64,000 bases of DNA, from assembly GCA_902523895.1 (NCBI GenBank), contig CABZAZ010000001.1:1-64000 (forward strand), written 5' to 3'. A model generated the notes under the pieces. The model saw only the letters and a list, made by a program, of their open reading frames with translations, did no database searches and was not told the origin of the DNA. Made by a program: the position numbers and the translations under genes. The DNA is from an uncultured Pelagibacteraceae bacterium (GTDB lineage: Bacteria; Pseudomonadota; Alphaproteobacteria; Pelagibacterales; Pelagibacteraceae). Every line of letters begins with the position of its first letter. Position 1 is the stretch's first letter. Below, in pieces: positions 1 to 64,000 of the stretch.

Positions 1-98
1 CAAGAACTCAAAAAGAGGAATTTGCATCTGTTTTAAATTCAAATAATGATGACATTGAGGCTTTATTTAAAGTCTTAGAAGAATTTTCACAGAATTAG
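1..98 (+). CDS. C-terminal end of an unidentified protein (partial)
   Basis: An open frame enters from the left edge and ends at the TAG at 96-98. The 31 visible residues end in LEEFSQN and are acidic and probably helical. This is too little to name a family. It reads toward the tRNA gene at 110-186, which is on the opposite strand, and only 11 bp separate them. It lies outside the tRNA-bounded island and is therefore presumably core-genome sequence. Confidence 0.55.
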   Translation, partial: RTQKEEFASVLNSNNDDIEALFKVLEEFSQN

Positions 99-109
99 TA
101 TTAATGAAA

Positions 110-186
110 TGGTGGGCCCGCCAGGACTCGAACCTGGGACCAATACATTATGAGTGTACTGCTCTAACCAACTGAGCTACAGGCCC
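110..186 (-). tRNA. tRNA with CAU anticodon (tRNA-Ile2 favoured, or tRNA-Met)
   Basis: Read on the minus strand this folds as a 77-nt cloverleaf. The acceptor is GGGCCTG against CGGGCCC, with an encoded CCA. The D arm has the normal TTGGT loop, the anticodon loop is CTCATAA (anticodon CAT), and the T loop is TTCGAGT. The CTCATAA loop and the GGGCC...GGCCC acceptor look more like bacterial isoleucine-2 tRNA (C34 modified to lysidine by TilS) than elongator Met, but sequence alone does not settle it. The 5' half (154-186) is repeated at 13979-14011, so this gene marks the left attachment site of the island. Its 5' half and promoter were probably supplied by the island. Confidence 0.9.
154..186. 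repeat. 33-bp direct repeat, left attachment site (attL)
   Basis: These 33 bases, from the tRNA 5' end into the anticodon stem, recur exactly at 13979-14011. The match stops abruptly on both sides. Direct repeats of part of a tRNA gene at both ends of accessory DNA are the usual trace of site-specific integration by a tyrosine recombinase. Here the repeat covers the 5' half of the tRNA, whereas the 3' half is the more common target. Confidence 0.85.
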
Positions 187-202
187 TTTGTAAAACTTAG
201 GT

Positions 203-228
203 TTTATATCATTAAAAAAGTTAATCAA
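203..228 (-). promoter_or_regulatory. Possible island-borne promoter for the CAU tRNA
   Basis: On the minus strand TTGATT (223-228) is followed, after a short 14-bp gap, by TATAAA (203-208). That box ends 16 bp before the tRNA 5' end. The spacing is short for a sigma-70 promoter, so this is tentative. The location makes sense because the original upstream sequence of this tRNA now lies 13.8 kb away. Confidence 0.35.
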
Positions 229-276
229 GAGCGAATGTTTATATTTTGTTTCTGTTTGTTTCTGTCTGTAATTGCA

Positions 277-300
277 TTTGTTGGTAAATCCGTTGGTAAG
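277..300. repeat. Left arm-type repeats (GTTGGTAA twice)
   Basis: GTTGGTAA occurs twice within 24 bp here. The 13-mer TTTGTTGGTAAAT at 277-289 recurs exactly near the other island end at 13876-13888, again followed by a second GTTGGTAA. Pairs of short repeats just inside the core repeats are what arm-binding sites of tyrosine integrases look like. That role is inferred. Confidence 0.5.
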
Positions 301-306
301 TAAATT

Positions 307-822
307 TTAAACTTTTGAGATATAAAACTTATTTTTTTCTAATTTTTTTTGTTCTTCTTTAACAAATTTTATTGCTAAATCTTTATTCTTAACTTTTTTT
401 ATACAGTAATCTACTTGGTAGCCTAATTCAATGTCTTGAAAAAATAATAATATATAAAAGCATTTATTAATTTTTGAACTTAATATGAAATAAAAATACC
501 AAGGAGTTGGTTCTTTATCTCCATAGGCGAAAAGATAATCTTTCTCTAATTTAAAATTACTATGGACATAACTTAATAAATTTCCACTCTCCCTTGCTTG
601 ATCTATAAAATCACCGTTATTTTCAATAATATCATTTGCAAATTTTTCATGACTTATTTTTTTAATAGAGCTTGATTTTACTAAATCACCAATTAAGTCT
701 GGATGATTTTTAGGTAAATTGGGAGGATAACTAATCTTATTCTTGCATTGTTTATCTAAATATTTAATAAATTTATTTAAATCAAAATTTTCAACTAAGT
801 CATCAAAGCTATATTTCTTCAT
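307..822 (-). CDS. Hypothetical protein, 171 aa
   Basis: This is the last gene of a minus-strand island operon, 12 bp after the gene at 835-1275. The protein has a charged N-terminal half and a hydrophobic aromatic stretch in the middle (PTPWYFYFILSS, then FYILLFF), followed by a lysine-rich C-terminus. The hydrophobic part could be a buried beta-sheet or a weak membrane segment. I recognise no family or catalytic motif. Position downstream of the Cas4-like nuclease suggests a shared function with that module, but this is inference only. Confidence 0.65.
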   Translation of the reverse strand: MKKYSFDDLVENFDLNKFIKYLDKQCKNKISYPPNLPKNHPDLIGDLVKSSSIKKISHEKFANDIIENNGDFIDQARESGNLLSYVHSNFKLEKDYLFAYGDKEPTPWYFYFILSSKINKCFYILLFFQDIELGYQVDYCIKKVKNKDLAIKFVKEEQKKLEKNKFYISKV

Positions 823-834
823 CTAATCATTCTA

Positions 835-1275
835 TCATTCTATTTCAGTTAACCATTTGGGCCAAGACCTTGATTCTAATTTTCTATCAAGCTTAAATTC
901 GTTGATAATCATTCTTAAAATTTCAGACTTTGAATATCCTTCTTTAAAAAGCTCTTTTGCTCTTTTAATTTTAGCATTTTTAAGTTTTTGAACTTCTGAA
1001 CTAAATTGAACTAAATTGGATTGATCTCCACCAGAGTTTCCCAATGCTCTTTTATTTCCTTGCATAGATTTAGCTCTTTTTTCTTCAAGAATTTTTGTAA
1101 GCTTTTTTCTTTTCCTTAAAGCTTCCTCAGCTAAAAATTTACTATTATAAATTTGTAACCCTCTAAACTCCATTGGGATATTGCTATTTTTAGTTTGGGG
1201 AGTAGAAAATAAAATCTTATATTTTCCATTTGGATTTTTTTTATCAACAGGTCTGATTTTATTGTGATTGCTCAT
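835..1275 (-). CDS. Hypothetical basic protein, 146 aa
   Basis: A strongly basic, mostly helical protein with no family that I recognise. The first 55 residues look beta-rich (KYKILFSTPQ, MEFRGLQIYNSK). Then comes a long lysine/arginine-rich helix, and near the C-terminus AKELFKEGYSKSEILRMI, which resembles a small helix-turn-helix. This would fit nucleic-acid binding, but no known fold is matched. Its start overlaps the end of the upstream gene by 17 bp, so the two are probably translationally coupled. Confidence 0.65.
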   Translation of the reverse strand: MSNHNKIRPVDKKNPNGKYKILFSTPQTKNSNIPMEFRGLQIYNSKFLAEEALRKRKKLTKILEEKRAKSMQGNKRALGNSGGDQSNLVQFSSEVQKLKNAKIKRAKELFKEGYSKSEILRMIINEFKLDRKLESRSWPKWLTEIE

Positions 1276-1546
1276 CTTTACTGTCTCTAACTTTTTTAAG
1301 CATTTTTATCTCAGTTTCAATCATTTCAAATTTATGACAATCACATCTGTAAATAAAATACTTCATTATATTATATGGAAGAAAATATAATTTTAGGATC
1401 AAATTTAACAAAGGCTTATCTTCATAGAACTTTTTCTTAGCATTCATATGAAGCTGTCTATGAGTAATTAACCATCCTAGATAATTTCTCCATTCCATTC
1501 GATTTTCTAATCTCTCTTTAATTATTTCATCAAGATTATTTTTCAT
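1259..1546 (-). CDS. Hypothetical protein, 95 aa
   Basis: I chose the ATG at 1546 (MKNNLDEIIKERL) over an upstream in-frame start at 1630. The longer form would overlap the nuclease gene by about 95 bp, whereas the chosen start overlaps it by only 11 bp, as is usual for coupled genes. The protein is helical and basic, with a hydrophobic middle (LLNLILKLYFLPYNIMKYFIY) and a CDCH motif that might bind metal. No family is recognised. Confidence 0.55.
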   Translation of the reverse strand: MKNNLDEIIKERLENRMEWRNYLGWLITHRQLHMNAKKKFYEDKPLLNLILKLYFLPYNIMKYFIYRCDCHKFEMIETEIKMLKKVRDSKDEQSQ

Positions 1547-2315
1547 TAGCCATCCTTCCTGCCGAAACAAAATAACTACAATTTTCACATTCTTCATTTG
1601 GTTCAGGTGGTTCATCTTCATGAAGTACATCTAAATATTTTGTAAGAGTTTTCATAAAGTTTTTAAGATCATATTTTACCTCAGTAAACTTGAATGAAAA
1701 ATCTATAGAAATATTGTCTTTATTTTTTAGTTCCTCAGGATAGATGAATACGAGACCTAATAAACTTGTTTTATTTATAGCAATTTTCTTTATCTTTTTT
1801 AAAGTCTCCTCAACACTTTTTATAATTGAATCAGGTTTTTTAGCTTTACTATGTTCAGCTAAAAATTTTTTATCAGTTTCTAAATTTGAATATAATAAAC
1901 TATATCCATGTAGTTGAGGGGCATATTCATTTACCTTTTTCTTTAACTCTTTGGTGTAGTCTTTACCATTTTTTTCTTTAAACTTGGAAGTTTTGTAATC
2001 AATGATACCTGAGCTTCCATCTTCAAAGTCAATAATAGCATCTCCTTTTCCTTTTATTCTAAAGGGTCTATTTTTATTATCTTTTAAAATTTTTGAAAAA
2101 AATGAGATATTAAATGGATCAATTGTTTCACCGTTTTTTATATTTTTGTCAATTTTTTTTACATCTCCTAAAAAATAGTCTTTTTCCATACTATCTAATG
2201 TTTGAGTCACTCCAGCAGAAATCTTTTTAGGATAAAGATTGAAGTTTTTGCCTATATAAGCACAATGATCGCACACATATGATAATTCGCTCGGGCTAAT
2301 AGTGTAAGTTTTCAT
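1536..2315 (-). CDS. Cas4/RecB-like PD-(D/E)XK nuclease, 259 aa
   Basis: Predicted DNA exonuclease of the PDDEXK_1/Cas4-like superfamily, probably with an iron-sulfur cluster. Visible motifs in order: a Cys pair CDHC at residues 15-18, GKGDAII with Asp92, the active-site strand IIDYKT (Asp106, Lys108), Gln134 in the following helix, and a C-terminal pair CENC at 243-246. Four cysteines placed this way are typical of Cas4 and AddB-type nucleases. The start ATG shares one base with the stop of the regulator gene upstream (TAATG). No CRISPR array or other cas gene is in the window, so a role in CRISPR adaptation is not supported; general DNA processing or defence is more likely. Confidence 0.8.
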   Translation of the reverse strand: MKTYTISPSELSYVCDHCAYIGKNFNLYPKKISAGVTQTLDSMEKDYFLGDVKKIDKNIKNGETIDPFNISFFSKILKDNKNRPFRIKGKGDAIIDFEDGSSGIIDYKTSKFKEKNGKDYTKELKKKVNEYAPQLHGYSLLYSNLETDKKFLAEHSKAKKPDSIIKSVEETLKKIKKIAINKTSLLGLVFIYPEELKNKDNISIDFSFKFTEVKYDLKNFMKTLTKYLDVLHEDEPPEPNEECENCSYFVSAGRMANEK

Positions 2316-2506
2316 TAGTTTAAACTCCCATTATAATGATAATGATCTTTTTCCTCTTCACCAGTTTTAAAATTATTAACTAAAAATCTAACAACTTCAG
2401 CTCTGGACAGCTTAATACCAGGAGTTAATTCTGTTGTTAGCTCTTCTATTTTTTTATAGCAATTATTGTCTATCGCTACGGATTTGTACTTTGTTTTGTC
2501 AGTCAT
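2315..2506 (-). CDS. Ribbon-helix-helix type regulator, 63 aa
   Basis: A small protein with a beta-strand (KYKSVAID), a helix (CYKKIEELTTEL) and a second helix (SRAEVVRFLVNN). This is the pattern of CopG/Arc-type ribbon-helix-helix DNA-binding proteins, which act as dimers. I chose the ATG at 2506 because GGAAAGAG lies at the right distance; an ATG at 2512 would leave no spacing. It is first in the operon with the Cas4-like nuclease. A perfect inverted repeat lies immediately upstream (2521-2533), so autorepression is likely. Confidence 0.65.
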   Translation of the reverse strand: MTDKTKYKSVAIDNNCYKKIEELTTELTPGIKLSRAEVVRFLVNNFKTGEEEKDHYHYNGSLN

Positions 2507-2520
2507 ATACATCTCTTTCC

Positions 2521-2533
2521 GAACTAAAAGTTC
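2521..2533. promoter_or_regulatory. Inverted-repeat operator candidate
   Basis: GAACT-AAA-AGTTC is a perfect 5-bp inverted repeat with a 3-bp centre. On the minus strand it directly follows a TATAAA -10-like box (about 2535-2540) and precedes the ribosome-binding site of the ribbon-helix-helix gene. A repressor bound here would cover the transcription start. Confidence 0.5.
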
Positions 2534-2753
2534 ATTTTATATTTTGGTAAAATTTGAGATGAAGTTTATGTTGCACTTGGCAACAAAATGAAGGTAAAGG
2601 CTTCAACCAATTTGTGGGCTTCACAAAATTTACCGTTAATTAGAATATAATGATTCTTACAAGCCTTTTCAATATCAAAAAAAATATTTTTTAGCTTTAT
2701 ATTCTCCTATACTCTCCTATAAAATTTTGTAGCTTTTCAGGGCACTGCTCTAG
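2534..2753. other. Intergenic stretch with a decayed-looking open frame
   Basis: About 220 bp between the regulator promoter and the small gene to its right. On the minus strand an open frame of about 40 codons runs from about 2703 to 2568, ending in FILLPSAT and a TAA. It has no ATG, GTG or TTG start, although AGGAGA lies just upstream. It reads like the tail of a gene that lost its front. Nothing else was identified. Confidence 0.35.
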
Positions 2754-2927
2754 CTATTTTTTGTTCTTAATTTTAAATCCATTTTTTTCTAAGACTTTTA
2801 TTAAATTCTTTAGTCTTTCATCTCTTGAAGTATTTTGATCTCCTATACTTTCAAAAAATATAGTTTTTAAACCTTTTTTTTCTTTTGATTTAAAAAAGTC
2901 TCTTATTGATTGTATTTTTATTTTCAT
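2754..2927 (-). CDS. Small hypothetical protein, 57 aa
   Basis: A short frame begins with ATG at 2927 and ends at TAG (2754-2756). It starts MKIKIQSIRDFF and ends GFKIKNKK. A strong Shine-Dalgarno sequence, TAAAGGAGA, lies immediately upstream (2931-2939). The composition (lysine-rich, amphipathic helices, SRDERLKNLIKVLEKNG) fits a real small protein. No family is recognised. It sits alone between the Cas4-like operon and an oppositely oriented gene. Confidence 0.5.
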   Translation of the reverse strand: MKIKIQSIRDFFKSKEKKGLKTIFFESIGDQNTSRDERLKNLIKVLEKNGFKIKNKK

Positions 2928-3074
2928 GTTTCTCCTTTAGCGTTTTATTTTAAGTCCTAGCAAGTAGAGTTATGTTCTAAATCAGGACTAATTAATCTTA
3001 TCATACTTAAGACATAATTAAAAATTATATTATTAATTGTTAATCAATTTTCTTAATTTAGATACTTCAAAAAT

Positions 3075-3413
3075 ATGCAGCAATTAGAACTGTTTGATTA
3101 CAGAAAAGATTATCTTTTTGATAATAAAAATCAGGTTGCTCACTGGTACGATATCCTTAAAGAAACTGAAGACACTATTAGTTATGCAGAACACATTGAT
3201 CCTAATAAAGGCTATGCGATAGCAGGTATGGAATATGAGGAATATGTGGATGTGAAAAAAGATAGGTTGAAAGGACTTACTTATGATCAAATCCTCACAT
3301 ACTTAAAAAGTGCTAAAAAAGAGGACAGGCTTAAAAAATATAAAGCATTACTAAAATTTAGAAACATTCCTTTTGAAGCTGATCTTTTTACCTGGCATAA
3401 TGAAGATATTTAG
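3075..3413 (+). CDS. Hypothetical protein, 112 aa
   Basis: A soluble, acidic N-terminal part (LELFDYRKDYLF) is followed by helical, charged sequence with tyrosines and ending in FTWHNEDI. No signal peptide, membrane segment or known motif is visible. Its stop lies 4 bp into the end of the convergent gene at 3410-3778. The preceding 147 bp (2928-3074) are very AT-rich and probably hold its promoter. Confidence 0.6.
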   Translation: MQQLELFDYRKDYLFDNKNQVAHWYDILKETEDTISYAEHIDPNKGYAIAGMEYEEYVDVKKDRLKGLTYDQILTYLKSAKKEDRLKKYKALLKFRNIPFEADLFTWHNEDI

Positions 3414-3778
3414 TTTTGGATATACGTATTTTTTACATCACATAAATAATGATCTAAAAATTTATCATTTTTATAATCATATTTTGACATAGACATTACA
3501 GGGTTTTTTTCCTCAAACTCATGTATTTGAAAACCTAATTCATATTCTGGGAACCTAGCCGCAAAAAAATCTTTTTTAATTGTTAAGTCTTTATTGGATA
3601 TTTCAATATATTTACTTTCCTTTTCATCAAAATACTGGAAGGTCGTAACATCAAATTTGAATTTTTGAATTTTATAGTTTTTATCAAGTAAGTTTTTCAT
3701 ATTCACACAAGAAATCTTAACTCCTTGATCTGCATAAACGAATGAGGGGAAAATAATTAAAAATAATAAGAAACGCAT
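3410..3778 (-). CDS. Small exported hypothetical protein, 122 aa
   Basis: The N-terminus is a short signal peptide (MRFLLFLIIFPSFVYA, probable cleavage after YA), so the mature protein should be periplasmic. Two cysteines, one near the mature N-terminus (KISCVN) and one near the C-terminus (HYLCDV), could form a disulfide. No family is assigned. It is transcribed away from the large DNA-binding protein gene, and the roughly 110 bp between them must hold divergent promoters. Confidence 0.65.
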   Translation of the reverse strand: MRFLLFLIIFPSFVYADQGVKISCVNMKNLLDKNYKIQKFKFDVTTFQYFDEKESKYIEISNKDLTIKKDFFAARFPEYELGFQIHEFEEKNPVMSMSKYDYKNDKFLDHYLCDVKNTYIQN

Positions 3779-3885
3779 AAGCCTACATATAATTTATATT
3801 GTTGTTATTTTTCCGGCTTAATTGTGTTCTAAAAAGATTTATTTATTTAGGAAACCATAATAAATTGATTAAAAAAATTATTTAT

Positions 3886-6270
3886 ATGACTAACTATTCT
3901 GAAAACGAATTAATACCTCATGCTTTGAAAATTATAAAAGAACACAAAGATGGAATAGATATGAAAAATCTCTTAATTGAATTAAGAGATTCGATGAAAC
4001 CAGATGGTGTTGATTGTGAAATATTGAAAAATAGATCTGATGATAAATTCAGTCAAAAAGTAAGAAATTTAAAATCTCATAAAACTTTAGAAAAACAAAA
4101 TTTAGTAGATTGTAAAGCTGGTAAATTTTATATAAGCCAAGATGGACTAAATTTTTTGTGGGATTTAAAAAAAAATATTAAAACCATTGGTAAAAAATTT
4201 AATATAAGTCAGGAAGGATTAAAGTTAATAAAGGAAGAAAATTATGATTTACTCTCTATAAATATTCTTAATGACTGGCCAATATCTGTAAGAACTTACA
4301 ATGCCCTTAAAGGAGAAAATATAATATTCTTGGGTGATTTAATCACTTACACAGAATCTAATAATTCATTTGCATCACTTTTAAGAATTAAAAATTTCGG
4401 TAGAAAATCATTAAATGAAATAAGTGAGTTATATCGAAAAATAACCACAGATATTAATATAACAAATTTCAACCCATCAAAATGGGAAAATCTTAGAGAA
4501 AAATTAATTCTTGATCAGAAAAAAAAACTTATAGATAAAATTGAAAGTCAAAAGGGTCTAAAAGGATTTAATAAATCACTATTTAAAAATTTTGAGGAAT
4601 TTAAGGAATTTTTTTATAAAATTGAAAAAATAGTCATAAATCCAAATATTGAAGCTTCTAAATTGGAAAAATTAATTTTAGTAGATATAGATTATATTCA
4701 ATCTTTGTTTACAGATAGAACAGTTGACTTTTTTAAAGGTAGATATGGTTATAAAGAAGAATACAAAACACTTGATCAATTGGGAAAGAAATATGAAATA
4801 ACACGTGAAAGAGTGAGACAATTAGAGAGAGATTTAAATTCAACATTAGTTCGATTAGGAAAAATTGATAAAAATTCTTTAGTTCGTTTCTTTGATAAAT
4901 ACGAGTACGTTAGCTTTCACAAATTATTTCCGACTTTAGATAAAAATTTTACAGATACAGCAAGAGGCACCGGAGAAATAACTAGAGACAAATTAGTTAT
5001 ATTTATGGAAAATTTTTGTGGTGTTAAAGAGGAATATTTTAAGACACCAGAAAGAGAGTTGTGGCATTTTGATGTGTATAAGCTGCAAGAAATATTCACA
5101 TTAATCCCCAGTGGACTTGATCAAGAAAATTTTATTGAAATTATAAAGGATAACTTTGGTTATAATAATTTTGTTGCTAAATCGGCAATTGAATTTATGG
5201 ATGAAAAAGAGCTTATTAAAATTCAGAATAATAAAATTTATCCAATAAAAATTTCAAAAAATTTAGAAGTTACAAATATTTTAGTTTCATATCCTGAAGG
5301 TTTACATTGGAGAAAAATTGCTGAAATTGGGAATAAATCATTCACTAAAAACAAATGGGATTTAAATAGAATTGTTGGTGACTCATCATTAAATATGCTT
5401 AGCAATCAAAATATATATCTTGTTGAAAGAGGAACTTACAAGCTTTTTAAATTTTGCCCGGAAATTAAAAACAAAGATATGATAATTGAGAGATTTATTA
5501 GATATCTAAAAAATAACAAATTAGAACAATCACCAATGGAACCAATATTTAAAGAAATAAGTAATTTGTCAGATTTTAAAGATTTAAACTTTTATGATGC
5601 AAGAGCTATCATAAAAAAATTTGGCACAGAAAAAGGATTGTTTCACAAAGGAACTTCGGGAACCAATACAATTAGTTTAAATGAAAATATTAAAGTTATC
5701 TCTTTAAAAGATAAAATTAGAGATGTCATTTTTAATTCTTCAGGTGAAATTCATTTGCAAGATATTATAAAAAAACTTCAAAAAACTAATGAAGATGTTC
5801 CTGTTGATATACATTTAAATGATTTAGTGGATGAAATGAAAATATTTCGAATTAGTCCTGGTACATTTTTAAACTTTGAGGATGGTATCAAACTTTGTGA
5901 CAAGGACGATGTTAAATCTGTTTTAAATGAAGTTTTAGATAATTATGAATTTATTACAACTGGCTTTATCAGAGAATTGGTAAATGATAGGCTGGGTTTT
6001 AACTTATCTAATTTTTATTACGATACTCTTACGAGATTATTAGCTAAAGAAAATAATTGGTATTATGGGGCGAATTACTTAAGTAAAAATAGGAAAAAAA
6101 CAATAGGTGGAAAAAAATATATAATAGAAAACTATGATGAAAATTTAAGCACTAATGAAAATTTTCAAATTCTATCTAAGAAAATAGGTATTTCAAAAAT
6201 GTATTACAATAATATAGTCTATCAGTATAAAGATAATTTTAATACTGACTGGATACATAAAGATGACTAA
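3886..6270 (+). CDS. RNAP-alpha-CTD-like / sigma-region-4-like DNA-binding protein, 794 aa
   Basis: First gene of the defence operon. I chose ATG 3886 (MTNYSENELI) over an upstream frame start at 3799 whose extra residues look non-coding. Residues about 125-185 contain a helix-hairpin-helix domain like the RNA polymerase alpha C-terminal domain (SVRTYNALK, then LLRIKNFGRKSLNEI). Residues about 294-325 contain a sigma-70 region-4-like helix-turn-helix (TLDQLGKKYEITRERVRQLE). The remaining 470 residues are charged and helical, with no enzyme motif seen. Family knowledge suggests promoter-like or specific DNA recognition; a sensor or regulator for the system is inferred. Its end overlaps the next gene by 8 bp. 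Confidence 0.75.
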   Translation: MTNYSENELIPHALKIIKEHKDGIDMKNLLIELRDSMKPDGVDCEILKNRSDDKFSQKVRNLKSHKTLEKQNLVDCKAGKFYISQDGLNFLWDLKKNIKTIGKKFNISQEGLKLIKEENYDLLSINILNDWPISVRTYNALKGENIIFLGDLITYTESNNSFASLLRIKNFGRKSLNEISELYRKITTDINITNFNPSKWENLREKLILDQKKKLIDKIESQKGLKGFNKSLFKNFEEFKEFFYKIEKIVINPNIEASKLEKLILVDIDYIQSLFTDRTVDFFKGRYGYKEEYKTLDQLGKKYEITRERVRQLERDLNSTLVRLGKIDKNSLVRFFDKYEYVSFHKLFPTLDKNFTDTARGTGEITRDKLVIFMENFCGVKEEYFKTPERELWHFDVYKLQEIFTLIPSGLDQENFIEIIKDNFGYNNFVAKSAIEFMDEKELIKIQNNKIYPIKISKNLEVTNILVSYPEGLHWRKIAEIGNKSFTKNKWDLNRIVGDSSLNMLSNQNIYLVERGTYKLFKFCPEIKNKDMIIERFIRYLKNNKLEQSPMEPIFKEISNLSDFKDLNFYDARAIIKKFGTEKGLFHKGTSGTNTISLNENIKVISLKDKIRDVIFNSSGEIHLQDIIKKLQKTNEDVPVDIHLNDLVDEMKIFRISPGTFLNFEDGIKLCDKDDVKSVLNEVLDNYEFITTGFIRELVNDRLGFNLSNFYYDTLTRLLAKENNWYYGANYLSKNRKKTIGGKKYIIENYDENLSTNENFQILSKKIGISKMYYNNIVYQYKDNFNTDWIHKDD

Positions 6271-6628
6271 AAATCCTAATTGGAATTACCCCGAATTAGT
6301 ACTTGCTTTAGAATTGTACATGTTACATAGACCAAATCCTCCAGGAAAAAATTCAAGAGAAGTAAAAATCTTAAGTAATCTATTAAGATTAAATGGTTTG
6401 GCAGATAGAATAAAATTAAATAAAACTTTTAGAAATGTAAATGGAGTAGCTATGAAACTTCAAAATTTTAGAAGATTCGATGAAATGTTTAAAGGAAAAG
6501 GTTTAAGAGCAGGAGGTGGACTTGAGAGAGATATATGGGACCGATTTCAAAATTTTAAAAAACTTCAAAAAGCAAGTGATACAATCAGAAGAAATATAGA
6601 AACAAAAGTTGAGAGTTTAAATGACTAA
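6263..6628 (+). CDS. Stand-alone HNH-nuclease N-terminal-like domain, 121 aa
   Basis: The pattern WNYPELVLALELYM, then HRPNPPGKNSREV, FRNVNGVAMKLQNFRRFD, KGLRAGGGLERDIWDRF matches, from memory, a domain commonly found N-terminal to HNH restriction endonucleases. Here it ends after about 115 residues and no HNH motif (paired His/Asn/His or Cys pairs) follows. It probably contributes DNA or partner recognition rather than cleavage. It overlaps its neighbours on both sides by the same 8 bases (ATGACTAA), implying tight translational coupling within the defence operon. Confidence 0.65.
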   Translation: MTKNPNWNYPELVLALELYMLHRPNPPGKNSREVKILSNLLRLNGLADRIKLNKTFRNVNGVAMKLQNFRRFDEMFKGKGLRAGGGLERDIWDRFQNFKKLQKASDTIRRNIETKVESLND

Positions 6629-8177
6629 AGAAAATGAAAATTTTGAGATAGATTTTAGTCCTGAAATTCAAGCATTATCGTACTTTGCACATATTCCATA
6701 TACTCCAATGTCTGCAATTGCTGAATTTGTAGATAACTCTTTGCAGAGTTATCTTAATAATGACAAAAAATTACACAAAATTCATTCTCCAAGTTGGAAA
6801 CTTCGAATAGGAATTTATATAACAAAGTCAAAAATATTAATTGAAGATAATGCTGCTGGTATAAATAGACAAGATTGTGACAGAGCTTTTAAGGCTGGCG
6901 CCGCACCTGATGAGGAAGACAAAGGTTTATCCGAGTTTGGGATGGGAATGAAAACAGCTGCATTATGGTTTTCAAAAGCATTTGAAGTTCAAAGTTCTGC
7001 TCTAGGTGAAAAAGTAGAAAGAACTGTTAAATTTGATTTAGACAAAGCGTTAGATGAAGGTTTAGTTAAATTTAAACCAAAAATACAAACTACTTCAGCA
7101 AATCAACATGGCACAAAAGTTATTTTAAATAAATTACGAAGAGAACAAACAGCTAGAACTAAAAAACAAATAAAAGAATATCTGTCATCTATGTATAGAC
7201 ATTTCATAAACAAAAATAGGATTGAAATAAGAGTAGACAATGAAAAATTGAGTTATGAAATGCCTCCTATATTAAATGCACCTTTTTTTCATGAGGTAGG
7301 TAAAGCGAAGAGTAATAAAAAAATTAAATGGTTAAAAAAATTTTCTTTTTCCTATGCATCTAAAAAAGCACACGGATTTGCAGGTATTTTTGATGAGGGA
7401 AATATTGGATTTGCAAAAACTAAGTATGCAGGTTTTAACTTATTTAGATTTGACAGACTAATACAGGGTGTGGGAGAAAATAAGGGATACAGACCACCAC
7501 AAATATTTGGAAATCCACAAAGTCATTCATACCAAAGAATTTTTGGTGAAATTCATTTAGATGGTCAATCTGTTTCTCATATTAAAGATGGATTCATCTG
7601 GGATGACCAAGAAGAATTTGAGTTTATTGAAAAATTAAAAAAAAATTTACAAACAGGTGATGTTAATATATTTGATCAAGCAAAAAATTATCGACTAGAT
7701 AGAAGAGCAAGAGATGTAAAAGTTCAAACTTCAGAAGGTTTGGATGGTGCTATAAAGTTGGCTCCAGCTGCTTTAAAAATTCTTGAAGAAAAAAAAATAC
7801 CTCGCCAAGTAGAAACTACAAAAGAAAAACCTAAACCAAAAGACAAAGAAGTAAGAAGAAAACAAATGAAGTTTGAAGGATATACTTGGAATTTTGAAAT
7901 AATTTTAAACTATGATAAAAATGAAAGAGATTGGATACAGGTTTTTGAAAAAGGAAATAAAACAAAGGATATTACTATTATAATAGCAATGGGAATGGGA
8001 TTTACTCAACAATATTTTGGGTCTAGACCTGATGAGGTTGAGGGAATGCTTGCAATCATAGAATATATTGCTTTGGCAGAAATTGTTGAAAAATCAAGAG
8101 GAACTTCAAAAGCTCATGCAATAAGAATGTCTTTAAATGAAATTATAAGAAGACAGCCCCCAGATCTGGGATATTAA
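6621..8177 (+). CDS. MORC/MutL-like GHKL ATPase, 518 aa
   Basis: Predicted DNA-associated ATPase of the GHKL fold (Hsp90, MutL, gyrase B, MORC). Visible motifs: N-box AEFVDN at 34-39 with catalytic Glu35 and Mg-binding Asn39, IEDNAAGI at 74-81, and the glycine-rich lid GLSEFGMGMKTA at 102-113 with Lys111. A second alpha/beta domain follows to about residue 350. A lysine-rich linker (about 395-415) leads to a C-terminal domain of its own. Prokaryotic MORC-type proteins of this kind are known next to Z1 and restriction-nuclease genes in predicted restriction-modification systems (Iyer, Abhiman and Aravind 2008), exactly as here. Confidence 0.85.
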   Translation: MTKENENFEIDFSPEIQALSYFAHIPYTPMSAIAEFVDNSLQSYLNNDKKLHKIHSPSWKLRIGIYITKSKILIEDNAAGINRQDCDRAFKAGAAPDEEDKGLSEFGMGMKTAALWFSKAFEVQSSALGEKVERTVKFDLDKALDEGLVKFKPKIQTTSANQHGTKVILNKLRREQTARTKKQIKEYLSSMYRHFINKNRIEIRVDNEKLSYEMPPILNAPFFHEVGKAKSNKKIKWLKKFSFSYASKKAHGFAGIFDEGNIGFAKTKYAGFNLFRFDRLIQGVGENKGYRPPQIFGNPQSHSYQRIFGEIHLDGQSVSHIKDGFIWDDQEEFEFIEKLKKNLQTGDVNIFDQAKNYRLDRRARDVKVQTSEGLDGAIKLAPAALKILEEKKIPRQVETTKEKPKPKDKEVRRKQMKFEGYTWNFEIILNYDKNERDWIQVFEKGNKTKDITIIIAMGMGFTQQYFGSRPDEVEGMLAIIEYIALAEIVEKSRGTSKAHAIRMSLNEIIRRQPPDLGY

Positions 8178-8183
8178 ATAGAT

Positions 8184-10733
8184 ATGAATACAACAGTTTC
8201 AGTAGAAAATAAAAGTCCAAAAAAATGGGAACCTAATAGAGAAGGTTCAAAATTTAGTGAGTGGTTAAAATCAAAAAAACAGAGTAATAAAAACATAAAC
8301 GAAAGTGACATTTCTGAACAAGCCTCAATCATACTCTCAAAATGTATTGATCCAAATAATCAAACTCACTCAAATTTAGACTCAACAGGTCTCGTAATAG
8401 GTCAAGTTCAAAGTGGAAAAACTTTATCCATGACTTCTGTTACAGCTATGGCAAAAGATAATGGTTTTGGAATAGTAATAATAATGTCAGGATCAGTTAG
8501 TCCTTTATCTTTTCAAACCGCAGGTAGAATTACTGCAGAATTAAAGGGACGAAGAATGTATAGAATAATCAATAATCCAAAAGATCCTTGGAGAAGTGAA
8601 CAATATTCAAGTACATTAAGAACCTTTTCTGAAAACTTTAAAGATAAAAATTTTCCTGAAGATAGAAAAAAAACTCTATTGATTGTTACTCATAAGAACC
8701 CTGCCAGAATTAGGATGTTAACTTCATTATTTCAAGATGAGAGTTCAAATATAAAAGATATACCAACATTGATAATTGACGACGAGTGCGACCATCACTC
8801 TTTGAATAGTAAAGATTATCAAAATGAAGTTAAAAATTTATCTGAAAAACAAAGAAATCGACTTGATGAAATTTATCAGATTAGTGAAGGAGATACTTGG
8901 GAAAGTATTTCTGAGACATACGCAACGAGTGAAGAATACTTAAAAGATATTAACAATTTTGAGGATGACAAATTACCACCTCCCGGAACATATATTTTAT
9001 TAAGAGAACTAGAGACAGCAACTTTTCGTGAAATAAATAATTTACGATCGATTTTTTCTTTTCATACTTATCTCGGTTATACTGCAACACCACAAGCTTT
9101 GACTGTTATTGATCAAATAAATAATCTTAAACCATCATTTGTGCACTTACTTCCACCTGGAAAAGGTTATACAGGTTTAGAGCATTTTTTTCCTAGGGAG
9201 GAAAAATCTTTTAAACACAAAAATAATTTTCACATTAATTCAATTGAAGAAGATTTGAATGATATTATTTCAAATAATACAAGACCGAAAAGTTTAGAAA
9301 ATGCTGTAATAACTTTTATTATTTCTGTTGCTAGTGGCCTAGCAAATAAAGAGGATGAAGAGGAAGATAGTAATAGATCTATGATTATTCACCCACATAG
9401 TGAAGTAAAAGATCACTTTACGTTTTATAATTATACTAAAGGTATACTTGATGAAATAAAAAACGGTCTCAAAGCTGACAAAAAAGACTCTGCATATATT
9501 GAAACAGTCGAAATCTTAAAAAGTACATATGAAAATTATAACAAAAAAAATTCTCCAAAAAATTTACCTGAATTCAATGATAGTTTTTTATCTTTTATAA
9601 AAATAGCTATTTCTGAAACACAGCTATTTGAGTTTAACGCAAGCGAGAGAAATAAAAGGATACCAGAAATTAAGTGGGATGAATTATACTCAGCAATACT
9701 GGTCGGTGGAGTGGGTCTAGAGAGAGGATATACTGTAAATGGATTAACAATATCTTATTTATCTAGAAAAGTTGGTGGTAAACAACAAGATACTCTATTA
9801 CAGAGGGCTCGTTTTTTTGGATATCATGAAAACTATGAAAGTTTTATTCAAATTTATCTATCTGATAATTTACAAAAATATTATAGAGAAATATCTGAAA
9901 TAAATAAAAATTTTATTAATAGTGTGAATGATTTTACAACTAATCATCCAGAAAAAAGTTTTAAAGATTGGCCAGGTATTTGGTTTGGTTCAGGTGTTGC
10001 TAAGCATGAACTTACAAGAAAAGGAATTATTAGAAGCAAAACTCTTTTTAGATACAAAGCTGAAGAACCTATTGTAAATAAATTTTCTCATCTTCTTAAT
10101 AAAAATGATTTGATTAACAATTACAAAATTTATTTAAAACTTGAACAAACTTTAAAAGATAGTTTAGTGCCAATTTCAGAAATGGATGATATTGAACCTG
10201 TATATAAAGAATGGGCTAAAAATAGAAAAGATATTCTTATCTCAAAAAAGTTAAATATATCGGATCTTTATGATTACTTTTATAAAGATTTAAAATTTCA
10301 TAATTTTGAGTGGAAAGATTTTTTACTAGCCTCCTTAAACTTCAAAGGATATTCAGAAGATGAAAGAAAAGAGATCAATCAAAGAATTTGTCCTATTATT
10401 TTTATGAATTATCAAAGTGAGAACAGTGAAGATAGAACTAGATCTAATCTAAAAGGAAGTTCAGCTATTAATCCACACGCAGGAAAAAACAAAAAATATA
10501 ATAAAGAAAATAAAGAAACATATAATTTATTTCCTGGAGCCAGAGAAATACATTATGATTTTTTAAGAGGAGCAACTAAACCAACTAAAGGCAAATCTAT
10601 TGGTCTAGAGTACCCAACACTACAAATTTATTTATATAATGTAAATTGTAAGGGTACAGTTACTGAAACAGTCCCATATTTTAATGTTTATCCGGCTTTA
10701 AATTTATGGCGAGATCTATTAAAAGTAAATTAA
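8184..10733 (+). CDS. Z1-domain superfamily-2 helicase-like ATPase, 849 aa
   Basis: Predicted DNA translocase or helicase subunit of the restriction system. Walker A is GQVQSGKT at 73-80; the Walker B region LIIDDECDHH is near 195-205; a TATP motif (GYTATPQA) is near 298-305. The Z1 domain follows, with VGGVGLERGYTVNGL and an arginine-finger motif LLQRARFFGY near 505-555. The full length (849 aa) is usual for Z1 proteins. It begins 6 bp after the GHKL ATPase gene and is followed 1 bp later by the nuclease gene, so the three are co-transcribed. Confidence 0.88.
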   Translation: MNTTVSVENKSPKKWEPNREGSKFSEWLKSKKQSNKNINESDISEQASIILSKCIDPNNQTHSNLDSTGLVIGQVQSGKTLSMTSVTAMAKDNGFGIVIIMSGSVSPLSFQTAGRITAELKGRRMYRIINNPKDPWRSEQYSSTLRTFSENFKDKNFPEDRKKTLLIVTHKNPARIRMLTSLFQDESSNIKDIPTLIIDDECDHHSLNSKDYQNEVKNLSEKQRNRLDEIYQISEGDTWESISETYATSEEYLKDINNFEDDKLPPPGTYILLRELETATFREINNLRSIFSFHTYLGYTATPQALTVIDQINNLKPSFVHLLPPGKGYTGLEHFFPREEKSFKHKNNFHINSIEEDLNDIISNNTRPKSLENAVITFIISVASGLANKEDEEEDSNRSMIIHPHSEVKDHFTFYNYTKGILDEIKNGLKADKKDSAYIETVEILKSTYENYNKKNSPKNLPEFNDSFLSFIKIAISETQLFEFNASERNKRIPEIKWDELYSAILVGGVGLERGYTVNGLTISYLSRKVGGKQQDTLLQRARFFGYHENYESFIQIYLSDNLQKYYREISEINKNFINSVNDFTTNHPEKSFKDWPGIWFGSGVAKHELTRKGIIRSKTLFRYKAEEPIVNKFSHLLNKNDLINNYKIYLKLEQTLKDSLVPISEMDDIEPVYKEWAKNRKDILISKKLNISDLYDYFYKDLKFHNFEWKDFLLASLNFKGYSEDERKEINQRICPIIFMNYQSENSEDRTRSNLKGSSAINPHAGKNKKYNKENKETYNLFPGAREIHYDFLRGATKPTKGKSIGLEYPTLQIYLYNVNCKGTVTETVPYFNVYPALNLWRDLLKVN

Positions 10734-10734
10734 A

Positions 10735-11701
10735 ATGCCTACGCTAGAGGAAATTTTCAAAAATCTTGACACACCTGACGAAGAAGTAGAAGATGTTTTT
10801 AAAACTGAATTAATCTTTGGCAAATATCATAGAATTGGAAAAAATTATAAAGGACTTCCCTCAATACTTATTTTTACAAAAAAAAGATGAAAGAATATCG
10901 GCCCCTTATAAGGGACAGAATATAAGGCTTAGATTCAATATAAATTGTAAAATAAAAGAGAAAGATGAAAATCAAAATTATACGATTTTGTCTTGTATAT
11001 CAAGCGAACCACAGACAATAAAAATTTTTTTAGATATTTGCGAAACTTCAATTTCACAGCTAGGCGACGAACCTACTTCTAAAGAAATAAAAAATAATAC
11101 TGATATCCTCATAGATTTATTTAAAGAACTTCCAAATAAACAATCAAGTATAATTGGTTTATGGGGTGAATTGTTTTTAATAGCAAGTAGTAAAAATATT
11201 ACTAAATCGTTAGAGGCTTGGCATCAACATGCAGAGGATAAATATGATTTCTATGATAATAATGAAGCTTTAGAGGTAAAATGTACTACCCAAACAGATA
11301 GAAAACATCAATTCAAACATGACCAATTAGTCAGTAATTTAAAAGATCATTATGTTGTATCTATTATGATAAGTGAGGATCCAGCAAAGGGCTTGAGTGT
11401 GGTTGATCTTTATGAGGATATTAAAAAAAATTGTAGTTCAGATAATTTAAATAATAAATTGAAGAAAATATTTTTTAAAATTGTTGGAAAAACTCCTTTT
11501 GAGGAATTAAATGAATATAAATATGATTTAAATTTTTCAAAAAAAAACCTGTTATATTTTAAAGTAAAAGGACTTAGTAAACTTGAAAATAAAGATGAGT
11601 CTATTTCAAATATATATTATACAATTGACCTAGCTCAAAAAAAAAGTGTAGATAATTTAAGCAACGATAAATTTACTTCTTATCTTTATTTTCCTAATTG
11701 A
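10735..11701 (+). CDS. PD-(D/E)XK restriction nuclease, frameshifted at A8 run
   Basis: The gene appears to start at ATG 10735 (MPTLEEIFKNL) and run to an A8 run at 10878-10885. There the frame must skip one base to continue as KDERISAPYKG and on to the stop at 11701. Removing one A gives an uninterrupted 321-aa protein. The downstream part also forms a 294-aa frame from ATG 10817, whose first 20 or so residues are out of frame with the family. Nuclease signature: IIGLWGELFLI, then an Asp in KYDFYD and LEVK (Glu and Lys) about 10 residues later, as in the DUF4420-type PD-(D/E)XK proteins that accompany Z1 genes. Inferred to be the cutting subunit. The lesion may be sequencing error or real. 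Confidence 0.78.
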
Positions 11702-11706
11702 TAAGA

Positions 11707-12708
11707 TTAAAAAAACTGTTTTTTAATCTGTCTTGAAATTACTTTTGCAAGCAAAGGTGGAACTGCATTTCCTACTAATCTCCATTGATCTTTAAAATCA
11801 CCAACTAATTTATAATTGTCAGGAAATGTTTGAATTCTTTTAATTTCATTGATTCTTAAAAATCTATTTTTCCAATGAAATGGGCCCATATTATTTGAGA
11901 AACTAGCTTGAATTGTCCATGAGGGTTCTTTGGGTGATAACTTTAATAAAAATGACCAATAGCGCGATCGCCATTTAAATTTTGGACGAGGATGACCTCT
12001 CTCTTTTGTAAAAAAAAGATAATTATCTCCAGGAGGAATTCGCTTTAGCAAGTGTTTGTGTTTTGAGCCTGCTAACTTATTTTTATCCTCAGGTAAGTTT
12101 TTATCTAGATCTCCAATAGCTAGTTTGCAATTTATCCATTTTTTCTTTTTTTTTTTAAAATGAGTAATTTTAGGAAAATCAAATTTTCCAAATCTTTTTA
12201 AAACTCCTACACATATAAATCTATGTCGAACTTGTGGTACACCATAATCAGCACAATTAATAACCTTATAAGATAAATTGTAACCTGCTTTTTTACATTC
12301 TTTTTCAAAAAAATGTAAAGCAGGTTTATGAGGTTTAAAACAAAACCCATGAACATTTTCAAAAAAAAATACTTTTGGTTTGATTTGTTTTAAAGCTTTG
12401 CAGAAATATATTAGAGTATATGAATCTTTGTCCTCTAATGCTCTTTTTTTTCTTTTGATATAAAACCTAGATTTTGAGTATGGCGGACAAGGAGGTCCAC
12501 CAACAATAATATCTACCTTACCAATAAATTTTTTAAAGTTTATATCTTTAATGTCAGAACAAATTATATTTTTTGTAATTTTATTTTTCTTTAGAGTTTC
12601 ACAAGCGATATCCCAATTATCTATAGCAGCGTGTGTTTCAAATGAATTGCTTCTAAAGCCAATGTCAATGCCACCTGCACCAGAGAATAAGCTTAAAATT
12701 TTTTTCAT
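11707..12708 (-). CDS. DNA cytosine-5 methyltransferase 1, 333 aa
   Basis: All main m5C motifs are present in order: I SLFSGAGG (S-adenosylmethionine binding), IV GGPPCPPYS with the catalytic Cys, VI FFFENVHG, VIII QVRHRF, and X LVGNAVPP. The variable target-recognition region lies between VIII and X. The gene ends 5 bp from the end of the nuclease gene, convergent to it. It shares the block GPFHWKNR and the following helix with the second methyltransferase, so the two are paralogues with different recognition regions. Likely role: protecting host DNA from the adjacent nuclease. Confidence 0.92.
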   Translation of the reverse strand: MKKILSLFSGAGGIDIGFRSNSFETHAAIDNWDIACETLKKNKITKNIICSDIKDINFKKFIGKVDIIVGGPPCPPYSKSRFYIKRKKRALEDKDSYTLIYFCKALKQIKPKVFFFENVHGFCFKPHKPALHFFEKECKKAGYNLSYKVINCADYGVPQVRHRFICVGVLKRFGKFDFPKITHFKKKKKKWINCKLAIGDLDKNLPEDKNKLAGSKHKHLLKRIPPGDNYLFFTKERGHPRPKFKWRSRYWSFLLKLSPKEPSWTIQASFSNNMGPFHWKNRFLRINEIKRIQTFPDNYKLVGDFKDQWRLVGNAVPPLLAKVISRQIKKQFF

Positions 12709-12779
12709 TAAAACTTATTATTTGATATTACAATTAATTTAAATTTTCTAGCTCGATTTTAAAATTTTTAGGTATTTAT
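12709..12779. other. Spacer between the two methyltransferase genes
   Basis: A very AT-rich 71 bp between the stop of the second and the start of the first methyltransferase gene, both leftward. No convincing promoter, hairpin or ribosome-binding site was seen, so co-transcription from the extended -10 at 13840-13848 is likely. Confidence 0.3.
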
Positions 12780-13823
12780 TCAAATATTTGCTGCTAAATA
12801 TTTAATCATTACTTTTCCAAGTAAAGGCGGTACTGCATTACCTATCTGTCTTTGTATAGATCTTCTATTACCAAAAAATTTATAATTTTTAGGAAAAGTT
12901 TGTATAGCTGCTATCTCAGGAACTCTTAGTCTTCTGTTACTCCAGTGAAAAGGACCGACCCAAGGACCAGGTTGAGCTGCTATTGTCCAAGATGGAAGAT
13001 CTTCTTTTAACTTTAACAAAAAATTCCAAAATCTTGTATTCTTCTTAAAATTTGATTTTTTACCATCACATAAAGCAAGGTAGTTTTCACCGGGTTTTAC
13101 CTTTTTTAATTCTTTATAATAAGTTCCAAGATTTGTTTTTTCATGCTCTTCCTCATAAATATCTTGATCAAATTCTTCAATATGTTTTCCAACTGTTTCG
13201 TAAGGTTTTAAGTTTTTATTAAATAAGTCTGGTTTATTAGGATCATAGTGAGTTTTTTGAGGCTCTTCATTATTGAATTCTTTTTTGGAACCCATAAAAA
13301 AAACTCTTTTTCTCTTTTGAGGAACACCATAGTCTAAAGCGTTAGCTTTAACCATTTTAAAATTATAATTATATTTTTTTGTTTTTCTCAGAATAGTATC
13401 CACTGCTTTTTTATTTGTAGGATGTAAAATACTTTCAACATTTTCAATCAAAAAGCCATCAGGATTTATTTCATCAATAAATTTGAAAAAATCATCAATA
13501 CAATTTCTTGGATCCTTAGTAATTTTTCTATTTTCATTGGTTATCCAGTAACCATTTTTGGAAAAAGGCTGACAAGGTGGGCCACCTATAATTATAGTCT
13601 TGTTGCCGTTTAAATATTTTTCTATTTCTTTAACTTTTGTCTTTTTAATATCCTCTTTGATTATTTTGGTTTCTTTGAACTCTGAATTTAATTCGAGTGT
13701 TCTTACAGAATCCTCATCATTATCTATTGATACTTTCAATTCGATATTGTTTTGTTTAGCGCCTATATCTAAACCTCCAGCACCAGAAAATAAACTAATA
13801 GCTTGTATTTTTGTATTTTTCAT
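12780..13823 (-). CDS. DNA cytosine-5 methyltransferase 2, 347 aa
   Basis: Motifs I SLFSGAGGLDIG, IV GGPPCQPFSKNG, VI FLIENVES, VIII PQKRKRVFF and X QIGNAVPP are intact. I prefer the ATG at 13823 (MKNTKIQ). An in-frame ATG at 13841 overlaps a near-perfect extended -10 element (13840-13848), so transcription would start downstream of it. The gene lies 71 bp upstream of the first methyltransferase on the same strand, and they may be co-transcribed. Two different m5C enzymes beside one nuclease often methylate the two strands of an asymmetric site; this is inferred here. Confidence 0.9.
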   Translation of the reverse strand: MKNTKIQAISLFSGAGGLDIGAKQNNIELKVSIDNDEDSVRTLELNSEFKETKIIKEDIKKTKVKEIEKYLNGNKTIIIGGPPCQPFSKNGYWITNENRKITKDPRNCIDDFFKFIDEINPDGFLIENVESILHPTNKKAVDTILRKTKKYNYNFKMVKANALDYGVPQKRKRVFFMGSKKEFNNEEPQKTHYDPNKPDLFNKNLKPYETVGKHIEEFDQDIYEEEHEKTNLGTYYKELKKVKPGENYLALCDGKKSNFKKNTRFWNFLLKLKEDLPSWTIAAQPGPWVGPFHWSNRRLRVPEIAAIQTFPKNYKFFGNRRSIQRQIGNAVPPLLGKVMIKYLAANI

Positions 13824-13839
13824 AATGAGTCGTTCTATC

Positions 13840-13848
13840 ATTATACCA
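13840..13848 (-). promoter_or_regulatory. Extended -10 promoter element for the methyltransferase genes
   Basis: Minus-strand TGGTATAAT is a perfect extended -10 (TGnTATAAT). No good -35 was seen at normal spacing, which extended -10 promoters can tolerate. The expected start would be near 13833, leaving a very short leader before ATG 13823. A promoter independent of the nuclease operon would let methylation be set up before cutting. Confidence 0.5.
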
Positions 13849-13875
13849 CAAATTATAATTGTCCCGATAATTAGG

Positions 13876-13899
13876 TTTGTTGGTAAATGGTTGGTAAAT
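13876..13899. repeat. Right arm-type repeats (GTTGGTAA twice)
   Basis: TTTGTTGGTAAAT at 13876-13888 is an exact copy of the left-end 13-mer and is followed by GTTGGTAAAT at 13890-13899. It lies 80 bp inside the right attachment repeat. It is probably a recombinase arm-binding site belonging to the island, inferred from symmetry of position. Confidence 0.5.
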
Positions 13900-13978
13900 T
13901 TTTATAGAAAAAAAATTCCTCTAATGGAGGTTCATTTTAAACACTTATTTAGGATATTTTTTTGAGTCGTAAATTTGG

Positions 13979-14011
13979 GTGTACTGCTCTAACCAACTGA
14001 GCTACAGGCCC
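13979..14011 (-). pseudogene. Stranded 5' half of the CAU tRNA (attR)
   Basis: Exact copy of 154-186: acceptor 5' strand, D arm and the start of the anticodon stem. Leftward of it the sequence no longer matches a tRNA, so this copy cannot fold. It retains its native upstream neighbour, tRNA-Val, 58 bp away. Before integration the two were most likely a tRNA pair transcribed leftward. Its position shows that the island entered in the anticodon-stem region and displaced the original 5' half. Confidence 0.85.
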
Positions 14012-14069
14012 AAATCTATACTTTTGTTATAACATACTTAAGAATTTAGCAAATGAAGATAATTATAAT

Positions 14070-14144
14070 TGGTGGGCCGTGTTGGTTACGCTCCAACTAC
14101 CCCTGCAATGTCAATGCAGTACTCTACTATTGAGCTAACGGCCC
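14070..14144 (-). tRNA. tRNA-Val (GAC anticodon) with non-canonical D and T loops
   Basis: A 75-nt cloverleaf on the minus strand. The acceptor GGGCCGT pairs with ACGGCCC and CCA is encoded. The D stem is GCTC/GAGT, the anticodon stem CTGCA/TGCAG with loop TTGACAT (GAC, Val), and the T stem GTTGG/CCAAC. All stems pair well. However, the D loop (AATAGTA) lacks the G18-G19 pair and the T loop (AGCGTAA) lacks the T54-T55-C56 that normally dock with it. It may be a structurally minimal functional tRNA or a decaying one; tRNA-Val(TAC) elsewhere could cover its codons. Confidence 0.75.
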
Positions 14145-14159
14145 CCTGCGTCAATACAA

Positions 14160-15455
14160 TTACATTTTCTTTAAAAGATTTTTTGTATCAGATGCGTAAT
14201 ATAAGCTTAAATTTAACATAAATAAAGTTAAGTTATAGTCAGTAAAAAAAGAACCACTAGGTAAAAGTGGAACAAAATAAACTACTAAAAATGCAAAACA
14301 ACCTTTTTGCAAATAGTTATTAGAGTTAATCATTGATCTGTAATTTTTAAAAATTAAACTAAAAAAAATTGATAGAATTATGATTGTGCCAACTAACCCG
14401 TGTTCTGACAAAAACTCAATATAAATTTGATGGGGATGAGTTGTGCAGATAAATTCTTTTTTATTTTCTTTATTTTCTTCAACTGCTAATTTGCAAGAAA
14501 CAAGTCTAAAATTTTTATTCCCAACTCCTAAAATAGGCTCGTCTTTGAAAATTGATATACCTGTCTTGTAAATTTTATAGTAAACATGATCATCAAAATT
14601 TGTCAAAATACTTCTTCTCATTATATTACCAACGACATCCACCTCTCCCTCTTCTGTATAAGACAGATAGTAGGGTGAAAATAATTGATTTACGTACCTT
14701 ATCTTAAGAAAATGGGAGGAAAATAAAGCTGTAATGATTAATATGATTAAAATTAAGAAGCCAAGAAATTTTTTTTTAAAACTAAGCCTATCAAATAAAT
14801 TATAAAATAATATGAAAGAGATTAATGCTTTAATTGAATTAGATCTTTCACCTGTTAAAAAAATTGCTAAAAAAATTGTCAAAGATAAAGCAAAAATCAA
14901 AAAAAAATATTTTTTCGATCTACTTTGAAAAAAAATAAACAAAGCGCCAATAATCATTAAATAAAAAGCATTTAAGTAACCACCAACTATTGGTTCGTCC
15001 TTAAAAAAACTTACAACTCTATTACCATAAGGAGATACATAGCCTAAAAAATTAGATCCTCTATAAACTTCAAGAAATATATCTGCTACTATAATAATTA
15101 TAAAAAAAGACCAAAATTTAAAAATTATTTTGAGTGAAACCAATCTAAAAAAATAACTTAGAGCGGCAAAAAAGATGACCCACCTTATAAAACCTAAATT
15201 TCTAATATAACTGAGACTTGGATCTTGAGAAATGAATGTATTAATTATTAAATATACAAATAAAATAAATAATAATTTTACAGCATTTTCTTTTAATGAT
15301 GAAAAATCTTTTTTAAGAATTATGCTAACTATAAAGAAGATATCTATTAATAAAACATTAATTAATGAAATTGAAGAACCTAATACAATCGAGATTGGTA
15401 AAAATATTAATAAAGCATAAATTGGAAGATCTTTATATCTTATATTATTCATCAA
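14160..15455 (-). CDS. O-antigen ligase / Wzy-like membrane protein, 431 aa
   Basis: A polytopic inner-membrane protein with about ten to twelve hydrophobic segments. It has the Wzy_C/WaaL signature region: a large periplasmic loop around residues 285-350 containing DEPILGVGNKNFR and THPHQIYIEFLSEHGLVG, preceded by GERSNSIKALI. Members ligate or polymerise surface polysaccharide onto a lipid carrier or lipid A core. It stands alone between tRNA-Val and rpoD; no sugar-transferase genes are nearby, so the exact substrate is open. Confidence 0.82.
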   Translation of the reverse strand: MMNNIRYKDLPIYALLIFLPISIVLGSSISLINVLLIDIFFIVSIILKKDFSSLKENAVKLLFILFVYLIINTFISQDPSLSYIRNLGFIRWVIFFAALSYFFRLVSLKIIFKFWSFFIIIIVADIFLEVYRGSNFLGYVSPYGNRVVSFFKDEPIVGGYLNAFYLMIIGALFIFFQSRSKKYFFLIFALSLTIFLAIFLTGERSNSIKALISFILFYNLFDRLSFKKKFLGFLILIILIITALFSSHFLKIRYVNQLFSPYYLSYTEEGEVDVVGNIMRRSILTNFDDHVYYKIYKTGISIFKDEPILGVGNKNFRLVSCKLAVEENKENKKEFICTTHPHQIYIEFLSEHGLVGTIIILSIFFSLIFKNYRSMINSNNYLQKGCFAFLVVYFVPLLPSGSFFTDYNLTLFMLNLSLYYASDTKNLLKKM

Positions 15456-15470
15456 AAAGCTAGAACTTCC

Positions 15471-17297
15471 CTAGCTCTCCAAGAAACTTTTTAACTGTTT
15501 AGATCTACTAGGGTGTTTAAGTTTTCTCAAAGCCTTTGCCTCTATTTGTCTAATACGCTCTCTTGTAACCGAAAATTGTAATCCAACTTCCTCCAATGTA
15601 TGGTCTGTATTCATCCCGACACCAAATCTCATTCTTAAGACTCTTTCTTCTCTAGGTGTAAGGGTAGACAAAATTTTTGTTGTTGCCTCACCCAAATTAG
15701 ATTTAATTGCTTGCTCTAGAGGAGCTAAGGCTTTTGTATCTTCAATAAAATCTCCAAGACTGCTATCTTCTTCATCACCCACAGGCTTTTCTAAAGATAC
15801 TGGCTCCTTTGAAATTTTTAGAACTTTTCGTACTTTGTCTAATGGCATACGAAGTTTTTTGGCTAATTCTTCTGGAGTTGCCTCTCTTCCAAACTCACTC
15901 AATATTAATCTTTGCGTTCGCACAATTTTATTTATTGTCTCAATCATATGGACAGGTATTCTAATAGTTCTTGCTTGATCTGCAATTGATCTGGTGATTG
16001 CTTGTCGTATCCACCAAGTTGCATAAGTAGAAAATTTATACCCCCTTCTATATTCAAATTTATCTACAGCTTTCATAAGTCCAATATTACCCTCTTGAAT
16101 TAAATCCAAAAATTGAAGTCCTCTGTTAGTATATTTTTTAGCAATTGAGATAACTAGTCTTAAATTAGCTTCAACCATTTCCTTCTTAGCTATTCTTGAC
16201 TCTTTTTCTCCTTTTTGAACTCTACTTACAAGTTTTTTAAAATCTGTCACAGACATTCCAAGTTTATGACTTATTTCAATTAATCTCTCTCGAATGTTTT
16301 TGAATTCCTCTTTATTTTTGCTAAAAAACTGCTTCCATAGAGTATTAGTATCTAAAAATTTTTTTAAATTAGGATTAATCTCGTTACCAATATAAAACTT
16401 AATAAATTCATTTCTTGGTATTTTTTGATCCATTGCAAGTCTCAATAAATTTCCCTCTAATGAAATTATCTTTTTATTTTCTATATAATGTTTTTGAACT
16501 AATTCTTCCAAAACCGAAGGGGACAGCTGAAGCGATTTAATATTTTCTAATATCTCATTTACAATTTTTTCATAACCTTTTTCTTTTGAAATTGAAAAAA
16601 CTTGAGAATTTAGCACACAATCTAACTTTTCTTTTTGATATTTAATAAGCTTACGATATTCTTTTGTAAGTAGATGTACTGTCTTTAAGACTTTTGGTTT
16701 AATTTCTGACTCCATCGCAGCAAGAGTTGGGTTAAAATCGTCATCGTTGTCATCATTTGAATTTTCGTCTTTTTCATCTTCACCAGCGTTTTTTTGTTTA
16801 GCGCTTGGACCGGTATTTTCATCTTCCATATAATTTGTATCGATATCAATTATTTCTCTTACAAGAATTTCATCTTTTTGTAATTTTTCATCCCATTCAA
16901 AAAATTGTTGTGCAGTTATTGGACTTTGAGATAAAGCTATTAACATAACATCTTTTCCCGCTTCAATTCTTTTAGCAATTGCTATCTCGCCTTCTCTCGA
17001 AAGCAATTCTACCCCTCCCATTTCTCTTAAATACATTCTGATTGGGTCATCACTTTTCTCGATGGTTTTACCCTCTTCTTTTGATGAATTTTCTTTTTTT
17101 CTTAGTACTTTAAAATCTGACTTTTTTTCTACTAAAACCACTCCCTCATCTAAAATATGAATGAATGCTTGAGATAGATTCTCGTCTGAAAGATTTCTTT
17201 TACCTAGCGACTTACTTAGTTCCTCGTAAGTGATAAATCCTCTATGAGTCCCTCGACCCATAAGTCTAGCAAATGATTTTGTTATAATTCTTTCCAC
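15471..17297 (-). CDS. rpoD: Primary sigma factor RpoD (sigma-70), 608 aa
   Basis: Directs RNA polymerase to housekeeping promoters. Region 1.2 is near residues 83-115 ([12 protein letters not shown]). An acidic insertion follows around 165-190. Region 2 begins near 372 ([14 protein letters not shown], then [15 protein letters not shown]), with region 3 and a region 4 helix-turn-helix ([18 protein letters not shown]) at the C-terminus. Length is normal for an alphaproteobacterial RpoD. It lies downstream of dnaG with a 67-bp gap, in the conserved yqeY-dnaG-rpoD order. Confidence 0.98.
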
Positions 17298-17364
17298 AGA
17301 TATATTATTTTGAATGACTTATATAATATCAAATTAGCAAAAATCCATTGCTAATTTATTCAGA

Positions 17365-19140
17365 TTAATTGGTTTTTCTCTCGTTTTTGAGCTCTTTTAG
17401 CTCATTAAAGGTTGTTTCGCTCATATCTTTTGAGAACTTCGATTCTAATTCTTGAATTCTCAACTCTAAATCATGATTGAATAAATCTTTAGAAATATCA
17501 TCAAGTAATTCTATAACTTGATTATCACTTTTAGGTTTATTTTTAACTATATGTTTAATTGGTGCAAATTTATTAATTTTATCAAGTAACTGTTTATCCA
17601 AATTAAGATCTTCAATACTTATTTGATCGTCCGACTTAAATTTTGAAATAATAGAAACAAATATTTGCTTATTTATTTCAGTAAATATTTTGATATTTTC
17701 AATAAGATGAATATTTGCTTGAAATAAAGATAAATTATTTAATATCAAATATAATAAAGAAAACTCTTTTAATTCTACACCAGTAATTGTCTGGCTTTCA
17801 CTAAAAATTTTCTTTGTTGTGTCAAGTGATTTTGTTTTTCTTACAAATAATTTATTTTTATTTATATTAGAATGTGGTGTTAATTCCGCAATTTTCTCTA
17901 AAAAAAATTCAAGAACGTATTTTTTAATAAAATTATCTTGAATTGTATTTGCTATTAATCTTAGTTTTTTCTCAAATATTGCCATAGAGGAAGGATTATT
18001 TTTAGTTTGTTTTTTATAATGACTAAAAATAAATTGATGAATTGGCAATTTGTTTTGTTTTGTAAAATCTAAAAAAAAATTTTTGCCATTTTTATTTACA
18101 AAACTATCAGGGTCTTCTTTATCTGGTAAAAATAAAAAAGATATTTGTTTTTCAGGTTTCAACTCTTTTATAGAATTTTCTGCTGCTCTTAAAGCAGCTT
18201 TATAACCACTTTCATCTCCGTCAAAACAGATTATAATATCATCAAAGAATTGATTTAATGTTAAAATTTGTTTATCAGTTAAAGAAGTACCAAGATTTGC
18301 AACAACGTTCTCAACTCCATTTTTACTTAAACCAACTACATCCATATAACCTTCAACTAAAAAAATATGATCTAACTTATTAGATAATTTCCTTGCTAGG
18401 TCTAAATTGTAAAGATTCGAACCTTTTTTAAAAAAATTTGTCTCTGGCGAATTAATATATTTTGCTAAATAATCTATATTTTCTATTATTCTACCACCCA
18501 AAGCTATTGGCTGTCCTGAAATATTATTTATTGGAAATATTAATCTTCCTTTGAATCTTTCTACACAAGTTTTTTTCTTTTCATCGAAATAAAATAAACC
18601 ACTTTCTAATAAAGTTTTTTCACTAAATTCTTTTTTAATTTTATCAAAAAAACTTGGATTTTTTTCAACAAAACCAATTTTAAATTTTTTAACTTCATCT
18701 TTACCTAATGATCTATTTTTCAAATAATCTCTTGCGTTTGAGAGTTTTTCATTTTTTAATAACTGATCATGATAATAATCAACATACTTACTATAAATTG
18801 ATAAATACTCTTTCCATTTTTTTTCTCTCTCCTCATCTTGTTTTGTAAATAGATAGGGTTGCATCCCTGCAATATTAGCAAGATATTTTACTGCTTCTCC
18901 AAATCTTAAGTTTTGAGTTTTCATAACAAAATCAAAAATATTTCCGTGCTCTGAAGTTGCGAAACAATGATAAAATTCTTTTTCATCATTAACTGTAAAA
19001 GAAGGTGTCTTCTCATTTTTAAACGGTGATAGTCCAACAAACTCTTTTCCTCTTTTTTTTAAAGCTACTACTTTTGAAACAACACTAGAAACTTTGAGAC
19101 GGGTTTTAATTTCATCTAGATATTCTTTTGGATATTTCAT
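17365..19140 (-). CDS. dnaG: DNA primase DnaG, 591 aa
   Basis: Makes RNA primers at the replication fork. The N-terminal zinc-ribbon region is recognisable by position but has lost metal ligands: SPFKNEKTPSF stands where CPFH is usual, and YHCFATSEHGN where CFGC is usual. The TOPRIM core is intact (LVEGYMDVVGL with the catalytic Glu, then ICFDGDESGYKAALR). The C-terminal DnaB-interaction part is poorly conserved. The start shares one base with the yqeY stop. The ligand loss is probably shared with other alphaproteobacteria, since I recall similar sequences, but zinc-independent folding of this domain is inferred. Confidence 0.96.
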   Translation of the reverse strand: MKYPKEYLDEIKTRLKVSSVVSKVVALKKRGKEFVGLSPFKNEKTPSFTVNDEKEFYHCFATSEHGNIFDFVMKTQNLRFGEAVKYLANIAGMQPYLFTKQDEEREKKWKEYLSIYSKYVDYYHDQLLKNEKLSNARDYLKNRSLGKDEVKKFKIGFVEKNPSFFDKIKKEFSEKTLLESGLFYFDEKKKTCVERFKGRLIFPINNISGQPIALGGRIIENIDYLAKYINSPETNFFKKGSNLYNLDLARKLSNKLDHIFLVEGYMDVVGLSKNGVENVVANLGTSLTDKQILTLNQFFDDIIICFDGDESGYKAALRAAENSIKELKPEKQISFLFLPDKEDPDSFVNKNGKNFFLDFTKQNKLPIHQFIFSHYKKQTKNNPSSMAIFEKKLRLIANTIQDNFIKKYVLEFFLEKIAELTPHSNINKNKLFVRKTKSLDTTKKIFSESQTITGVELKEFSLLYLILNNLSLFQANIHLIENIKIFTEINKQIFVSIISKFKSDDQISIEDLNLDKQLLDKINKFAPIKHIVKNKPKSDNQVIELLDDISKDLFNHDLELRIQELESKFSKDMSETTFNELKELKNERKTN

Positions 19141-19601
19141 TATTTATTTAATAATTGTTTTAATAAGGCGCCAGCTTTTGAAAAATCAACTTCATCAGCA
19201 TGCTTTTTTTTTAATTCACCCATTACTTTTCCCATATCTTTAATAGAGTTTGCACCTAATTTAGAAATAATTTCCACACATATTTTTTTAGTATCTTCGT
19301 TATTCAGCTGTTTAGGTAAAAAACTTGATAGAATATCAAATTCGTTTTGCTCAATTTCTAGAAGATCAGTGCGATTATTTTTTTTATAAATATCGATTGA
19401 TTCGGTTCTTTGCTTCATCATTTTTTTTAATAATCTTTTTATATCTTCATCATCTGTTTCTTTTTTGTTAGGGCCAGATCTGTTGGAGATATCCAGATCC
19501 TTAATTGATGATAAAATTAACCTATAAGTTGAGATCTTGGTTTTATCTTTAGATTTTAAAGCATTTTTATATTCTGTTTCAATTGTTTCTTTTAACGACA
19601 T
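19140..19601 (-). CDS. GatB/YqeY family protein, 153 aa
   Basis: Full-length YqeY-family protein: an N-terminal helical domain (LKETIETEYKNALKSKDKT, LILSSIKDLD) and a C-terminal domain like the tail of GatB (FLPKQLNNEDTKKI, MGKVMGELKKKH). The GatB tail binds tRNA. The function of the stand-alone protein is not firmly established. It is the first gene before dnaG and rpoD and is divergent from carA, with about 125 bp between them for both promoters. Confidence 0.92.
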   Translation of the reverse strand: MSLKETIETEYKNALKSKDKTKISTYRLILSSIKDLDISNRSGPNKKETDDEDIKRLLKKMMKQRTESIDIYKKNNRTDLLEIEQNEFDILSSFLPKQLNNEDTKKICVEIISKLGANSIKDMGKVMGELKKKHADEVDFSKAGALLKQLLNK

Positions 19602-19726
19602 TGTTTTTAATCTACTTCAAAGAAAAAATTCTTCAAAAGAAAAATTGTTTTTTTACAATTTTATAATACATCTCTGTTGCGATAATAAATCAATTATTGT
19701 ATTAACCTTTAACTTATGAGTTGTAA

Positions 19727-20920
19727 TTGATCAAAAAATTAAAAAAAACTCACTTAAAAAATTCTCAAAAAAATACAGGTATTTTAGTTTTAGAAAACAA
19801 AAAGATTTTTAAAGGTATCGGGATTGGATATCAGGGGGAAGCAACTGGTGAGGTCTGTTTTAATACCTCATTAACGGGATACCAAGAAATAATATCAGAT
19901 CCATCTTATGCCGGACAAATAATAAACTTTACCTTTCCTCACATTGGAAATGTAGGCACGAATAAAGAAGATTTCGAATCTGATAAAATATGGACTAAAG
20001 GAGTTATTTTTAATTCTGAGATAACATCGCCATCAAATTATAGATCTTTTCAACATTTAGATGCTTGGTTAAAAAAAAATAAGATAGTTGGAATTACTGG
20101 GCTTGATACAAGAAGTTTAACAAATTTTATTAGAGATAAAGGTGCCCCAAAAGGAACCATTGCTTACTCAAAAAAAAATAAATTTCATATTAACAAACTT
20201 ATTAATTCTACGATTAAATGGAGTGGGCTAAAAAATTTAGATCTTGCAGAAAAAGTAACTACGCAAAAAAATTATATTTGGAAAGGACTGAAAACTTGGA
20301 GAAAAGAACATGGCTATAGAAAAAATAATCAAAATTCATTTCATGTGGTGGCCATCGATTATGGAATAAAAAAAAATATTTTGAGATATTTTTCTGATTT
20401 TAAATGTAAAGTAACTGTAGTTTCTTGTAAAACAACTGCAGAAAAAATTTTATCTCTTAAACCTAATGGCGTATTCTTATCTAATGGACCTGGAGATCCA
20501 GCTGCAACAGGAAAATATGCAATTCAAATAATTCAAAATCTTATTAAAAAGAAAATGCCATTATTTGGTATCTGCCTAGGTCATCAGATACTCGCACTTG
20601 CATTAGGTGGTAAGACAAAAAAAATGAAGTTAGGTCACAGAGGAGCAAATCATCCTGTAAAAAATTTAATTAAAGACAATGTAGAAATTACTAGCCAAAA
20701 TCATGGCTTTGAAGTTGTAAGAGAAAATTTACCAAAAAATATTCAGATTACCCATAAATCTTTGTTCGATAATAGTATCGAGGGAATAAGATTAAAAAAT
20801 AATCCAGTATTTTCAGTTCAATATCACCCAGAGTCAAACCCAGGGCCACAAGATAGTGTCTATTTATTCCAGGAATTTATTAACAACATGAAAAAAAATG
20901 CCAAAAAGAAAAGATCTTAA
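19727..20920 (+). CDS. carA: Carbamoyl-phosphate synthase small subunit
   Basis: Glutamine amidotransferase subunit that feeds ammonia to CarB for pyrimidine and arginine synthesis. N-terminal CarA domain: [20 protein letters not shown]. Class I amidotransferase domain: nucleophile Cys in GICLGHQ (about residue 283) and His/Glu in YHPESNPG near the C-terminus. The start is read as TTG at 19727, with no suitable ATG nearby; the exact start is uncertain by up to about 20 codons. The 3' end overlaps carB by 23 bp. Confidence 0.96.
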
Positions 20921-23900
20921 AAAAATTTTAGTTGTAGGTGCTGGACCAATTATCATTGGCCAAGCTTGTGAATTTGATTATTCAGGAACCCAGGCTTGTA
21001 AGGCATTAAAAGATGAAGGTTATAAAGTTATTTTAATTAATTCAAATCCAGCAACAATTATGACAGATCCGGATGTTGCAGATAAAACTTACATTGAGCC
21101 TATTACTTTAGAGGTTTTAGAAAAAATTCTCAAAAAAGAAAAACCAGATGCAATTCTTCCAACCATGGGTGGCCAAACTGCTCTTAACCTCGCAATGGAG
21201 GCAGAGAAAAAGGGAATTTTAAAAAAATATAAAATCGAATTAATTGGTGCAAATTCAAAAGCTATTTCCAATGCAGAAGATAGAAAAAAATTTAGAAAAA
21301 ACATGATTGATATTGGTTTAGATCTTCCAAAATCTGAGATCGTAAACAATATAAATCAAGCATCAAAAGTTTTGAATAAAATTGGTCTGCCAGCAATAAT
21401 TAGACCAGCTTTTACGCTTGGAGGTTTAGGAGGAGGAATAGCAAAAAACAAAACGGATTACCTAAAAATTATCAAAAAATGGTTTACACGAGTCTCCGGT
21501 TAGCCAAGTGCTTGTAGAAGAGTGTTTAGAAGGTTGGAAAGAATTTGAAATGGAAGTTGTAAGAGATAAAAAAGATAATTGTATAATTATTTGTTCAATA
21601 GAAAATGTAGATCCAATGGGAATACACACAGGAGACTCAGTTACAGTTGCTCCTGCATTGACATTAACTGACAAAGAATATCAAGTAATGCGAAATGCTT
21701 CTATTGCATGTTTAAGAAAAATTGGAGTTGAGACAGGTGGTTCAAATGTTCAATTTGCAATAAACCCTAAAAATGGGCGAATGGTAATAATTGAGATGAA
21801 CCCTAGAGTATCAAGATCATCAGCCCTTGCATCAAAAGCAACCGGATTTCCCATAGCTAAAGTTGCTGCAAAACTTGCAGTTGGCTATACATTGGATGAA
21901 TTAAAAAATGAAATTACCAAAGTTACTCCAGCATCATTTGAACCAAGTATAGATTATGTAGTAACCAAAATTCCAAGATTTACTTTTGAAAAATTTTCAA
22001 CATCTCCAGCAATTTTAGGCACATCAATGAAATCAGTTGGGGAAGCAATGGCAATTGGAAGAAACTTTAAAGAATCTCTTCAAAAAGCATTGATCTCTCT
22101 TGAGACTGGTTTCTCAGGATTAGACAGAATATTTGATCTAAACAAAAAACAAATTGAAAAAAAACTAAGAGAAAATATTCCAAATAAAATCTTAATTGTT
22201 GCCGAAGCAATGAGGAAAAAAATAAATATTAAAAGAATTTATAATTTATCAAAAATCGACCCTTGGTTCTTAAACCAAATTAAAGAAATAATAGATAATG
22301 AAATTAAGATCAAAAACAATGGATTACCTAAAAATTTTGATGATTTTAATCGAATAAAATCAATAGGTTTTTCAGATAAAAAGCTTTCTGAGCTGTCAAA
22401 TTTATCTGAAGATATTGTGAGAAAAAAAAGAACTGCACTTAAAATTTTACCAGTATTTAAAAAAGTTGATACTTGTGCGGCAGAATTCAAATCTTTTACA
22501 CCATACATGTACTCAACATATCAAAGAAATTTTTCAATAAATTCAGAGTGTGAAGCTGACCCATCTGTTAAGAAAAAAATTATAATATTAGGTGGAGGGC
22601 CTAATAGAATAGGACAAGGAATAGAATTTGATTATTGCTGTTGTCAAGCCAGTTTTGCATTAAAAACCGCTGGTTTTGAGACTGTAATGGTTAATTGTAA
22701 TCCAGAGACTGTCTCAACAGATTACGACACTAGCGATAGATTATATTTTGAGCCTTTAAAGGAAGAATATGTGTTCAATATTATAAAGAGAGAAAAGGAT
22801 AAAGGGAATTTAGTTGGTATCATCACGCAATTTGGTGGTCAAACTCCAATTAAATTAGCAAAATTTTTACACGATAATAATCTCCCAATTTTAGGAACTC
22901 AATACTCATCTATTGATCTAGCAGAAGATAGAGATAGATTTAGAAAACTTTTAGAAAAATTAAATTTAAATCAAGCTGAAAGTGGAATTGCAAAAAATTT
23001 CAAACAAGCAATTGAAATATCTGAAAAAATTGGTTTACCTTTAATGGTTAGACCCTCTTATGTTCTTGGGGGAAGGGCGATGGAAATTGTTTATGAAAAA
23101 AGCCAATTAAAAAATTTTGTTGATGAAGCCTTTAAAGCAGCAGAAAAAAATCCAATTCTTATTGACAAATTTTTAGATCATGCAATGGAGGTGGATGTTG
23201 ATGCTATATCAGATGGTAAAGAAGTGCATGTGGCTGGGATAATGCAGCATATAGAGGAAGCAGGTATTCATTCTGGGGACTCGGCTTGCAGCTTACCACC
23301 AGTTTCAATAAAACCTTTTTTAATAAAAGAAATTGAGAAACAAACAAAAAATTTAGCCCTAGCTCTGAAAGTAAAAGGTTTCATGAATGTTCAATTCGCA
23401 ATAAAGAAAGATGAAATTTTTGTTATTGAGGTAAATCCAAGAGCTAGTCGGACTGTTCCTTTTGTCTCAAAAGCTAAAGGAGTGCCGTTGGCAAAGATAG
23501 CCTCGAGAGTTATGGCTGGTGAGAAACTTTCAAAATTTAATTTAAAAGATAAATCTAAAGGCATGTTTGCTGTAAAAGAAGCTGTTTTTCCATTTAATAA
23601 ATTTCCTAATAGTGATTTATTGTTAGGTCCAGAAATGAAATCAACTGGGGAAGTGATGGGATTTGACAAAAATTTTGGAATGGCCTACGCAAAAAGCCAA
23701 ATAGCATCGTCTAATTCATTACCTATTAAAGGATTAGCTTTTTTATCATTAAAAGACTCTCATAAAGATGAGGGATTAGGGCTTGCAAAAGAACTTTTAA
23801 AACTAAATTTTAGTTTGTGTGCCACAAAAGGAACTGCTGAATATATTCAAAAACATGGCATGAGTTGTAAAATTATAAATAAAGTAAGTAGTGGGTCACC

Positions 23901-24123
23901 TCATATTGTTGATGTTCTCGACTCCAAAAAAATTGCATTGGTAATAAACACTGGTGGAGGCAATACAGAACACAGATTAAGCGATGCTATTGCTTTAAGA
24001 AGAGCAACACTTAAAAATAAAGTGCCCTACTGCACAAATATGTCAACAGCACTAGCATGTATTGAAGGTATTAAATCACTAAAAACAAAAGAATTAGAGG
24101 TGACGTCTCTACAAAATATTTAA
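20898..24123 (+). CDS. carB: Carbamoyl-phosphate synthase large subunit, frameshifted as assembled
   Basis: Makes carbamoyl phosphate from bicarbonate, ATP and ammonia. Two homologous ATP-grasp halves are visible ([17 protein letters not shown] early; [17 protein letters not shown] in the second half), followed by an MGS-like allosteric domain. The frame breaks at an A6 run (21474-21479). As written, translation ends at a TAG near 21503. With one A removed, the reading continues as [18 protein letters not shown], matching the family and giving about 1074 aa, the normal length. Because the gene is essential and otherwise intact, sequencing or assembly error is most likely. Confidence 0.95.
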
Positions 24124-24782
24124 TAAACTTTCCAATCAGTTTTAAATGTAACATAATTGACTTGAATACATCTTCTTTCTTTAACAATTTTTTTCTTTTC
24201 CATACCGTGCCATGTATTTGGACCACTAGTAAATAAATAACCATAATTATGCTTGTAGGGAACTGTTTTAACTTTTTCTAATTTTTCATTATAAAAATCA
24301 GTGCCTAATTCCTCTGACTCATTTGCGTTATTTACAAAAATAAGTCCTGACATTAATTTTTCTTTAATGTCACAATGAGGCTTTAACCAAAAACCTTCAC
24401 GATCACATATAACTTCAAGTCTGACATACGAACCTGATAAATCTTTATTAATCATTTTGGAGATCGTTTCGCATGTTTCTTTAGATTGAAGTTCATTAAT
24501 AAATTTTACTAAATTTGGAAATTGAGAAGCATTATCTTTTGTAACAAAACATCTAAATTTTATTGCCTCACCGCCTGAAGCTATGCCTTCTCTAAATTCG
24601 GCAGCACCTCCATCAATTGCTCTTGTACCATCATAATTGAGATTATGTTTACTTACATCGGGAATGTCTGCTCCTTCTATTTCTTTGATGGCCTCTTCAC
24701 TTAAAGCATTATTATATTCCCAGTGATTAAATGGGAATTCATACTTTTTTGAGTTTTTCAATATAGAATTAAGAAAAGTCAT
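24120..24782 (-). CDS. 2-oxoglutarate/Fe(II) oxygenase-like protein, 220 aa
   Basis: Probable non-heme iron oxygenase. The HxD motif is in [11 protein letters not shown], the distal His in NTWHGMEKK, and an Arg about 10 residues on ([11 protein letters not shown]) could bind 2-oxoglutarate. Residues between form the expected beta-strands (MSGLIFVNN). The substrate is unknown. Its start overlaps the ELM1-like gene by 14 bp, so the two are an operon. Its stop shares TTAA with the convergent carB stop. Confidence 0.75.
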
Positions 24783-25719
24783 AATCTTTAAATTGTTTCT
24801 CTATATATCCCGATATTCTATCAGTTTCATTAAGTTTTTTATAATTCCATTCTTCTACTCCGTCCCCTAAGTTTTTAATTATTTCTAGGGATTTAAAAAG
24901 CTCAAAAAATTTTTTGAAACGAATATTTTTTTTAACAGCTGGCATTTGAGCCACATATATTGGTCTCCCCGACATAGCTGCCTCAGATATCATAGATGTA
25001 GAGTCGCAAGTTACAATAATATGATTAGCTAGTTTAAGTGATGACAAATAGGCTTTCTTATCAATATCTTGAATTATAATCTGATCATCATCAAAAAAAT
25101 TTCGAGCTTTATCTATAATTCTTTGCGGTGTTCTCATTGAAGGTATAAATATTAGCTGATAACCTTGATTTATGAAATTTTTTTTGGTTTTAACAAAAAT
25201 TTCCTCAATTATTTGATCATTAAAATCATAATACTTATTTGGACCACCAGCGATAAACACAATTACTTTTTCTTTTTTAATTCTAGGTTTTAAATAATTA
25301 ACATTTTCCTCTAACTCTCTTTCGGTAAGATAATGAATTGCTCCTTTAGTTTTAAGAACATTTTTCCCCTCAAGACCATCGTGCTCTGGCGCAATAACAA
25401 AATCAAAATTATTTAATGATACTTTTGGATCTTGAATATGAATGTTCATAATTTTACTTCCAAATTTTTTTTTTAAAAAGATGGATGGGACTACACTTTT
25501 TCTCCCACATGAAATTACTACATTAAATTTTTCTGATATATTATTTTTGAAAACAAAATCTTTTATGGGTGTTAATTTTGGAGGAATCATTTTCCAAAAA
25601 TTATTTAGTTCAATTTTTTCGTGTATAAATTCAAGATTAAGAGCTTTGGCGAGCCCCTCAACTTGGCTAATCATACCATGCATACCCTCGGTCAATAATA
25701 AACCTTTTAATTTAGTCAT
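24769..25719 (-). CDS. ELM1/GtrOC1-like putative glycosyltransferase, 316 aa
   Basis: Resembles the mitochondrial-fission ELM1 family widespread in alphaproteobacteria, a GT-B-like fold. Features: LLLTEGMHGMISQVEGLAKAL at the N-terminus, IHIQDPKVSLNNFDFVIAPEHDGL in the middle, VFIAGGPNKYY, and the C-terminal nucleotide-site-like ANHIIVTCDSTSMISEAAMSGRPIYV. Despite the name, the bacterial role is probably in envelope sugar chemistry; this is inference. It is paired with the oxygenase gene and divergent from trxB, with only about 20 bp between starts. Confidence 0.8.
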   Translation of the reverse strand: MTKLKGLLLTEGMHGMISQVEGLAKALNLEFIHEKIELNNFWKMIPPKLTPIKDFVFKNNISEKFNVVISCGRKSVVPSIFLKKKFGSKIMNIHIQDPKVSLNNFDFVIAPEHDGLEGKNVLKTKGAIHYLTERELEENVNYLKPRIKKEKVIVFIAGGPNKYYDFNDQIIEEIFVKTKKNFINQGYQLIFIPSMRTPQRIIDKARNFFDDDQIIIQDIDKKAYLSSLKLANHIIVTCDSTSMISEAAMSGRPIYVAQMPAVKKNIRFKKFFELFKSLEIIKNLGDGVEEWNYKKLNETDRISGYIEKQFKDYDFS

Positions 25720-25740
25720 TTATCACTATATAGCTTTCAT

Positions 25741-26685
25741 ATGAGTCAAAATCCAACTAAACACACAAAAGTGTTAATAATTGGGTCTGGTCCTGCTGGA
25801 TACACTGCTGCAGTTTATGCGGCGAGGGCAATGTTGAATCCAATTTTAGTTTATGGGGCGGAGCCTGGAGGCCAATTAACCACAACAACAGATGTTGAAA
25901 ACTTTCCTGGATTTGCTGATGTTATTCAAGGTCCATGGCTTATGGATCAAATGAAAGAACAAGCAAAAGCAGTTGGAACAGAAATGATTGAAGATCATAT
26001 AAGTTCGGTAAACTTAAAAACAACACCTTTTGAGGCTATAGGAGATACTGGTCAAAAATATACTGCTGATAGCATAATAATTTCCACAGGTGCCCAAGCT
26101 AGATGGCTAAATATTAAATCTGAACAGGAGTTCAGAGGATTTGGTGTATCGGCATGTGCAACATGTGATGGTTTTTTCTTTAAAGATAAGGAAGTTGCTG
26201 TTGTAGGTGGAGGTAATGCGGCTGTTGAGGAAGCAATGTTTCTTACAAAATTTGCGTCAAAAGTAAAATTAATTCACAGAAGAGATAGTTTAAGAGCTGA
26301 AAAAATGCTTCAAAAAAAACTTATGGATAATAAAAAAATTGAAATCATTTGGGATACAGTTGTTGAGGATGTAATTGGAGATAAAGATCCAAAAAATGTT
26401 AAAGGAATTAAAGTTAAGAATGTGAAAACAAATAAAATTGATGAAATAAAATTAGACGGTGTTTTCATTGCTATCGGTCATGACCCTGCAACTCAATTGT
26501 TTAAAGATCAGCTTAGTATGGATAATGAGGGTTATTTGATAACAAAACCAGATTCAACAGAGACTAATGTACCAGGTGTTTATGCGGCTGGAGACGTAAA
26601 GGATAAAACATTTAGGCAAGCCGTAACTGCTGCTGGTATGGGGTGTATGGCAGCACTAGAGGCTGAAAAGTTTTTATCTCATTAA
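25741..26685 (+). CDS. trxB: Thioredoxin reductase
   Basis: NADPH-dependent FAD enzyme that reduces thioredoxin in the cytoplasm. FAD-binding GSGPAGYTAAVYAAR is at about 12-27, the redox-active CATC near 138-141, NADPH-binding GGGNAAVEEA near 158, and a C-terminal FAD motif GVYAAGDVKDKTFRQAVTAA. The length of 314 aa is typical. The start ATG directly follows a short AT-rich divergent region. Confidence 0.97.
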   Translation: MSQNPTKHTKVLIIGSGPAGYTAAVYAARAMLNPILVYGAEPGGQLTTTTDVENFPGFADVIQGPWLMDQMKEQAKAVGTEMIEDHISSVNLKTTPFEAIGDTGQKYTADSIIISTGAQARWLNIKSEQEFRGFGVSACATCDGFFFKDKEVAVVGGGNAAVEEAMFLTKFASKVKLIHRRDSLRAEKMLQKKLMDNKKIEIIWDTVVEDVIGDKDPKNVKGIKVKNVKTNKIDEIKLDGVFIAIGHDPATQLFKDQLSMDNEGYLITKPDSTETNVPGVYAAGDVKDKTFRQAVTAAGMGCMAALEAEKFLSH

Positions 26686-26686
26686 A

Positions 26687-27634
26687 GTGAAAAATAATCT
26701 CCATGTTTTCTTAGGCGCTACAGTTGCAGATGCTGCAGCCAGACCATTACATTGGGTATATAATCAAAAAAAATTAAGTGTTTATATTAAAGGAAAAAAG
26801 GACTTTTCTTTCTTAAAAAAGAATAGAAGTCCCTTCTATAATATCAAAACTGGAAAAGTCTCTGGTTACAATGAAATTAGCCAAGTGATGTTTCACACAC
26901 TATTGGATGGACACGAAAATATAGAGAAACGTTTCAAAAAAAAAATCCTTAAAAACTTTGGCCCTGGAAGTAAATATTGGAAAAATTTAAATCTGAGATC
27001 TAAATATAAAAAAGTCAAAGACTGGCGTGGTATAGTCAAGGGACCGTGGATACATCAAAATATTATTGAGACGGTAAAAAATATCAAGTTGAAAAAGAAG
27101 ATCTCTGGTGGTGTAAAAGTCAATGAGTCAGATGGTTTTTGTGCGACTCTTCCATATTTTCTATATGGCTTTGATTTTAAAAGTTTAGAAAAAATTTTCA
27201 AAATTATAACAGTTTCAAAAATAAGTTTTAAATATGCTATGGCAAAATTTTATTTAATAGATTTTGCGTTAAAGGGAGCTGAAGACCCAATCAAAGAATT
27301 CATTAAAAAATTCAATAGAAATCCTTTTTTTAAAGGAATTGTATATGACATTAAAAAAATAAGAAAATTTGGAACAAAGTTTGATCCAATTACGATAAAA
27401 AAACTAGGTATGGCTTGTAGCTATCCAGGAACTTTTAACAGCTCAATATATACAATTATTAATTCAAAAAATTATAAAGATGCTATTTTAAAAACAATAA
27501 AGGCAGGTGGGTGCAATTGTTCAAGAGCAAATTTTACTGGAGCATATTTTGCAGCTTTAAAAGGTATAAATTCTATTCCAAATAATTGGATTAAAAAAAC
27601 AATCCCAGCAAAAAAAATTTTAAATCAAAAATAA
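26687..27634 (+). CDS. ADP-ribosylglycohydrolase-like (crystallin-J1-type) protein, 315 aa
   Basis: N-terminal VFLGATVADAAARPLHWVY and C-terminal AGGCNCSRANFTGAYFAALKG align by eye with the ADP-ribosylglycohydrolase/J1-crystallin fold. In active hydrolases the C-terminal motif is GGD(T/N)D or GGDNC, with Asp binding magnesium. Here that Asp is Cys, so classical hydrolase activity is doubtful. Starts with GTG 1 bp after trxB, so co-transcribed with it. Role unknown. Confidence 0.7.
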   Translation: MKNNLHVFLGATVADAAARPLHWVYNQKKLSVYIKGKKDFSFLKKNRSPFYNIKTGKVSGYNEISQVMFHTLLDGHENIEKRFKKKILKNFGPGSKYWKNLNLRSKYKKVKDWRGIVKGPWIHQNIIETVKNIKLKKKISGGVKVNESDGFCATLPYFLYGFDFKSLEKIFKIITVSKISFKYAMAKFYLIDFALKGAEDPIKEFIKKFNRNPFFKGIVYDIKKIRKFGTKFDPITIKKLGMACSYPGTFNSSIYTIINSKNYKDAILKTIKAGGCNCSRANFTGAYFAALKGINSIPNNWIKKTIPAKKILNQK

Positions 27635-31017
<3,383 letters not shown>

Positions 31018-31036
<19 letters not shown>

Positions 31037-31770
31037 TCATCACAGGTGGAGCAACAAGAATAGGTGCGGCAATTGCAAAAAAACTTTCAGGTCCAAATAA
31101 AGAGTTAGTTCTTCACTTTAATAAATCAAAATCTAAAGCAGAAAATCTCAAAAAAAAATTAGAGTATTATGGAGCTAAAGTTTATTTAGCTAAAGGTGAT
31201 TTAAGTAAAGAAAAAGATATTATCAAAATTATCAAAGTAGCAAAATCTAAATTAAAATATTTTGACTGTCTTGTTAATAATGCTTCATTATTTGAAAATG
31301 ATAAATTAGCGAATTTTAATAATAAAAGTTGGGAGAAACATATATCAATCAATTTGAAAGCACCTGCACTTTTAACTAAAGAATTTTCCAAAAATACTAG
31401 AGGAAATGATAACAATATTATTAATATTATTGATCAAAGAATTTTTAAACTAACTCCATATTTCTTTTCTTACACTATAAGTAAATCTGGTCTTTATACT
31501 TTGACAAAAACTAGTGCTATGAGTCTTTCTCCTAAAATAAGGGTAAATGGTATTGCCCCAGGACCTACTATAAAAAATCAAAGACAGACTGAAAAACATT
31601 TTAAAAAACAATATCTTGCTACTCCTTTAAAAAGACAGGTTGATGTTAATGAAATTTGTAATGCTGTTGACTTTTTTATAAAAAGCAGATCTATTACTGG
31701 TCAAGTGCTGGCAATTGATAGTGGCCAAAGTTTAAACTGGCAAACACCAGATGTTCTAGGTAAGGAATGA
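31018..31770 (+). CDS. FolM-like short-chain dehydrogenase, 250 aa
   Basis: SDR fold with the cofactor motif [15 protein letters not shown] (the GGATRIG form is typical of FolM/pteridine reductases), [11 protein letters not shown], and catalytic Tyr and Lys in [10 protein letters not shown] of the substrate loop is in GIAPGPT. Being sandwiched between uvrB and folB, it is probably a dihydromonapterin/dihydrofolate reductase-type enzyme of folate metabolism; the substrate is inferred from context. Confidence 0.8.
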
Positions 31771-32192
31771 AAAAAAATAATTTTAAGATTGTTAAAATTG
31801 ATAAAGGAAAATCTCTTTTCAATTATGAAAAAAAGATCCTTATAAACGAGTTAATACTGGATTTAAAACTTGGATATTATGATTTTGAAAGAGAAAATGC
31901 TCAAAAAGTAAAATTTAGTCTTGAAATAGATTATCAAGATAAAAAACCGTCAAATGATAAAGATTTAAAATCAATAGTTAATTATGGAACTATTGTTAAG
32001 CTGATAAGAAAACTGGTTAAGAAAAAACATTATAACTTTTTAGAAACTCTTGCAGAGGCTGTTTTTGACGAATTATTTAAAGATAAAAGAATTGCTAAGA
32101 TAATGCTCAAAATTGAAAAATTAGAGATTTTAAAAGAATGCTCATCTGTTGGTATTCAAATTACCAAAAAGAGAAGTCATGATAAGTTCTGA
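31767..32192 (+). CDS. folB: Dihydroneopterin aldolase
   Basis: Folate-pathway aldolase: [20 protein letters not shown], then [29 protein letters not shown] with the conserved Glu, and a terminal VGIQITKKR. At 141 aa it has a 25-residue N-terminal extension compared with the usual roughly 120. Overlaps the FolM-like gene by 4 bp and the uvrC start by 14 bp. Confidence 0.88.
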
Positions 32193-34014
32193 TATTGGAA
32201 AAGAAATAATAAAAAAAGAACTGCCCTTAATCCCAAAACTTCCTGGTGTTTATAGGATGTTGAATGAAAAAGAGGAAATTCTTTATGTTGGTAAAGCCAA
32301 AAATTTACCAAATAGACTTAAAAGTTATGTAGCTGAAAGAAATCATATTATTAGGACCGAAAGAATGTTGTCACAAACTAGAAAATTGGAGATAACGACT
32401 ACTTCTAATGAAAGTGAAGCTTTGCTTTTAGAAGCAAATTTAATCAAAAAACATAAACCAAAATTTAATATTTTACTTAGAGATGATAAATCTTTTCCTT
32501 TTATATTTATTAGCAACAAAGATAAATGGCCACAAATAAAAAGACACAGAGGGAAAAAAACTACTGAAGGTTTTTACTTTGGACCTTTTGCATCCGCAGG
32601 ATCAGCTAACTGGACAATAAAAATGATCCAAAAAATATTCCATCTTAGAGTTTGTGATGACACTGTATTTAAAAATAGAGAGCGACCATGTATTTTATAT
32701 CAAATTAAAAGATGCTCTGGTCCTTGTGTTGGTTATATAGAAAAGGAAGAATATAAAAAGACTGTTGATGATGCTATTGAATTTGTTTCTGGTAAATCAA
32801 GAAAAATACAGAAAAGCCTTTCAGAGCAGATGGAAAGAGCTAGTGAAAGTTTAGATTTTGAAAAAGCGGTGATTTTAAGAGATCGAATAAAGTCATTGAA
32901 TATTATTCAGTCATCACAAAGAATTAATGAAGCTAATCTTATAGAGGCTGATGTAATCGCGGGATATAAAGAGTCCGGCAAAGCATGTATTCAAGTTTTT
33001 TTTTATAGATCAAAACAAAACTGGGGTAATCAATCTTTTTTTCCAAAACATGATCCTGATGAGAATTTAAGCAATATAATTAATTCTTTTGTCACACAAT
33101 TTTATGAAAATAAAAGTGTCCCCTCCTCAATAATATTATCTGAAGAGATAAAAGAAAAAGTTTTAATCGAAAAAACGCTCTCCCTTAAAGAAAAAAAACA
33201 AGTTACTATATCTATAGCTAAAAAAGGGTCAAAATTAAAAGTAATTAATCAAGCAATAAAAAACGCTAAAGAGAGTTTAAATAGAAAGCTTTATGAAACT
33301 CAAAATAATAAGGAATTATTTGAAGCTGTAGCAAGTAAATTTAATCTAGAGACCAATATTAATCTGATTGAGGTTTATGATAACAGTCATATACAAGGAA
33401 CAAACAGTGTAGGCGCATTGATAGCTTATGGTGATGATGGATTTATTAAAAAAAGATATAGAAAATTTAACATCAAGCTTAAAAAGAATGAACAAGATGA
33501 TTATGGAATGATGAAAGAAGTTTTGAATAGAAGATTTAAAAGAGCAATACAAGAAAAAGATAACTATTTAACTTTTCCTGATCTAGTAATGGTAGACGGA
33601 GGAAAAGGACAATATTCAGTGGCTAGAGAAACTTTAAATGAACTTGGACTTCATGATATTCCTATAATTGCGATTGCTAAAGGTAAATATAGAAATAGTG
33701 GAAATGAGACTTTCTTTCATAATGGTAAGGATTTTAAATTCATTAAAAATGATCCTACTTTATTCTTTCTTCAGAGAATAAGAGATGAGTCTCATCGTTT
33801 TGCAATTAGTGCTCATAGAGCAAAAAGGAAGAAGGGTATTAGTAAATCACTGTTAGACCAAATTGACGGAATAGGTTCCATTAGAAAAAGAGCTTTATTA
33901 AACCATTTTGGATCAGCTAGAGCAGTTGAGTCTGCAAGTCTAGATGAAATTAAATCTGTGGAAGGGGTTGAAGAAAAAGTTGCGAAAAAAATATATAACT
34001 TTTTTCATGAATAA
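32179..34014 (+). CDS. uvrC: Excinuclease ABC subunit C
   Basis: Dual-incision nuclease of nucleotide excision repair. N-terminal GIY-YIG domain ([20 protein letters not shown]), Cys-rich stretch [19 protein letters not shown] motif [16 protein letters not shown], RNase-H-like C-terminal domain ([29 protein letters not shown]) and terminal helix-hairpin-helices. The start is ATG 32179 ([10 protein letters not shown]), preferred over an upstream TTG at 32149 inside folB. Confidence 0.97.
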
Positions 34015-34022
34015 AAAAAATT

Positions 34023-34607
34023 ATGCTTAAAAAAATACCAAATATTTTAACTATAGGAAGAATTTTAATTGTTCCTTTTTTTGTTTTAGCATTTTACTTG
34101 CCAGGTTTTTATGGAGATTTGACAGCGTTAATTTTATTTATAGTTGCATCTTTCACAGATTTTTTAGATGGAATGCTAGCAAGATTTCTTGGGGAAGAGT
34201 CTAAACTTGGAGAATTACTTGATCCTATTGCAGATAAAATTATCGTTGCAACTGCTTTAATACTTTTGGTAATGGACGGAACTATAAGAAATTACGAAGT
34301 AATAGCTGCAATCATTATCTTAACTCGAGAAATTTTGATATCTGGATTAAGGGAATTTTTAGCTAAGGGAAAAATTAAACTACCAGTATCAAATCTAGCA
34401 AAATTAAAGACTGTATTGCAAATGGTTGCTATTGCACTTTTACTTTCTGGTGAAACTGGAAACAAAATTATTAATTTTCAAGATTATAATGCTCAAACTA
34501 TTGGAATAATTCTTTTATGGCTTTCGGCTGCTTTAACTCTTTTTACGGGATATGAATATATGCGAAAAGGTATTGATCATGCTATCTCAGAAGATAATAA
34601 AGATTAA
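34023..34607 (+). CDS. pgsA: CDP-diacylglycerol-glycerol-3-phosphate phosphatidyltransferase
   Basis: Inner-membrane enzyme of phosphatidylglycerol synthesis. The CDP-alcohol phosphotransferase motif is spread over SFTDFLDGMLARFLGEESKLGELLDPIADK, with the DG..AR..G..D..AD spacing. Several transmembrane helices; 194 aa, typical. 8 bp after uvrC. Its stop shares TTAA with the convergent ilvE stop. Confidence 0.95.
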   Translation: MLKKIPNILTIGRILIVPFFVLAFYLPGFYGDLTALILFIVASFTDFLDGMLARFLGEESKLGELLDPIADKIIVATALILLVMDGTIRNYEVIAAIIILTREILISGLREFLAKGKIKLPVSNLAKLKTVLQMVAIALLLSGETGNKIINFQDYNAQTIGIILLWLSAALTLFTGYEYMRKGIDHAISEDNKD

Positions 34608-35485
34608 GCTGCTTTTTTCTTTCTAACAAGTTTCTGATAACTTTCGTTAAGACCAATAATTAAATCACAAACTTTAAATTCATTTTCAGCGATACAAGAA
34701 ACTGGGGTTACCTCTGCTGCAGTTCCGGTTAAAAAACATCCAACAAAATTCTTCAACTCTGAGGGGTTAATTTTTCTTTCATGAACTTTAATATTTTTTG
34801 ATTTTGCAATTTCAATTACTGTTCTTCTAGTAATTCCATCTAGGAAAGAGTCTGGTAAAGGCGTGTGTAGCTCACCATTCGAATCTTTAAAAAAAATATT
34901 TGCACCAGTAGCTTCAGCAATATTACCTTCATGATCTAGCATTAAAGAATCTGTATAACCATTTTTTTCTGCCTCATGTTTTGAAAGAGTACATATCATG
35001 TAAAGACCTGAAGCTTTTGTGTCCCATGGTATTGTATTAGGAGCCGGTCTTCTCCAATTAGAAATATTTAATCTAATCCCCTCAACTTTTAATTTTGGAT
35101 CAAAATAAGACCCCCATTCCCATGTTGCTATTGCAACATGAATTTTTGTTTGTTGAGCTGAGATCGCCATCATTTCACTGCCCCTCCAGGCAACTGGTCT
35201 TACGTAACCATTTTCAACTTTTTGGTTTTTAATTATAGTATTTGAGGCAGCGTTTATTTCCGTTTCAGTGTAAGGAATTTCAAAACCCATTCGTCTTGCT
35301 GAATGAAAAAACCTTGAGGTATGTTCCTCTAGTTTAAAGATTGAACCATCATAAACTCTTTCTCCCTCAAAAACACAACTAGCGTAGTGTAATCCATGGC
35401 TTAAAACATGCACTTTAACATTGGACCAATCAACTAATTCGCCGTTGTACCATATTTTACCGGATCTTTTATCGTAAGGTATCAT
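34604..35485 (-). CDS. ilvE: Branched-chain amino acid aminotransferase
   Basis: Fold-type IV PLP enzyme making valine, leucine and isoleucine. Seen: HVLSHGLHYASCVFEG at the N-terminus, the PLP lysine in IPWDTKASGLYMICTL (near residue 159), EATGANIFF and GITRRTVIEIA, and TGTAAEVTPV. Length 293 aa is normal. Monocistronic, divergent from the MarR-type gene. Confidence 0.95.
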   Translation of the reverse strand: MIPYDKRSGKIWYNGELVDWSNVKVHVLSHGLHYASCVFEGERVYDGSIFKLEEHTSRFFHSARRMGFEIPYTETEINAASNTIIKNQKVENGYVRPVAWRGSEMMAISAQQTKIHVAIATWEWGSYFDPKLKVEGIRLNISNWRRPAPNTIPWDTKASGLYMICTLSKHEAEKNGYTDSLMLDHEGNIAEATGANIFFKDSNGELHTPLPDSFLDGITRRTVIEIAKSKNIKVHERKINPSELKNFVGCFLTGTAAEVTPVSCIAENEFKVCDLIIGLNESYQKLVRKKKAA

Positions 35486-35554
35486 TTATGAAATATAAAA
35501 TTATTACTGAAAAATATCTGTGTATATATAATATGTCAATATAACTTACCTGTG

Positions 35555-35992
35555 ATGAAAGAGCTTTTATATTTAAAAGATGAACAATTAAAACATTTAA
35601 TTGAAAAATTATTTATAAGTTACAGAGAAACTTTTTCAGACTCAAAAAAAATTCTCAATAAATATCATATTGGCTTAGCTCATCAAAAAACTATTCATTT
35701 AATATCTATGTATGAGGGAATATCAATCTCAGAGCTTATGAGGAAACTTAAAGTATCTAAACAAAGCCTAAATAGAGTTTTAAAAGATTTGATCAAACTT
35801 GAAATGATTTTTTTTAATAAAGACGAGACAGACACAAGAATTAAACACATCTTTCTAAATGAAAAAGGAGAAAAAATTTTTAAAGAGATTTTTGAAATAC
35901 AAAAAAAAAGAATTTATAACGCATTGCTTAATTCGAGTTCTCAAGAGGTTCTTAATTTTGATGAAGTTTTAAAAAGAATTATTAATGGATAA
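35555..35992 (+). CDS. MarR-family transcriptional regulator, 145 aa
   Basis: Winged helix-turn-helix: ISISELMRKLKVSKQSLNRVLKDLIKLEMI is the DNA-binding helix pair, followed by a wing (DTRIKHIFLNEKGEKI). The start is ATG 35555, with a GTG one codon earlier. Overlaps the response regulator by 8 bp; the three regulatory genes 35555-37962 are one operon, and this protein may control it. Confidence 0.88.
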   Translation: MKELLYLKDEQLKHLIEKLFISYRETFSDSKKILNKYHIGLAHQKTIHLISMYEGISISELMRKLKVSKQSLNRVLKDLIKLEMIFFNKDETDTRIKHIFLNEKGEKIFKEIFEIQKKRIYNALLNSSSQEVLNFDEVLKRIING

Positions 35993-36662
35993 TTTTCTAG
36001 CTCATATTTTAGTAGTTGACGATGATGAGGGGATAAGATCTTTAGTTAAAAAATATTTAAATGAAAAAAAATATCTAGTCACCACAGCTGATAACGCAGA
36101 AAATGCATCTGAAAAAATAAAGGTCATTAAGTTTGACTTAATAATTTTAGACATCATGATGCCTGGAAAAAGTGGGCTTGATTTTTTAAAAGAACATAAG
36201 GAATACATTAATACTCCAATAATATTATTAACTGCTAAAGGTGAGCCAAATGAAAGAATAGAGGGATTAGAAATGGGAGCGGATGATTATTTGCCTAAAC
36301 CTTTCGAACCTAAGGAACTTGATCTTAGAATTAAAAACATAATTAACAAAACAAAAAAAAATAATTTAAAGAAAATAATAGAATTTGAAAATGTTAAAAT
36401 AGATTTAAATAAGCAAATAATTTTTCATGGTAATTCAGAATTTAAAATAAATAACACTGAGAAAACAATATTAGAGGAAATGATAAATAACCCAGGAAAA
36501 GTTTTTGAAAGAGAAGAAATCGGTAAATTAATTGACTTAGATAAAGAAAGATCAATTGATGTTATAATAACCAGATTGAGGAAAAAAATCGAAATAGATC
36601 CAAAAAATCCAAAATTTCTTCAGACAATAAGAGGGGCTGGCTATGTTTTATGGATTGAATAA
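35985..36662 (+). CDS. OmpR-family response regulator, 225 aa
   Basis: Receiver domain with the acidic pair ILVVDDDEG and the phospho-acceptor Asp in LIILDIMMPGKSG (about residue 55). Thr in LLTAKG and Lys in LPKPFEP complete the switch. The C-terminal winged helix (DVIITRLRKKIEIDPKNPKF, RGAGYVL) is of OmpR type. Overlaps the sensor kinase by 20 bp, so they form a cognate pair. Confidence 0.95.
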   Translation: MDNFLAHILVVDDDEGIRSLVKKYLNEKKYLVTTADNAENASEKIKVIKFDLIILDIMMPGKSGLDFLKEHKEYINTPIILLTAKGEPNERIEGLEMGADDYLPKPFEPKELDLRIKNIINKTKKNNLKKIIEFENVKIDLNKQIIFHGNSEFKINNTEKTILEEMINNPGKVFEREEIGKLIDLDKERSIDVIITRLRKKIEIDPKNPKFLQTIRGAGYVLWIE

Positions 36663-37962
36663 ATTTGTAAAAAATCTATTACCAAAAAGATTATTTTATA
36701 GAGCTTTGCTAATAGTTGCTATTCCGGTAATTTTAATTCAATTAATAATTACAGTAGTTTTTTTTGATAGCCTCTGGATAAAAACTAACAAAGGAATGAC
36801 AAGAGCATTAGTTAGTGAAATACAAACTTTCATAGAAGTTTATAGTAATGATAATTATGAAAAAGATGAAATAAAAAATATTTTTTCATTGTATCAAGAT
36901 TTGAATATTGAATTTGTTGAGGATGAAAATTTTAACTTCACATATAATGAGAGATGGTTTAGTCCAATAGACAGAACACTGAGAAGAGAATTAAAATCTA
37001 AATTTGGACTAGAAATATTTTGGTTTGATACTACAAGCTATAAAGAGTTGGTTGATTTAAGAATTAAATATCAAAATGGTTTCTTTAAATTTATAGTCCC
37101 TAAGGATAGACTAACAAGCACTTCTGCAAGATTATTTGGATTATGGATAACTGTTCCTGCATTCATAGTCGTAATTATTTCGCTTATATTTTTAAAAAAT
37201 CAAACAAGACCAATCACAGCTTTAGCTAAAGCTGCCGAAAAATTTGGAAGAGGGGAAAATGTAGATGAATTTAAGCCCTCTGGTGCAGCTGAGATACGTC
37301 AAGCAGGTTATGAATTCGATAGAATGAGAAAAAGAATTATGAGACATCTAAATCAAAGATCTGAAATGCTATCTGGGATTAGTCATGATTTGAGAACACC
37401 CTTAACAAGAATGAAATTACAAACCGAGTTTATAAAAGATAAATCTATAGCTAAGAAGTTAACCGAAGATATAAATGAAATGGAAAAAATGCTCAATGAA
37501 TATTTGCAGTTTACAAGTTCCTCATTTATGGAAAAAGATGAGCTGTTCAATCTAAGCGATTTAATAGATGAGATTATAGGTAAGTATAGTAATGAAAACA
37601 TTACAAAAGAAATATTACAAGAGGTTTATTTAAATGGTCGAAAAAATCTAATTAAAAGATGTCTTAATAATCTATTAGAAAATTCAATTAAATATGGGAA
37701 TAAAATAAATATTGAACTTCAAAAAAAGAAAACAAGCATAATAATAAAAGTTGAAGATGATGGTCCAGGAATAGCAGAGAGTGAATATGATAATGTTTTT
37801 AAACCTTTCTACAAAATAGACAAAGGAAGAGCAGACTCCAAATCAAGTGTAGGACTTGGTCTGTCAATTGCATCTGACATTGTACGTTCTCACGGTGGTA
37901 ATATAAAATTGAATAAATCTAATTTGAATGGACTTGAAGTTAAGATTTTTTTACCCGTTTAA
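36643..37962 (+). CDS. EnvZ-like sensor histidine kinase, 439 aa
   Basis: Two transmembrane helices (about 20-45 and 165-185) flank a periplasmic sensor domain of about 120 residues. A HAMP linker follows (TRPITALAKAAEKFGRG), then the phospho-acceptor helix SGISHDLRTPLTRMK (His near 247), N box NLLENSIKYG, G1 DDGPGIAE and G2 GLGLSIA. Partner of the upstream OmpR-type regulator; the stimulus cannot be read from sequence. The 3' end overlaps the convergent ubiK by 23 bp. Confidence 0.95.
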   Translation: MFYGLNKFVKNLLPKRLFYRALLIVAIPVILIQLIITVVFFDSLWIKTNKGMTRALVSEIQTFIEVYSNDNYEKDEIKNIFSLYQDLNIEFVEDENFNFTYNERWFSPIDRTLRRELKSKFGLEIFWFDTTSYKELVDLRIKYQNGFFKFIVPKDRLTSTSARLFGLWITVPAFIVVIISLIFLKNQTRPITALAKAAEKFGRGENVDEFKPSGAAEIRQAGYEFDRMRKRIMRHLNQRSEMLSGISHDLRTPLTRMKLQTEFIKDKSIAKKLTEDINEMEKMLNEYLQFTSSSFMEKDELFNLSDLIDEIIGKYSNENITKEILQEVYLNGRKNLIKRCLNNLLENSIKYGNKINIELQKKKTSIIIKVEDDGPGIAESEYDNVFKPFYKIDKGRADSKSSVGLGLSIASDIVRSHGGNIKLNKSNLNGLEVKIFLPV

Positions 37963-38188
37963 TCTTTTTTTTTAAAACCTTTTTTTTTTCAAGTTCTTTT
38001 TCCAAATTTTCTACTCTTTTAGCAAGGATATCAAATTCATCCTTACTCGTTAACTTCATTTTGAATACGATTTCATCTCTTTTTGATTTTAAAATGTTTA
38101 CTATCTCATTTTTTAAGTCTCTAGATGAGACTAAACCTTGTTCTAGAAGTTTAGTAAATTTATCAAAAACAAATTTTGAATTTTTCAT
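37940..38188 (-). CDS. ubiK: UbiK/BMFP-type accessory factor, 82 aa
   Basis: A small coiled-coil protein: N-terminal amphipathic helix, then DEFDILAKRVENLEKELEKKK and a lysine-rich end. This is the BMFP/YqiC pattern; the E. coli member UbiK assists ubiquinone-synthesis enzymes and can insert into membranes. Convergent with the kinase, divergent from lgt about 50 bp away. Confidence 0.75.
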   Translation of the reverse strand: MKNSKFVFDKFTKLLEQGLVSSRDLKNEIVNILKSKRDEIVFKMKLTSKDEFDILAKRVENLEKELEKKKVLKKKIKRVKKS

Positions 38189-38238
38189 ATATTTATTAAA
38201 TAAGTTATTATATCTTTAATCTATTATTATAATTAAAA

Positions 38239-39015
38239 ATGTTCATTAATAATTTTGACCCAGTTGCATTTAGTTTATTTTCATTAGAATTTAGATGGTA
38301 TTCTTTATCATATATATTTGGAATTCTCGCTGGATGGGTTTTGGCAAAAAGAATTTTTATAAAAGATGATAATTTAAAAGAGAAATTTGACGACTACATT
38401 ACTTATATAATTTTAGGTATTATAATTGGTGGAAGATTAGGTTACGTAATATTTTATAATTTAGATTACTATTTAGAGAACATTTTTGAAATATTTAAAA
38501 TTTGGAATGGAGGAATGTCATTTCATGGTGGACTATTAGGTGTAATTTTGATGAGCGTATGGTTTGCAAAAAAACATAATAATAATTCTTACATTTATCT
38601 TGATATTGTTTCGTTAGTTGCGCCAATAGGAATTTTTTTTGGACGTATTGCAAATTTTATAAATTCAGAGCTTTATGGCAAAGAAACAACTTTACCATGG
38701 GGAGTTAAATTTGAAAAAATTGATGAAATATATCGTCATCCATCTCAACTTTATGAGGCTTTTTTTGAGGGACTGTTATTATTTTTTATATTGATATATT
38801 TTCAAAAAGCGTCCTCAACTAAAAATCCTGGTTTCTTATCTGGAATATTTTTAATATTTTACTCTGTTTTCAGATTTTTTATAGAATTTTTAAGAATGCC
38901 AGATGAACAATTAGGTTATGTTCTATTTAAATTGAGTATGGGGCAAATTTTATGTTTAGTTTTTTTTATATTTGGTTCTTATTTGACTTTAAAAAAATAT
39001 GACCTTCAAAAATAA
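38239..39015 (+). CDS. lgt: Prolipoprotein diacylglyceryl transferase
   Basis: Inner-membrane enzyme that lipidates the lipobox cysteine of prolipoproteins. Multiple transmembrane segments. Lgt motifs: GGMSFHGGLLG, GRIANFINSELYG (signature with conserved Arg, Asn and Glu), and HPSQLYEAFFEG. Length 258 aa is normal. Overlaps the next gene by 17 bp. Confidence 0.96.
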   Translation: MFINNFDPVAFSLFSLEFRWYSLSYIFGILAGWVLAKRIFIKDDNLKEKFDDYITYIILGIIIGGRLGYVIFYNLDYYLENIFEIFKIWNGGMSFHGGLLGVILMSVWFAKKHNNNSYIYLDIVSLVAPIGIFFGRIANFINSELYGKETTLPWGVKFEKIDEIYRHPSQLYEAFFEGLLLFFILIYFQKASSTKNPGFLSGIFLIFYSVFRFFIEFLRMPDEQLGYVLFKLSMGQILCLVFFIFGSYLTLKKYDLQK

Positions 39016-40048
39016 TTTTGAAATCTCTTTAGATAAATTTATCAATTTTGCTCTATATGATAAAAAAAAAGGATACTATATACAAAAAAACCCTTTCGGG
39101 TTAAAGGGCGATTTTATAACTGCACCAAATATTTCTAGAATGTTTTCTGAGATGATAGCTATATGGATTTTGGGTTTTTGGGAAAATTTAGGAACCCCAA
39201 AAAAAATTAATTTAGTGGAACTTGGTGCAGGAAACGGTGAAATGATGAAAATATTTCTAGAAACTTTCAAAAAATTTCCAGCGTTTTTAAGTTCATGTAA
39301 TATTTTAATTCATGAAAAAAGTCTAAAATTAAAGAAAATTCAAAAAAACAAATTAGATAAAGAAAAAGTTGTTTGGATTTCTGATCTGAAACAAATAAAA
39401 AAGTTTCCAACTATTTTTATTGCAAACGAGTTTTTTGATGCATTAGCAATAAAACAATTTATTAAAAAAAAAGATCTTTGGTTTGAAAGATATGTAAATT
39501 TTAAAAATCAAAAAAAGCCCTTTTTTTGTGAAAGAAAGTTTAATATGAAAAAATTTGAAAAAGAAATTGATTATAATATTTCACAAGACCAAAAATTTAT
39601 TGAATACTCCTTAGTTGGAGCAGATTATTTAAAAAAAGTTGCAGAAATAGTTAAAAAAAATAATGGTGGTCTTCTAATGATAGATTACGGGTATATGGAA
39701 AAGAGGATGAAAAATACTCTTAAATCGATTTCAAATCATAAACATAACAGTGTTTTAAAAAATATCGGTACTTCAGATATTACTCATAATATCAATTTTT
39801 TCTTATTTAAGAAAATAATCAATCAATTAGGTGGTTTAAAAGACTTAATAACAACTCAAGGAAGCTTTTTAGTAAAATTAGGAATAAAAAATAGAGCTGA
39901 GATAATATCGCAAAATCAGAGCTTTTCAAAAAAAGCAGATATTTATTTTAGATTAAAAAAACTCATAGATGAGAAAGAAATGGGAAATTTATTTAAGGTA
40001 ATGTTTATCAAAAACAAAGGCAATAAATATAAGTTGGGGTTTAATTGA
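38999..40048 (+). CDS. NDUFAF7/MidA-like methyltransferase, 349 aa
   Basis: Class I S-adenosylmethionine methyltransferase of the PF02636 type. Visible: the N-terminal KKGYY and GDFITAPNISRMFSEMIA, the SAM-binding loop LVELGAGNGEMMK, and FIANEFFDALAI. The mitochondrial homologue methylates an arginine of complex I subunit NDUFS2, so a role in NADH dehydrogenase assembly is plausible. Co-transcribed with lgt and pgeF by overlap. Confidence 0.85.
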   Translation: MTFKNNFEISLDKFINFALYDKKKGYYIQKNPFGLKGDFITAPNISRMFSEMIAIWILGFWENLGTPKKINLVELGAGNGEMMKIFLETFKKFPAFLSSCNILIHEKSLKLKKIQKNKLDKEKVVWISDLKQIKKFPTIFIANEFFDALAIKQFIKKKDLWFERYVNFKNQKKPFFCERKFNMKKFEKEIDYNISQDQKFIEYSLVGADYLKKVAEIVKKNNGGLLMIDYGYMEKRMKNTLKSISNHKHNSVLKNIGTSDITHNINFFLFKKIINQLGGLKDLITTQGSFLVKLGIKNRAEIISQNQSFSKKADIYFRLKKLIDEKEMGNLFKVMFIKNKGNKYKLGFN

Positions 40049-40803
40049 TAGTTTCAAAAAAATTATCTAAATTTAAAGAGATCAGTCATGGTTTTTTTAA
40101 TAAAAAAGGTGGATGTTCGAGAGGTATTTATAAAAGCTTAAATTGTGGACTAGGCTCTAACGACTACAAAACAAAAATTATTAAAAATTTGAGAATTGTA
40201 AAAAAGAAAATCGATAAAAATTCAAAAAATATTTTTTTACTCCATCAAATACATAGTAATAAATTTGTTTTTATCAATAAATATTCTAAGTACTTAAAAA
40301 AAAAGAAAGCAGATGCAGTAATCACTGACATTCCAAGATTACCAATTGGAATACTTACAGCTGATTGTGCGCCAATATTAATTTTTGATAAACAAAAAAA
40401 GATGGTAGCTGCTATTCATGCTGGATGGAAAGGTGCATATAAAGGAATTATTTCAAAAGTAATAAATTTCATGATTAAAAAGGGCTGTGAAAAAAATAAT
40501 ATAATTGCTGTAATAGGTCCTTGTATTGCTCAAAAAAGCTATAACGTAAAAGAAGATTTTAGAAGAAAATTCCTAAAAAAAGATAAAAGAAATAAAGTTT
40601 TTTTTAAAAAAAGAAAAAACTTAATTTATTTTGATTTATCAAAATATGTTAAATTACAACTCAAATTAATGAAAATCACAAATTTAGAGACGATAAATAT
40701 TGATACTTTTCCCAAAAAAAATAATTTTTTTAGTGCAAGAAGGTCTTTGCATTTAAATCATGATGATTATGGTAGAAATATTTCATTAATTATGATTAAT
40801 TAG
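40045..40803 (+). CDS. pgeF: PgeF/YfiH laccase-domain protein, 252 aa
   Basis: Multicopper-oxidase-like fold with a Zn/Cu site: His in LLHQIHSNKF, Cys in GILTADCAPIL and His in AIHAGWKGAYKG. E. coli PgeF corrects wrongly incorporated residues in peptidoglycan; homologues act on purine nucleosides. Start is TTG at 40045, overlapping the previous stop by 4 bp. Confidence 0.9.
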   Translation: MIVSKKLSKFKEISHGFFNKKGGCSRGIYKSLNCGLGSNDYKTKIIKNLRIVKKKIDKNSKNIFLLHQIHSNKFVFINKYSKYLKKKKADAVITDIPRLPIGILTADCAPILIFDKQKKMVAAIHAGWKGAYKGIISKVINFMIKKGCEKNNIIAVIGPCIAQKSYNVKEDFRRKFLKKDKRNKVFFKKRKNLIYFDLSKYVKLQLKLMKITNLETINIDTFPKKNNFFSARRSLHLNHDDYGRNISLIMIN

Positions 40804-40812
40804 AGTTTTTTA

Positions 40813-41745
40813 ATGAAATTATTAACTGGAAACAGCAATAAAGTCTTAAGTAAAAACATTGCTAAATACCTAAAAACAAAACTTGTAAATTCAAGCATTA
40901 AAAAATTTGCTGATGGTGAAATTTATATTGAAATAAATGAAAACATAAGAGGGAATAGTATTTTTATTGTTCAATCTATCTCTTCACCAGCGAATGACAA
41001 TTTAATGGAATTATTGTTATGCATTGATGCTCTTAAGAGATCATCAGCAAAAAATATAACGGCAGTAATACCATATTTTGGATATGCAAGACAAGATAGA
41101 AAAGTTGTTCCAAGAACTTCCATATCTGCAAAACTTGTTTCTAACTTAATTACTAAAGCTGGTGCTGATAGAGTGGTAACTGTTGATTTGCATGCAGGTC
41201 AAATTCAAGGTTTCTTTGATATTCCCGTTGATAACTTGTTTTCTACTCCAATATTCGCAAGACATGCTAGAAAAAAAATTAAAAGTAAAAAAATTGTTTG
41301 TGTTGCTCCTGATGTGGGAGGAACTGAGAGAGCTAGAGCACTTGGAAAACTTCTAAATGTAGGACTAGCTATCGTTGACAAAAGAAGACCTAAGCCTGGG
41401 CAATCACAAGTTATGAATGTCATTGGTGACGTAAAAGGTCAAACCTGTATTATAGTTGATGATATAATTGACTCAGGTGGCACAATTGTAAATGCAGCAA
41501 AAGCTTTGAAATCTCGAGGAGCAAAAGATGTTTACGTTTATATTACTCACGGAGTTTTAAGTGGAGATGCAGTAAAAAAAATTAAAAACTCACTGATAAA
41601 AAATTTGGTTATAACTGATACAATAGACAATGTTCATAAAACTAAAAATGTTAAGAATATTGAGGTTTTACCCATATCAGGTCTAATGGGTGAAGCAATA
41701 AAGAGAATTTCAAATTCAACATCCGTATCAGATTTATTTAAATAA
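40813..41745 (+). CDS. prs: Ribose-phosphate pyrophosphokinase
   Basis: Makes PRPP from ribose 5-phosphate and ATP for nucleotide, histidine and tryptophan synthesis. Seen: FADGEIYIEI, YFGYARQDRKVVPR (ATP loop), VDLHAGQIQGFF, APDVGGTERARALGK, and the PRPP motif IIVDDIIDSGGTIV. 310 aa, standard. Confidence 0.98.
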   Translation: MKLLTGNSNKVLSKNIAKYLKTKLVNSSIKKFADGEIYIEINENIRGNSIFIVQSISSPANDNLMELLLCIDALKRSSAKNITAVIPYFGYARQDRKVVPRTSISAKLVSNLITKAGADRVVTVDLHAGQIQGFFDIPVDNLFSTPIFARHARKKIKSKKIVCVAPDVGGTERARALGKLLNVGLAIVDKRRPKPGQSQVMNVIGDVKGQTCIIVDDIIDSGGTIVNAAKALKSRGAKDVYVYITHGVLSGDAVKKIKNSLIKNLVITDTIDNVHKTKNVKNIEVLPISGLMGEAIKRISNSTSVSDLFK

Positions 41746-41788
41746 ATTCCTTGATTATTTGTTAACATGGGTTAAAAACCTTTTCTTT

Positions 41789-42526
41789 ATGGACTCAATA
41801 GAAGCTAACATTAGGAACAATTCAACCAAAGGACAGTTAAACGCTATTAGAAGTAGTGGGAATGTTCCTGCAATTATTTATGGTGGTAAAGAAAAAAATC
41901 AAAAAATATCTATTTCAAAAAAATTACTTAAAACTTTTATTGAAAAAGAAAATTTCTTCTCAAGTATAATTGCTCTTAAGGTAGATGGTAGTGATCAAAA
42001 TGTATTACCAAGAGAAATAAAATATCATATTTTAACTGACGAACCAATTCATGTGGATTTTTTAAGAGTGCTCCCAGGTGTAAAAATAAAAATAGAAATA
42101 CCTGTAAATTTTATTAATCACGAAAAGTCTCCTGGTCTTAAAAAAGGTGGGGTGCTAAACATTGTGAGAAGAAAAGTAGAATTGAAATGTCCAAGTGAAA
42201 AGATACCTGAAAATTTAACATTAGATTTAGACGGTGTTGACATTGGTGAGAGTTTTAAAATTTCTTCAGTCAAATTAGACCCTGAAGTTGTTCCAACAAT
42301 TCAAGGAAGAGATTTTGTAATAGCAACATTAGCAGCTCCAACAGTTATGAAAGAACCTGAAAAACCTGCTGAAGCAGAGGCTGCTGAGGGTGAAGAAGTT
42401 GCAGAGGGTGCAACTGCTGCAGCGGCCGATGGGGATAAAGCTACTCCTGAGAGTGATAAAGGAGATAAAAAAGAGGGTGATGATAAAAAACCTGCTGACA
42501 AAAAACCTTCTGAAGAAAAGAAATAA
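41789..42526 (+). CDS. rplY: 50S ribosomal protein L25/Ctc with long charged tail
   Basis: Binds 5S rRNA. N-terminal L25 domain (GQLNAIRSSGNVPAIIYGGKE) and a C-terminal TL5-type beta domain (PVNFINHEKSPGLKKGGVLNIV). A tail of about 55 residues (from about 190) is rich in Ala, Glu, Asp and Lys and looks disordered. The start is ATG 41789 (MDSIEANIRN), preferred over TTG 41759. Confidence 0.94.
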   Translation: MDSIEANIRNNSTKGQLNAIRSSGNVPAIIYGGKEKNQKISISKKLLKTFIEKENFFSSIIALKVDGSDQNVLPREIKYHILTDEPIHVDFLRVLPGVKIKIEIPVNFINHEKSPGLKKGGVLNIVRRKVELKCPSEKIPENLTLDLDGVDIGESFKISSVKLDPEVVPTIQGRDFVIATLAAPTVMKEPEKPAEAEAAEGEEVAEGATAAAADGDKATPESDKGDKKEGDDKKPADKKPSEEKK

Positions 42527-42556
42527 TCAACTAAATTGAAAATTAATCAATAAACC

Positions 42557-43117
42557 ATGCTTTTATTTGTAGGATTGGGTAATCCAACACCAGACAGCGA
42601 AAATAATCGACATAATGTTGGTTTTAAAATTATTGACGCAATAAACAAAAAATTTAGTTTATCAAAACAAAAACCAAAATTTAAAGGCCTATTAACCACT
42701 GGCAATATAGGGAATCAAAAAGTTTATGCCATCAAACCTTTGACCTTTATGAATAATTCAGGAATTTGTATTAGAGAGCTTATTGAATATTTTAAAATTG
42801 ATGCTCAAGATGTAATAGTTTTTCATGATGATCTAGATGTGGAATTTGGAAAAATTAAAGCTAAATTTGGAGGATCAAGCGCAGGACACAATGGAATTGC
42901 CTCGATTGATAAGTTTATCGGCAAAGATTATTCTAGAGTTAGAATAGGTATTGGTAAACCCAAAGGAAACATCGAAGTTGCAGATTATGTTTTACAAAAT
43001 TTTGACGAGGATGAGTCATTAGGTATTGAAAAAATATCAAACCATATAAATGACTCAATTTCTTTTCTTGTTGAAAAAAAATTAGATCTTTTTTCTAGTA
43101 CAGTAAATAATAAATAA
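42557..43117 (+). CDS. pth: Peptidyl-tRNA hydrolase
   Basis: Recycles tRNA from peptidyl-tRNAs that drop off the ribosome. Catalytic His in NNRHNVGFK, Asn in KPLTFMNNSG, FHDDLDVEFGKIKAKFGGSSAGHNGI with the conserved Asp and Asn. 186 aa, normal. Its stop overlaps the ychF start (TAATG). Confidence 0.97.
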   Translation: MLLFVGLGNPTPDSENNRHNVGFKIIDAINKKFSLSKQKPKFKGLLTTGNIGNQKVYAIKPLTFMNNSGICIRELIEYFKIDAQDVIVFHDDLDVEFGKIKAKFGGSSAGHNGIASIDKFIGKDYSRVRIGIGKPKGNIEVADYVLQNFDEDESLGIEKISNHINDSISFLVEKKLDLFSSTVNNK

Positions 43118-44190
43118 TGAGTTTTAAGTGTGGGATAGTTGGTTTGCCAAATGTAGGTAAATCCACACTCTTCAATGCATTAACCAATTCAAATAAAGCT
43201 CAAGCAGCTAACTTTCCATTCTGTACAATTGATCCAAATATTGGTGTAGTCAATGTACCTGATTATCGATTAGAAAATTTAGCCGAAATTTCTAAATCAA
43301 AAAAGATTATACCTACTACTATTTCTTTTGTTGACATAGCTGGTCTCGTAAAGGGTGCATCTAAAGGTGAAGGTTTGGGAAATAAATTTTTATCTCATAT
43401 CAGAGAAGTAGACGCTGTAATACATATGATTAGATGTTTTGACTCTAGTGATATTCAAAATGTAAACCCTACCGTTGACCCTGTTAGAGATCTTGAAATA
43501 ATTGAGACAGAAATGAAGCTTGCAGATTTAGAGTCTATTCAAAAAAGACTTGAGAAAAATAACAAAAAAAATATTGAAGAGGATCAAATTAAAATTCTTC
43601 AAAGTTCTTTAGACTTAATTAATAATGATCAAGATTTAGCAAGTTTAAAATCAGAATTTACCAAAAAACAACTAAATTTAAGTGGTTTATTGTCTTTAAA
43701 GCCCAAAATATTTGTTTGTAATGTTGATGAGAAAAGTGTCCAAAATGGAAACGGCTACACTAAATCATTCTTAGAAAAATTTGGATCAGAAAACACTTTA
43801 ATTGTATCGGCTGATATTGAAAATCAAATCAATGAGTTAGATAGTGAAGAAAGAAAAAACTACATGGAAATGATTGGCTTGAAGGACACTGGCTTAGATA
43901 TGTTGATACAAAAAGGTTATAAGATTTTAGAATTAGATACATTTTTTACATCGGGTCCTGAGGAAACAAGAGCCTGGACTATTCAAAAAAATTGTTTAGC
44001 TCCAAAAGCTGCGGGTGAGATACATACAGATTTTGAAAAAGGATTTATTAGAGCTGAGACTATTTCTTATGATGATTTTGTTGAAAATGATGGATGGGTA
44101 AATTCTAAAACAAACGGGAAAATGAGATTAGAGGGTAAAGACTATATTGTTAAAGACGGTGACGTTTTAAACTTTCGTTTCAATACGTGA
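43117..44190 (+). CDS. ychF: Ribosome-associated ATPase YchF (OBG family)
   Basis: P-loop GLPNVGKSTLFNAL (about 8-21), G3 DIAGLVKGASKGEGLGNKFL, and the NVDE variant of the NKxD motif that gives ATP preference. A C-terminal TGS domain follows (FTSGPEETRAWTI, ending in [12 protein letters not shown]). The 357-aa length is normal. pth-ychF is a common bacterial pair. The 3' end overlaps petC by 24 bp in the convergent direction. Confidence 0.97.
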   Translation: MSFKCGIVGLPNVGKSTLFNALTNSNKAQAANFPFCTIDPNIGVVNVPDYRLENLAEISKSKKIIPTTISFVDIAGLVKGASKGEGLGNKFLSHIREVDAVIHMIRCFDSSDIQNVNPTVDPVRDLEIIETEMKLADLESIQKRLEKNNKKNIEEDQIKILQSSLDLINNDQDLASLKSEFTKKQLNLSGLLSLKPKIFVCNVDEKSVQNGNGYTKSFLEKFGSENTLIVSADIENQINELDSEERKNYMEMIGLKDTGLDMLIQKGYKILELDTFFTSGPEETRAWTIQKNCLAPKAAGEIHTDFEKGFIRAETISYDDFVENDGWVNSKTNGKMRLEGKDYIVKDGDVLNFRFNT

Positions 44191-44946
44191 CCAGATTCTT
44201 TTCATACTAAAATAAACTAAAACTGTTAATATAATTAAATAAATTATTGCTTTAAAACCCATTTTATGACGTGTTTCTAAATGAGGTTCTGCAGTCCACA
44301 TTAAAAAAGTTGTAACATCTTTTGCCATTTGTTCTACAGAAGCATTAGTGCCATCTGAATATTCCACTAAGCCATCAGAAAGTTGATTGGACATTTTAAT
44401 CTTATTTCCATACATGTATTTATTATAATAAACACCATCATCTAAAGTCACTCCAGCTGGTGGATCTTCATATCCTTGAAGGAGTGAATAGATATAATCA
44501 ACTCCGCCACCTCTCGCTTTTACTAAAACAGTCATATCGGGAGGATAAGCTCCACCGTTTGCAGCTTGAGCAGCTTTTTCATTTTCGTAAGGCATCACAA
44601 ATTTATCAGATAACCTTCCTGGTCTCATAAACATTTCACCATCTGCATTTGGTCCATCTTTTACCTCAAAAGATGCTGCAATGGCTTTTGCTTGCTCCAC
44701 TGAAAATTCAGGCCCACCCTCTTCCATTAAATTTCTGTAGCTTAGATATTTCATAGAATGGCATGAGGAACAAACTTCTTGATAAACTTGATATCCTCTT
44801 TGAAGTGCAGCTCTGTCAAACTTTCCGAAGAGACCCTTAAAACTCCAATCAGTTTTTAAATATTCAACTTTCTCAGCTGCATTAGAGTTAAATTGAAATC
44901 CAAAAAATAATGCTATTAAAAACGATATTCTAAAAAAATTTTTCAC
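44167..44946 (-). CDS. petC: Cytochrome c1 of the bc1 complex
   Basis: Signal peptide ([20 protein letters not shown]), heme-binding CSSCH near residue 58-62, a distal Met ligand region ([14 protein letters not shown] or the later [14 protein letters not shown] segment), and a C-terminal membrane anchor ([18 protein letters not shown]). Transfers electrons from the Rieske protein to soluble cytochrome c. Overlaps petB by 4 bp; last gene of petABC. Confidence 0.96.
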
Positions 44947-46208
44947 TGATCTTTAAAACTATCCTTTTTTTTCGCAGCAGCAAGATTAGGTGATCCACCC
45001 AAAATTGGTTCTGTAATACTCAAAGGAACAGGTGTGGTCCTCTCTGTGAATCCTAAAACTGGCAGTACAACTAAAAAATGAAGGAAGTAATATGCTGTTG
45101 CAATCCTAGCAATTAATAAGTAAAGGCCCTCAGCTGGCATAGCTCCGACATATCCTAAAATTAAAACATCAGCCACTAAGATCCAATAGAACTGCTTATA
45201 TAAAGGTCTAAAGACTGCGGATCTAATTTTTGAGGTATCTAACCAAGGAAGCGCAGCTAATATTAGAATAGCAGACAACATCGCTATAACACCTAGAAGT
45301 TTATCAGGAACTGATCTCAGTATTGCATAAAAAGGTAACAGATACCATTCAGGAACAATATGAGCTGGTGTTACAAGAGGATTTGCTTCAATATAATTAT
45401 CAGCATGACCTAAAATGTTTGGTGTATAGAAAACAAAAAAAGCGAAAACAATCATGAACATCAACAACGCAAAACCATCCTTGATAACTATGTAAGGATG
45501 AAATGGAACTGTGTCTTTTGAAGGTTTTTTTATATCAATTCCAATTGGATTATTATTTCCAGGAACATGAAGAGCCCAAATATGTAAAACAACTAAACCT
45601 AAAATCAAAAAAGGAATTAAGTAGTGTAGAGTGAAAAATCTTGTAAGTGTTGGGTTATCAACCGAATATCCTCCCCATAACCATGTTACTATTCCCTCGC
45701 CTACCAAAGGAATTGCACTAAATAAATTTGTAATAACTGTAGCTCCCCAAAAACTCATTTGTCCCCATGGTAAAACATAGCCTAGGAAAGCGGCTGCCAT
45801 CATAAGCAGATAAATAATTATTCCAATAATCCATATAACTTCTCTAGGTGATTTGTAAGAGCCATAAAATAAAGATCTAAATATATGAATGTATACTGCT
45901 AAGAAAAACATTGAAGCTCCATTTGCATGTATATATCTTATTAACCACCCGTAATTCACATCTCTCATTATGTGTTCGACACTCTGGAACGCCATATCAG
46001 CATGTGCGATATAGTGCATTGCTAAAACTAATCCAGTTACAATTTGAGTAATCAAACAAAAAGTAAGAATTCCACCAAAAGTCCACCAATAATTTAAATT
46101 TTTTGGTGTTGGATAATCTGTTAAATGATTTGCTAAAGTTAAAAGAGGTAATCTGTCGTTAAACCATTTTCCAACTTTTGATTTTGGTGTGTATTCGTGT
46201 TCACTCAT
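44943..46208 (-). CDS. petB: Cytochrome b of the bc1 complex
   Basis: Eight-helix membrane subunit with quinol-oxidising and quinone-reducing sites. Heme His residues are in [44 protein letters not shown]. The Qo-site PEWY motif ([16 protein letters not shown]) is present. 421 aa, standard. Middle gene of petABC, 6 bp after petA. Confidence 0.98.
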
Positions 46209-46214
46209 AAAAAA

Positions 46215-46721
46215 TTATCCGATCTTAATTGTGTTAGCATCAACAAATTTGTATTCTGGAATTTCCATATTTGTTGGAGCTGGGCCTTTTCTAATTCTTC
46301 CAGAAGTATCGTAATGAGAACCATGACATGGGCAGAACCATCCATTGTAATCACCTTTTTGATCCAAAGGCACACAACCTAAGTGCGTGCATACTCCAAG
46401 CATAACAAGCCACTCTGGATTTTCTGCACGATCTTCATCTTTTTCAGGATGCTTTAAATCTTCCAACTTAACTGATCTAGCTTCAGCTATTTCCTCCGAA
46501 GTTCTTCTTCTAATAAAAACTGGCTTTCCTCTCCATAACACAGTTATGGTTTTTCCTGGATTGACTGCGCTCACGTCAACCTCAGTGCTTGCTAACGCTT
46601 TTACTGAAGCATCTGGGTTCATTTGATCAATCATAGGCCAAATCACTGCACCTGCACCAACGGCTCCGACTGCGTAAGTAGCTGTAAATAAAAAATCTCT
46701 TCTTTTAGTTTTCTTTTCCAC
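46215..46721 (-). CDS. petA: Rieske iron-sulfur protein of the bc1 complex
   Basis: Twin-arginine-like N-terminus ([10 protein letters not shown]) and one membrane helix anchor it. The 2Fe-2S cluster motifs are CTHLGCVP and CPCHGSHYD, with the GP loop GRIRKGPAP. 168 aa. First gene of the operon; 90 bp separate it from divergent trmL and must hold its promoter. Confidence 0.98.
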
Positions 46722-46811
46722 TGTTTATAGGTTCTTTAATTCTATATGTTGATTTAGGTAGTTAATATATGATTACATATAATAAAAAAGTATTATTTTT
46801 CTACTGATAGA

Positions 46812-47285
46812 ATGACACATAATCTAATTAATGATGGGCCAAAAATTGCACTATTTGAACCTGATATTCCTCAAAATACTGCTGCGATCATAAGAACTTG
46901 CGCCTGTTTGGGGGCGAAATTAGAAATAATAGAGCCTTGTGGATTTTTATTAAACGATAAGAGATTTAAAAGAGTTGTGATGGATTATATGGATGAAAAA
47001 GAGATTAGATATTATAAAAATTCCGATCAATTTTTTGATGAAAAACAGAATCAAAGAATTATACTTATGACTACAAAAGCCTCTAGCCCATATACAGAAT
47101 TTAAGTTTAAAATAAATGATACTATTTTATTTGGAAGAGAAAGCGCAGGAGTGCCTGAATTTGTGCATAAAATGATTAATAATAGGTTGAAAATTCCGAT
47201 GAGAAATAATAAGCGTTCTTTAAATATTTCCTCTTCTGTTGCTATAATATTGGCCGAGTGTTTAAAACAAAATAAATTAATTTAA
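46812..47285 (+). CDS. trmL: tRNA (cytidine/uridine-34-2'-O)-methyltransferase
   Basis: SPOUT-fold enzyme methylating the wobble base of leucine tRNAs. Starts its domain with IALFEPDIPQNTAAIIRTCACLG, and ends in LFGRESAGVPEF, IPMRNNKRSLNISSSVAIIL, the knotted SAM site. 157 aa, normal. Immediately upstream of hemF with no spacer. Confidence 0.93.
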   Translation: MTHNLINDGPKIALFEPDIPQNTAAIIRTCACLGAKLEIIEPCGFLLNDKRFKRVVMDYMDEKEIRYYKNSDQFFDEKQNQRIILMTTKASSPYTEFKFKINDTILFGRESAGVPEFVHKMINNRLKIPMRNNKRSLNISSSVAIILAECLKQNKLI

Positions 47286-48113
47286 ATGGATCTAGAAATA
47301 AAACAAAAATTGACAAGTAATTGGTTTAAATCTTTGCAGGAAATGTTTTGCAAAAATATTAGTAACTTTGAAAAGAATAAAATCAGTTTTAAATCGACTA
47401 CATGGAAAAGAAATTTAAGAAAAGATGAAGGTGGCGGTGAATATAGAATTTTAATAAACGGAAAAGTTTTTGATAAAGTGGGTGTTAATTTTTCGAAAGT
47501 TTATGGAAAATTTCCAAAAAAATTTCAACAAAATATACCTGGCGCTCAAAAAGATCCTAGATTCTGGGCATCAGGGATATCTGTTGTAATGCATATGAAA
47601 AATCCTTTAATTCCTGCGATGCATTTTAACACTAGATATATTTGTACGACTTTTGATTGGTTCGGTGGAGGTATTGATGTTACTCCATCAAAAAAAGATA
47701 ATAAAGAAAAAGAACAGTTTCACAAAACTCTTAGAGATATGTGCAATCGACATGACAAAAATTATTACAAAAAATATAAAAAATGGTGTGATGAATATTT
47801 TTATCTACCTCATAGAAAAGAGCCCCGTGGAATAGGTGGTATTTTTTTTGATTACAAAAAAAACAATTTTGAAAAAAATTTCAAATTTGTCAGAGACGTT
47901 GGTATTACCTTTGAGACTATTTTTCAAAAAATTATAAGTAAAAAGATTAAAAAAAAATGGACTTCTAAAGATAAAGAAAATCAATATATTAAAAGAGGAA
48001 GATACGCAGAATTTAATTTGCTGTATGACAGGGGCACAAAATTTGGATTACAAACAGGTGGTAATGTTGAGGGAATATTAATGTCATTACCTCCCCATGC
48101 AAAATGGAAATAA
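47286..48113 (+). CDS. hemF: Oxygen-dependent coproporphyrinogen III oxidase
   Basis: Heme-pathway enzyme. Signatures: MHFNTRYICTTFDWFGGGIDVTP (split here as HFNTRYIC and WFGGGIDVTPS), FYLPHRKEPRGIGGIFFD, RYAEFNLLYDRGTKFGLQTGG and MSLPPHAKW. 275 aa. Its use of O2 fits an aerobic lifestyle. Abuts trmL and greA. Confidence 0.97.
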   Translation: MDLEIKQKLTSNWFKSLQEMFCKNISNFEKNKISFKSTTWKRNLRKDEGGGEYRILINGKVFDKVGVNFSKVYGKFPKKFQQNIPGAQKDPRFWASGISVVMHMKNPLIPAMHFNTRYICTTFDWFGGGIDVTPSKKDNKEKEQFHKTLRDMCNRHDKNYYKKYKKWCDEYFYLPHRKEPRGIGGIFFDYKKNNFEKNFKFVRDVGITFETIFQKIISKKIKKKWTSKDKENQYIKRGRYAEFNLLYDRGTKFGLQTGGNVEGILMSLPPHAKWK

Positions 48114-48590
48114 ATGGATAAAGAACCAATTACTTTAAATGGATTAAACAAATTAAAAGAAGAATTAATTTTTTTAAAAGAAAAAAAGAGACCAGAAATA
48201 GTTGCCGCAATTGCGGAGGCAAGATCACACGGAGATTTAAAAGAAAACGCCGAGTATCATGCAGCAAAAGAAGAGCAGTCTCACAACGAAGGCAGGATAA
48301 CAGAAATAAATGACATTATATCAAGAGCAAACGTCATTGATGTTACCAAAATGAACAATGATGGCAAAGTAATTTTTGGTGCTACAGTATTTTTGGAAAA
48401 TTTAGATACTGGAGAAAAAATAGATTATAAAATAGTTGGAAAAGATGAAGCAGACTTAAAAAAAAAACTGTTATATTTTCAATCACCAATAGGTAAAGGT
48501 CTTATTGGTAAGAATAAAAATGATCTTGTGGAAATTAATACTCCAGCTGGAGTAAAAAACTTTGAAATTAAAAACGTCAAATATCTTTAA
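48114..48590 (+). CDS. greA: Transcription elongation factor GreA
   Basis: Rescues backtracked RNA polymerase. N-terminal coiled coil with the acidic tip ([20 protein letters not shown]) and the C-terminal FKBP-like domain ([14 protein letters not shown]). 158 aa, standard. Starts directly after the hemF stop. The stop TTAA is shared with the convergent cca. Confidence 0.97.
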
Positions 48591-49861
48591 CCTTTAATAA
48601 TACTATCAATTTGTTTGTCAGAAATCTCAAAATTATTCCTTATCCACTCCTCCTCGATTAATTTCAACATACTTCCCAACTGTCTTCCCTCTGGTATTTT
48701 GTATCTAGTCATTAATAAATCAGCTCTAACAGGCAAACTTGGCGTAATCTTATTTTTATATAATTCAAGTAGACCAAATAATTTCTTATCTAATTTCTTT
48801 GTTTTTATTATCTTAAAATTTAAAATATCTAATACTGCTTGCTTTCCACCATAATATAAAACTTTATTTAAGTTCACTTCATTTAAAGTTTTTGACCCAT
48901 TCTTTTCGTAATAAAAATTGCTTATAGCGTAAGCTCTTTTTTGATCTTTTTTTGAAATATTATATTTGTACAAGAAATATTCTAAATTATCCGTCTCATC
49001 TATTATCATTAAAAATAAAATAAATATAAAATCTAAGTTATCAAATAGTCCTTTCTTAACTTTGATTGCATTAATAGTATTTTTGATATTTTTTAGCTCT
49101 GGAAAAATGAGTAATATTAAGTCCATACTAAATTTGTCTTTTGATAATTTTTCTAATTGATTCGATTTAAGCAATTTTTTTAGTTCATCAAATAGTCTCT
49201 CTTTAGATATAATGGAAATACCACTTATGTTGATTTTTATTACTTTAATTATTTCTTCTTTGTGAGGCTGTTTTGAATAATTTAAAAAAAATCTTAAATA
49301 TCTTAATATTCTCAAATAATCTTCTTTAATTCTTTTTTCAGCGTTGCCAATAAAGTTAACCTGCCCTATTTCAATATCTTTTTTTCCATTATAGGGGTCG
49401 AATAAATTTCCATCTAAATCTGCATAAATACAGTTAATCGTGAAATCCCTTCTCGCAGCATCTTTTTTCCAATCTTTTGAAAATTTAACTTTAGCATGTC
49501 TACCGTCTGTTAAAATATCTTCTCTTAGAGATGTTATCTCATACTTATGATCATCTATGATTGCTGTAATTGTTCCATGGTCGATACCTGATTCATAAAA
49601 TTTTATGTTATTTTTTTTTAGTATTTCAGAGACTTCTAACGGATTTAAATTTGTTGCTAAATCTATGTCATCAACTTTTTCATTATTCAATATTTTTCTT
49701 AAACAACCTCCCACATATCGAATCTCACTTTCAGATGAGTGAGAATTAATAGCCTCAAAAATTTTTTTCACAGGTGTTGTTGATGAAAGTTTTTTAATAT
49801 TATTCTTAAATGAGTGAAGGTTTTTGGATCTTGAGAAAATTTTATTTAAAAAGTTTTTCAT
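48587..49861 (-). CDS. cca: CCA tRNA nucleotidyltransferase
   Basis: Adds or repairs the 3' CCA of tRNAs. [10 protein letters not shown] and the metal-binding [11 protein letters not shown] (near 65-75), the ERLFDELKK region, and [26 protein letters not shown]. An N-terminal extension of about 45 residues precedes the catalytic domain, with no other Met available. The ATG is only 3 bp downstream of the 3' end of tRNA-Gln on the same strand, so the mRNA leader is either the tRNA itself or, after processing, almost absent. Confidence 0.94.
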
Positions 49862-49864
49862 ATT

Positions 49865-49938
49865 TGGCTGGGGCGCTAGGATTCGAACCTAGGATGCAGG
49901 TACCAAAAACCCGTGCCTTACCGCTTGGCTACGCCCCA
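49865..49938 (-). tRNA. tRNA-Gln (TTG anticodon)
   Basis: A 74-nt cloverleaf on the minus strand. The acceptor TGGGGCG pairs with CGCCCCA-type sequence, the D arm is GCCAAGCGGTAAGGC, the anticodon loop TTTTGGT reads TTG, the T arm TAGGTTCGAATCCTA is canonical, and GCCA (with CCA) is encoded. This is standard glutamine tRNA. It sits between ispE and cca, all leftward. Confidence 0.97.
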
Positions 49939-49969
49939 ATCTAATTTCGTATAACACAAAAAAAAGAAT

Positions 49970-50815
49970 TTATATAGTTTTTGCAACTTTACACCAGCAA
50001 TTTTTATATTTTCTACTAAATTTTTTTTTAGCATCATCGCATAATTTTTTAGATTTAAAATATGCGACAATTGCAGAACCTGATCCTGTCATTCTTACAA
50101 AACTCTTATTTGAGGATTTTTCTAGAAAATTTTTGATATTTTTTAATTTGGGAAACTTAGATAGAGAAATCACCTCAAGAGAATTATTGAGTTTTTTCAA
50201 ATTGTCAAAACTAAACATTTTCTTAGAGAGTTTATTGAATCTGGGTTTTGTAAATTTTTTAACACCTGAATAAATTTCTTTTGTTGAACATCCAAAACTA
50301 GGTTTAACAACAAGCACATAAAATTTTTTACAGTTTTTAAACTCTTTGACCTGATTATTGGATTTAAGAACTGTAAAAGTAGAATTGAGACCGAGGGCCA
50401 CATCTGAACCTATTGATTTACAAATTGAACTTAATTGTCCTTTGCTTGGATTTATAAATTTTTTCTTAATCAAATATTTTAATATACTTGCTGCATTCAT
50501 TGATCCACCTCCTAATCCAGATTTTGATGGAATATATTTGTTAACTTTTATACCAAACTTATGACCCGTAATTAATTTTTTTCTCTCTAGAACATTTAAC
50601 AACTTTGAAATTGTATTTTTTTTATGGATATTTTTTGAATATTTTCCATTAAATGAAATTAAATGTTTTTTAGATTGAATTTCTTTAATTAGAATAACAT
50701 CGTATAGTGAGACAAAACCAACGATACTCTCAATTCTGTGTAATCTTAAGTTTTTTCCAGTAACATTTAGAGCTAAATTAATTTTAGCATATGACTTTAT
50801 CCTTGAATAGCTCAT
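49970..50815 (-). CDS. ispE: 4-diphosphocytidyl-2-C-methyl-D-erythritol kinase
   Basis: GHMP kinase of the non-mevalonate isoprenoid pathway. AKINLALNV at the N-terminus with the conserved Lys, the ATP loop PSKSGLGGGSMNAA, the Asp in SIGSDVALGL, and the C-terminal MTGSGSAIVAYF. 281 aa. Starts 1 bp after the TPR gene stop, so co-transcribed with it. Supplies precursors for carotenoid genes such as crtI. Confidence 0.93.
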   Translation of the reverse strand: MSYSRIKSYAKINLALNVTGKNLRLHRIESIVGFVSLYDVILIKEIQSKKHLISFNGKYSKNIHKKNTISKLLNVLERKKLITGHKFGIKVNKYIPSKSGLGGGSMNAASILKYLIKKKFINPSKGQLSSICKSIGSDVALGLNSTFTVLKSNNQVKEFKNCKKFYVLVVKPSFGCSTKEIYSGVKKFTKPRFNKLSKKMFSFDNLKKLNNSLEVISLSKFPKLKNIKNFLEKSSNKSFVRMTGSGSAIVAYFKSKKLCDDAKKKFSRKYKNCWCKVAKTI

Positions 50816-50816
50816 C

Positions 50817-52487
50817 TCAGAGTCCTTTAATCATTTTTGAATTTATTTTTTGTAATAATTCTTCATCTACATCCTCCATTTTAAATACACTTTTCCAAAA
50901 ATACCTTGCTTGAATTTTTCTACCCAACTTCCAAAGAATATCTCCATAGTGATCATTTACTATCGCATCATCTGGCATTAATTCGACAGCTCTTTTTAAA
51001 TACGTCTCTGCTTTTACATAGTCTTCTGTTAAATAATAAGCCCAACCAATTGAGTCAATGATATAGGGATCATTTTCTTTTAGAGAATATGCTTTCTCCA
51101 ACATTTCAATCGCCTCTTTAATTTTATAATCTCTTTCTAACCAAGAGTATGCTAAGTAATTAAGAACATATGCATCATCTGGATCAATTTTTAAGGATAA
51201 AAGCATGTCTCTATCTGCTTCTTCGTAATTCCCTATTCTTTCATTACTCGCTCCTCTTCTATAAAATAAATCTGATTTAATCTCTAGATCATCGCCAACT
51301 ATTCCTAAAAGTATGGTGTAATATTTTATAGCTTGCTTATATTCTTTTGCATTTCTATAAAAATTAGCGATATCAAATAAATTTTTTTCATTTGGTTTTT
51401 TAATTTTTTCAAAATTAGACTTAATAAATTTCAATGAATCTTTTTGGCTAATTTTTTTTGAGATAATTTGAGCCTCTTTTTTTAATCTATACCAATAATA
51501 AAAGTCATCTTCTTTTTTAAATTCTCGTAAAATTTCTTTAACACGATTAAATTCTTTATTTGAATATTGGTTTTCAGCAAGCAATGATAAATTATAATAA
51601 AATTTTGGATTTAAGTAATAGGATAGATATAAATAAAAATTAGATTTTATAAAATCGTCCTGTGCAGAATATAAATTAGATATTAAAAACAAAAATTCAC
51701 TTATTAAATGATTATGATTTTTACATGAAAAAATAGAATTTATTTTTTTTTCATTACCATTTTCAATCCAACTTTTACCTTGAGACAAAAGTAACGATGT
51801 ATTAATAAATTTGATATCCTCAGTTATTTTTTTTGCTTCCTCTATTTGGTTATTTTCAATTAGATATGCTAAATAAAAAAAAGTGTACCTATTTAAATCT
51901 GCATCGTCATTATTTACAAGCTTAGTAAAAAAAGTTTTTACTTTTGTATCCTCTAAATAACACCTTTGAAAGGTTGTAGAAATTATTGATAGATTTCCAT
52001 AATTTTTTACATCATTAGGCAATCTTTTTTCATTAAATACAATAACGTAGTCTTTCAAATTATCTAAAATTGCTGAGTTGAATCGGTCGAGCTTAATATA
52101 TTTTTTAGTTTCAGATATATAGTCTAAAGCTTTCAAAAAATCGTCTCTCTTTAGACTATCTATTGTTAATAATAAATATTTTTCAAAAAATTCAGATTTA
52201 TTTTTATTTTGTTTAATAACATTTATGGCTTGATTTACTTTATTTTCTAAAACTAGAGAGTAAATATATCTCTTTAAATAAGGCTTATGTCTATCTAATA
52301 AAATCTTAGAAGTATTAAAGAAATTTAATGCCTTTGAATTATTTTGATTTTCAAATGCTACAATCCCAGAAAAATATTTCGATAAGTTTCTGGAATCAAA
52401 ATCATCAAAACTAGCACTTTTAGAATACGAGGGATTTTGATAAAGTAATAGTAATATGAATAAAAATTTTAAATTTTTAATAAGCAT
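50817..52487 (-). CDS. Exported tetratricopeptide-repeat protein, 556 aa
   Basis: N-terminal signal peptide (FLFILLLLYQNPSYS). The body is helical repeats; the clearest TPRs are at about 395-530 (YRRGASNERIGNYEEADRD, LNYLAYSWLERDYKIKEAI, DSIGWAYYLTEDYVKAETYL). Similar alphaproteobacterial proteins sit next to ispE and are thought to serve envelope assembly; the specific partner is unknown. Divergent from the glycosylase gene with only 11 bp between starts. Confidence 0.85.
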   Translation of the reverse strand: MLIKNLKFLFILLLLYQNPSYSKSASFDDFDSRNLSKYFSGIVAFENQNNSKALNFFNTSKILLDRHKPYLKRYIYSLVLENKVNQAINVIKQNKNKSEFFEKYLLLTIDSLKRDDFLKALDYISETKKYIKLDRFNSAILDNLKDYVIVFNEKRLPNDVKNYGNLSIISTTFQRCYLEDTKVKTFFTKLVNNDDADLNRYTFFYLAYLIENNQIEEAKKITEDIKFINTSLLLSQGKSWIENGNEKKINSIFSCKNHNHLISEFLFLISNLYSAQDDFIKSNFYLYLSYYLNPKFYYNLSLLAENQYSNKEFNRVKEILREFKKEDDFYYWYRLKKEAQIISKKISQKDSLKFIKSNFEKIKKPNEKNLFDIANFYRNAKEYKQAIKYYTILLGIVGDDLEIKSDLFYRRGASNERIGNYEEADRDMLLSLKIDPDDAYVLNYLAYSWLERDYKIKEAIEMLEKAYSLKENDPYIIDSIGWAYYLTEDYVKAETYLKRAVELMPDDAIVNDHYGDILWKLGRKIQARYFWKSVFKMEDVDEELLQKINSKMIKGL

Positions 52488-52498
52488 AATTACATTTT

Positions 52499-53218
52499 AT
52501 GACTAAAAAGATGTTAAATCAAAATGCCAAATATAATCAAAGATTTTTGGATAAAGTAGAGCCAAAATTTGAATTTAGTAATAAACCAATAAATAGACTT
52601 AAAATTGTAAAAGAAAATAGCTTTCAAAATAAAACAGGTAAAGAAGAGAGAATATTAAGACTAAAGAAAAAAATTAATTCAATTGAAGATTGTAATTTAA
52701 GAAATAATTCTAAAAATCTAGTTATGGGAGATGGTGACATAAATAGTCCTATAATGTTAATTGGGGAAGCTCCTGATGAAAAAGAGGACTTGGAAGCTAA
52801 AACATTTTGTGGAGATGTTGGCGTACTTTTAAATAAGATGCTTTTAGCAATTAACATCGAAAGAAAGAAAGTTTACTCTACTTACTCTATAAATTTTAGA
52901 CCTCCCAATGATAGAAAGCCCACCTCACAAGAAATAAAAAGATATTCAATTTTTCTCAAAGAACATATTTCAATTATTGATCCAAAAATTTTAATATTAA
53001 TGGGCACTACTGCAATGGAGGCTGTAACCGGTCTTAGCAATCAAATTACAAATGAAAGAGGAAATTGGAAAGAAATCATAATTGGAAACAAAACAGTTCC
53101 TGTAATTATCACTTTTAATCCATCATATTTAATTAGGTATCCAGATAAAAAAAAATTCTCATGGGAAGACCTAAAAAAAATAAGAAAGAAAGTAGAAGAT
53201 TTAAATATTACAATTTAA
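52499..53218 (+). CDS. Uracil-DNA glycosylase, family 4/5-like, lacking most Fe-S cysteines
   Basis: Base-excision repair enzyme by fold: LIGEAPDEKEDLEAKTF (where GEAPG is usual), INFRPPNDRKPT, ILILMGTTAMEAV, and ITFNPSYLIRYP (Asn where HPSYL is usual). Of the four cysteines that bind the 4Fe-4S cluster in classic members, only the one in DCNLRNN seems to remain, so a cluster is unlikely. 239 aa with a lysine-rich N-terminal extension. Its TAA overlaps the rnhB ATG (TAATG). Confidence 0.8.
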   Translation: MTKKMLNQNAKYNQRFLDKVEPKFEFSNKPINRLKIVKENSFQNKTGKEERILRLKKKINSIEDCNLRNNSKNLVMGDGDINSPIMLIGEAPDEKEDLEAKTFCGDVGVLLNKMLLAINIERKKVYSTYSINFRPPNDRKPTSQEIKRYSIFLKEHISIIDPKILILMGTTAMEAVTGLSNQITNERGNWKEIIIGNKTVPVIITFNPSYLIRYPDKKKFSWEDLKKIRKKVEDLNITI

Positions 53219-53778
53219 TGAAAATAATTGCTGGAGTTGATGAGGTCGGTCGAGGAAGTTTGGTTGGACCAGTCTATGCGGCTGCAGTCATTTTAAAAAA
53301 ATCTATAAATACAAAATTACTGAAAGACTCAAAAAGTATATCGAGCTCTAAACGCAAAGTCTTATTTAGCCATATTAAAAAAAACTCAATTTGGGCAATT
53401 GGAAAGGCATCATTGAAAGAAATTGAACAATTAAATATTTTAAATGCCAGTTTATTGGCAATGAAAAGAGCAATCAAAAAACTTAAGAAAAAACCTTCAC
53501 ACGTATTAATTGATGGAAATAAATTGCCTGAGTTAAAAAATTATAAACTTAAATCTATTATTAAAGGTGACCAAAAAATTCCATCGATTTCTGCGGCATC
53601 AATTATTGCTAAAGTTACACGTGATAAAATGATCTCAAATTTAAGTAAAAAGTTTAAAGGCTATAATTGGCAAAAAAATTTTGGATATGGCACTAGTCAA
53701 CATTTAAAAGCCATAAAAGTTTTAGGGATTACGAAGCATCACAGAAAAACCTTTTCTCCAATAAATAAATTAAAATAG
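53218..53778 (+). CDS. rnhB: Ribonuclease HII
   Basis: Removes ribonucleotides from DNA. Catalytic DEVGRGSLVGPVYAAAV with the paired Asp-Glu, VLIDGNKLP with the third Asp, and SAASIIAKVTRD with the fourth. The ATG at 53218 (MKIIAGVDEVGRG) is preferred over an upstream in-frame start at 53161, which lies inside the glycosylase gene. 186 aa, normal. Confidence 0.95.
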   Translation: MKIIAGVDEVGRGSLVGPVYAAAVILKKSINTKLLKDSKSISSSKRKVLFSHIKKNSIWAIGKASLKEIEQLNILNASLLAMKRAIKKLKKKPSHVLIDGNKLPELKNYKLKSIIKGDQKIPSISAASIIAKVTRDKMISNLSKKFKGYNWQKNFGYGTSQHLKAIKVLGITKHHRKTFSPINKLK

Positions 53779-53855
53779 TTTTCACGTAAAAACACAATAT
53801 GTAGTTGTCACCATACAAAGTCATACAAAACTAATCTAAATAATTCAATCGTAGG

Positions 53856-53884
53856 TTGACCCAAGAATCTTTTTGGAGTCTAAT
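53856..53884 (+). promoter_or_regulatory. Candidate ccrM promoter carrying two GANTC sites
   Basis: TTGACC (53856-53861), a 17-bp spacer, then TCTAAT (53879-53884) is a plausible sigma-70 promoter ending 13 bp before the ccrM ATG. GAATC (53865-53869) lies in the spacer and GAGTC (53876-53880) overlaps the -10. Both are targets of the CcrM methylase encoded just downstream, so methylation feedback on its own gene is possible, as known for Caulobacter ccrM. Confidence 0.6.
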
Positions 53885-53897
53885 TTGCTTTTATAAA

Positions 53898-54968
53898 ATG
53901 AATTTGAACTTAAAAAATAAATTAATTAATGGAGATAGCCTTCAGGAACTCAAAAAAATTCCTGATGAGACTTTTGATTTAATCTTTGCCGACCCTCCTT
54001 ACAACCTACAACTAAAAAGTGAATTAACAAGACCTGATAGATCTAAAGTAAGTGCAGTAAATGATAAATGGGATCAGTTTGAAAATTTTAAAAAGTATGA
54101 TGACTTTACCTATTCATGGTTAAGTGAGTGTAAAAGAATTTTAAAAAAAGATGGAGCAATCTGGGTAATTGGCAGTTATCACAATATTTTTAGAGTTGGG
54201 ACAGCAATTCAAAATTTAGGTTTTTGGATTTTAAATGACGTAATTTGGAACAAAAAAAACCCCATGCCAAATTTTAGAGGAACGCGCTTTACCAACGCTC
54301 ATGAAACTTTAATTTGGGCATCTAAGTCTGAAAAATCAAAATACACTTTTAATTATCAATCCTTAAAATGTTTAAATGATGATCTTCAAATGAGATCTAA
54401 CTGGGAATTACCGATTTGTAATGGTTCTGAAAGACTAAAAAAGAATGGTAAAAAAGTACATTCTACTCAAAAACCTGAGGCTCTTCTTCATAGAATTTTA
54501 TTAGCAACATCTAATAAAAATGATTTAGTTTTAGATCCTTTTTTAGGATCAGGAACAACAGCAACAGTTGCAAAAAAATTAGGTAGAAATTATTATGGAA
54601 TTGAAAAAGAAAAAACCTATTTTAAAGCTGCTAAACAAAGATTAAAGAATGCAAAACCTATAGAAGATCATTATTTAGATACTTTGCAAAATAGTAGATC
54701 TAAGCCGAGAATACCTTTTGGATCATTGGTTGAATTAGGAATAATTAAACCAGGCACCACTATTTTTGATAATAAAAAGAAAATCAGTGCAAAAATTATG
54801 GCTGATGGCAGTATCAAACATGCTCAAACTGAAGGCTCAATCCATAAAGTAGCAGCTACAATTTTAGGTGCTGAGAGCTGTAATGGATGGACCTATTGGC
54901 ATTATAACTTAAATGGAAACACAGTTCCTATCGATCATTTGAGACAAAGGTTGATTTCTAATAGTTAG
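53898..54968 (+). CDS. ccrM: Adenine DNA methyltransferase CcrM (GANTC), 356 aa
   Basis: Cell-cycle-linked solitary N6-adenine methylase of alphaproteobacteria. The catalytic ADPPYNLQL (DPPY) is near residues 30-38, and the SAM-binding FLGSGTTATVAKKLGR near 215-235. A C-terminal RAMA-type DNA-binding domain (LVELGIIKPGTTIFD, ILGAESCNGWTYWHY) is diagnostic for CcrM. The start is ATG 53898 (MNLNLKNKLINGD); an earlier in-frame start at 53856 falls within the promoter. No partner nuclease is adjacent. Confidence 0.95.
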   Translation: MNLNLKNKLINGDSLQELKKIPDETFDLIFADPPYNLQLKSELTRPDRSKVSAVNDKWDQFENFKKYDDFTYSWLSECKRILKKDGAIWVIGSYHNIFRVGTAIQNLGFWILNDVIWNKKNPMPNFRGTRFTNAHETLIWASKSEKSKYTFNYQSLKCLNDDLQMRSNWELPICNGSERLKKNGKKVHSTQKPEALLHRILLATSNKNDLVLDPFLGSGTTATVAKKLGRNYYGIEKEKTYFKAAKQRLKNAKPIEDHYLDTLQNSRSKPRIPFGSLVELGIIKPGTTIFDNKKKISAKIMADGSIKHAQTEGSIHKVAATILGAESCNGWTYWHYNLNGNTVPIDHLRQRLISNS

Positions 54969-56110
54969 TTTTTATATATTTTCCCAAGGTAGCCCTCTAA
55001 AAACTTTTTGTTTTTTACTAATCTTTTCAAAAAAATATTTCTTAAAAATGTAGTTAAAGGATTAGATAAATGAAAAGCAAATTGATTAAATTTTGAGCGG
55101 TTATTTACCATCTTTATTTTATCAACTCTATTTTTAAAAAAATTATCCTTAGTATTATTCTCTATATTCTCAAATAATTCATATGCACCTTCTATCGATT
55201 GTGATGCACCTTGAGCAAATGATGGTGGAAAAGCAAAAAAAGCATCTCCTATTAAATGAATATTATTGTTTTTAGCTTTGAAAAAATCATGGCTGATAAA
55301 TACTGGGTATATCTTTAGATCCTTAATATTTTCGAAAAATTTCTTATTTATGTCCGGAACTTTTTCTAAAATATTTTTAAAAAAAATATTGTCATTAAAC
55401 AACGAGTAATCTTTTTGCTCAACCTCTGAAAGTTTATATTTTATTACAGCTATAAAGTTTAAATCTCCATCAGGAGATACAGGATAAATAACATAATGAA
55501 AATTTGAACCTAAAAACAATGAGATGTTTTTTTTATCAGCTATATTTGAAGAGCTTGGTATTATTCCTCTAATAGCTAAAGTATCATTAAATTTAGGTTT
55601 AATTTGATTTTTTGATAACAGGTTTTTACTCTTTGAAAAAACTCCATCTGAAATAATTAAATAATCAAATTCATAGGTTTCATTATTTTCAAAAGCGATT
55701 TTAACAATTTCATTTTGTTGTTCTATGTTTGAAATAGTGTGGTTAAATTTTATTTCTTTTTCTAAATCCTTTTTTAAAAAATCAATAAGTGATGATCTTT
55801 TAAGAGTAGTATATTTACAATTTTCAGTATTAAAATCTGATATATTTAACTCACATATCTTATTAGAATTTTTAACTGAGTAAAAATTGATTTTGTTTGG
55901 ATTAAATTTCTCATTATTTTCTAATGTATCAAACTGAATTTTATTTAAAAGTTTGATACTGTTGACGGATAATTGAATTCCGTAACCTTCTTTCAAATCG
56001 ATTAAGCCATTTCTTTCAAAAATAGTGACTTGATACTTTTTATTTCTCTTAAATAAATTCGCAATGAATAGCCCTGAAATACCAGCACCAATTACAGCTA
56101 CTTTTTTCAT
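54965..56110 (-). CDS. FAD-dependent monooxygenase (class A), 381 aa
   Basis: Rossmann motif VAVIGAGISGLFIANLF at the N-terminus, a central Asp-Gly segment (YDYLIISDGVFSKSK, the DG motif), and the C-terminal GD motif HLIGDAFFAFPPSFAQGASQSIEGA. This is the aromatic hydroxylase family, including UbiH-like enzymes and salicylate hydroxylase. A role in ubiquinone synthesis is possible but not shown by context. Its stop overlaps ccrM by 4 bp; its start shares one base with the mutY stop. Confidence 0.83.
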   Translation of the reverse strand: MKKVAVIGAGISGLFIANLFKRNKKYQVTIFERNGLIDLKEGYGIQLSVNSIKLLNKIQFDTLENNEKFNPNKINFYSVKNSNKICELNISDFNTENCKYTTLKRSSLIDFLKKDLEKEIKFNHTISNIEQQNEIVKIAFENNETYEFDYLIISDGVFSKSKNLLSKNQIKPKFNDTLAIRGIIPSSSNIADKKNISLFLGSNFHYVIYPVSPDGDLNFIAVIKYKLSEVEQKDYSLFNDNIFFKNILEKVPDINKKFFENIKDLKIYPVFISHDFFKAKNNNIHLIGDAFFAFPPSFAQGASQSIEGAYELFENIENNTKDNFFKNRVDKIKMVNNRSKFNQFAFHLSNPLTTFLRNIFLKRLVKNKKFLEGYLGKIYKN

Positions 56111-57090
56111 TATTTTTTTTCTAAATATTTAACAACTTTCTTAGTGAATGTTGGAAGCATATAATTATCTAATTTTCTTTTATCAAACCAATAAGATGAG
56201 GAAAATCCTTTCGCATTTTTGAGATATTGAATTTTTATGTTCATATTCATATTCGACATTTTAAAATTAAGATTTTCATTAAAATTTTTTGGGTTAGAAA
56301 GCTCTTCCATCGGAAAAATTGCTAAATTTTTTAGAAAGTTAAATCTTGTATTTTTCACTAACAAGTATTTTTGATTTTTTTTATAAACTTTAAGAATAAA
56401 ATATTTTTCTTTATTCTTTTTTGTAATTTTAGCTAAATCAAAATCTTTCTTCTTATAAGATTTGCAATTTTTTGAGATAGGACACCCACTACATTCAGGA
56501 TTTTTTGGTTTGCATATCATTGCTCCTAATTCCATTAAAGCTTGAGCATAATCGCTTGCTCTTGATGAAATTCCAAAAATAGATTTTTTTTCTATTAGAT
56601 TGTCTTTTTGTATTTCCTTATCTTTTCTTAAAAAAAGATATCTTTTTAAAACCCTTTCAATGTTTCCATCTAAAGGAATATAGGATTTATCAAAGGCTAT
56701 AGCTAAAATTGCGTTAGCAGTGTAATTGCCGATACCAGGTAAAGATATTAAATCCTCATAATTATTTGGAATTTCTCCATGATATTTACTAATTATAATT
56801 TTAGCAGTTTTTTTTAGATTTCTTACTCTTGAATAATATCCAAGACCCTCCCAAAGCTTTATCAATTCTCTATCTGGGATTTTTGAAAGTTTTTTAAGAT
56901 TTGGAATTTTATTTATAAATCTATTAAAATAAGGAATTACAGTCACAACTTGTGTCTGCTGCAACATGAATTCACTTACCAATGTATAATAATGTTTTTT
57001 TGATTGTGAAACATTTTTTCGCCACGGTAATTTTCTCTTATTTAAATCATACCAATTAAGAATTTTTTTTGTTATTATTTGATCTTTCAT
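56110..57090 (-). CDS. mutY: A/G-specific adenine glycosylase
   Basis: Removes A mispaired with 8-oxoG. Helix-hairpin-helix LPGIGNYTANAILAIAFDKSYIPLDGN with the catalytic Asp, an N-terminal EFMLQQTQV with catalytic Glu, the Fe-S cysteines in CKPKNPECSGCPISKNC, and a C-terminal NUDIX-like domain. The start is ATG 57090 (MKDQIITKK); it abuts the divergent ATG at 57091 (CATATG), leaving no intergenic DNA. Confidence 0.94.
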   Translation of the reverse strand: MKDQIITKKILNWYDLNKRKLPWRKNVSQSKKHYYTLVSEFMLQQTQVVTVIPYFNRFINKIPNLKKLSKIPDRELIKLWEGLGYYSRVRNLKKTAKIIISKYHGEIPNNYEDLISLPGIGNYTANAILAIAFDKSYIPLDGNIERVLKRYLFLRKDKEIQKDNLIEKKSIFGISSRASDYAQALMELGAMICKPKNPECSGCPISKNCKSYKKKDFDLAKITKKNKEKYFILKVYKKNQKYLLVKNTRFNFLKNLAIFPMEELSNPKNFNENLNFKMSNMNMNIKIQYLKNAKGFSSSYWFDKRKLDNYMLPTFTKKVVKYLEKK

Positions 57091-57576
57091 ATGCAATTCA
57101 AAAAATATACTAAGCAGAGAAATAGCATTCAAGGCTTAAGATCCTTTAAAGACACTTTGCCAAAAAATATCAAAAAAGTCATCAATAAGAAAGGGTACGT
57201 GTACTCTGAAACTATCAATAATTGGAAATATATTGTTGGGGAAAATTTATTTAAAGTTTGCTACCCCAAGTCTTTTAAAAATTCTAATAAATTAGGTGTT
57301 AGCACTTTGTTAATCAATGTTAAAAGGGGGCATGAAGTTGAACTGGAATATTCAAGAAAAGATATATTAGAAAAATTAAATAATTTATTTGGTTATTCTG
57401 TTGTTGAAAAAATTAAACTAACAAGTTTTGATGATGAAAAAATTAACCCCTCTACAAATGATAAAAGCTCCTATAATGTGACAAATCATGATTATCAAAA
57501 AAAGATAAATAGTGTTAAAAATGAAAAAATAAAAAAATCTTTAATAAAGTTATCAAAAGTGTTTAAAACAAAATGA
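57091..57576 (+). CDS. DUF721/DciA-like protein, 161 aa
   Basis: N-terminal region (RSFKDTLPKNIKKVINKKG, SETINNWKYIVGENLFKVCYP) and the beta segment STLLINVKRGHEVELEYSRKDILEKLNNLFG match the DUF721 family, which includes DciA, the ancestral DnaB-helicase operator. In alphaproteobacteria it sits by mutY and a DsbA-like gene, as here. ATG 57091 is preferred over TTG 57079 because it fits the family. Overlaps the next gene by 4 bp. Confidence 0.82.
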   Translation: MQFKKYTKQRNSIQGLRSFKDTLPKNIKKVINKKGYVYSETINNWKYIVGENLFKVCYPKSFKNSNKLGVSTLLINVKRGHEVELEYSRKDILEKLNNLFGYSVVEKIKLTSFDDEKINPSTNDKSSYNVTNHDYQKKINSVKNEKIKKSLIKLSKVFKTK

Positions 57577-58148
57577 AAAAAATATTTTTAATATTAATCT
57601 TATTTATTGGGTCGATAAGTATTTTAAATGCTGAAGGAAATAGAATCATAGCAGGAAATAAGGATGCGAAGATTACAATAATCGCTTATGAGTCTTTAAC
57701 ATGTAGTCATTGCGCAGATTTTCACAAAAACGTATATCCTCAGCTCAAGAAAGATTATATCGATACTGGTTTAGTAAAAATTGAATTTAGGCACTTTCCT
57801 CTAGATGTGGCCGCTTTTAATGCATCAAAAATTTCTCAATGTAAAAGTAATGAAAGTTTGAAAATTTTAAATAGCCTTTATTCAAATCAACAAGCATGGG
57901 TCAGAGGGAAAAATGTGGAGGAAATTAATGATAATTTAAAAACATTCATTAAAAATCAAGGCTTCGATTTAGATTTTGAAAAATGTATAAATGATAAAAA
58001 AATAGAGGATTATGTGTTAAACGATCGAATCGAAGGTACCAAAAAATTTAAGGTTAATGCTACTCCTACGATTATTATTAATAACAAAAAGTTTGAGAAA
58101 ACCCTTAATTATAAAAATTTAAAAAAATCGCTGGAAAAACTGATATAA
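57573..58148 (+). CDS. Periplasmic DsbA-like thiol oxidoreductase, 191 aa
   Basis: Signal peptide (FLILILFIGSISILNA). Thioredoxin fold with the active site CSHC in YESLTCSHCADFH (near residues 45-50) and the cis-proline loop KVNATPTIII. The DsbA family oxidises or isomerises protein disulfides in the periplasm. Short for the family but complete. Part of the mutY/DUF721/DsbA/smc neighbourhood common in alphaproteobacteria. Confidence 0.9.
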   Translation: MKKIFLILILFIGSISILNAEGNRIIAGNKDAKITIIAYESLTCSHCADFHKNVYPQLKKDYIDTGLVKIEFRHFPLDVAAFNASKISQCKSNESLKILNSLYSNQQAWVRGKNVEEINDNLKTFIKNQGFDLDFEKCINDKKIEDYVLNDRIEGTKKFKVNATPTIIINNKKFEKTLNYKNLKKSLEKLI

Positions 58149-58155
58149 ACTCCTA

Positions 58156-60552
58156 ATGGAGTTTAAAAAAATCCAATTGAACGGATTTAAATCTTTCGCT
58201 GATAAAACTAATTTCTTAATTGAAAATGGTCTAACTGGAATAGTTGGTCCTAATGGATGTGGAAAATCAAATATTGTCGAGTCCTTAAGATGGGTCATGG
58301 GAGAAACATCAGCAAAAAGTATGCGAGGATCAGGAATGGAGGATGTAATATTTTCTGGAACATCTAACAAAGCATCCAAGAATATTGCAGAGGTATCTGT
58401 GACTATAACTAATGAAAAAAATGAAGGGCCAATTCAATATAGAGAATTGGATGAAGTAAACGTAAGAAGAAAAATAGAAAAAGATAAAGGCTCAAAATTT
58501 TATATAAATGATAAAGAAGTTAGAGCCCGTGATGCTCAAATGTTTTTTGCAGATCTATCAACTGGAGCACATTCTCCATCGATGATAAGCCAAGGTCGTA
58601 TAGGTGCAATCGTTACAGCTAAACCAGCCGATAGAAGGGCAATCTTAGAAGAAGCTGCAGGAATTTCAGGATTACATGTAAGAAGGCATGAAGCTGAATT
58701 ACGACTAAACGCAGCAGAAAATAATCTTAAAAGAGCAGATGAATTGAGGCGCCAACAAGAAAGGCAACTTGTTAATCTTCAAAAACAAGCTGAAGAGGCA
58801 GCTAGATATAAAAATATGTCTGAAGAGATAAAAAAGATAGAGGCAGGCTTATATTATTTAAAATTATTAGAAATAGATAAAGAAATAAAAATAGAAAATG
58901 AGATTAATGTTGAAGCAGAGACTGAAGTAACAGACTTTAATAATAAGATCGCAGATCTTGAAAATTTAATAAAGACTGAAACTGAAAAAGTCACACCATT
59001 AAGGGAAAAGAATATTGAAAACTTATCTAAAATACAGAGACTTAATCTTGAACTACAAAGTCTGGACGAAGAAAACACAAGGATACAAGATGAAATTGAA
59101 AATATAAAAAAAACACTTCAAACATTTGAGGAAGATATCGGTAGAGAAAAAGGAATAGTAATCGATGCGAACTCAAATGAAAAAAGATTAAAAGAGGAAA
59201 AAAATGAGTTAATAGAAATTGACTCCAAATATTATGACACTGAAAAACAGTCTGATAATGATTTGAACACCTCTAAAGATAAATTACAAAGTGAAATTGA
59301 AAAAGTAAAAGAACTTATTAATTCACAAAAGAATCAAGAAGCTATTTCAGCACTTGATAATTGTAAGCTATTAATCGAAGCATATGCTGGGAGTTATAGT
59401 AAAAATGAAAATATAAAAAAAGAGTCTGTAAAGAGAAACGAAAGAATTAAAGTAATTGATACAGAGATAGAAAGTTGGAAAAACCTATTATCTAATTCTG
59501 AAAAAATGGTTTCTCAGCTTACCGAAAGAAGAAGTAAATTGAATGATCAATTAAGTAAATTAGACAATCAACCAAAATTACAGGCAGAAAAAAAAGGTCA
59601 AATAACCGAAGGGTTAAGAATTTCTGAAGAAGAAAAAAAAGAAAATGAAGAAATTATTAATTCAACGGATGAAAAAATAGAAAATTTAAGATTACAATTG
59701 AATGAAATTCAAGAGCAATCAATTCAGATTAGAGAGAGAAAAGCAAGTTCGGGTGCAACAGTTGAGGGACTAAAAAAGAGAAAAAATGATTTAATTGACA
59801 GAATAAATTCCGAATTAAATTTATCTGAGGAAAATATTTTAGAAAATTCAAATCTTTTTGGAGTTGAGGAACTGCCCGATGCTGTAAATCAAGAGGACTT
59901 GCTAGACAAAAAAAAACAAGAAAGAGAAAAACTAGGTTCGGTGAACTTAAAAGCAGATGAAGAAACAAATAAGTATGAAACTGAAATAAAAAAAATGGAG
60001 AGCGATCGGGTCGATTTAGTTACAGCAATAGTAAAATTAAAAGAAAGTATCAATGAGCTTAATCAAAAAGGAAGAGAAAGATTAATTGAGGCTTTTGATA
60101 AAGTTGATAGAAAATTTAATGAGGTTTACACAAAACTATTTAATGGTGGAAGCGCCAAACTTGAATTAGTAGATGCTGATGATCCACTAGAGGCAGGACT
60201 AGAGATGTTGGTGAGTCCTCCTGGTAAGCGTCTCCAATCAATAACTTTATTATCGGGTGGAGAACAAGCGCTTACTGCGCTTTCATTAATTTTTGCCGTT
60301 TTCTTAACTAATCCATCTCCAATTTGTGTATTAGATGAAGTAGATGCACCTCTTGATGATGCGAATGTCACAAGATTTTGTAATTTGCTTGACGAACTTA
60401 CAAAAATTACTGACACGAAATTTATAATTGTTACCCACCATGCTTTAACAATGTCTAAAATGAACAGACTATATGGAGTTACAATGCCCGAGAAAGGTAT
60501 TAGCCAACTTGTAGCTGTTGATCTTCAAAAAGCAGAAAGTATGGTTGCCTAA
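58156..60552 (+). CDS. smc: Short chromosome-segregation protein SMC, 798 aa
   Basis: ABC-type head ATPase: Walker A GIVGPNGCGKSN near 28-40, signature LLSGGEQALTALSLIF and Walker B PICVLDEVDAPLDD near the C-terminus. Coiled coil runs from about 165 to 640. At 798 aa it is far below the usual 1100-1200, and no hinge-type globular domain is visible in the middle; there is only a brief break near residue 405 (IEAYAGSYSKN). Likely a reduced SAR11-type SMC. No scpA or scpB is in the window. Confidence 0.92.
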   Translation: MEFKKIQLNGFKSFADKTNFLIENGLTGIVGPNGCGKSNIVESLRWVMGETSAKSMRGSGMEDVIFSGTSNKASKNIAEVSVTITNEKNEGPIQYRELDEVNVRRKIEKDKGSKFYINDKEVRARDAQMFFADLSTGAHSPSMISQGRIGAIVTAKPADRRAILEEAAGISGLHVRRHEAELRLNAAENNLKRADELRRQQERQLVNLQKQAEEAARYKNMSEEIKKIEAGLYYLKLLEIDKEIKIENEINVEAETEVTDFNNKIADLENLIKTETEKVTPLREKNIENLSKIQRLNLELQSLDEENTRIQDEIENIKKTLQTFEEDIGREKGIVIDANSNEKRLKEEKNELIEIDSKYYDTEKQSDNDLNTSKDKLQSEIEKVKELINSQKNQEAISALDNCKLLIEAYAGSYSKNENIKKESVKRNERIKVIDTEIESWKNLLSNSEKMVSQLTERRSKLNDQLSKLDNQPKLQAEKKGQITEGLRISEEEKKENEEIINSTDEKIENLRLQLNEIQEQSIQIRERKASSGATVEGLKKRKNDLIDRINSELNLSEENILENSNLFGVEELPDAVNQEDLLDKKKQEREKLGSVNLKADEETNKYETEIKKMESDRVDLVTAIVKLKESINELNQKGRERLIEAFDKVDRKFNEVYTKLFNGGSAKLELVDADDPLEAGLEMLVSPPGKRLQSITLLSGGEQALTALSLIFAVFLTNPSPICVLDEVDAPLDDANVTRFCNLLDELTKITDTKFIIVTHHALTMSKMNRLYGVTMPEKGISQLVAVDLQKAESMVA

Positions 60553-60567
60553 TAAAGCTGATTTCAA

Positions 60568-60840
60568 ATGTCCAAAGATCCATTTAAAACTCGCTTAGAA
60601 ATTGCAAAAAAAAAGGTTTTTGATAAAAAAAGTAAGAAAAAACATAACCCCTCTCCAATTGGTAATGCTTTTAAACTAAGCACTGAGCTGGTTTCTGCTG
60701 TAGTTGTAGGGACAATTATTGGGTTTATTTTAGACAAGACCTTTGGTACTAAACCCTGGTTAATTTTAATATTTTTTTTTGTAGGTGTAATTGCAGGAAT
60801 AATGAATGTAATTAAATCAGCAAAAAAAATGCAAAAATAG
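60568..60840 (+). CDS. atpI: ATP synthase protein I
   Basis: Small membrane protein with two helices (LVSAVVVGTIIGFILDKTF, LILIFFFVGVIAGIMNVI) at the head of an F0 operon. Members help in assembly of the c-ring or in magnesium handling. 90 aa. Precedes atpB by 12 bp. Confidence 0.88.
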   Translation: MSKDPFKTRLEIAKKKVFDKKSKKKHNPSPIGNAFKLSTELVSAVVVGTIIGFILDKTFGTKPWLILIFFFVGVIAGIMNVIKSAKKMQK

Positions 60841-60852
60841 ATCGAAAAATAT

Positions 60853-61587
60853 ATGGCTGCAAATCCAATGACACAATTCCAAGTCTATAGAATTGGTCCT
60901 GAAATTAAAGTAGGTGCTTTTGACATTTCATTTACAAACGCCAGTTTGTTTATGGTCATAAGTTCACTGGCTATTTTGATTATATTTAACCTCGGATCAA
61001 AAAAAAATTCATTGCTACCAAACAAAATTCAGTTGTTAGCTGAATTAAGTTATACATTTGTTTCAAAAATGATTAGTGATACGGCAGGCTCTAAAGCTAA
61101 ACCTTATTTTTCTTTTATATTCTCTTTATTTATGTTTGTCCTTTTTTGTAACATGTTTGGCATGATTCCCTACACCTTTACAGTCACAAGTCATATTATT
61201 GTTACCTTTGTTTTAGCAGCTTTTATTTTTATCGGTGTAACAATAATTGGTTTTATAAAACATGGTATAGGCTATCTTAAATTATTTGTACCGAGTGGGG
61301 TTCCTATAGTGCTATTACCATTAATTGTAGTTATTGAGATTATCTCATACTTAAGTAGACCTATCAGTTTATCCGTCAGGCTCTTTGCTAACATGATGGC
61401 GGGTCACACAATGATGAAAGTATTCGGAGGCTTTGTAATAAGTCTTGGGGTAGTCGGTGGATGGCTTCCACTGAGTTTTTCGGTTGCTTTAACTGGCCTG
61501 GAGATATTGGTTGCTTTTCTTCAAGCTTATGTTTTTGCAATTTTAACCTGCATCTATTTGAATGATGCATTAAACTTACACCATTAA
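60853..61587 (+). CDS. atpB: ATP synthase F0 subunit a
   Basis: Membrane subunit forming the proton half-channels. The essential Arg is in SLSVRLFANMMAGH; later LEILVAFLQAYVFAILTCIYL. Five to six transmembrane helices, 244 aa. Followed by atpE with an unusually strong ribosome-binding site. Confidence 0.97.
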   Translation: MAANPMTQFQVYRIGPEIKVGAFDISFTNASLFMVISSLAILIIFNLGSKKNSLLPNKIQLLAELSYTFVSKMISDTAGSKAKPYFSFIFSLFMFVLFCNMFGMIPYTFTVTSHIIVTFVLAAFIFIGVTIIGFIKHGIGYLKLFVPSGVPIVLLPLIVVIEIISYLSRPISLSVRLFANMMAGHTMMKVFGGFVISLGVVGGWLPLSFSVALTGLEILVAFLQAYVFAILTCIYLNDALNLHH

Positions 61588-61592
61588 TTAAC

Positions 61593-61600
61593 AAAGGAGG
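61593..61600 (+). promoter_or_regulatory. Very strong ribosome-binding site of atpE
   Basis: AAAGGAGG, a near-perfect anti-16S match, ends 5 bp before the atpE ATG at 61606. Most genes in this window have weak or no such site. It fits the need for about ten c subunits per ATP synthase, made from the same operon as single-copy subunits. Confidence 0.8.
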
Positions 61601-61605
61601 ATATA

Positions 61606-61833
61606 ATGGAATTAGAAGCAGCAAAAATGATCGGAGCAGGTTTAGCGGCTATAGCCCTAGCTGGTGCCGGTGTTGGTATAGGAATAATTTTTGGTAATTA
61701 TCTATCAGGTGCGATGAGAAACCCATCTGCGGCTCAGAAACAGTTTCCTAATTTGCTTTTAGGGTTTGCCCTAGCAGAGGCAACTGGATTGTTTGGATTG
61801 GTTGTAGCGTTAATCATACTTTTTGCATTTTAA
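61606..61833 (+). CDS. atpE: ATP synthase F0 subunit c
   Basis: Ring-forming proteolipid: two membrane helices joined by the polar loop RNPSAAQKQF. The proton-carrying Glu is in LAEATGLFGLVVAL on the second helix. Gly/Ala-rich first helix. 75 aa, typical. Confidence 0.98.
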   Translation: MELEAAKMIGAGLAAIALAGAGVGIGIIFGNYLSGAMRNPSAAQKQFPNLLLGFALAEATGLFGLVVALIILFAF

Positions 61834-61837
61834 ATAG

Positions 61838-62428
61838 ATGGTTAAAAAAATATTTTTTCAGTCAATATTTTTTAATCTCTTTTTTTTAAAAGAAGTTTTT
61901 GCAGCTGAAAGTGGAGGTATGCCTCAATTAAATCCAGAATTTTGGATTTCACAAATTTTTTGGTTAACACTTACTTTTGGTATTCTGTACATTGTATTAT
62001 CTAAACTAATACTACCTAAGATAAGTGCAAACCTTGAATTAAGAAAATCGCAAATACAAGAAAATATTGAGGCAGCAGAAAAACAGAGAGAAAGTAGTGA
62101 AGCCAAGCTTAAAGAGTACGATGATATTATTTCAAAAAGTAAATTAGAAGCTAATAACATTTTTAAAGAAGCTAGAGAAAATGTGCTCAAAGAAATAAAT
62201 GCGAAAAAAGAAACTTTAGATAAACAAATTGATGAGGAAATAAAGAAAGTTGAGCAAGAGATAGATTTACTAAGAAAAGGTGCTTCAGAGAAAATTAATA
62301 AAATTGCAATCGAAACTACTTCAGAGTTACTATTGAAATTAATCGGTACAGAAGTTAATAATAGTAGCATTTCCGCGATTGTTGATGATTTATCTAAAAG
62401 AAACGGGGATAAATATTATGGCAATTGA
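61838..62428 (+). CDS. atpG: ATP synthase F0 subunit b'
   Basis: Peripheral-stalk subunit. The N-terminus is hydrophobic (IFFNLFFLKEVFAAE), then a membrane helix FWLTLTFGILYIVLS, followed by a long charged coiled coil (KEINAKKETLDKQIDEEIKKVEQE). Having separate b' and b genes is typical of alphaproteobacteria. Overlaps the b gene start by 11 bp. Confidence 0.9.
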   Translation: MVKKIFFQSIFFNLFFLKEVFAAESGGMPQLNPEFWISQIFWLTLTFGILYIVLSKLILPKISANLELRKSQIQENIEAAEKQRESSEAKLKEYDDIISKSKLEANNIFKEARENVLKEINAKKETLDKQIDEEIKKVEQEIDLLRKGASEKINKIAIETTSELLLKLIGTEVNNSSISAIVDDLSKRNGDKYYGN

Positions 62429-62915
62429 TGCAACATTTTGGGTAGCTGTATCGTTTATTATTTTCTTTGGAGGCTTAATATATCTTAAGGTTCCACAAAA
62501 AATAAACGAAATACTAAATAAATTAATTTCAGATATCAAAAATGAGATTGATGAAAGTGAAAAGCTTAGAACAGAAGCTAAAACTTTATTGGATAATGCT
62601 CAAAAAAAACTCGATACAGCTCAATCAGTTAGTAAGGAAATATTGGCACAAGCGAAAAATGACAGTGATAATCTTATTATTGAATTAAACGATAAATTTC
62701 ATAAATCTTCAGAAATTAAAAAAAATTCAACAGAAAATAAGATTAATCAAATGAAAGACGCGGCAATAAAAGAAATAAAAGATGCTTCAATTAAAGTTGC
62801 GGTAGACTCAGTTAAAAAGATAATTACAACATCGGTTGATAAGTCTAAGCTTGATAACTTGTTTCAAAAAAATTTGGATGAAACAAAAGAAGAGTTAAAA
62901 AAAATCAACTCATAA
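62418..62915 (+). CDS. atpF: ATP synthase F0 subunit b
   Basis: One N-terminal membrane helix (ATFWVAVSFIIFFGGLIYL) and a long amphipathic coiled coil that links F0 to F1. The start is ATG 62418 (MAIDATFW), which suits the family; an in-frame start at 62379 would add 13 polar residues. 165 aa. Last gene of the F0 operon here; F1 genes are elsewhere, as usual in this group. Confidence 0.93.
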   Translation: MAIDATFWVAVSFIIFFGGLIYLKVPQKINEILNKLISDIKNEIDESEKLRTEAKTLLDNAQKKLDTAQSVSKEILAQAKNDSDNLIIELNDKFHKSSEIKKNSTENKINQMKDAAIKEIKDASIKVAVDSVKKIITTSVDKSKLDNLFQKNLDETKEELKKINS

Positions 62916-62955
62916 TACTCTTACAATTTTACAAAAAAGACTATAAATTATATAA

Positions 62956-64000
62956 ATGAATTCCATTGTTATAGGTTCAGGATTTGGAGGAATAGCTGCA
63001 GCTTTACGTCTTAAAGCTAAAGGGCATAAAGTTACTTTAATCGAAAAACATCGAGATCTTGGAGGGAGAGCTAGAGTATTTCAAAAAAATGGCTTCATTT
63101 ACGATGGTGGACCAACGGTAATTACTGCTCCATATTTGATAAATGAATTATTTGAATTATTTCAAAAAAAACCAGAAGATTATATTAAACTCACTCCACT
63201 AAAAGTTTGGTATCAATTCATTTTCGAAGATAAATCAAAATTTAATTACTCTGGGGACGAGCTAGAGATGAAAAAACAAATAAAAGAGATAAATGAAAAA
63301 GATGTTAAGGGTTACGAAAAATTAGTCAATTTTACAAAAAAAATTTTTGATAAAGGTTTCACGGAGCTTGCTGATGTACCCTTTGATAAACCATTTGTAA
63401 TGATGCAACAATTGCCAGCATTACTAAAACTAAAAAGTTATAAATCTGTTTATTCTTTAGTCTCCTCATATATAGAAAATGAAAAATTAAGGAGAATGCT
63501 TAGTATGCACCCATTATTAGTTGGGGGAAATCCTTTTACTACAACTTCAATTTATGGATTAATCTTATACCTTGAAAAAAAATGGGGTATTCATTACTCA
63601 ATGGGTGGAACAGGAAATATAATCAAAGGTTTTGAAAAATTAATGGATGAAGTCGGGATTAAAATAATTAAAGGTCACGAAGTTACCAAAATTATTTCAA
63701 ACAAAAAAAAAATTACCAGTATCCAATTAGATGATCAAACAATAATAGAGTCTAGCAATGTAATTTGTAATGCTGATCCTCCTGCTGTTTACGAGAAAAT
63801 GTTAAATGGGAATACAAGTAATTCATTTCTTTTTAGATGGAAAAAAAACCGAATGGAATATTCAATGGGATTATTTGTCTATTACTTTGGTACCAAAAAA
63901 AAATACAATAACGTTGAACACCATACTATTAAGTTTGGAAACAAATATAAAGAACATCTAGATGACATTTTCAATAACAAAAAATTGAACGACGATATTA
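62956..64000 (+). CDS. crtI: Phytoene desaturase (partial, cut by window end)
   Basis: Starts at ATG 62956 and runs open to the last base; about 348 of an expected 500 or so residues are present. FAD-binding VIGSGFGGIAAALRLKAKG at the start, then EKHRDLGGRARVFQ, YDGGPTVITAPY, and GGNPFTTTSIYGLI. Converts phytoene to lycopene; in SAR11 such carotenoid genes supply retinal for proteorhodopsin. It follows atpF after 40 bp. Confidence 0.92.
   Translation, partial: MNSIVIGSGFGGIAAALRLKAKGHKVTLIEKHRDLGGRARVFQKNGFIYDGGPTVITAPYLINELFELFQKKPEDYIKLTPLKVWYQFIFEDKSKFNYSGDELEMKKQIKEINEKDVKGYEKLVNFTKKIFDKGFTELADVPFDKPFVMMQQLPALLKLKSYKSVYSLVSSYIENEKLRRMLSMHPLLVGGNPFTTTSIYGLILYLEKKWGIHYSMGGTGNIIKGFEKLMDEVGIKIIKGHEVTKIISNKKKITSIQLDDQTIIESSNVICNADPPAVYEKMLNGNTSNSFLFRWKKNRMEYSMGLFVYYFGTKKKYNNVEHHTIKFGNKYKEHLDDIFNNKKLNDDI

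Follow-up and report, generated by a model that had tools for sequence, protein, structure and literature searches.

In the window, by which we mean the whole 64,000-nt stretch of Pelagibacteraceae DNA analysed here, a 794-aa protein (protein A; 3886..6270, + strand) combines an alpha-CTD and a sigma region 4, both best known from promoter recognition, with an N-terminal winged helix (wHTH) and a winged-helix-like array. Judging from the sequence, we lean, if only slightly, towards reading A as a swappable subunit that serves a MORC/Z1 ATP-dependent restriction-modification system in recognising or discriminating DNA. This reading draws on the domains and the DNA-contact residues they keep, on the coupling of A to its operon, on motifs in the neighbouring proteins B, C and D, on linked methyltransferases, on an island bracketed by tRNA sequences and on kin of A beside other helicases. 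In such a system the alpha-CTD would read the minor groove of A+T-rich DNA and region 4 the major groove of −35-like sequence, with the winged helices assisting. After binding or inspecting DNA, A would hand it to B, the MORC ATPase, and C, the Z1 translocase, and the nuclease D would cut DNA devoid of the 5mC mark by which the methyltransferases M1 and M2 would label self. That the proteins form a complex, that A chooses the target, that DNA is cleaved and that the set acts against phages is what we infer.

The start codon of A, an ATG at 3886, agrees with the aligned starts of two relatives, which indicates a real ORF. The alpha-CTD occupies residues 130-181 (4273..4428, +) and matches Pfam PF03118 (RNA_pol_A_CTD; 2e-12) with 47.1 bits for a curated cut-off of 23.8, and a whole-genome search led to the same place. 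Region 4 (residues 259-324; 4660..4857, +) was delimited by alignment and by PF04545 (5.3e-7), its Pfam core at residues 284-315 reaching 29.5 bits against Sigma70_r4 with a curated cut-off of 24.1. PDB chains fall on the same two stretches, the best RpoA at 3.8e-9 and the best sigma factor at 9e-5. The alpha-CTD is 41-44% identical across 68 residues to the RpoA of 14 relatives, and the region 4 alignment covers both 4.1 and 4.2. The chimera proposed in the preliminary description from the letters alone is therefore real, both halves lying above the Pfam curated cut-offs, and the likeness extends well past a short helix-turn-helix, which had been named as one outcome that would speak against it. 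A chance match could be excluded since the two domains also recur in relatives. When the genome (G000, 79% complete) was searched for alpha-CTDs, protein A was the sole match; the rpoA of G000 is probably absent from the assembly.

The residues retained in the two domains bear on what they might contact. We number the alpha-CTD after E. coli RpoA and take R265, N268, C269, G296, K298, S299 and E302 to be the DNA-contact (265) determinant and E261 to be a sigma contact. The window alpha-CTD retains R265, N268, G296, K298, S299 and E302 and has alanine for C269, a position that is variable in the A family. With 29 of 68 positions identical overall, identity to RpoA at six of the seven determinant residues has a P of 0.02, a value that takes no account of structural constraint, which could explain part of the retention. 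All six residues are kept in four of the five alpha-CTDs found in A and in its relatives at the loci L017 and L044, the first alpha-CTD of L017 being devoid of K298 and S299. Every one of the five proteins with a visible region 4, the window protein among them, retains the sigma recognition helix (T/S-RER-V/I-RQ). Of the functions offered in the preliminary description, this pattern favours simple DNA binding over a sensing or hijacking of transcription: the DNA face and the recognition helix are preserved, and four of the family's five alpha-CTDs, that of the window among them, have a proline for E261.

The same proline bears on a different reading, in which A would be an adaptor to RNA polymerase, with region 4 on the beta flap or the alpha-CTD on promoter complexes, so that an invader is met at its first transcription. 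The alpha-CTD and sigma region 4 natively work with RNA polymerase, and the presence of both 4.1 and 4.2 would suit this role. However, loss of the presumed sigma contact goes together with a stretch past the recognition helix that has diverged, and the alpha NTD and sigma region 2 have no Pfam match in A, which makes the adaptor distinctly unlikely in our view. Still less credence, close to none, is given to A as a bona fide alternative sigma factor. Region 4 is present, but regions 2 and 3, like the alpha NTD, gave no Pfam match up to E 1, and A carries extra domains on both sides; the candidate was rejected on the missing region 2 match.

The remainder of A includes several segments that look like winged helices. 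The N-terminal one (residues 7-100; 3904..4185, +) is PadR/MarR-like with a VIA-align Z of about 8-9, its block pLDDT in the full-length model ranging from 38 to 79. Further along, residues 461-525 (5266..5460, +) are winged-helix-like by predicted secondary structure, with a pLDDT mostly below 60, and residues 526-601 (5461..5688, +; Z about 8) and 604-664 (5695..5877, +; Z about 8-9) form two winged-helix-like domains; Z values of about 8-9 are at a level that the tool itself calls common, and many kinds of winged helix tie. The structure prediction of full-length A that the preliminary description had called for was run with AlphaFold; it gave a mean pLDDT of 42.9, too poor to show either the alpha-CTD or the region 4 fold. 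In a model of a 256-residue fragment (mean pLDDT 61.5) residues 526-664 again appeared winged-helix-like. Both models were built from two aligned sequences each, and for this reason neither argues against the alpha-CTD or region 4 folds. Residues 461-525 were suspected by eye of being a HARE-HTH; in these low-to-moderate confidence models segments of A have the look of winged helices. No Pfam HARE-HTH match was obtained for A or for the six members of the A5 set, and neither HARE-HTH nor RNAP delta occurs by name among the 50 structure matches listed in each comparison of the A models. A PDB profile search gave five rows, the best of which (E 0.0027) was discarded as spurious, being by name a designed coiled coil. 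No named family was matched by residues 325-794, more than half of the protein, and this we count against A as a DNA-recognition subunit.

The setting of A is that of a defence-type operon, as had been supposed in the preliminary description: the surroundings hold MORC, Z1, DUF4420 and methyltransferase genes. The order is A-S-B-C-D, with A first and the genes tightly coupled. A and S overlap by 8 bases, as do S and B, and C begins at 8184. S is a small protein of 121 aa (6263..6628, +) with a match to the PADLOC HNH model PDLC04132 (1.6e-4) and no Pfam family above cut-off. Protein B (6621..8177, +) is a GHKL ATPase with a MORC S5 motif (Pfam HATPase_c_3, 2.7e-15), and protein C (8184..10733, +) a Z1-domain helicase/ATPase (Pfam Z1, 7.4e-36) with Walker motifs and DThhQXuRhFG. 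Protein D (10735..11701, +) is a DUF4420 PD-(D/E)XK nuclease (Pfam 6.9e-24). Two cytosine-5 DNA methyltransferase genes follow on the − strand, M1 at 11707..12708 (Pfam PF00145, 1.6e-64) and M2 at 12780..13841 (PF00145, 1.1e-55), the latter 38% identical to the former. In all three loci with A-B-C-D, namely the window, L017 and L044, B has the GHKL boxes and the MORC motif GhXhhpXXRhl, C has Walker A and DThhQXuRhFG, and 5mC methyltransferases are linked. D has D..ExK at the same position in the three loci, a loose pattern with chance matches in B and C too. The reading frame of D is broken in the window near an A-run at about 10880 (it is open from 10817) and is open in L017 and L044. The break may be either a real inactivation or a sequencing error, and it is counted against our preferred reading.

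The A proteins of L017 (10001-12583), whose genome is placed in the same genus as that of the window, and of L044 (7597-10197) each have a region 4 and two alpha-CTDs. The window protein is devoid of most of the first alpha-CTD present in these two. It is 71% identical to the L044 protein over residues 115-794, and the A proteins of L017 and L044 are 53% identical to each other. L044 has A-B-C-D without S at a different genomic site, together with a methyltransferase of the L017 type (74% identity), which is of another type than that of the window (about 28%). The A proteins and the methyltransferases thus do not track each other: between the window and L044 the A proteins are close but the methyltransferase types differ, and L017 and L044 show the reverse. 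This is the chief difficulty for our preferred reading, in which a recognition subunit should go with its methyltransferase. This independent variation weakens the idea of A as a partner that follows the sequence recognised by the methyltransferase, and A may instead recognise something else (a DNA state, transcription or features of an invader) or play a regulatory part. Of 397 family genomes, 16 have Z1 genes, 15 of them above cut-off. Ten of the 16 had their Z1 surroundings examined (the window, L017, L044 and L060-L066), and A was present in three. A may be accessory, as L060 and other loci have B-C-D but no A.

A regulatory part could take the form of a controller-like transcription regulator of the island, which would bind the operon promoter and time the synthesis of the methyltransferases and the nuclease. 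The recognisable domains of A are all DNA-binding types, two of them from promoter recognition, and A opens the operon in the window, L017 and L044 and precedes other genes in L045. On the other hand, A is much bigger than known controller proteins, and in L047 it lies downstream of a nuclease-helicase ORF. Promoter-like sites in 3400-14200 number 57 for a shuffle mean of 62, thus without excess. Moreover, the stop of A overlaps the start of the following gene in all three A-B-C-D loci, an arrangement that fits a complex of fixed ratio and suggests a structural subunit. Taken together, we hold the regulator to be doubtful.

More distant relatives of A were sought with a profile of the stretch after region 4 (A4), because a genome search with the whole of A (115 of 150 genomes) and the A3 profile (353 of 385) were flooded by apparent rpoA and rpoD. 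The A4 profile matched 5 of 397 genomes in the family sample, including the window's own genome and one with the contig of L017; of the 398 genomes in the phylum sample it matched none but the window's own. A scan of genome contigs with patterns of the window protein found L017 only. In L047 a shorter A overlaps by 20 bases an upstream Mrr-ResIII nuclease-helicase ORF; its region 4 is sub-threshold (E 0.0047) and its alpha-CTD has no Pfam match. In L045 the C-terminal part of A stands before genes for a ParB-like protein (a weak assignment, E 0.001, under cut-off), an SNF2 helicase and a NOV_C protein, the contig end removing the part of A where the alpha-CTD and region 4 would lie. Plasmid records matching A amounted to ten, seven of them over the alpha-CTD side only. 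The plasmid protein L018 has Pfam region 4 only, with an alpha-CTD below Pfam detection, and is followed downstream by genes for an AAA ATPase and a DUF4145 protein. Used as query, it found the same three enterobacterial plasmid records only. Of 1035 matching E. coli genome records, one spans the greater part of the two L018 genes; in the seven others listed the match extends over 34-44 bases and mostly coincides with an IS3 transposase. The chimera proposed from the window is thus borne out by two relatives with both domains and does not, by Pfam, extend to L018, with region 4 only, or to the sub-threshold region 4 of L047. In all, the A family occurs in three kinds of helicase-bearing gene set and beside a plasmid AAA ATPase gene.

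Attachment of A relatives to different gene sets would also be expected if A were an integrated decoy or portable infection sensor, in which RNA polymerase-like baits, once bound or modified by phage proteins as a phage takes over transcription, would unleash the attached helicase-nuclease, the effectors being unrelated from one setting to another. R265 of RpoA is modified by T4 enzymes and sigma region 4 is a target of phage anti-sigma proteins; in A, the arginine equivalent to R265 is kept, and identity to the alpha-CTD of relatives' RpoA is about 43%. Against this, both domains have diverged from host-type copies, the alpha-CTD falls below Pfam detection in L018 and L047, and no phage counterpart is known here. 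We consider the decoy very unlikely. No relative of A was matched in 50,697 phage records, and pattern scans of IMG/VR for A and B confirmed none on viral contigs. Among the literature matches, those of the decoy type held nothing beyond unrelated or marginal work.

The window and L060 form a natural matched pair in which the role of A is directly testable: flanks and methyltransferases are common to both, and A and S are present in the window only. At the DNA level L060 corresponds to the window in the left flank (830-3407) at 91.6% and on the methyltransferase side (11710-14011) at 81-94%. Its B, C and D have diverged (34-38% identity to the window proteins), and L060 B is closer to L017 B, at 50%. 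An MTaX1 gene sits between the methyltransferase genes of L060. MTaX1 is described as potentially involved in telling modified DNA apart (PMC10853773). Its presence where A and S are missing leads us to propose that A plus S may fill the MTaX1 slot. A third locus, L061, with related methyltransferases, encodes a 504-aa protein (3420-4934) made of MTaX1 and a middle part akin to S, the S-like stretch being 33% identical over 96 residues (E 4e-8 against this one protein, 6.7e-6 in a small set). By eye, the 504-aa protein has a possible PD-(D/E)XK end; it may be a discrimination module plus nuclease in one chain. The proposal for the slot is based on the three loci, the window, L060 and L061, and L044 has A without S and without a recognised MTaX1 among the proteins scanned.

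The operon is part of an island bracketed by tRNA sequences. On the left, a complete tRNA-Met (110..186, −; ARAGORN and repeat search) forms an att-like end, and on the right a partial copy of it (13976..14011, −; repeat search) adjoins a tRNA-Val. The right repeat measures 36 nt and has one mismatch to 151-186; the layout is repeated in L017. The duplicated part is the 5′ half of the tRNA-Met, which is unusual for an att-like repeat. Between the window and L017, DNA identity is 81-85% in the common flanks and 66-72% in the matching operon stretches. The island is apparently mobile, as deduced from the tRNA repeat and gene swapping. No integrase family was matched by the 13 window island proteins scanned (14 island ORFs were listed, one short antisense ORF being left out). 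Small genes fill the window from 835 to 2315, among them one for a PD-(D/E)XK (PDDEXK_1) protein, and this stretch, with 85-92% DNA identity in L017 and L060, is a stable left arm of the island; a PHROG exonuclease match within it is weak (5e-4). Past the right repeat of L060, positions 12600-12771 resemble window 144-315, beside the left tRNA-Met, which suggests tandem insertion of elements at the tRNA-Met site.

The host of the island is a marine bacterium of SAR11 type. Few bacterial groups in the ocean are as abundant as SAR11, and its restriction systems have, as far as we are aware, been little studied. If A does select DNA, the promoter-reading parts of RNA polymerase would have been re-used by restriction systems as target readers, and one module would have moved among at least three helicase-bearing gene settings.

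Each element of the proposed DNA-reading subunit has a precedent in BREX, which we count in favour of this role. In PglW three wHTH modules come after a helical domain resembling the alpha-CTD, and BrxL has a sigma-like N-terminal HTH, according to PMC12839542. A differs from both in having the alpha-CTD and region 4 in one chain, and kinase, AAA and Lon domains gave no Pfam match in A. A protein annotated as 'sigma factor-like helix-turn-helix DNA-binding protein' on plasmids of E. coli (IncHI1A) and two Salmonella (L018) is homologous to A over a stretch that starts shortly ahead of region 4 and ends at residue 726, with 23.7% identity. Aravind and Iyer are said to have described, in 2012, bacterial proteins that join RNA polymerase alpha and sigma features with HARE-HTH. 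This would be the same odd mixture of alpha, sigma and wHTH parts as in A, where HARE-HTH is not detected by profile.

As a gene set, the window operon resembles MZA (mzaABCDE) in its GHKL ATPase, Z1 protein, DUF4420 nuclease and sigma-like protein. It differs in the presence of methyltransferases and in the AIPR protein, which we take to be MzaE and for which no match was found among the 13 window island proteins scanned. The NCBIfam models for MzaB, MzaC and MzaD gave 27.7, 78.6 and 19.2 bits with cut-offs of 850, 1500 and 420, placing the window proteins as homologous but outside the curated families. MzaA gave 24.3 bits against A with a cut-off of 800. The MzaA model has its region 4 near the C-terminal end and A matches it there only; A was accordingly rejected as an MzaA orthologue. 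The surroundings of L064 (GHKL, Z1, DUF4420, AIPR and methyltransferase) come close to MZA-like content, with no A seen nearby.

A putative type I system of Z1, DUF4420 (printed DUF4220) and a cytosine methyltransferase is described in PMC9523054. The window shares its three core genes and, if A, S and B are counted as the extras, likewise comes to six; the three extra genes of the published system are unnamed in the text at hand. The motifs of MORC/paraMORC restriction-modification operons with a Z1-type helicase were defined by Iyer, Abhiman and Aravind in 2008 (PMC2292703). By these motifs, the window operon corresponds to their third type, with GhXhhpXXRhl in B, DThhQXuRhFG in C, D..ExK in D and adjacent 5mC methylases; the full nuclease motif of this type is E-D-ExK, and D was assessed on the D..ExK part together with its DUF4420 match. 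The Figure 2 legend names Candidatus Pelagibacter among the drawn operons, and some such operon of the Pelagibacter group would thus appear to be published already. In its main text, as available, 'sigma' and 'RNA polymerase' have 0 occurrences each and no A-like protein is described. Nor was an A-like protein in a Z1/MORC operon recognised among the literature matches listed, a scope that mostly leaves out subscription papers. The predicted window set therefore fails the curated MZA models yet fits the motifs of the Z1-type MORC restriction operons. The parts of A are already known; it is their combination, and its swapping between systems, that is unusual.
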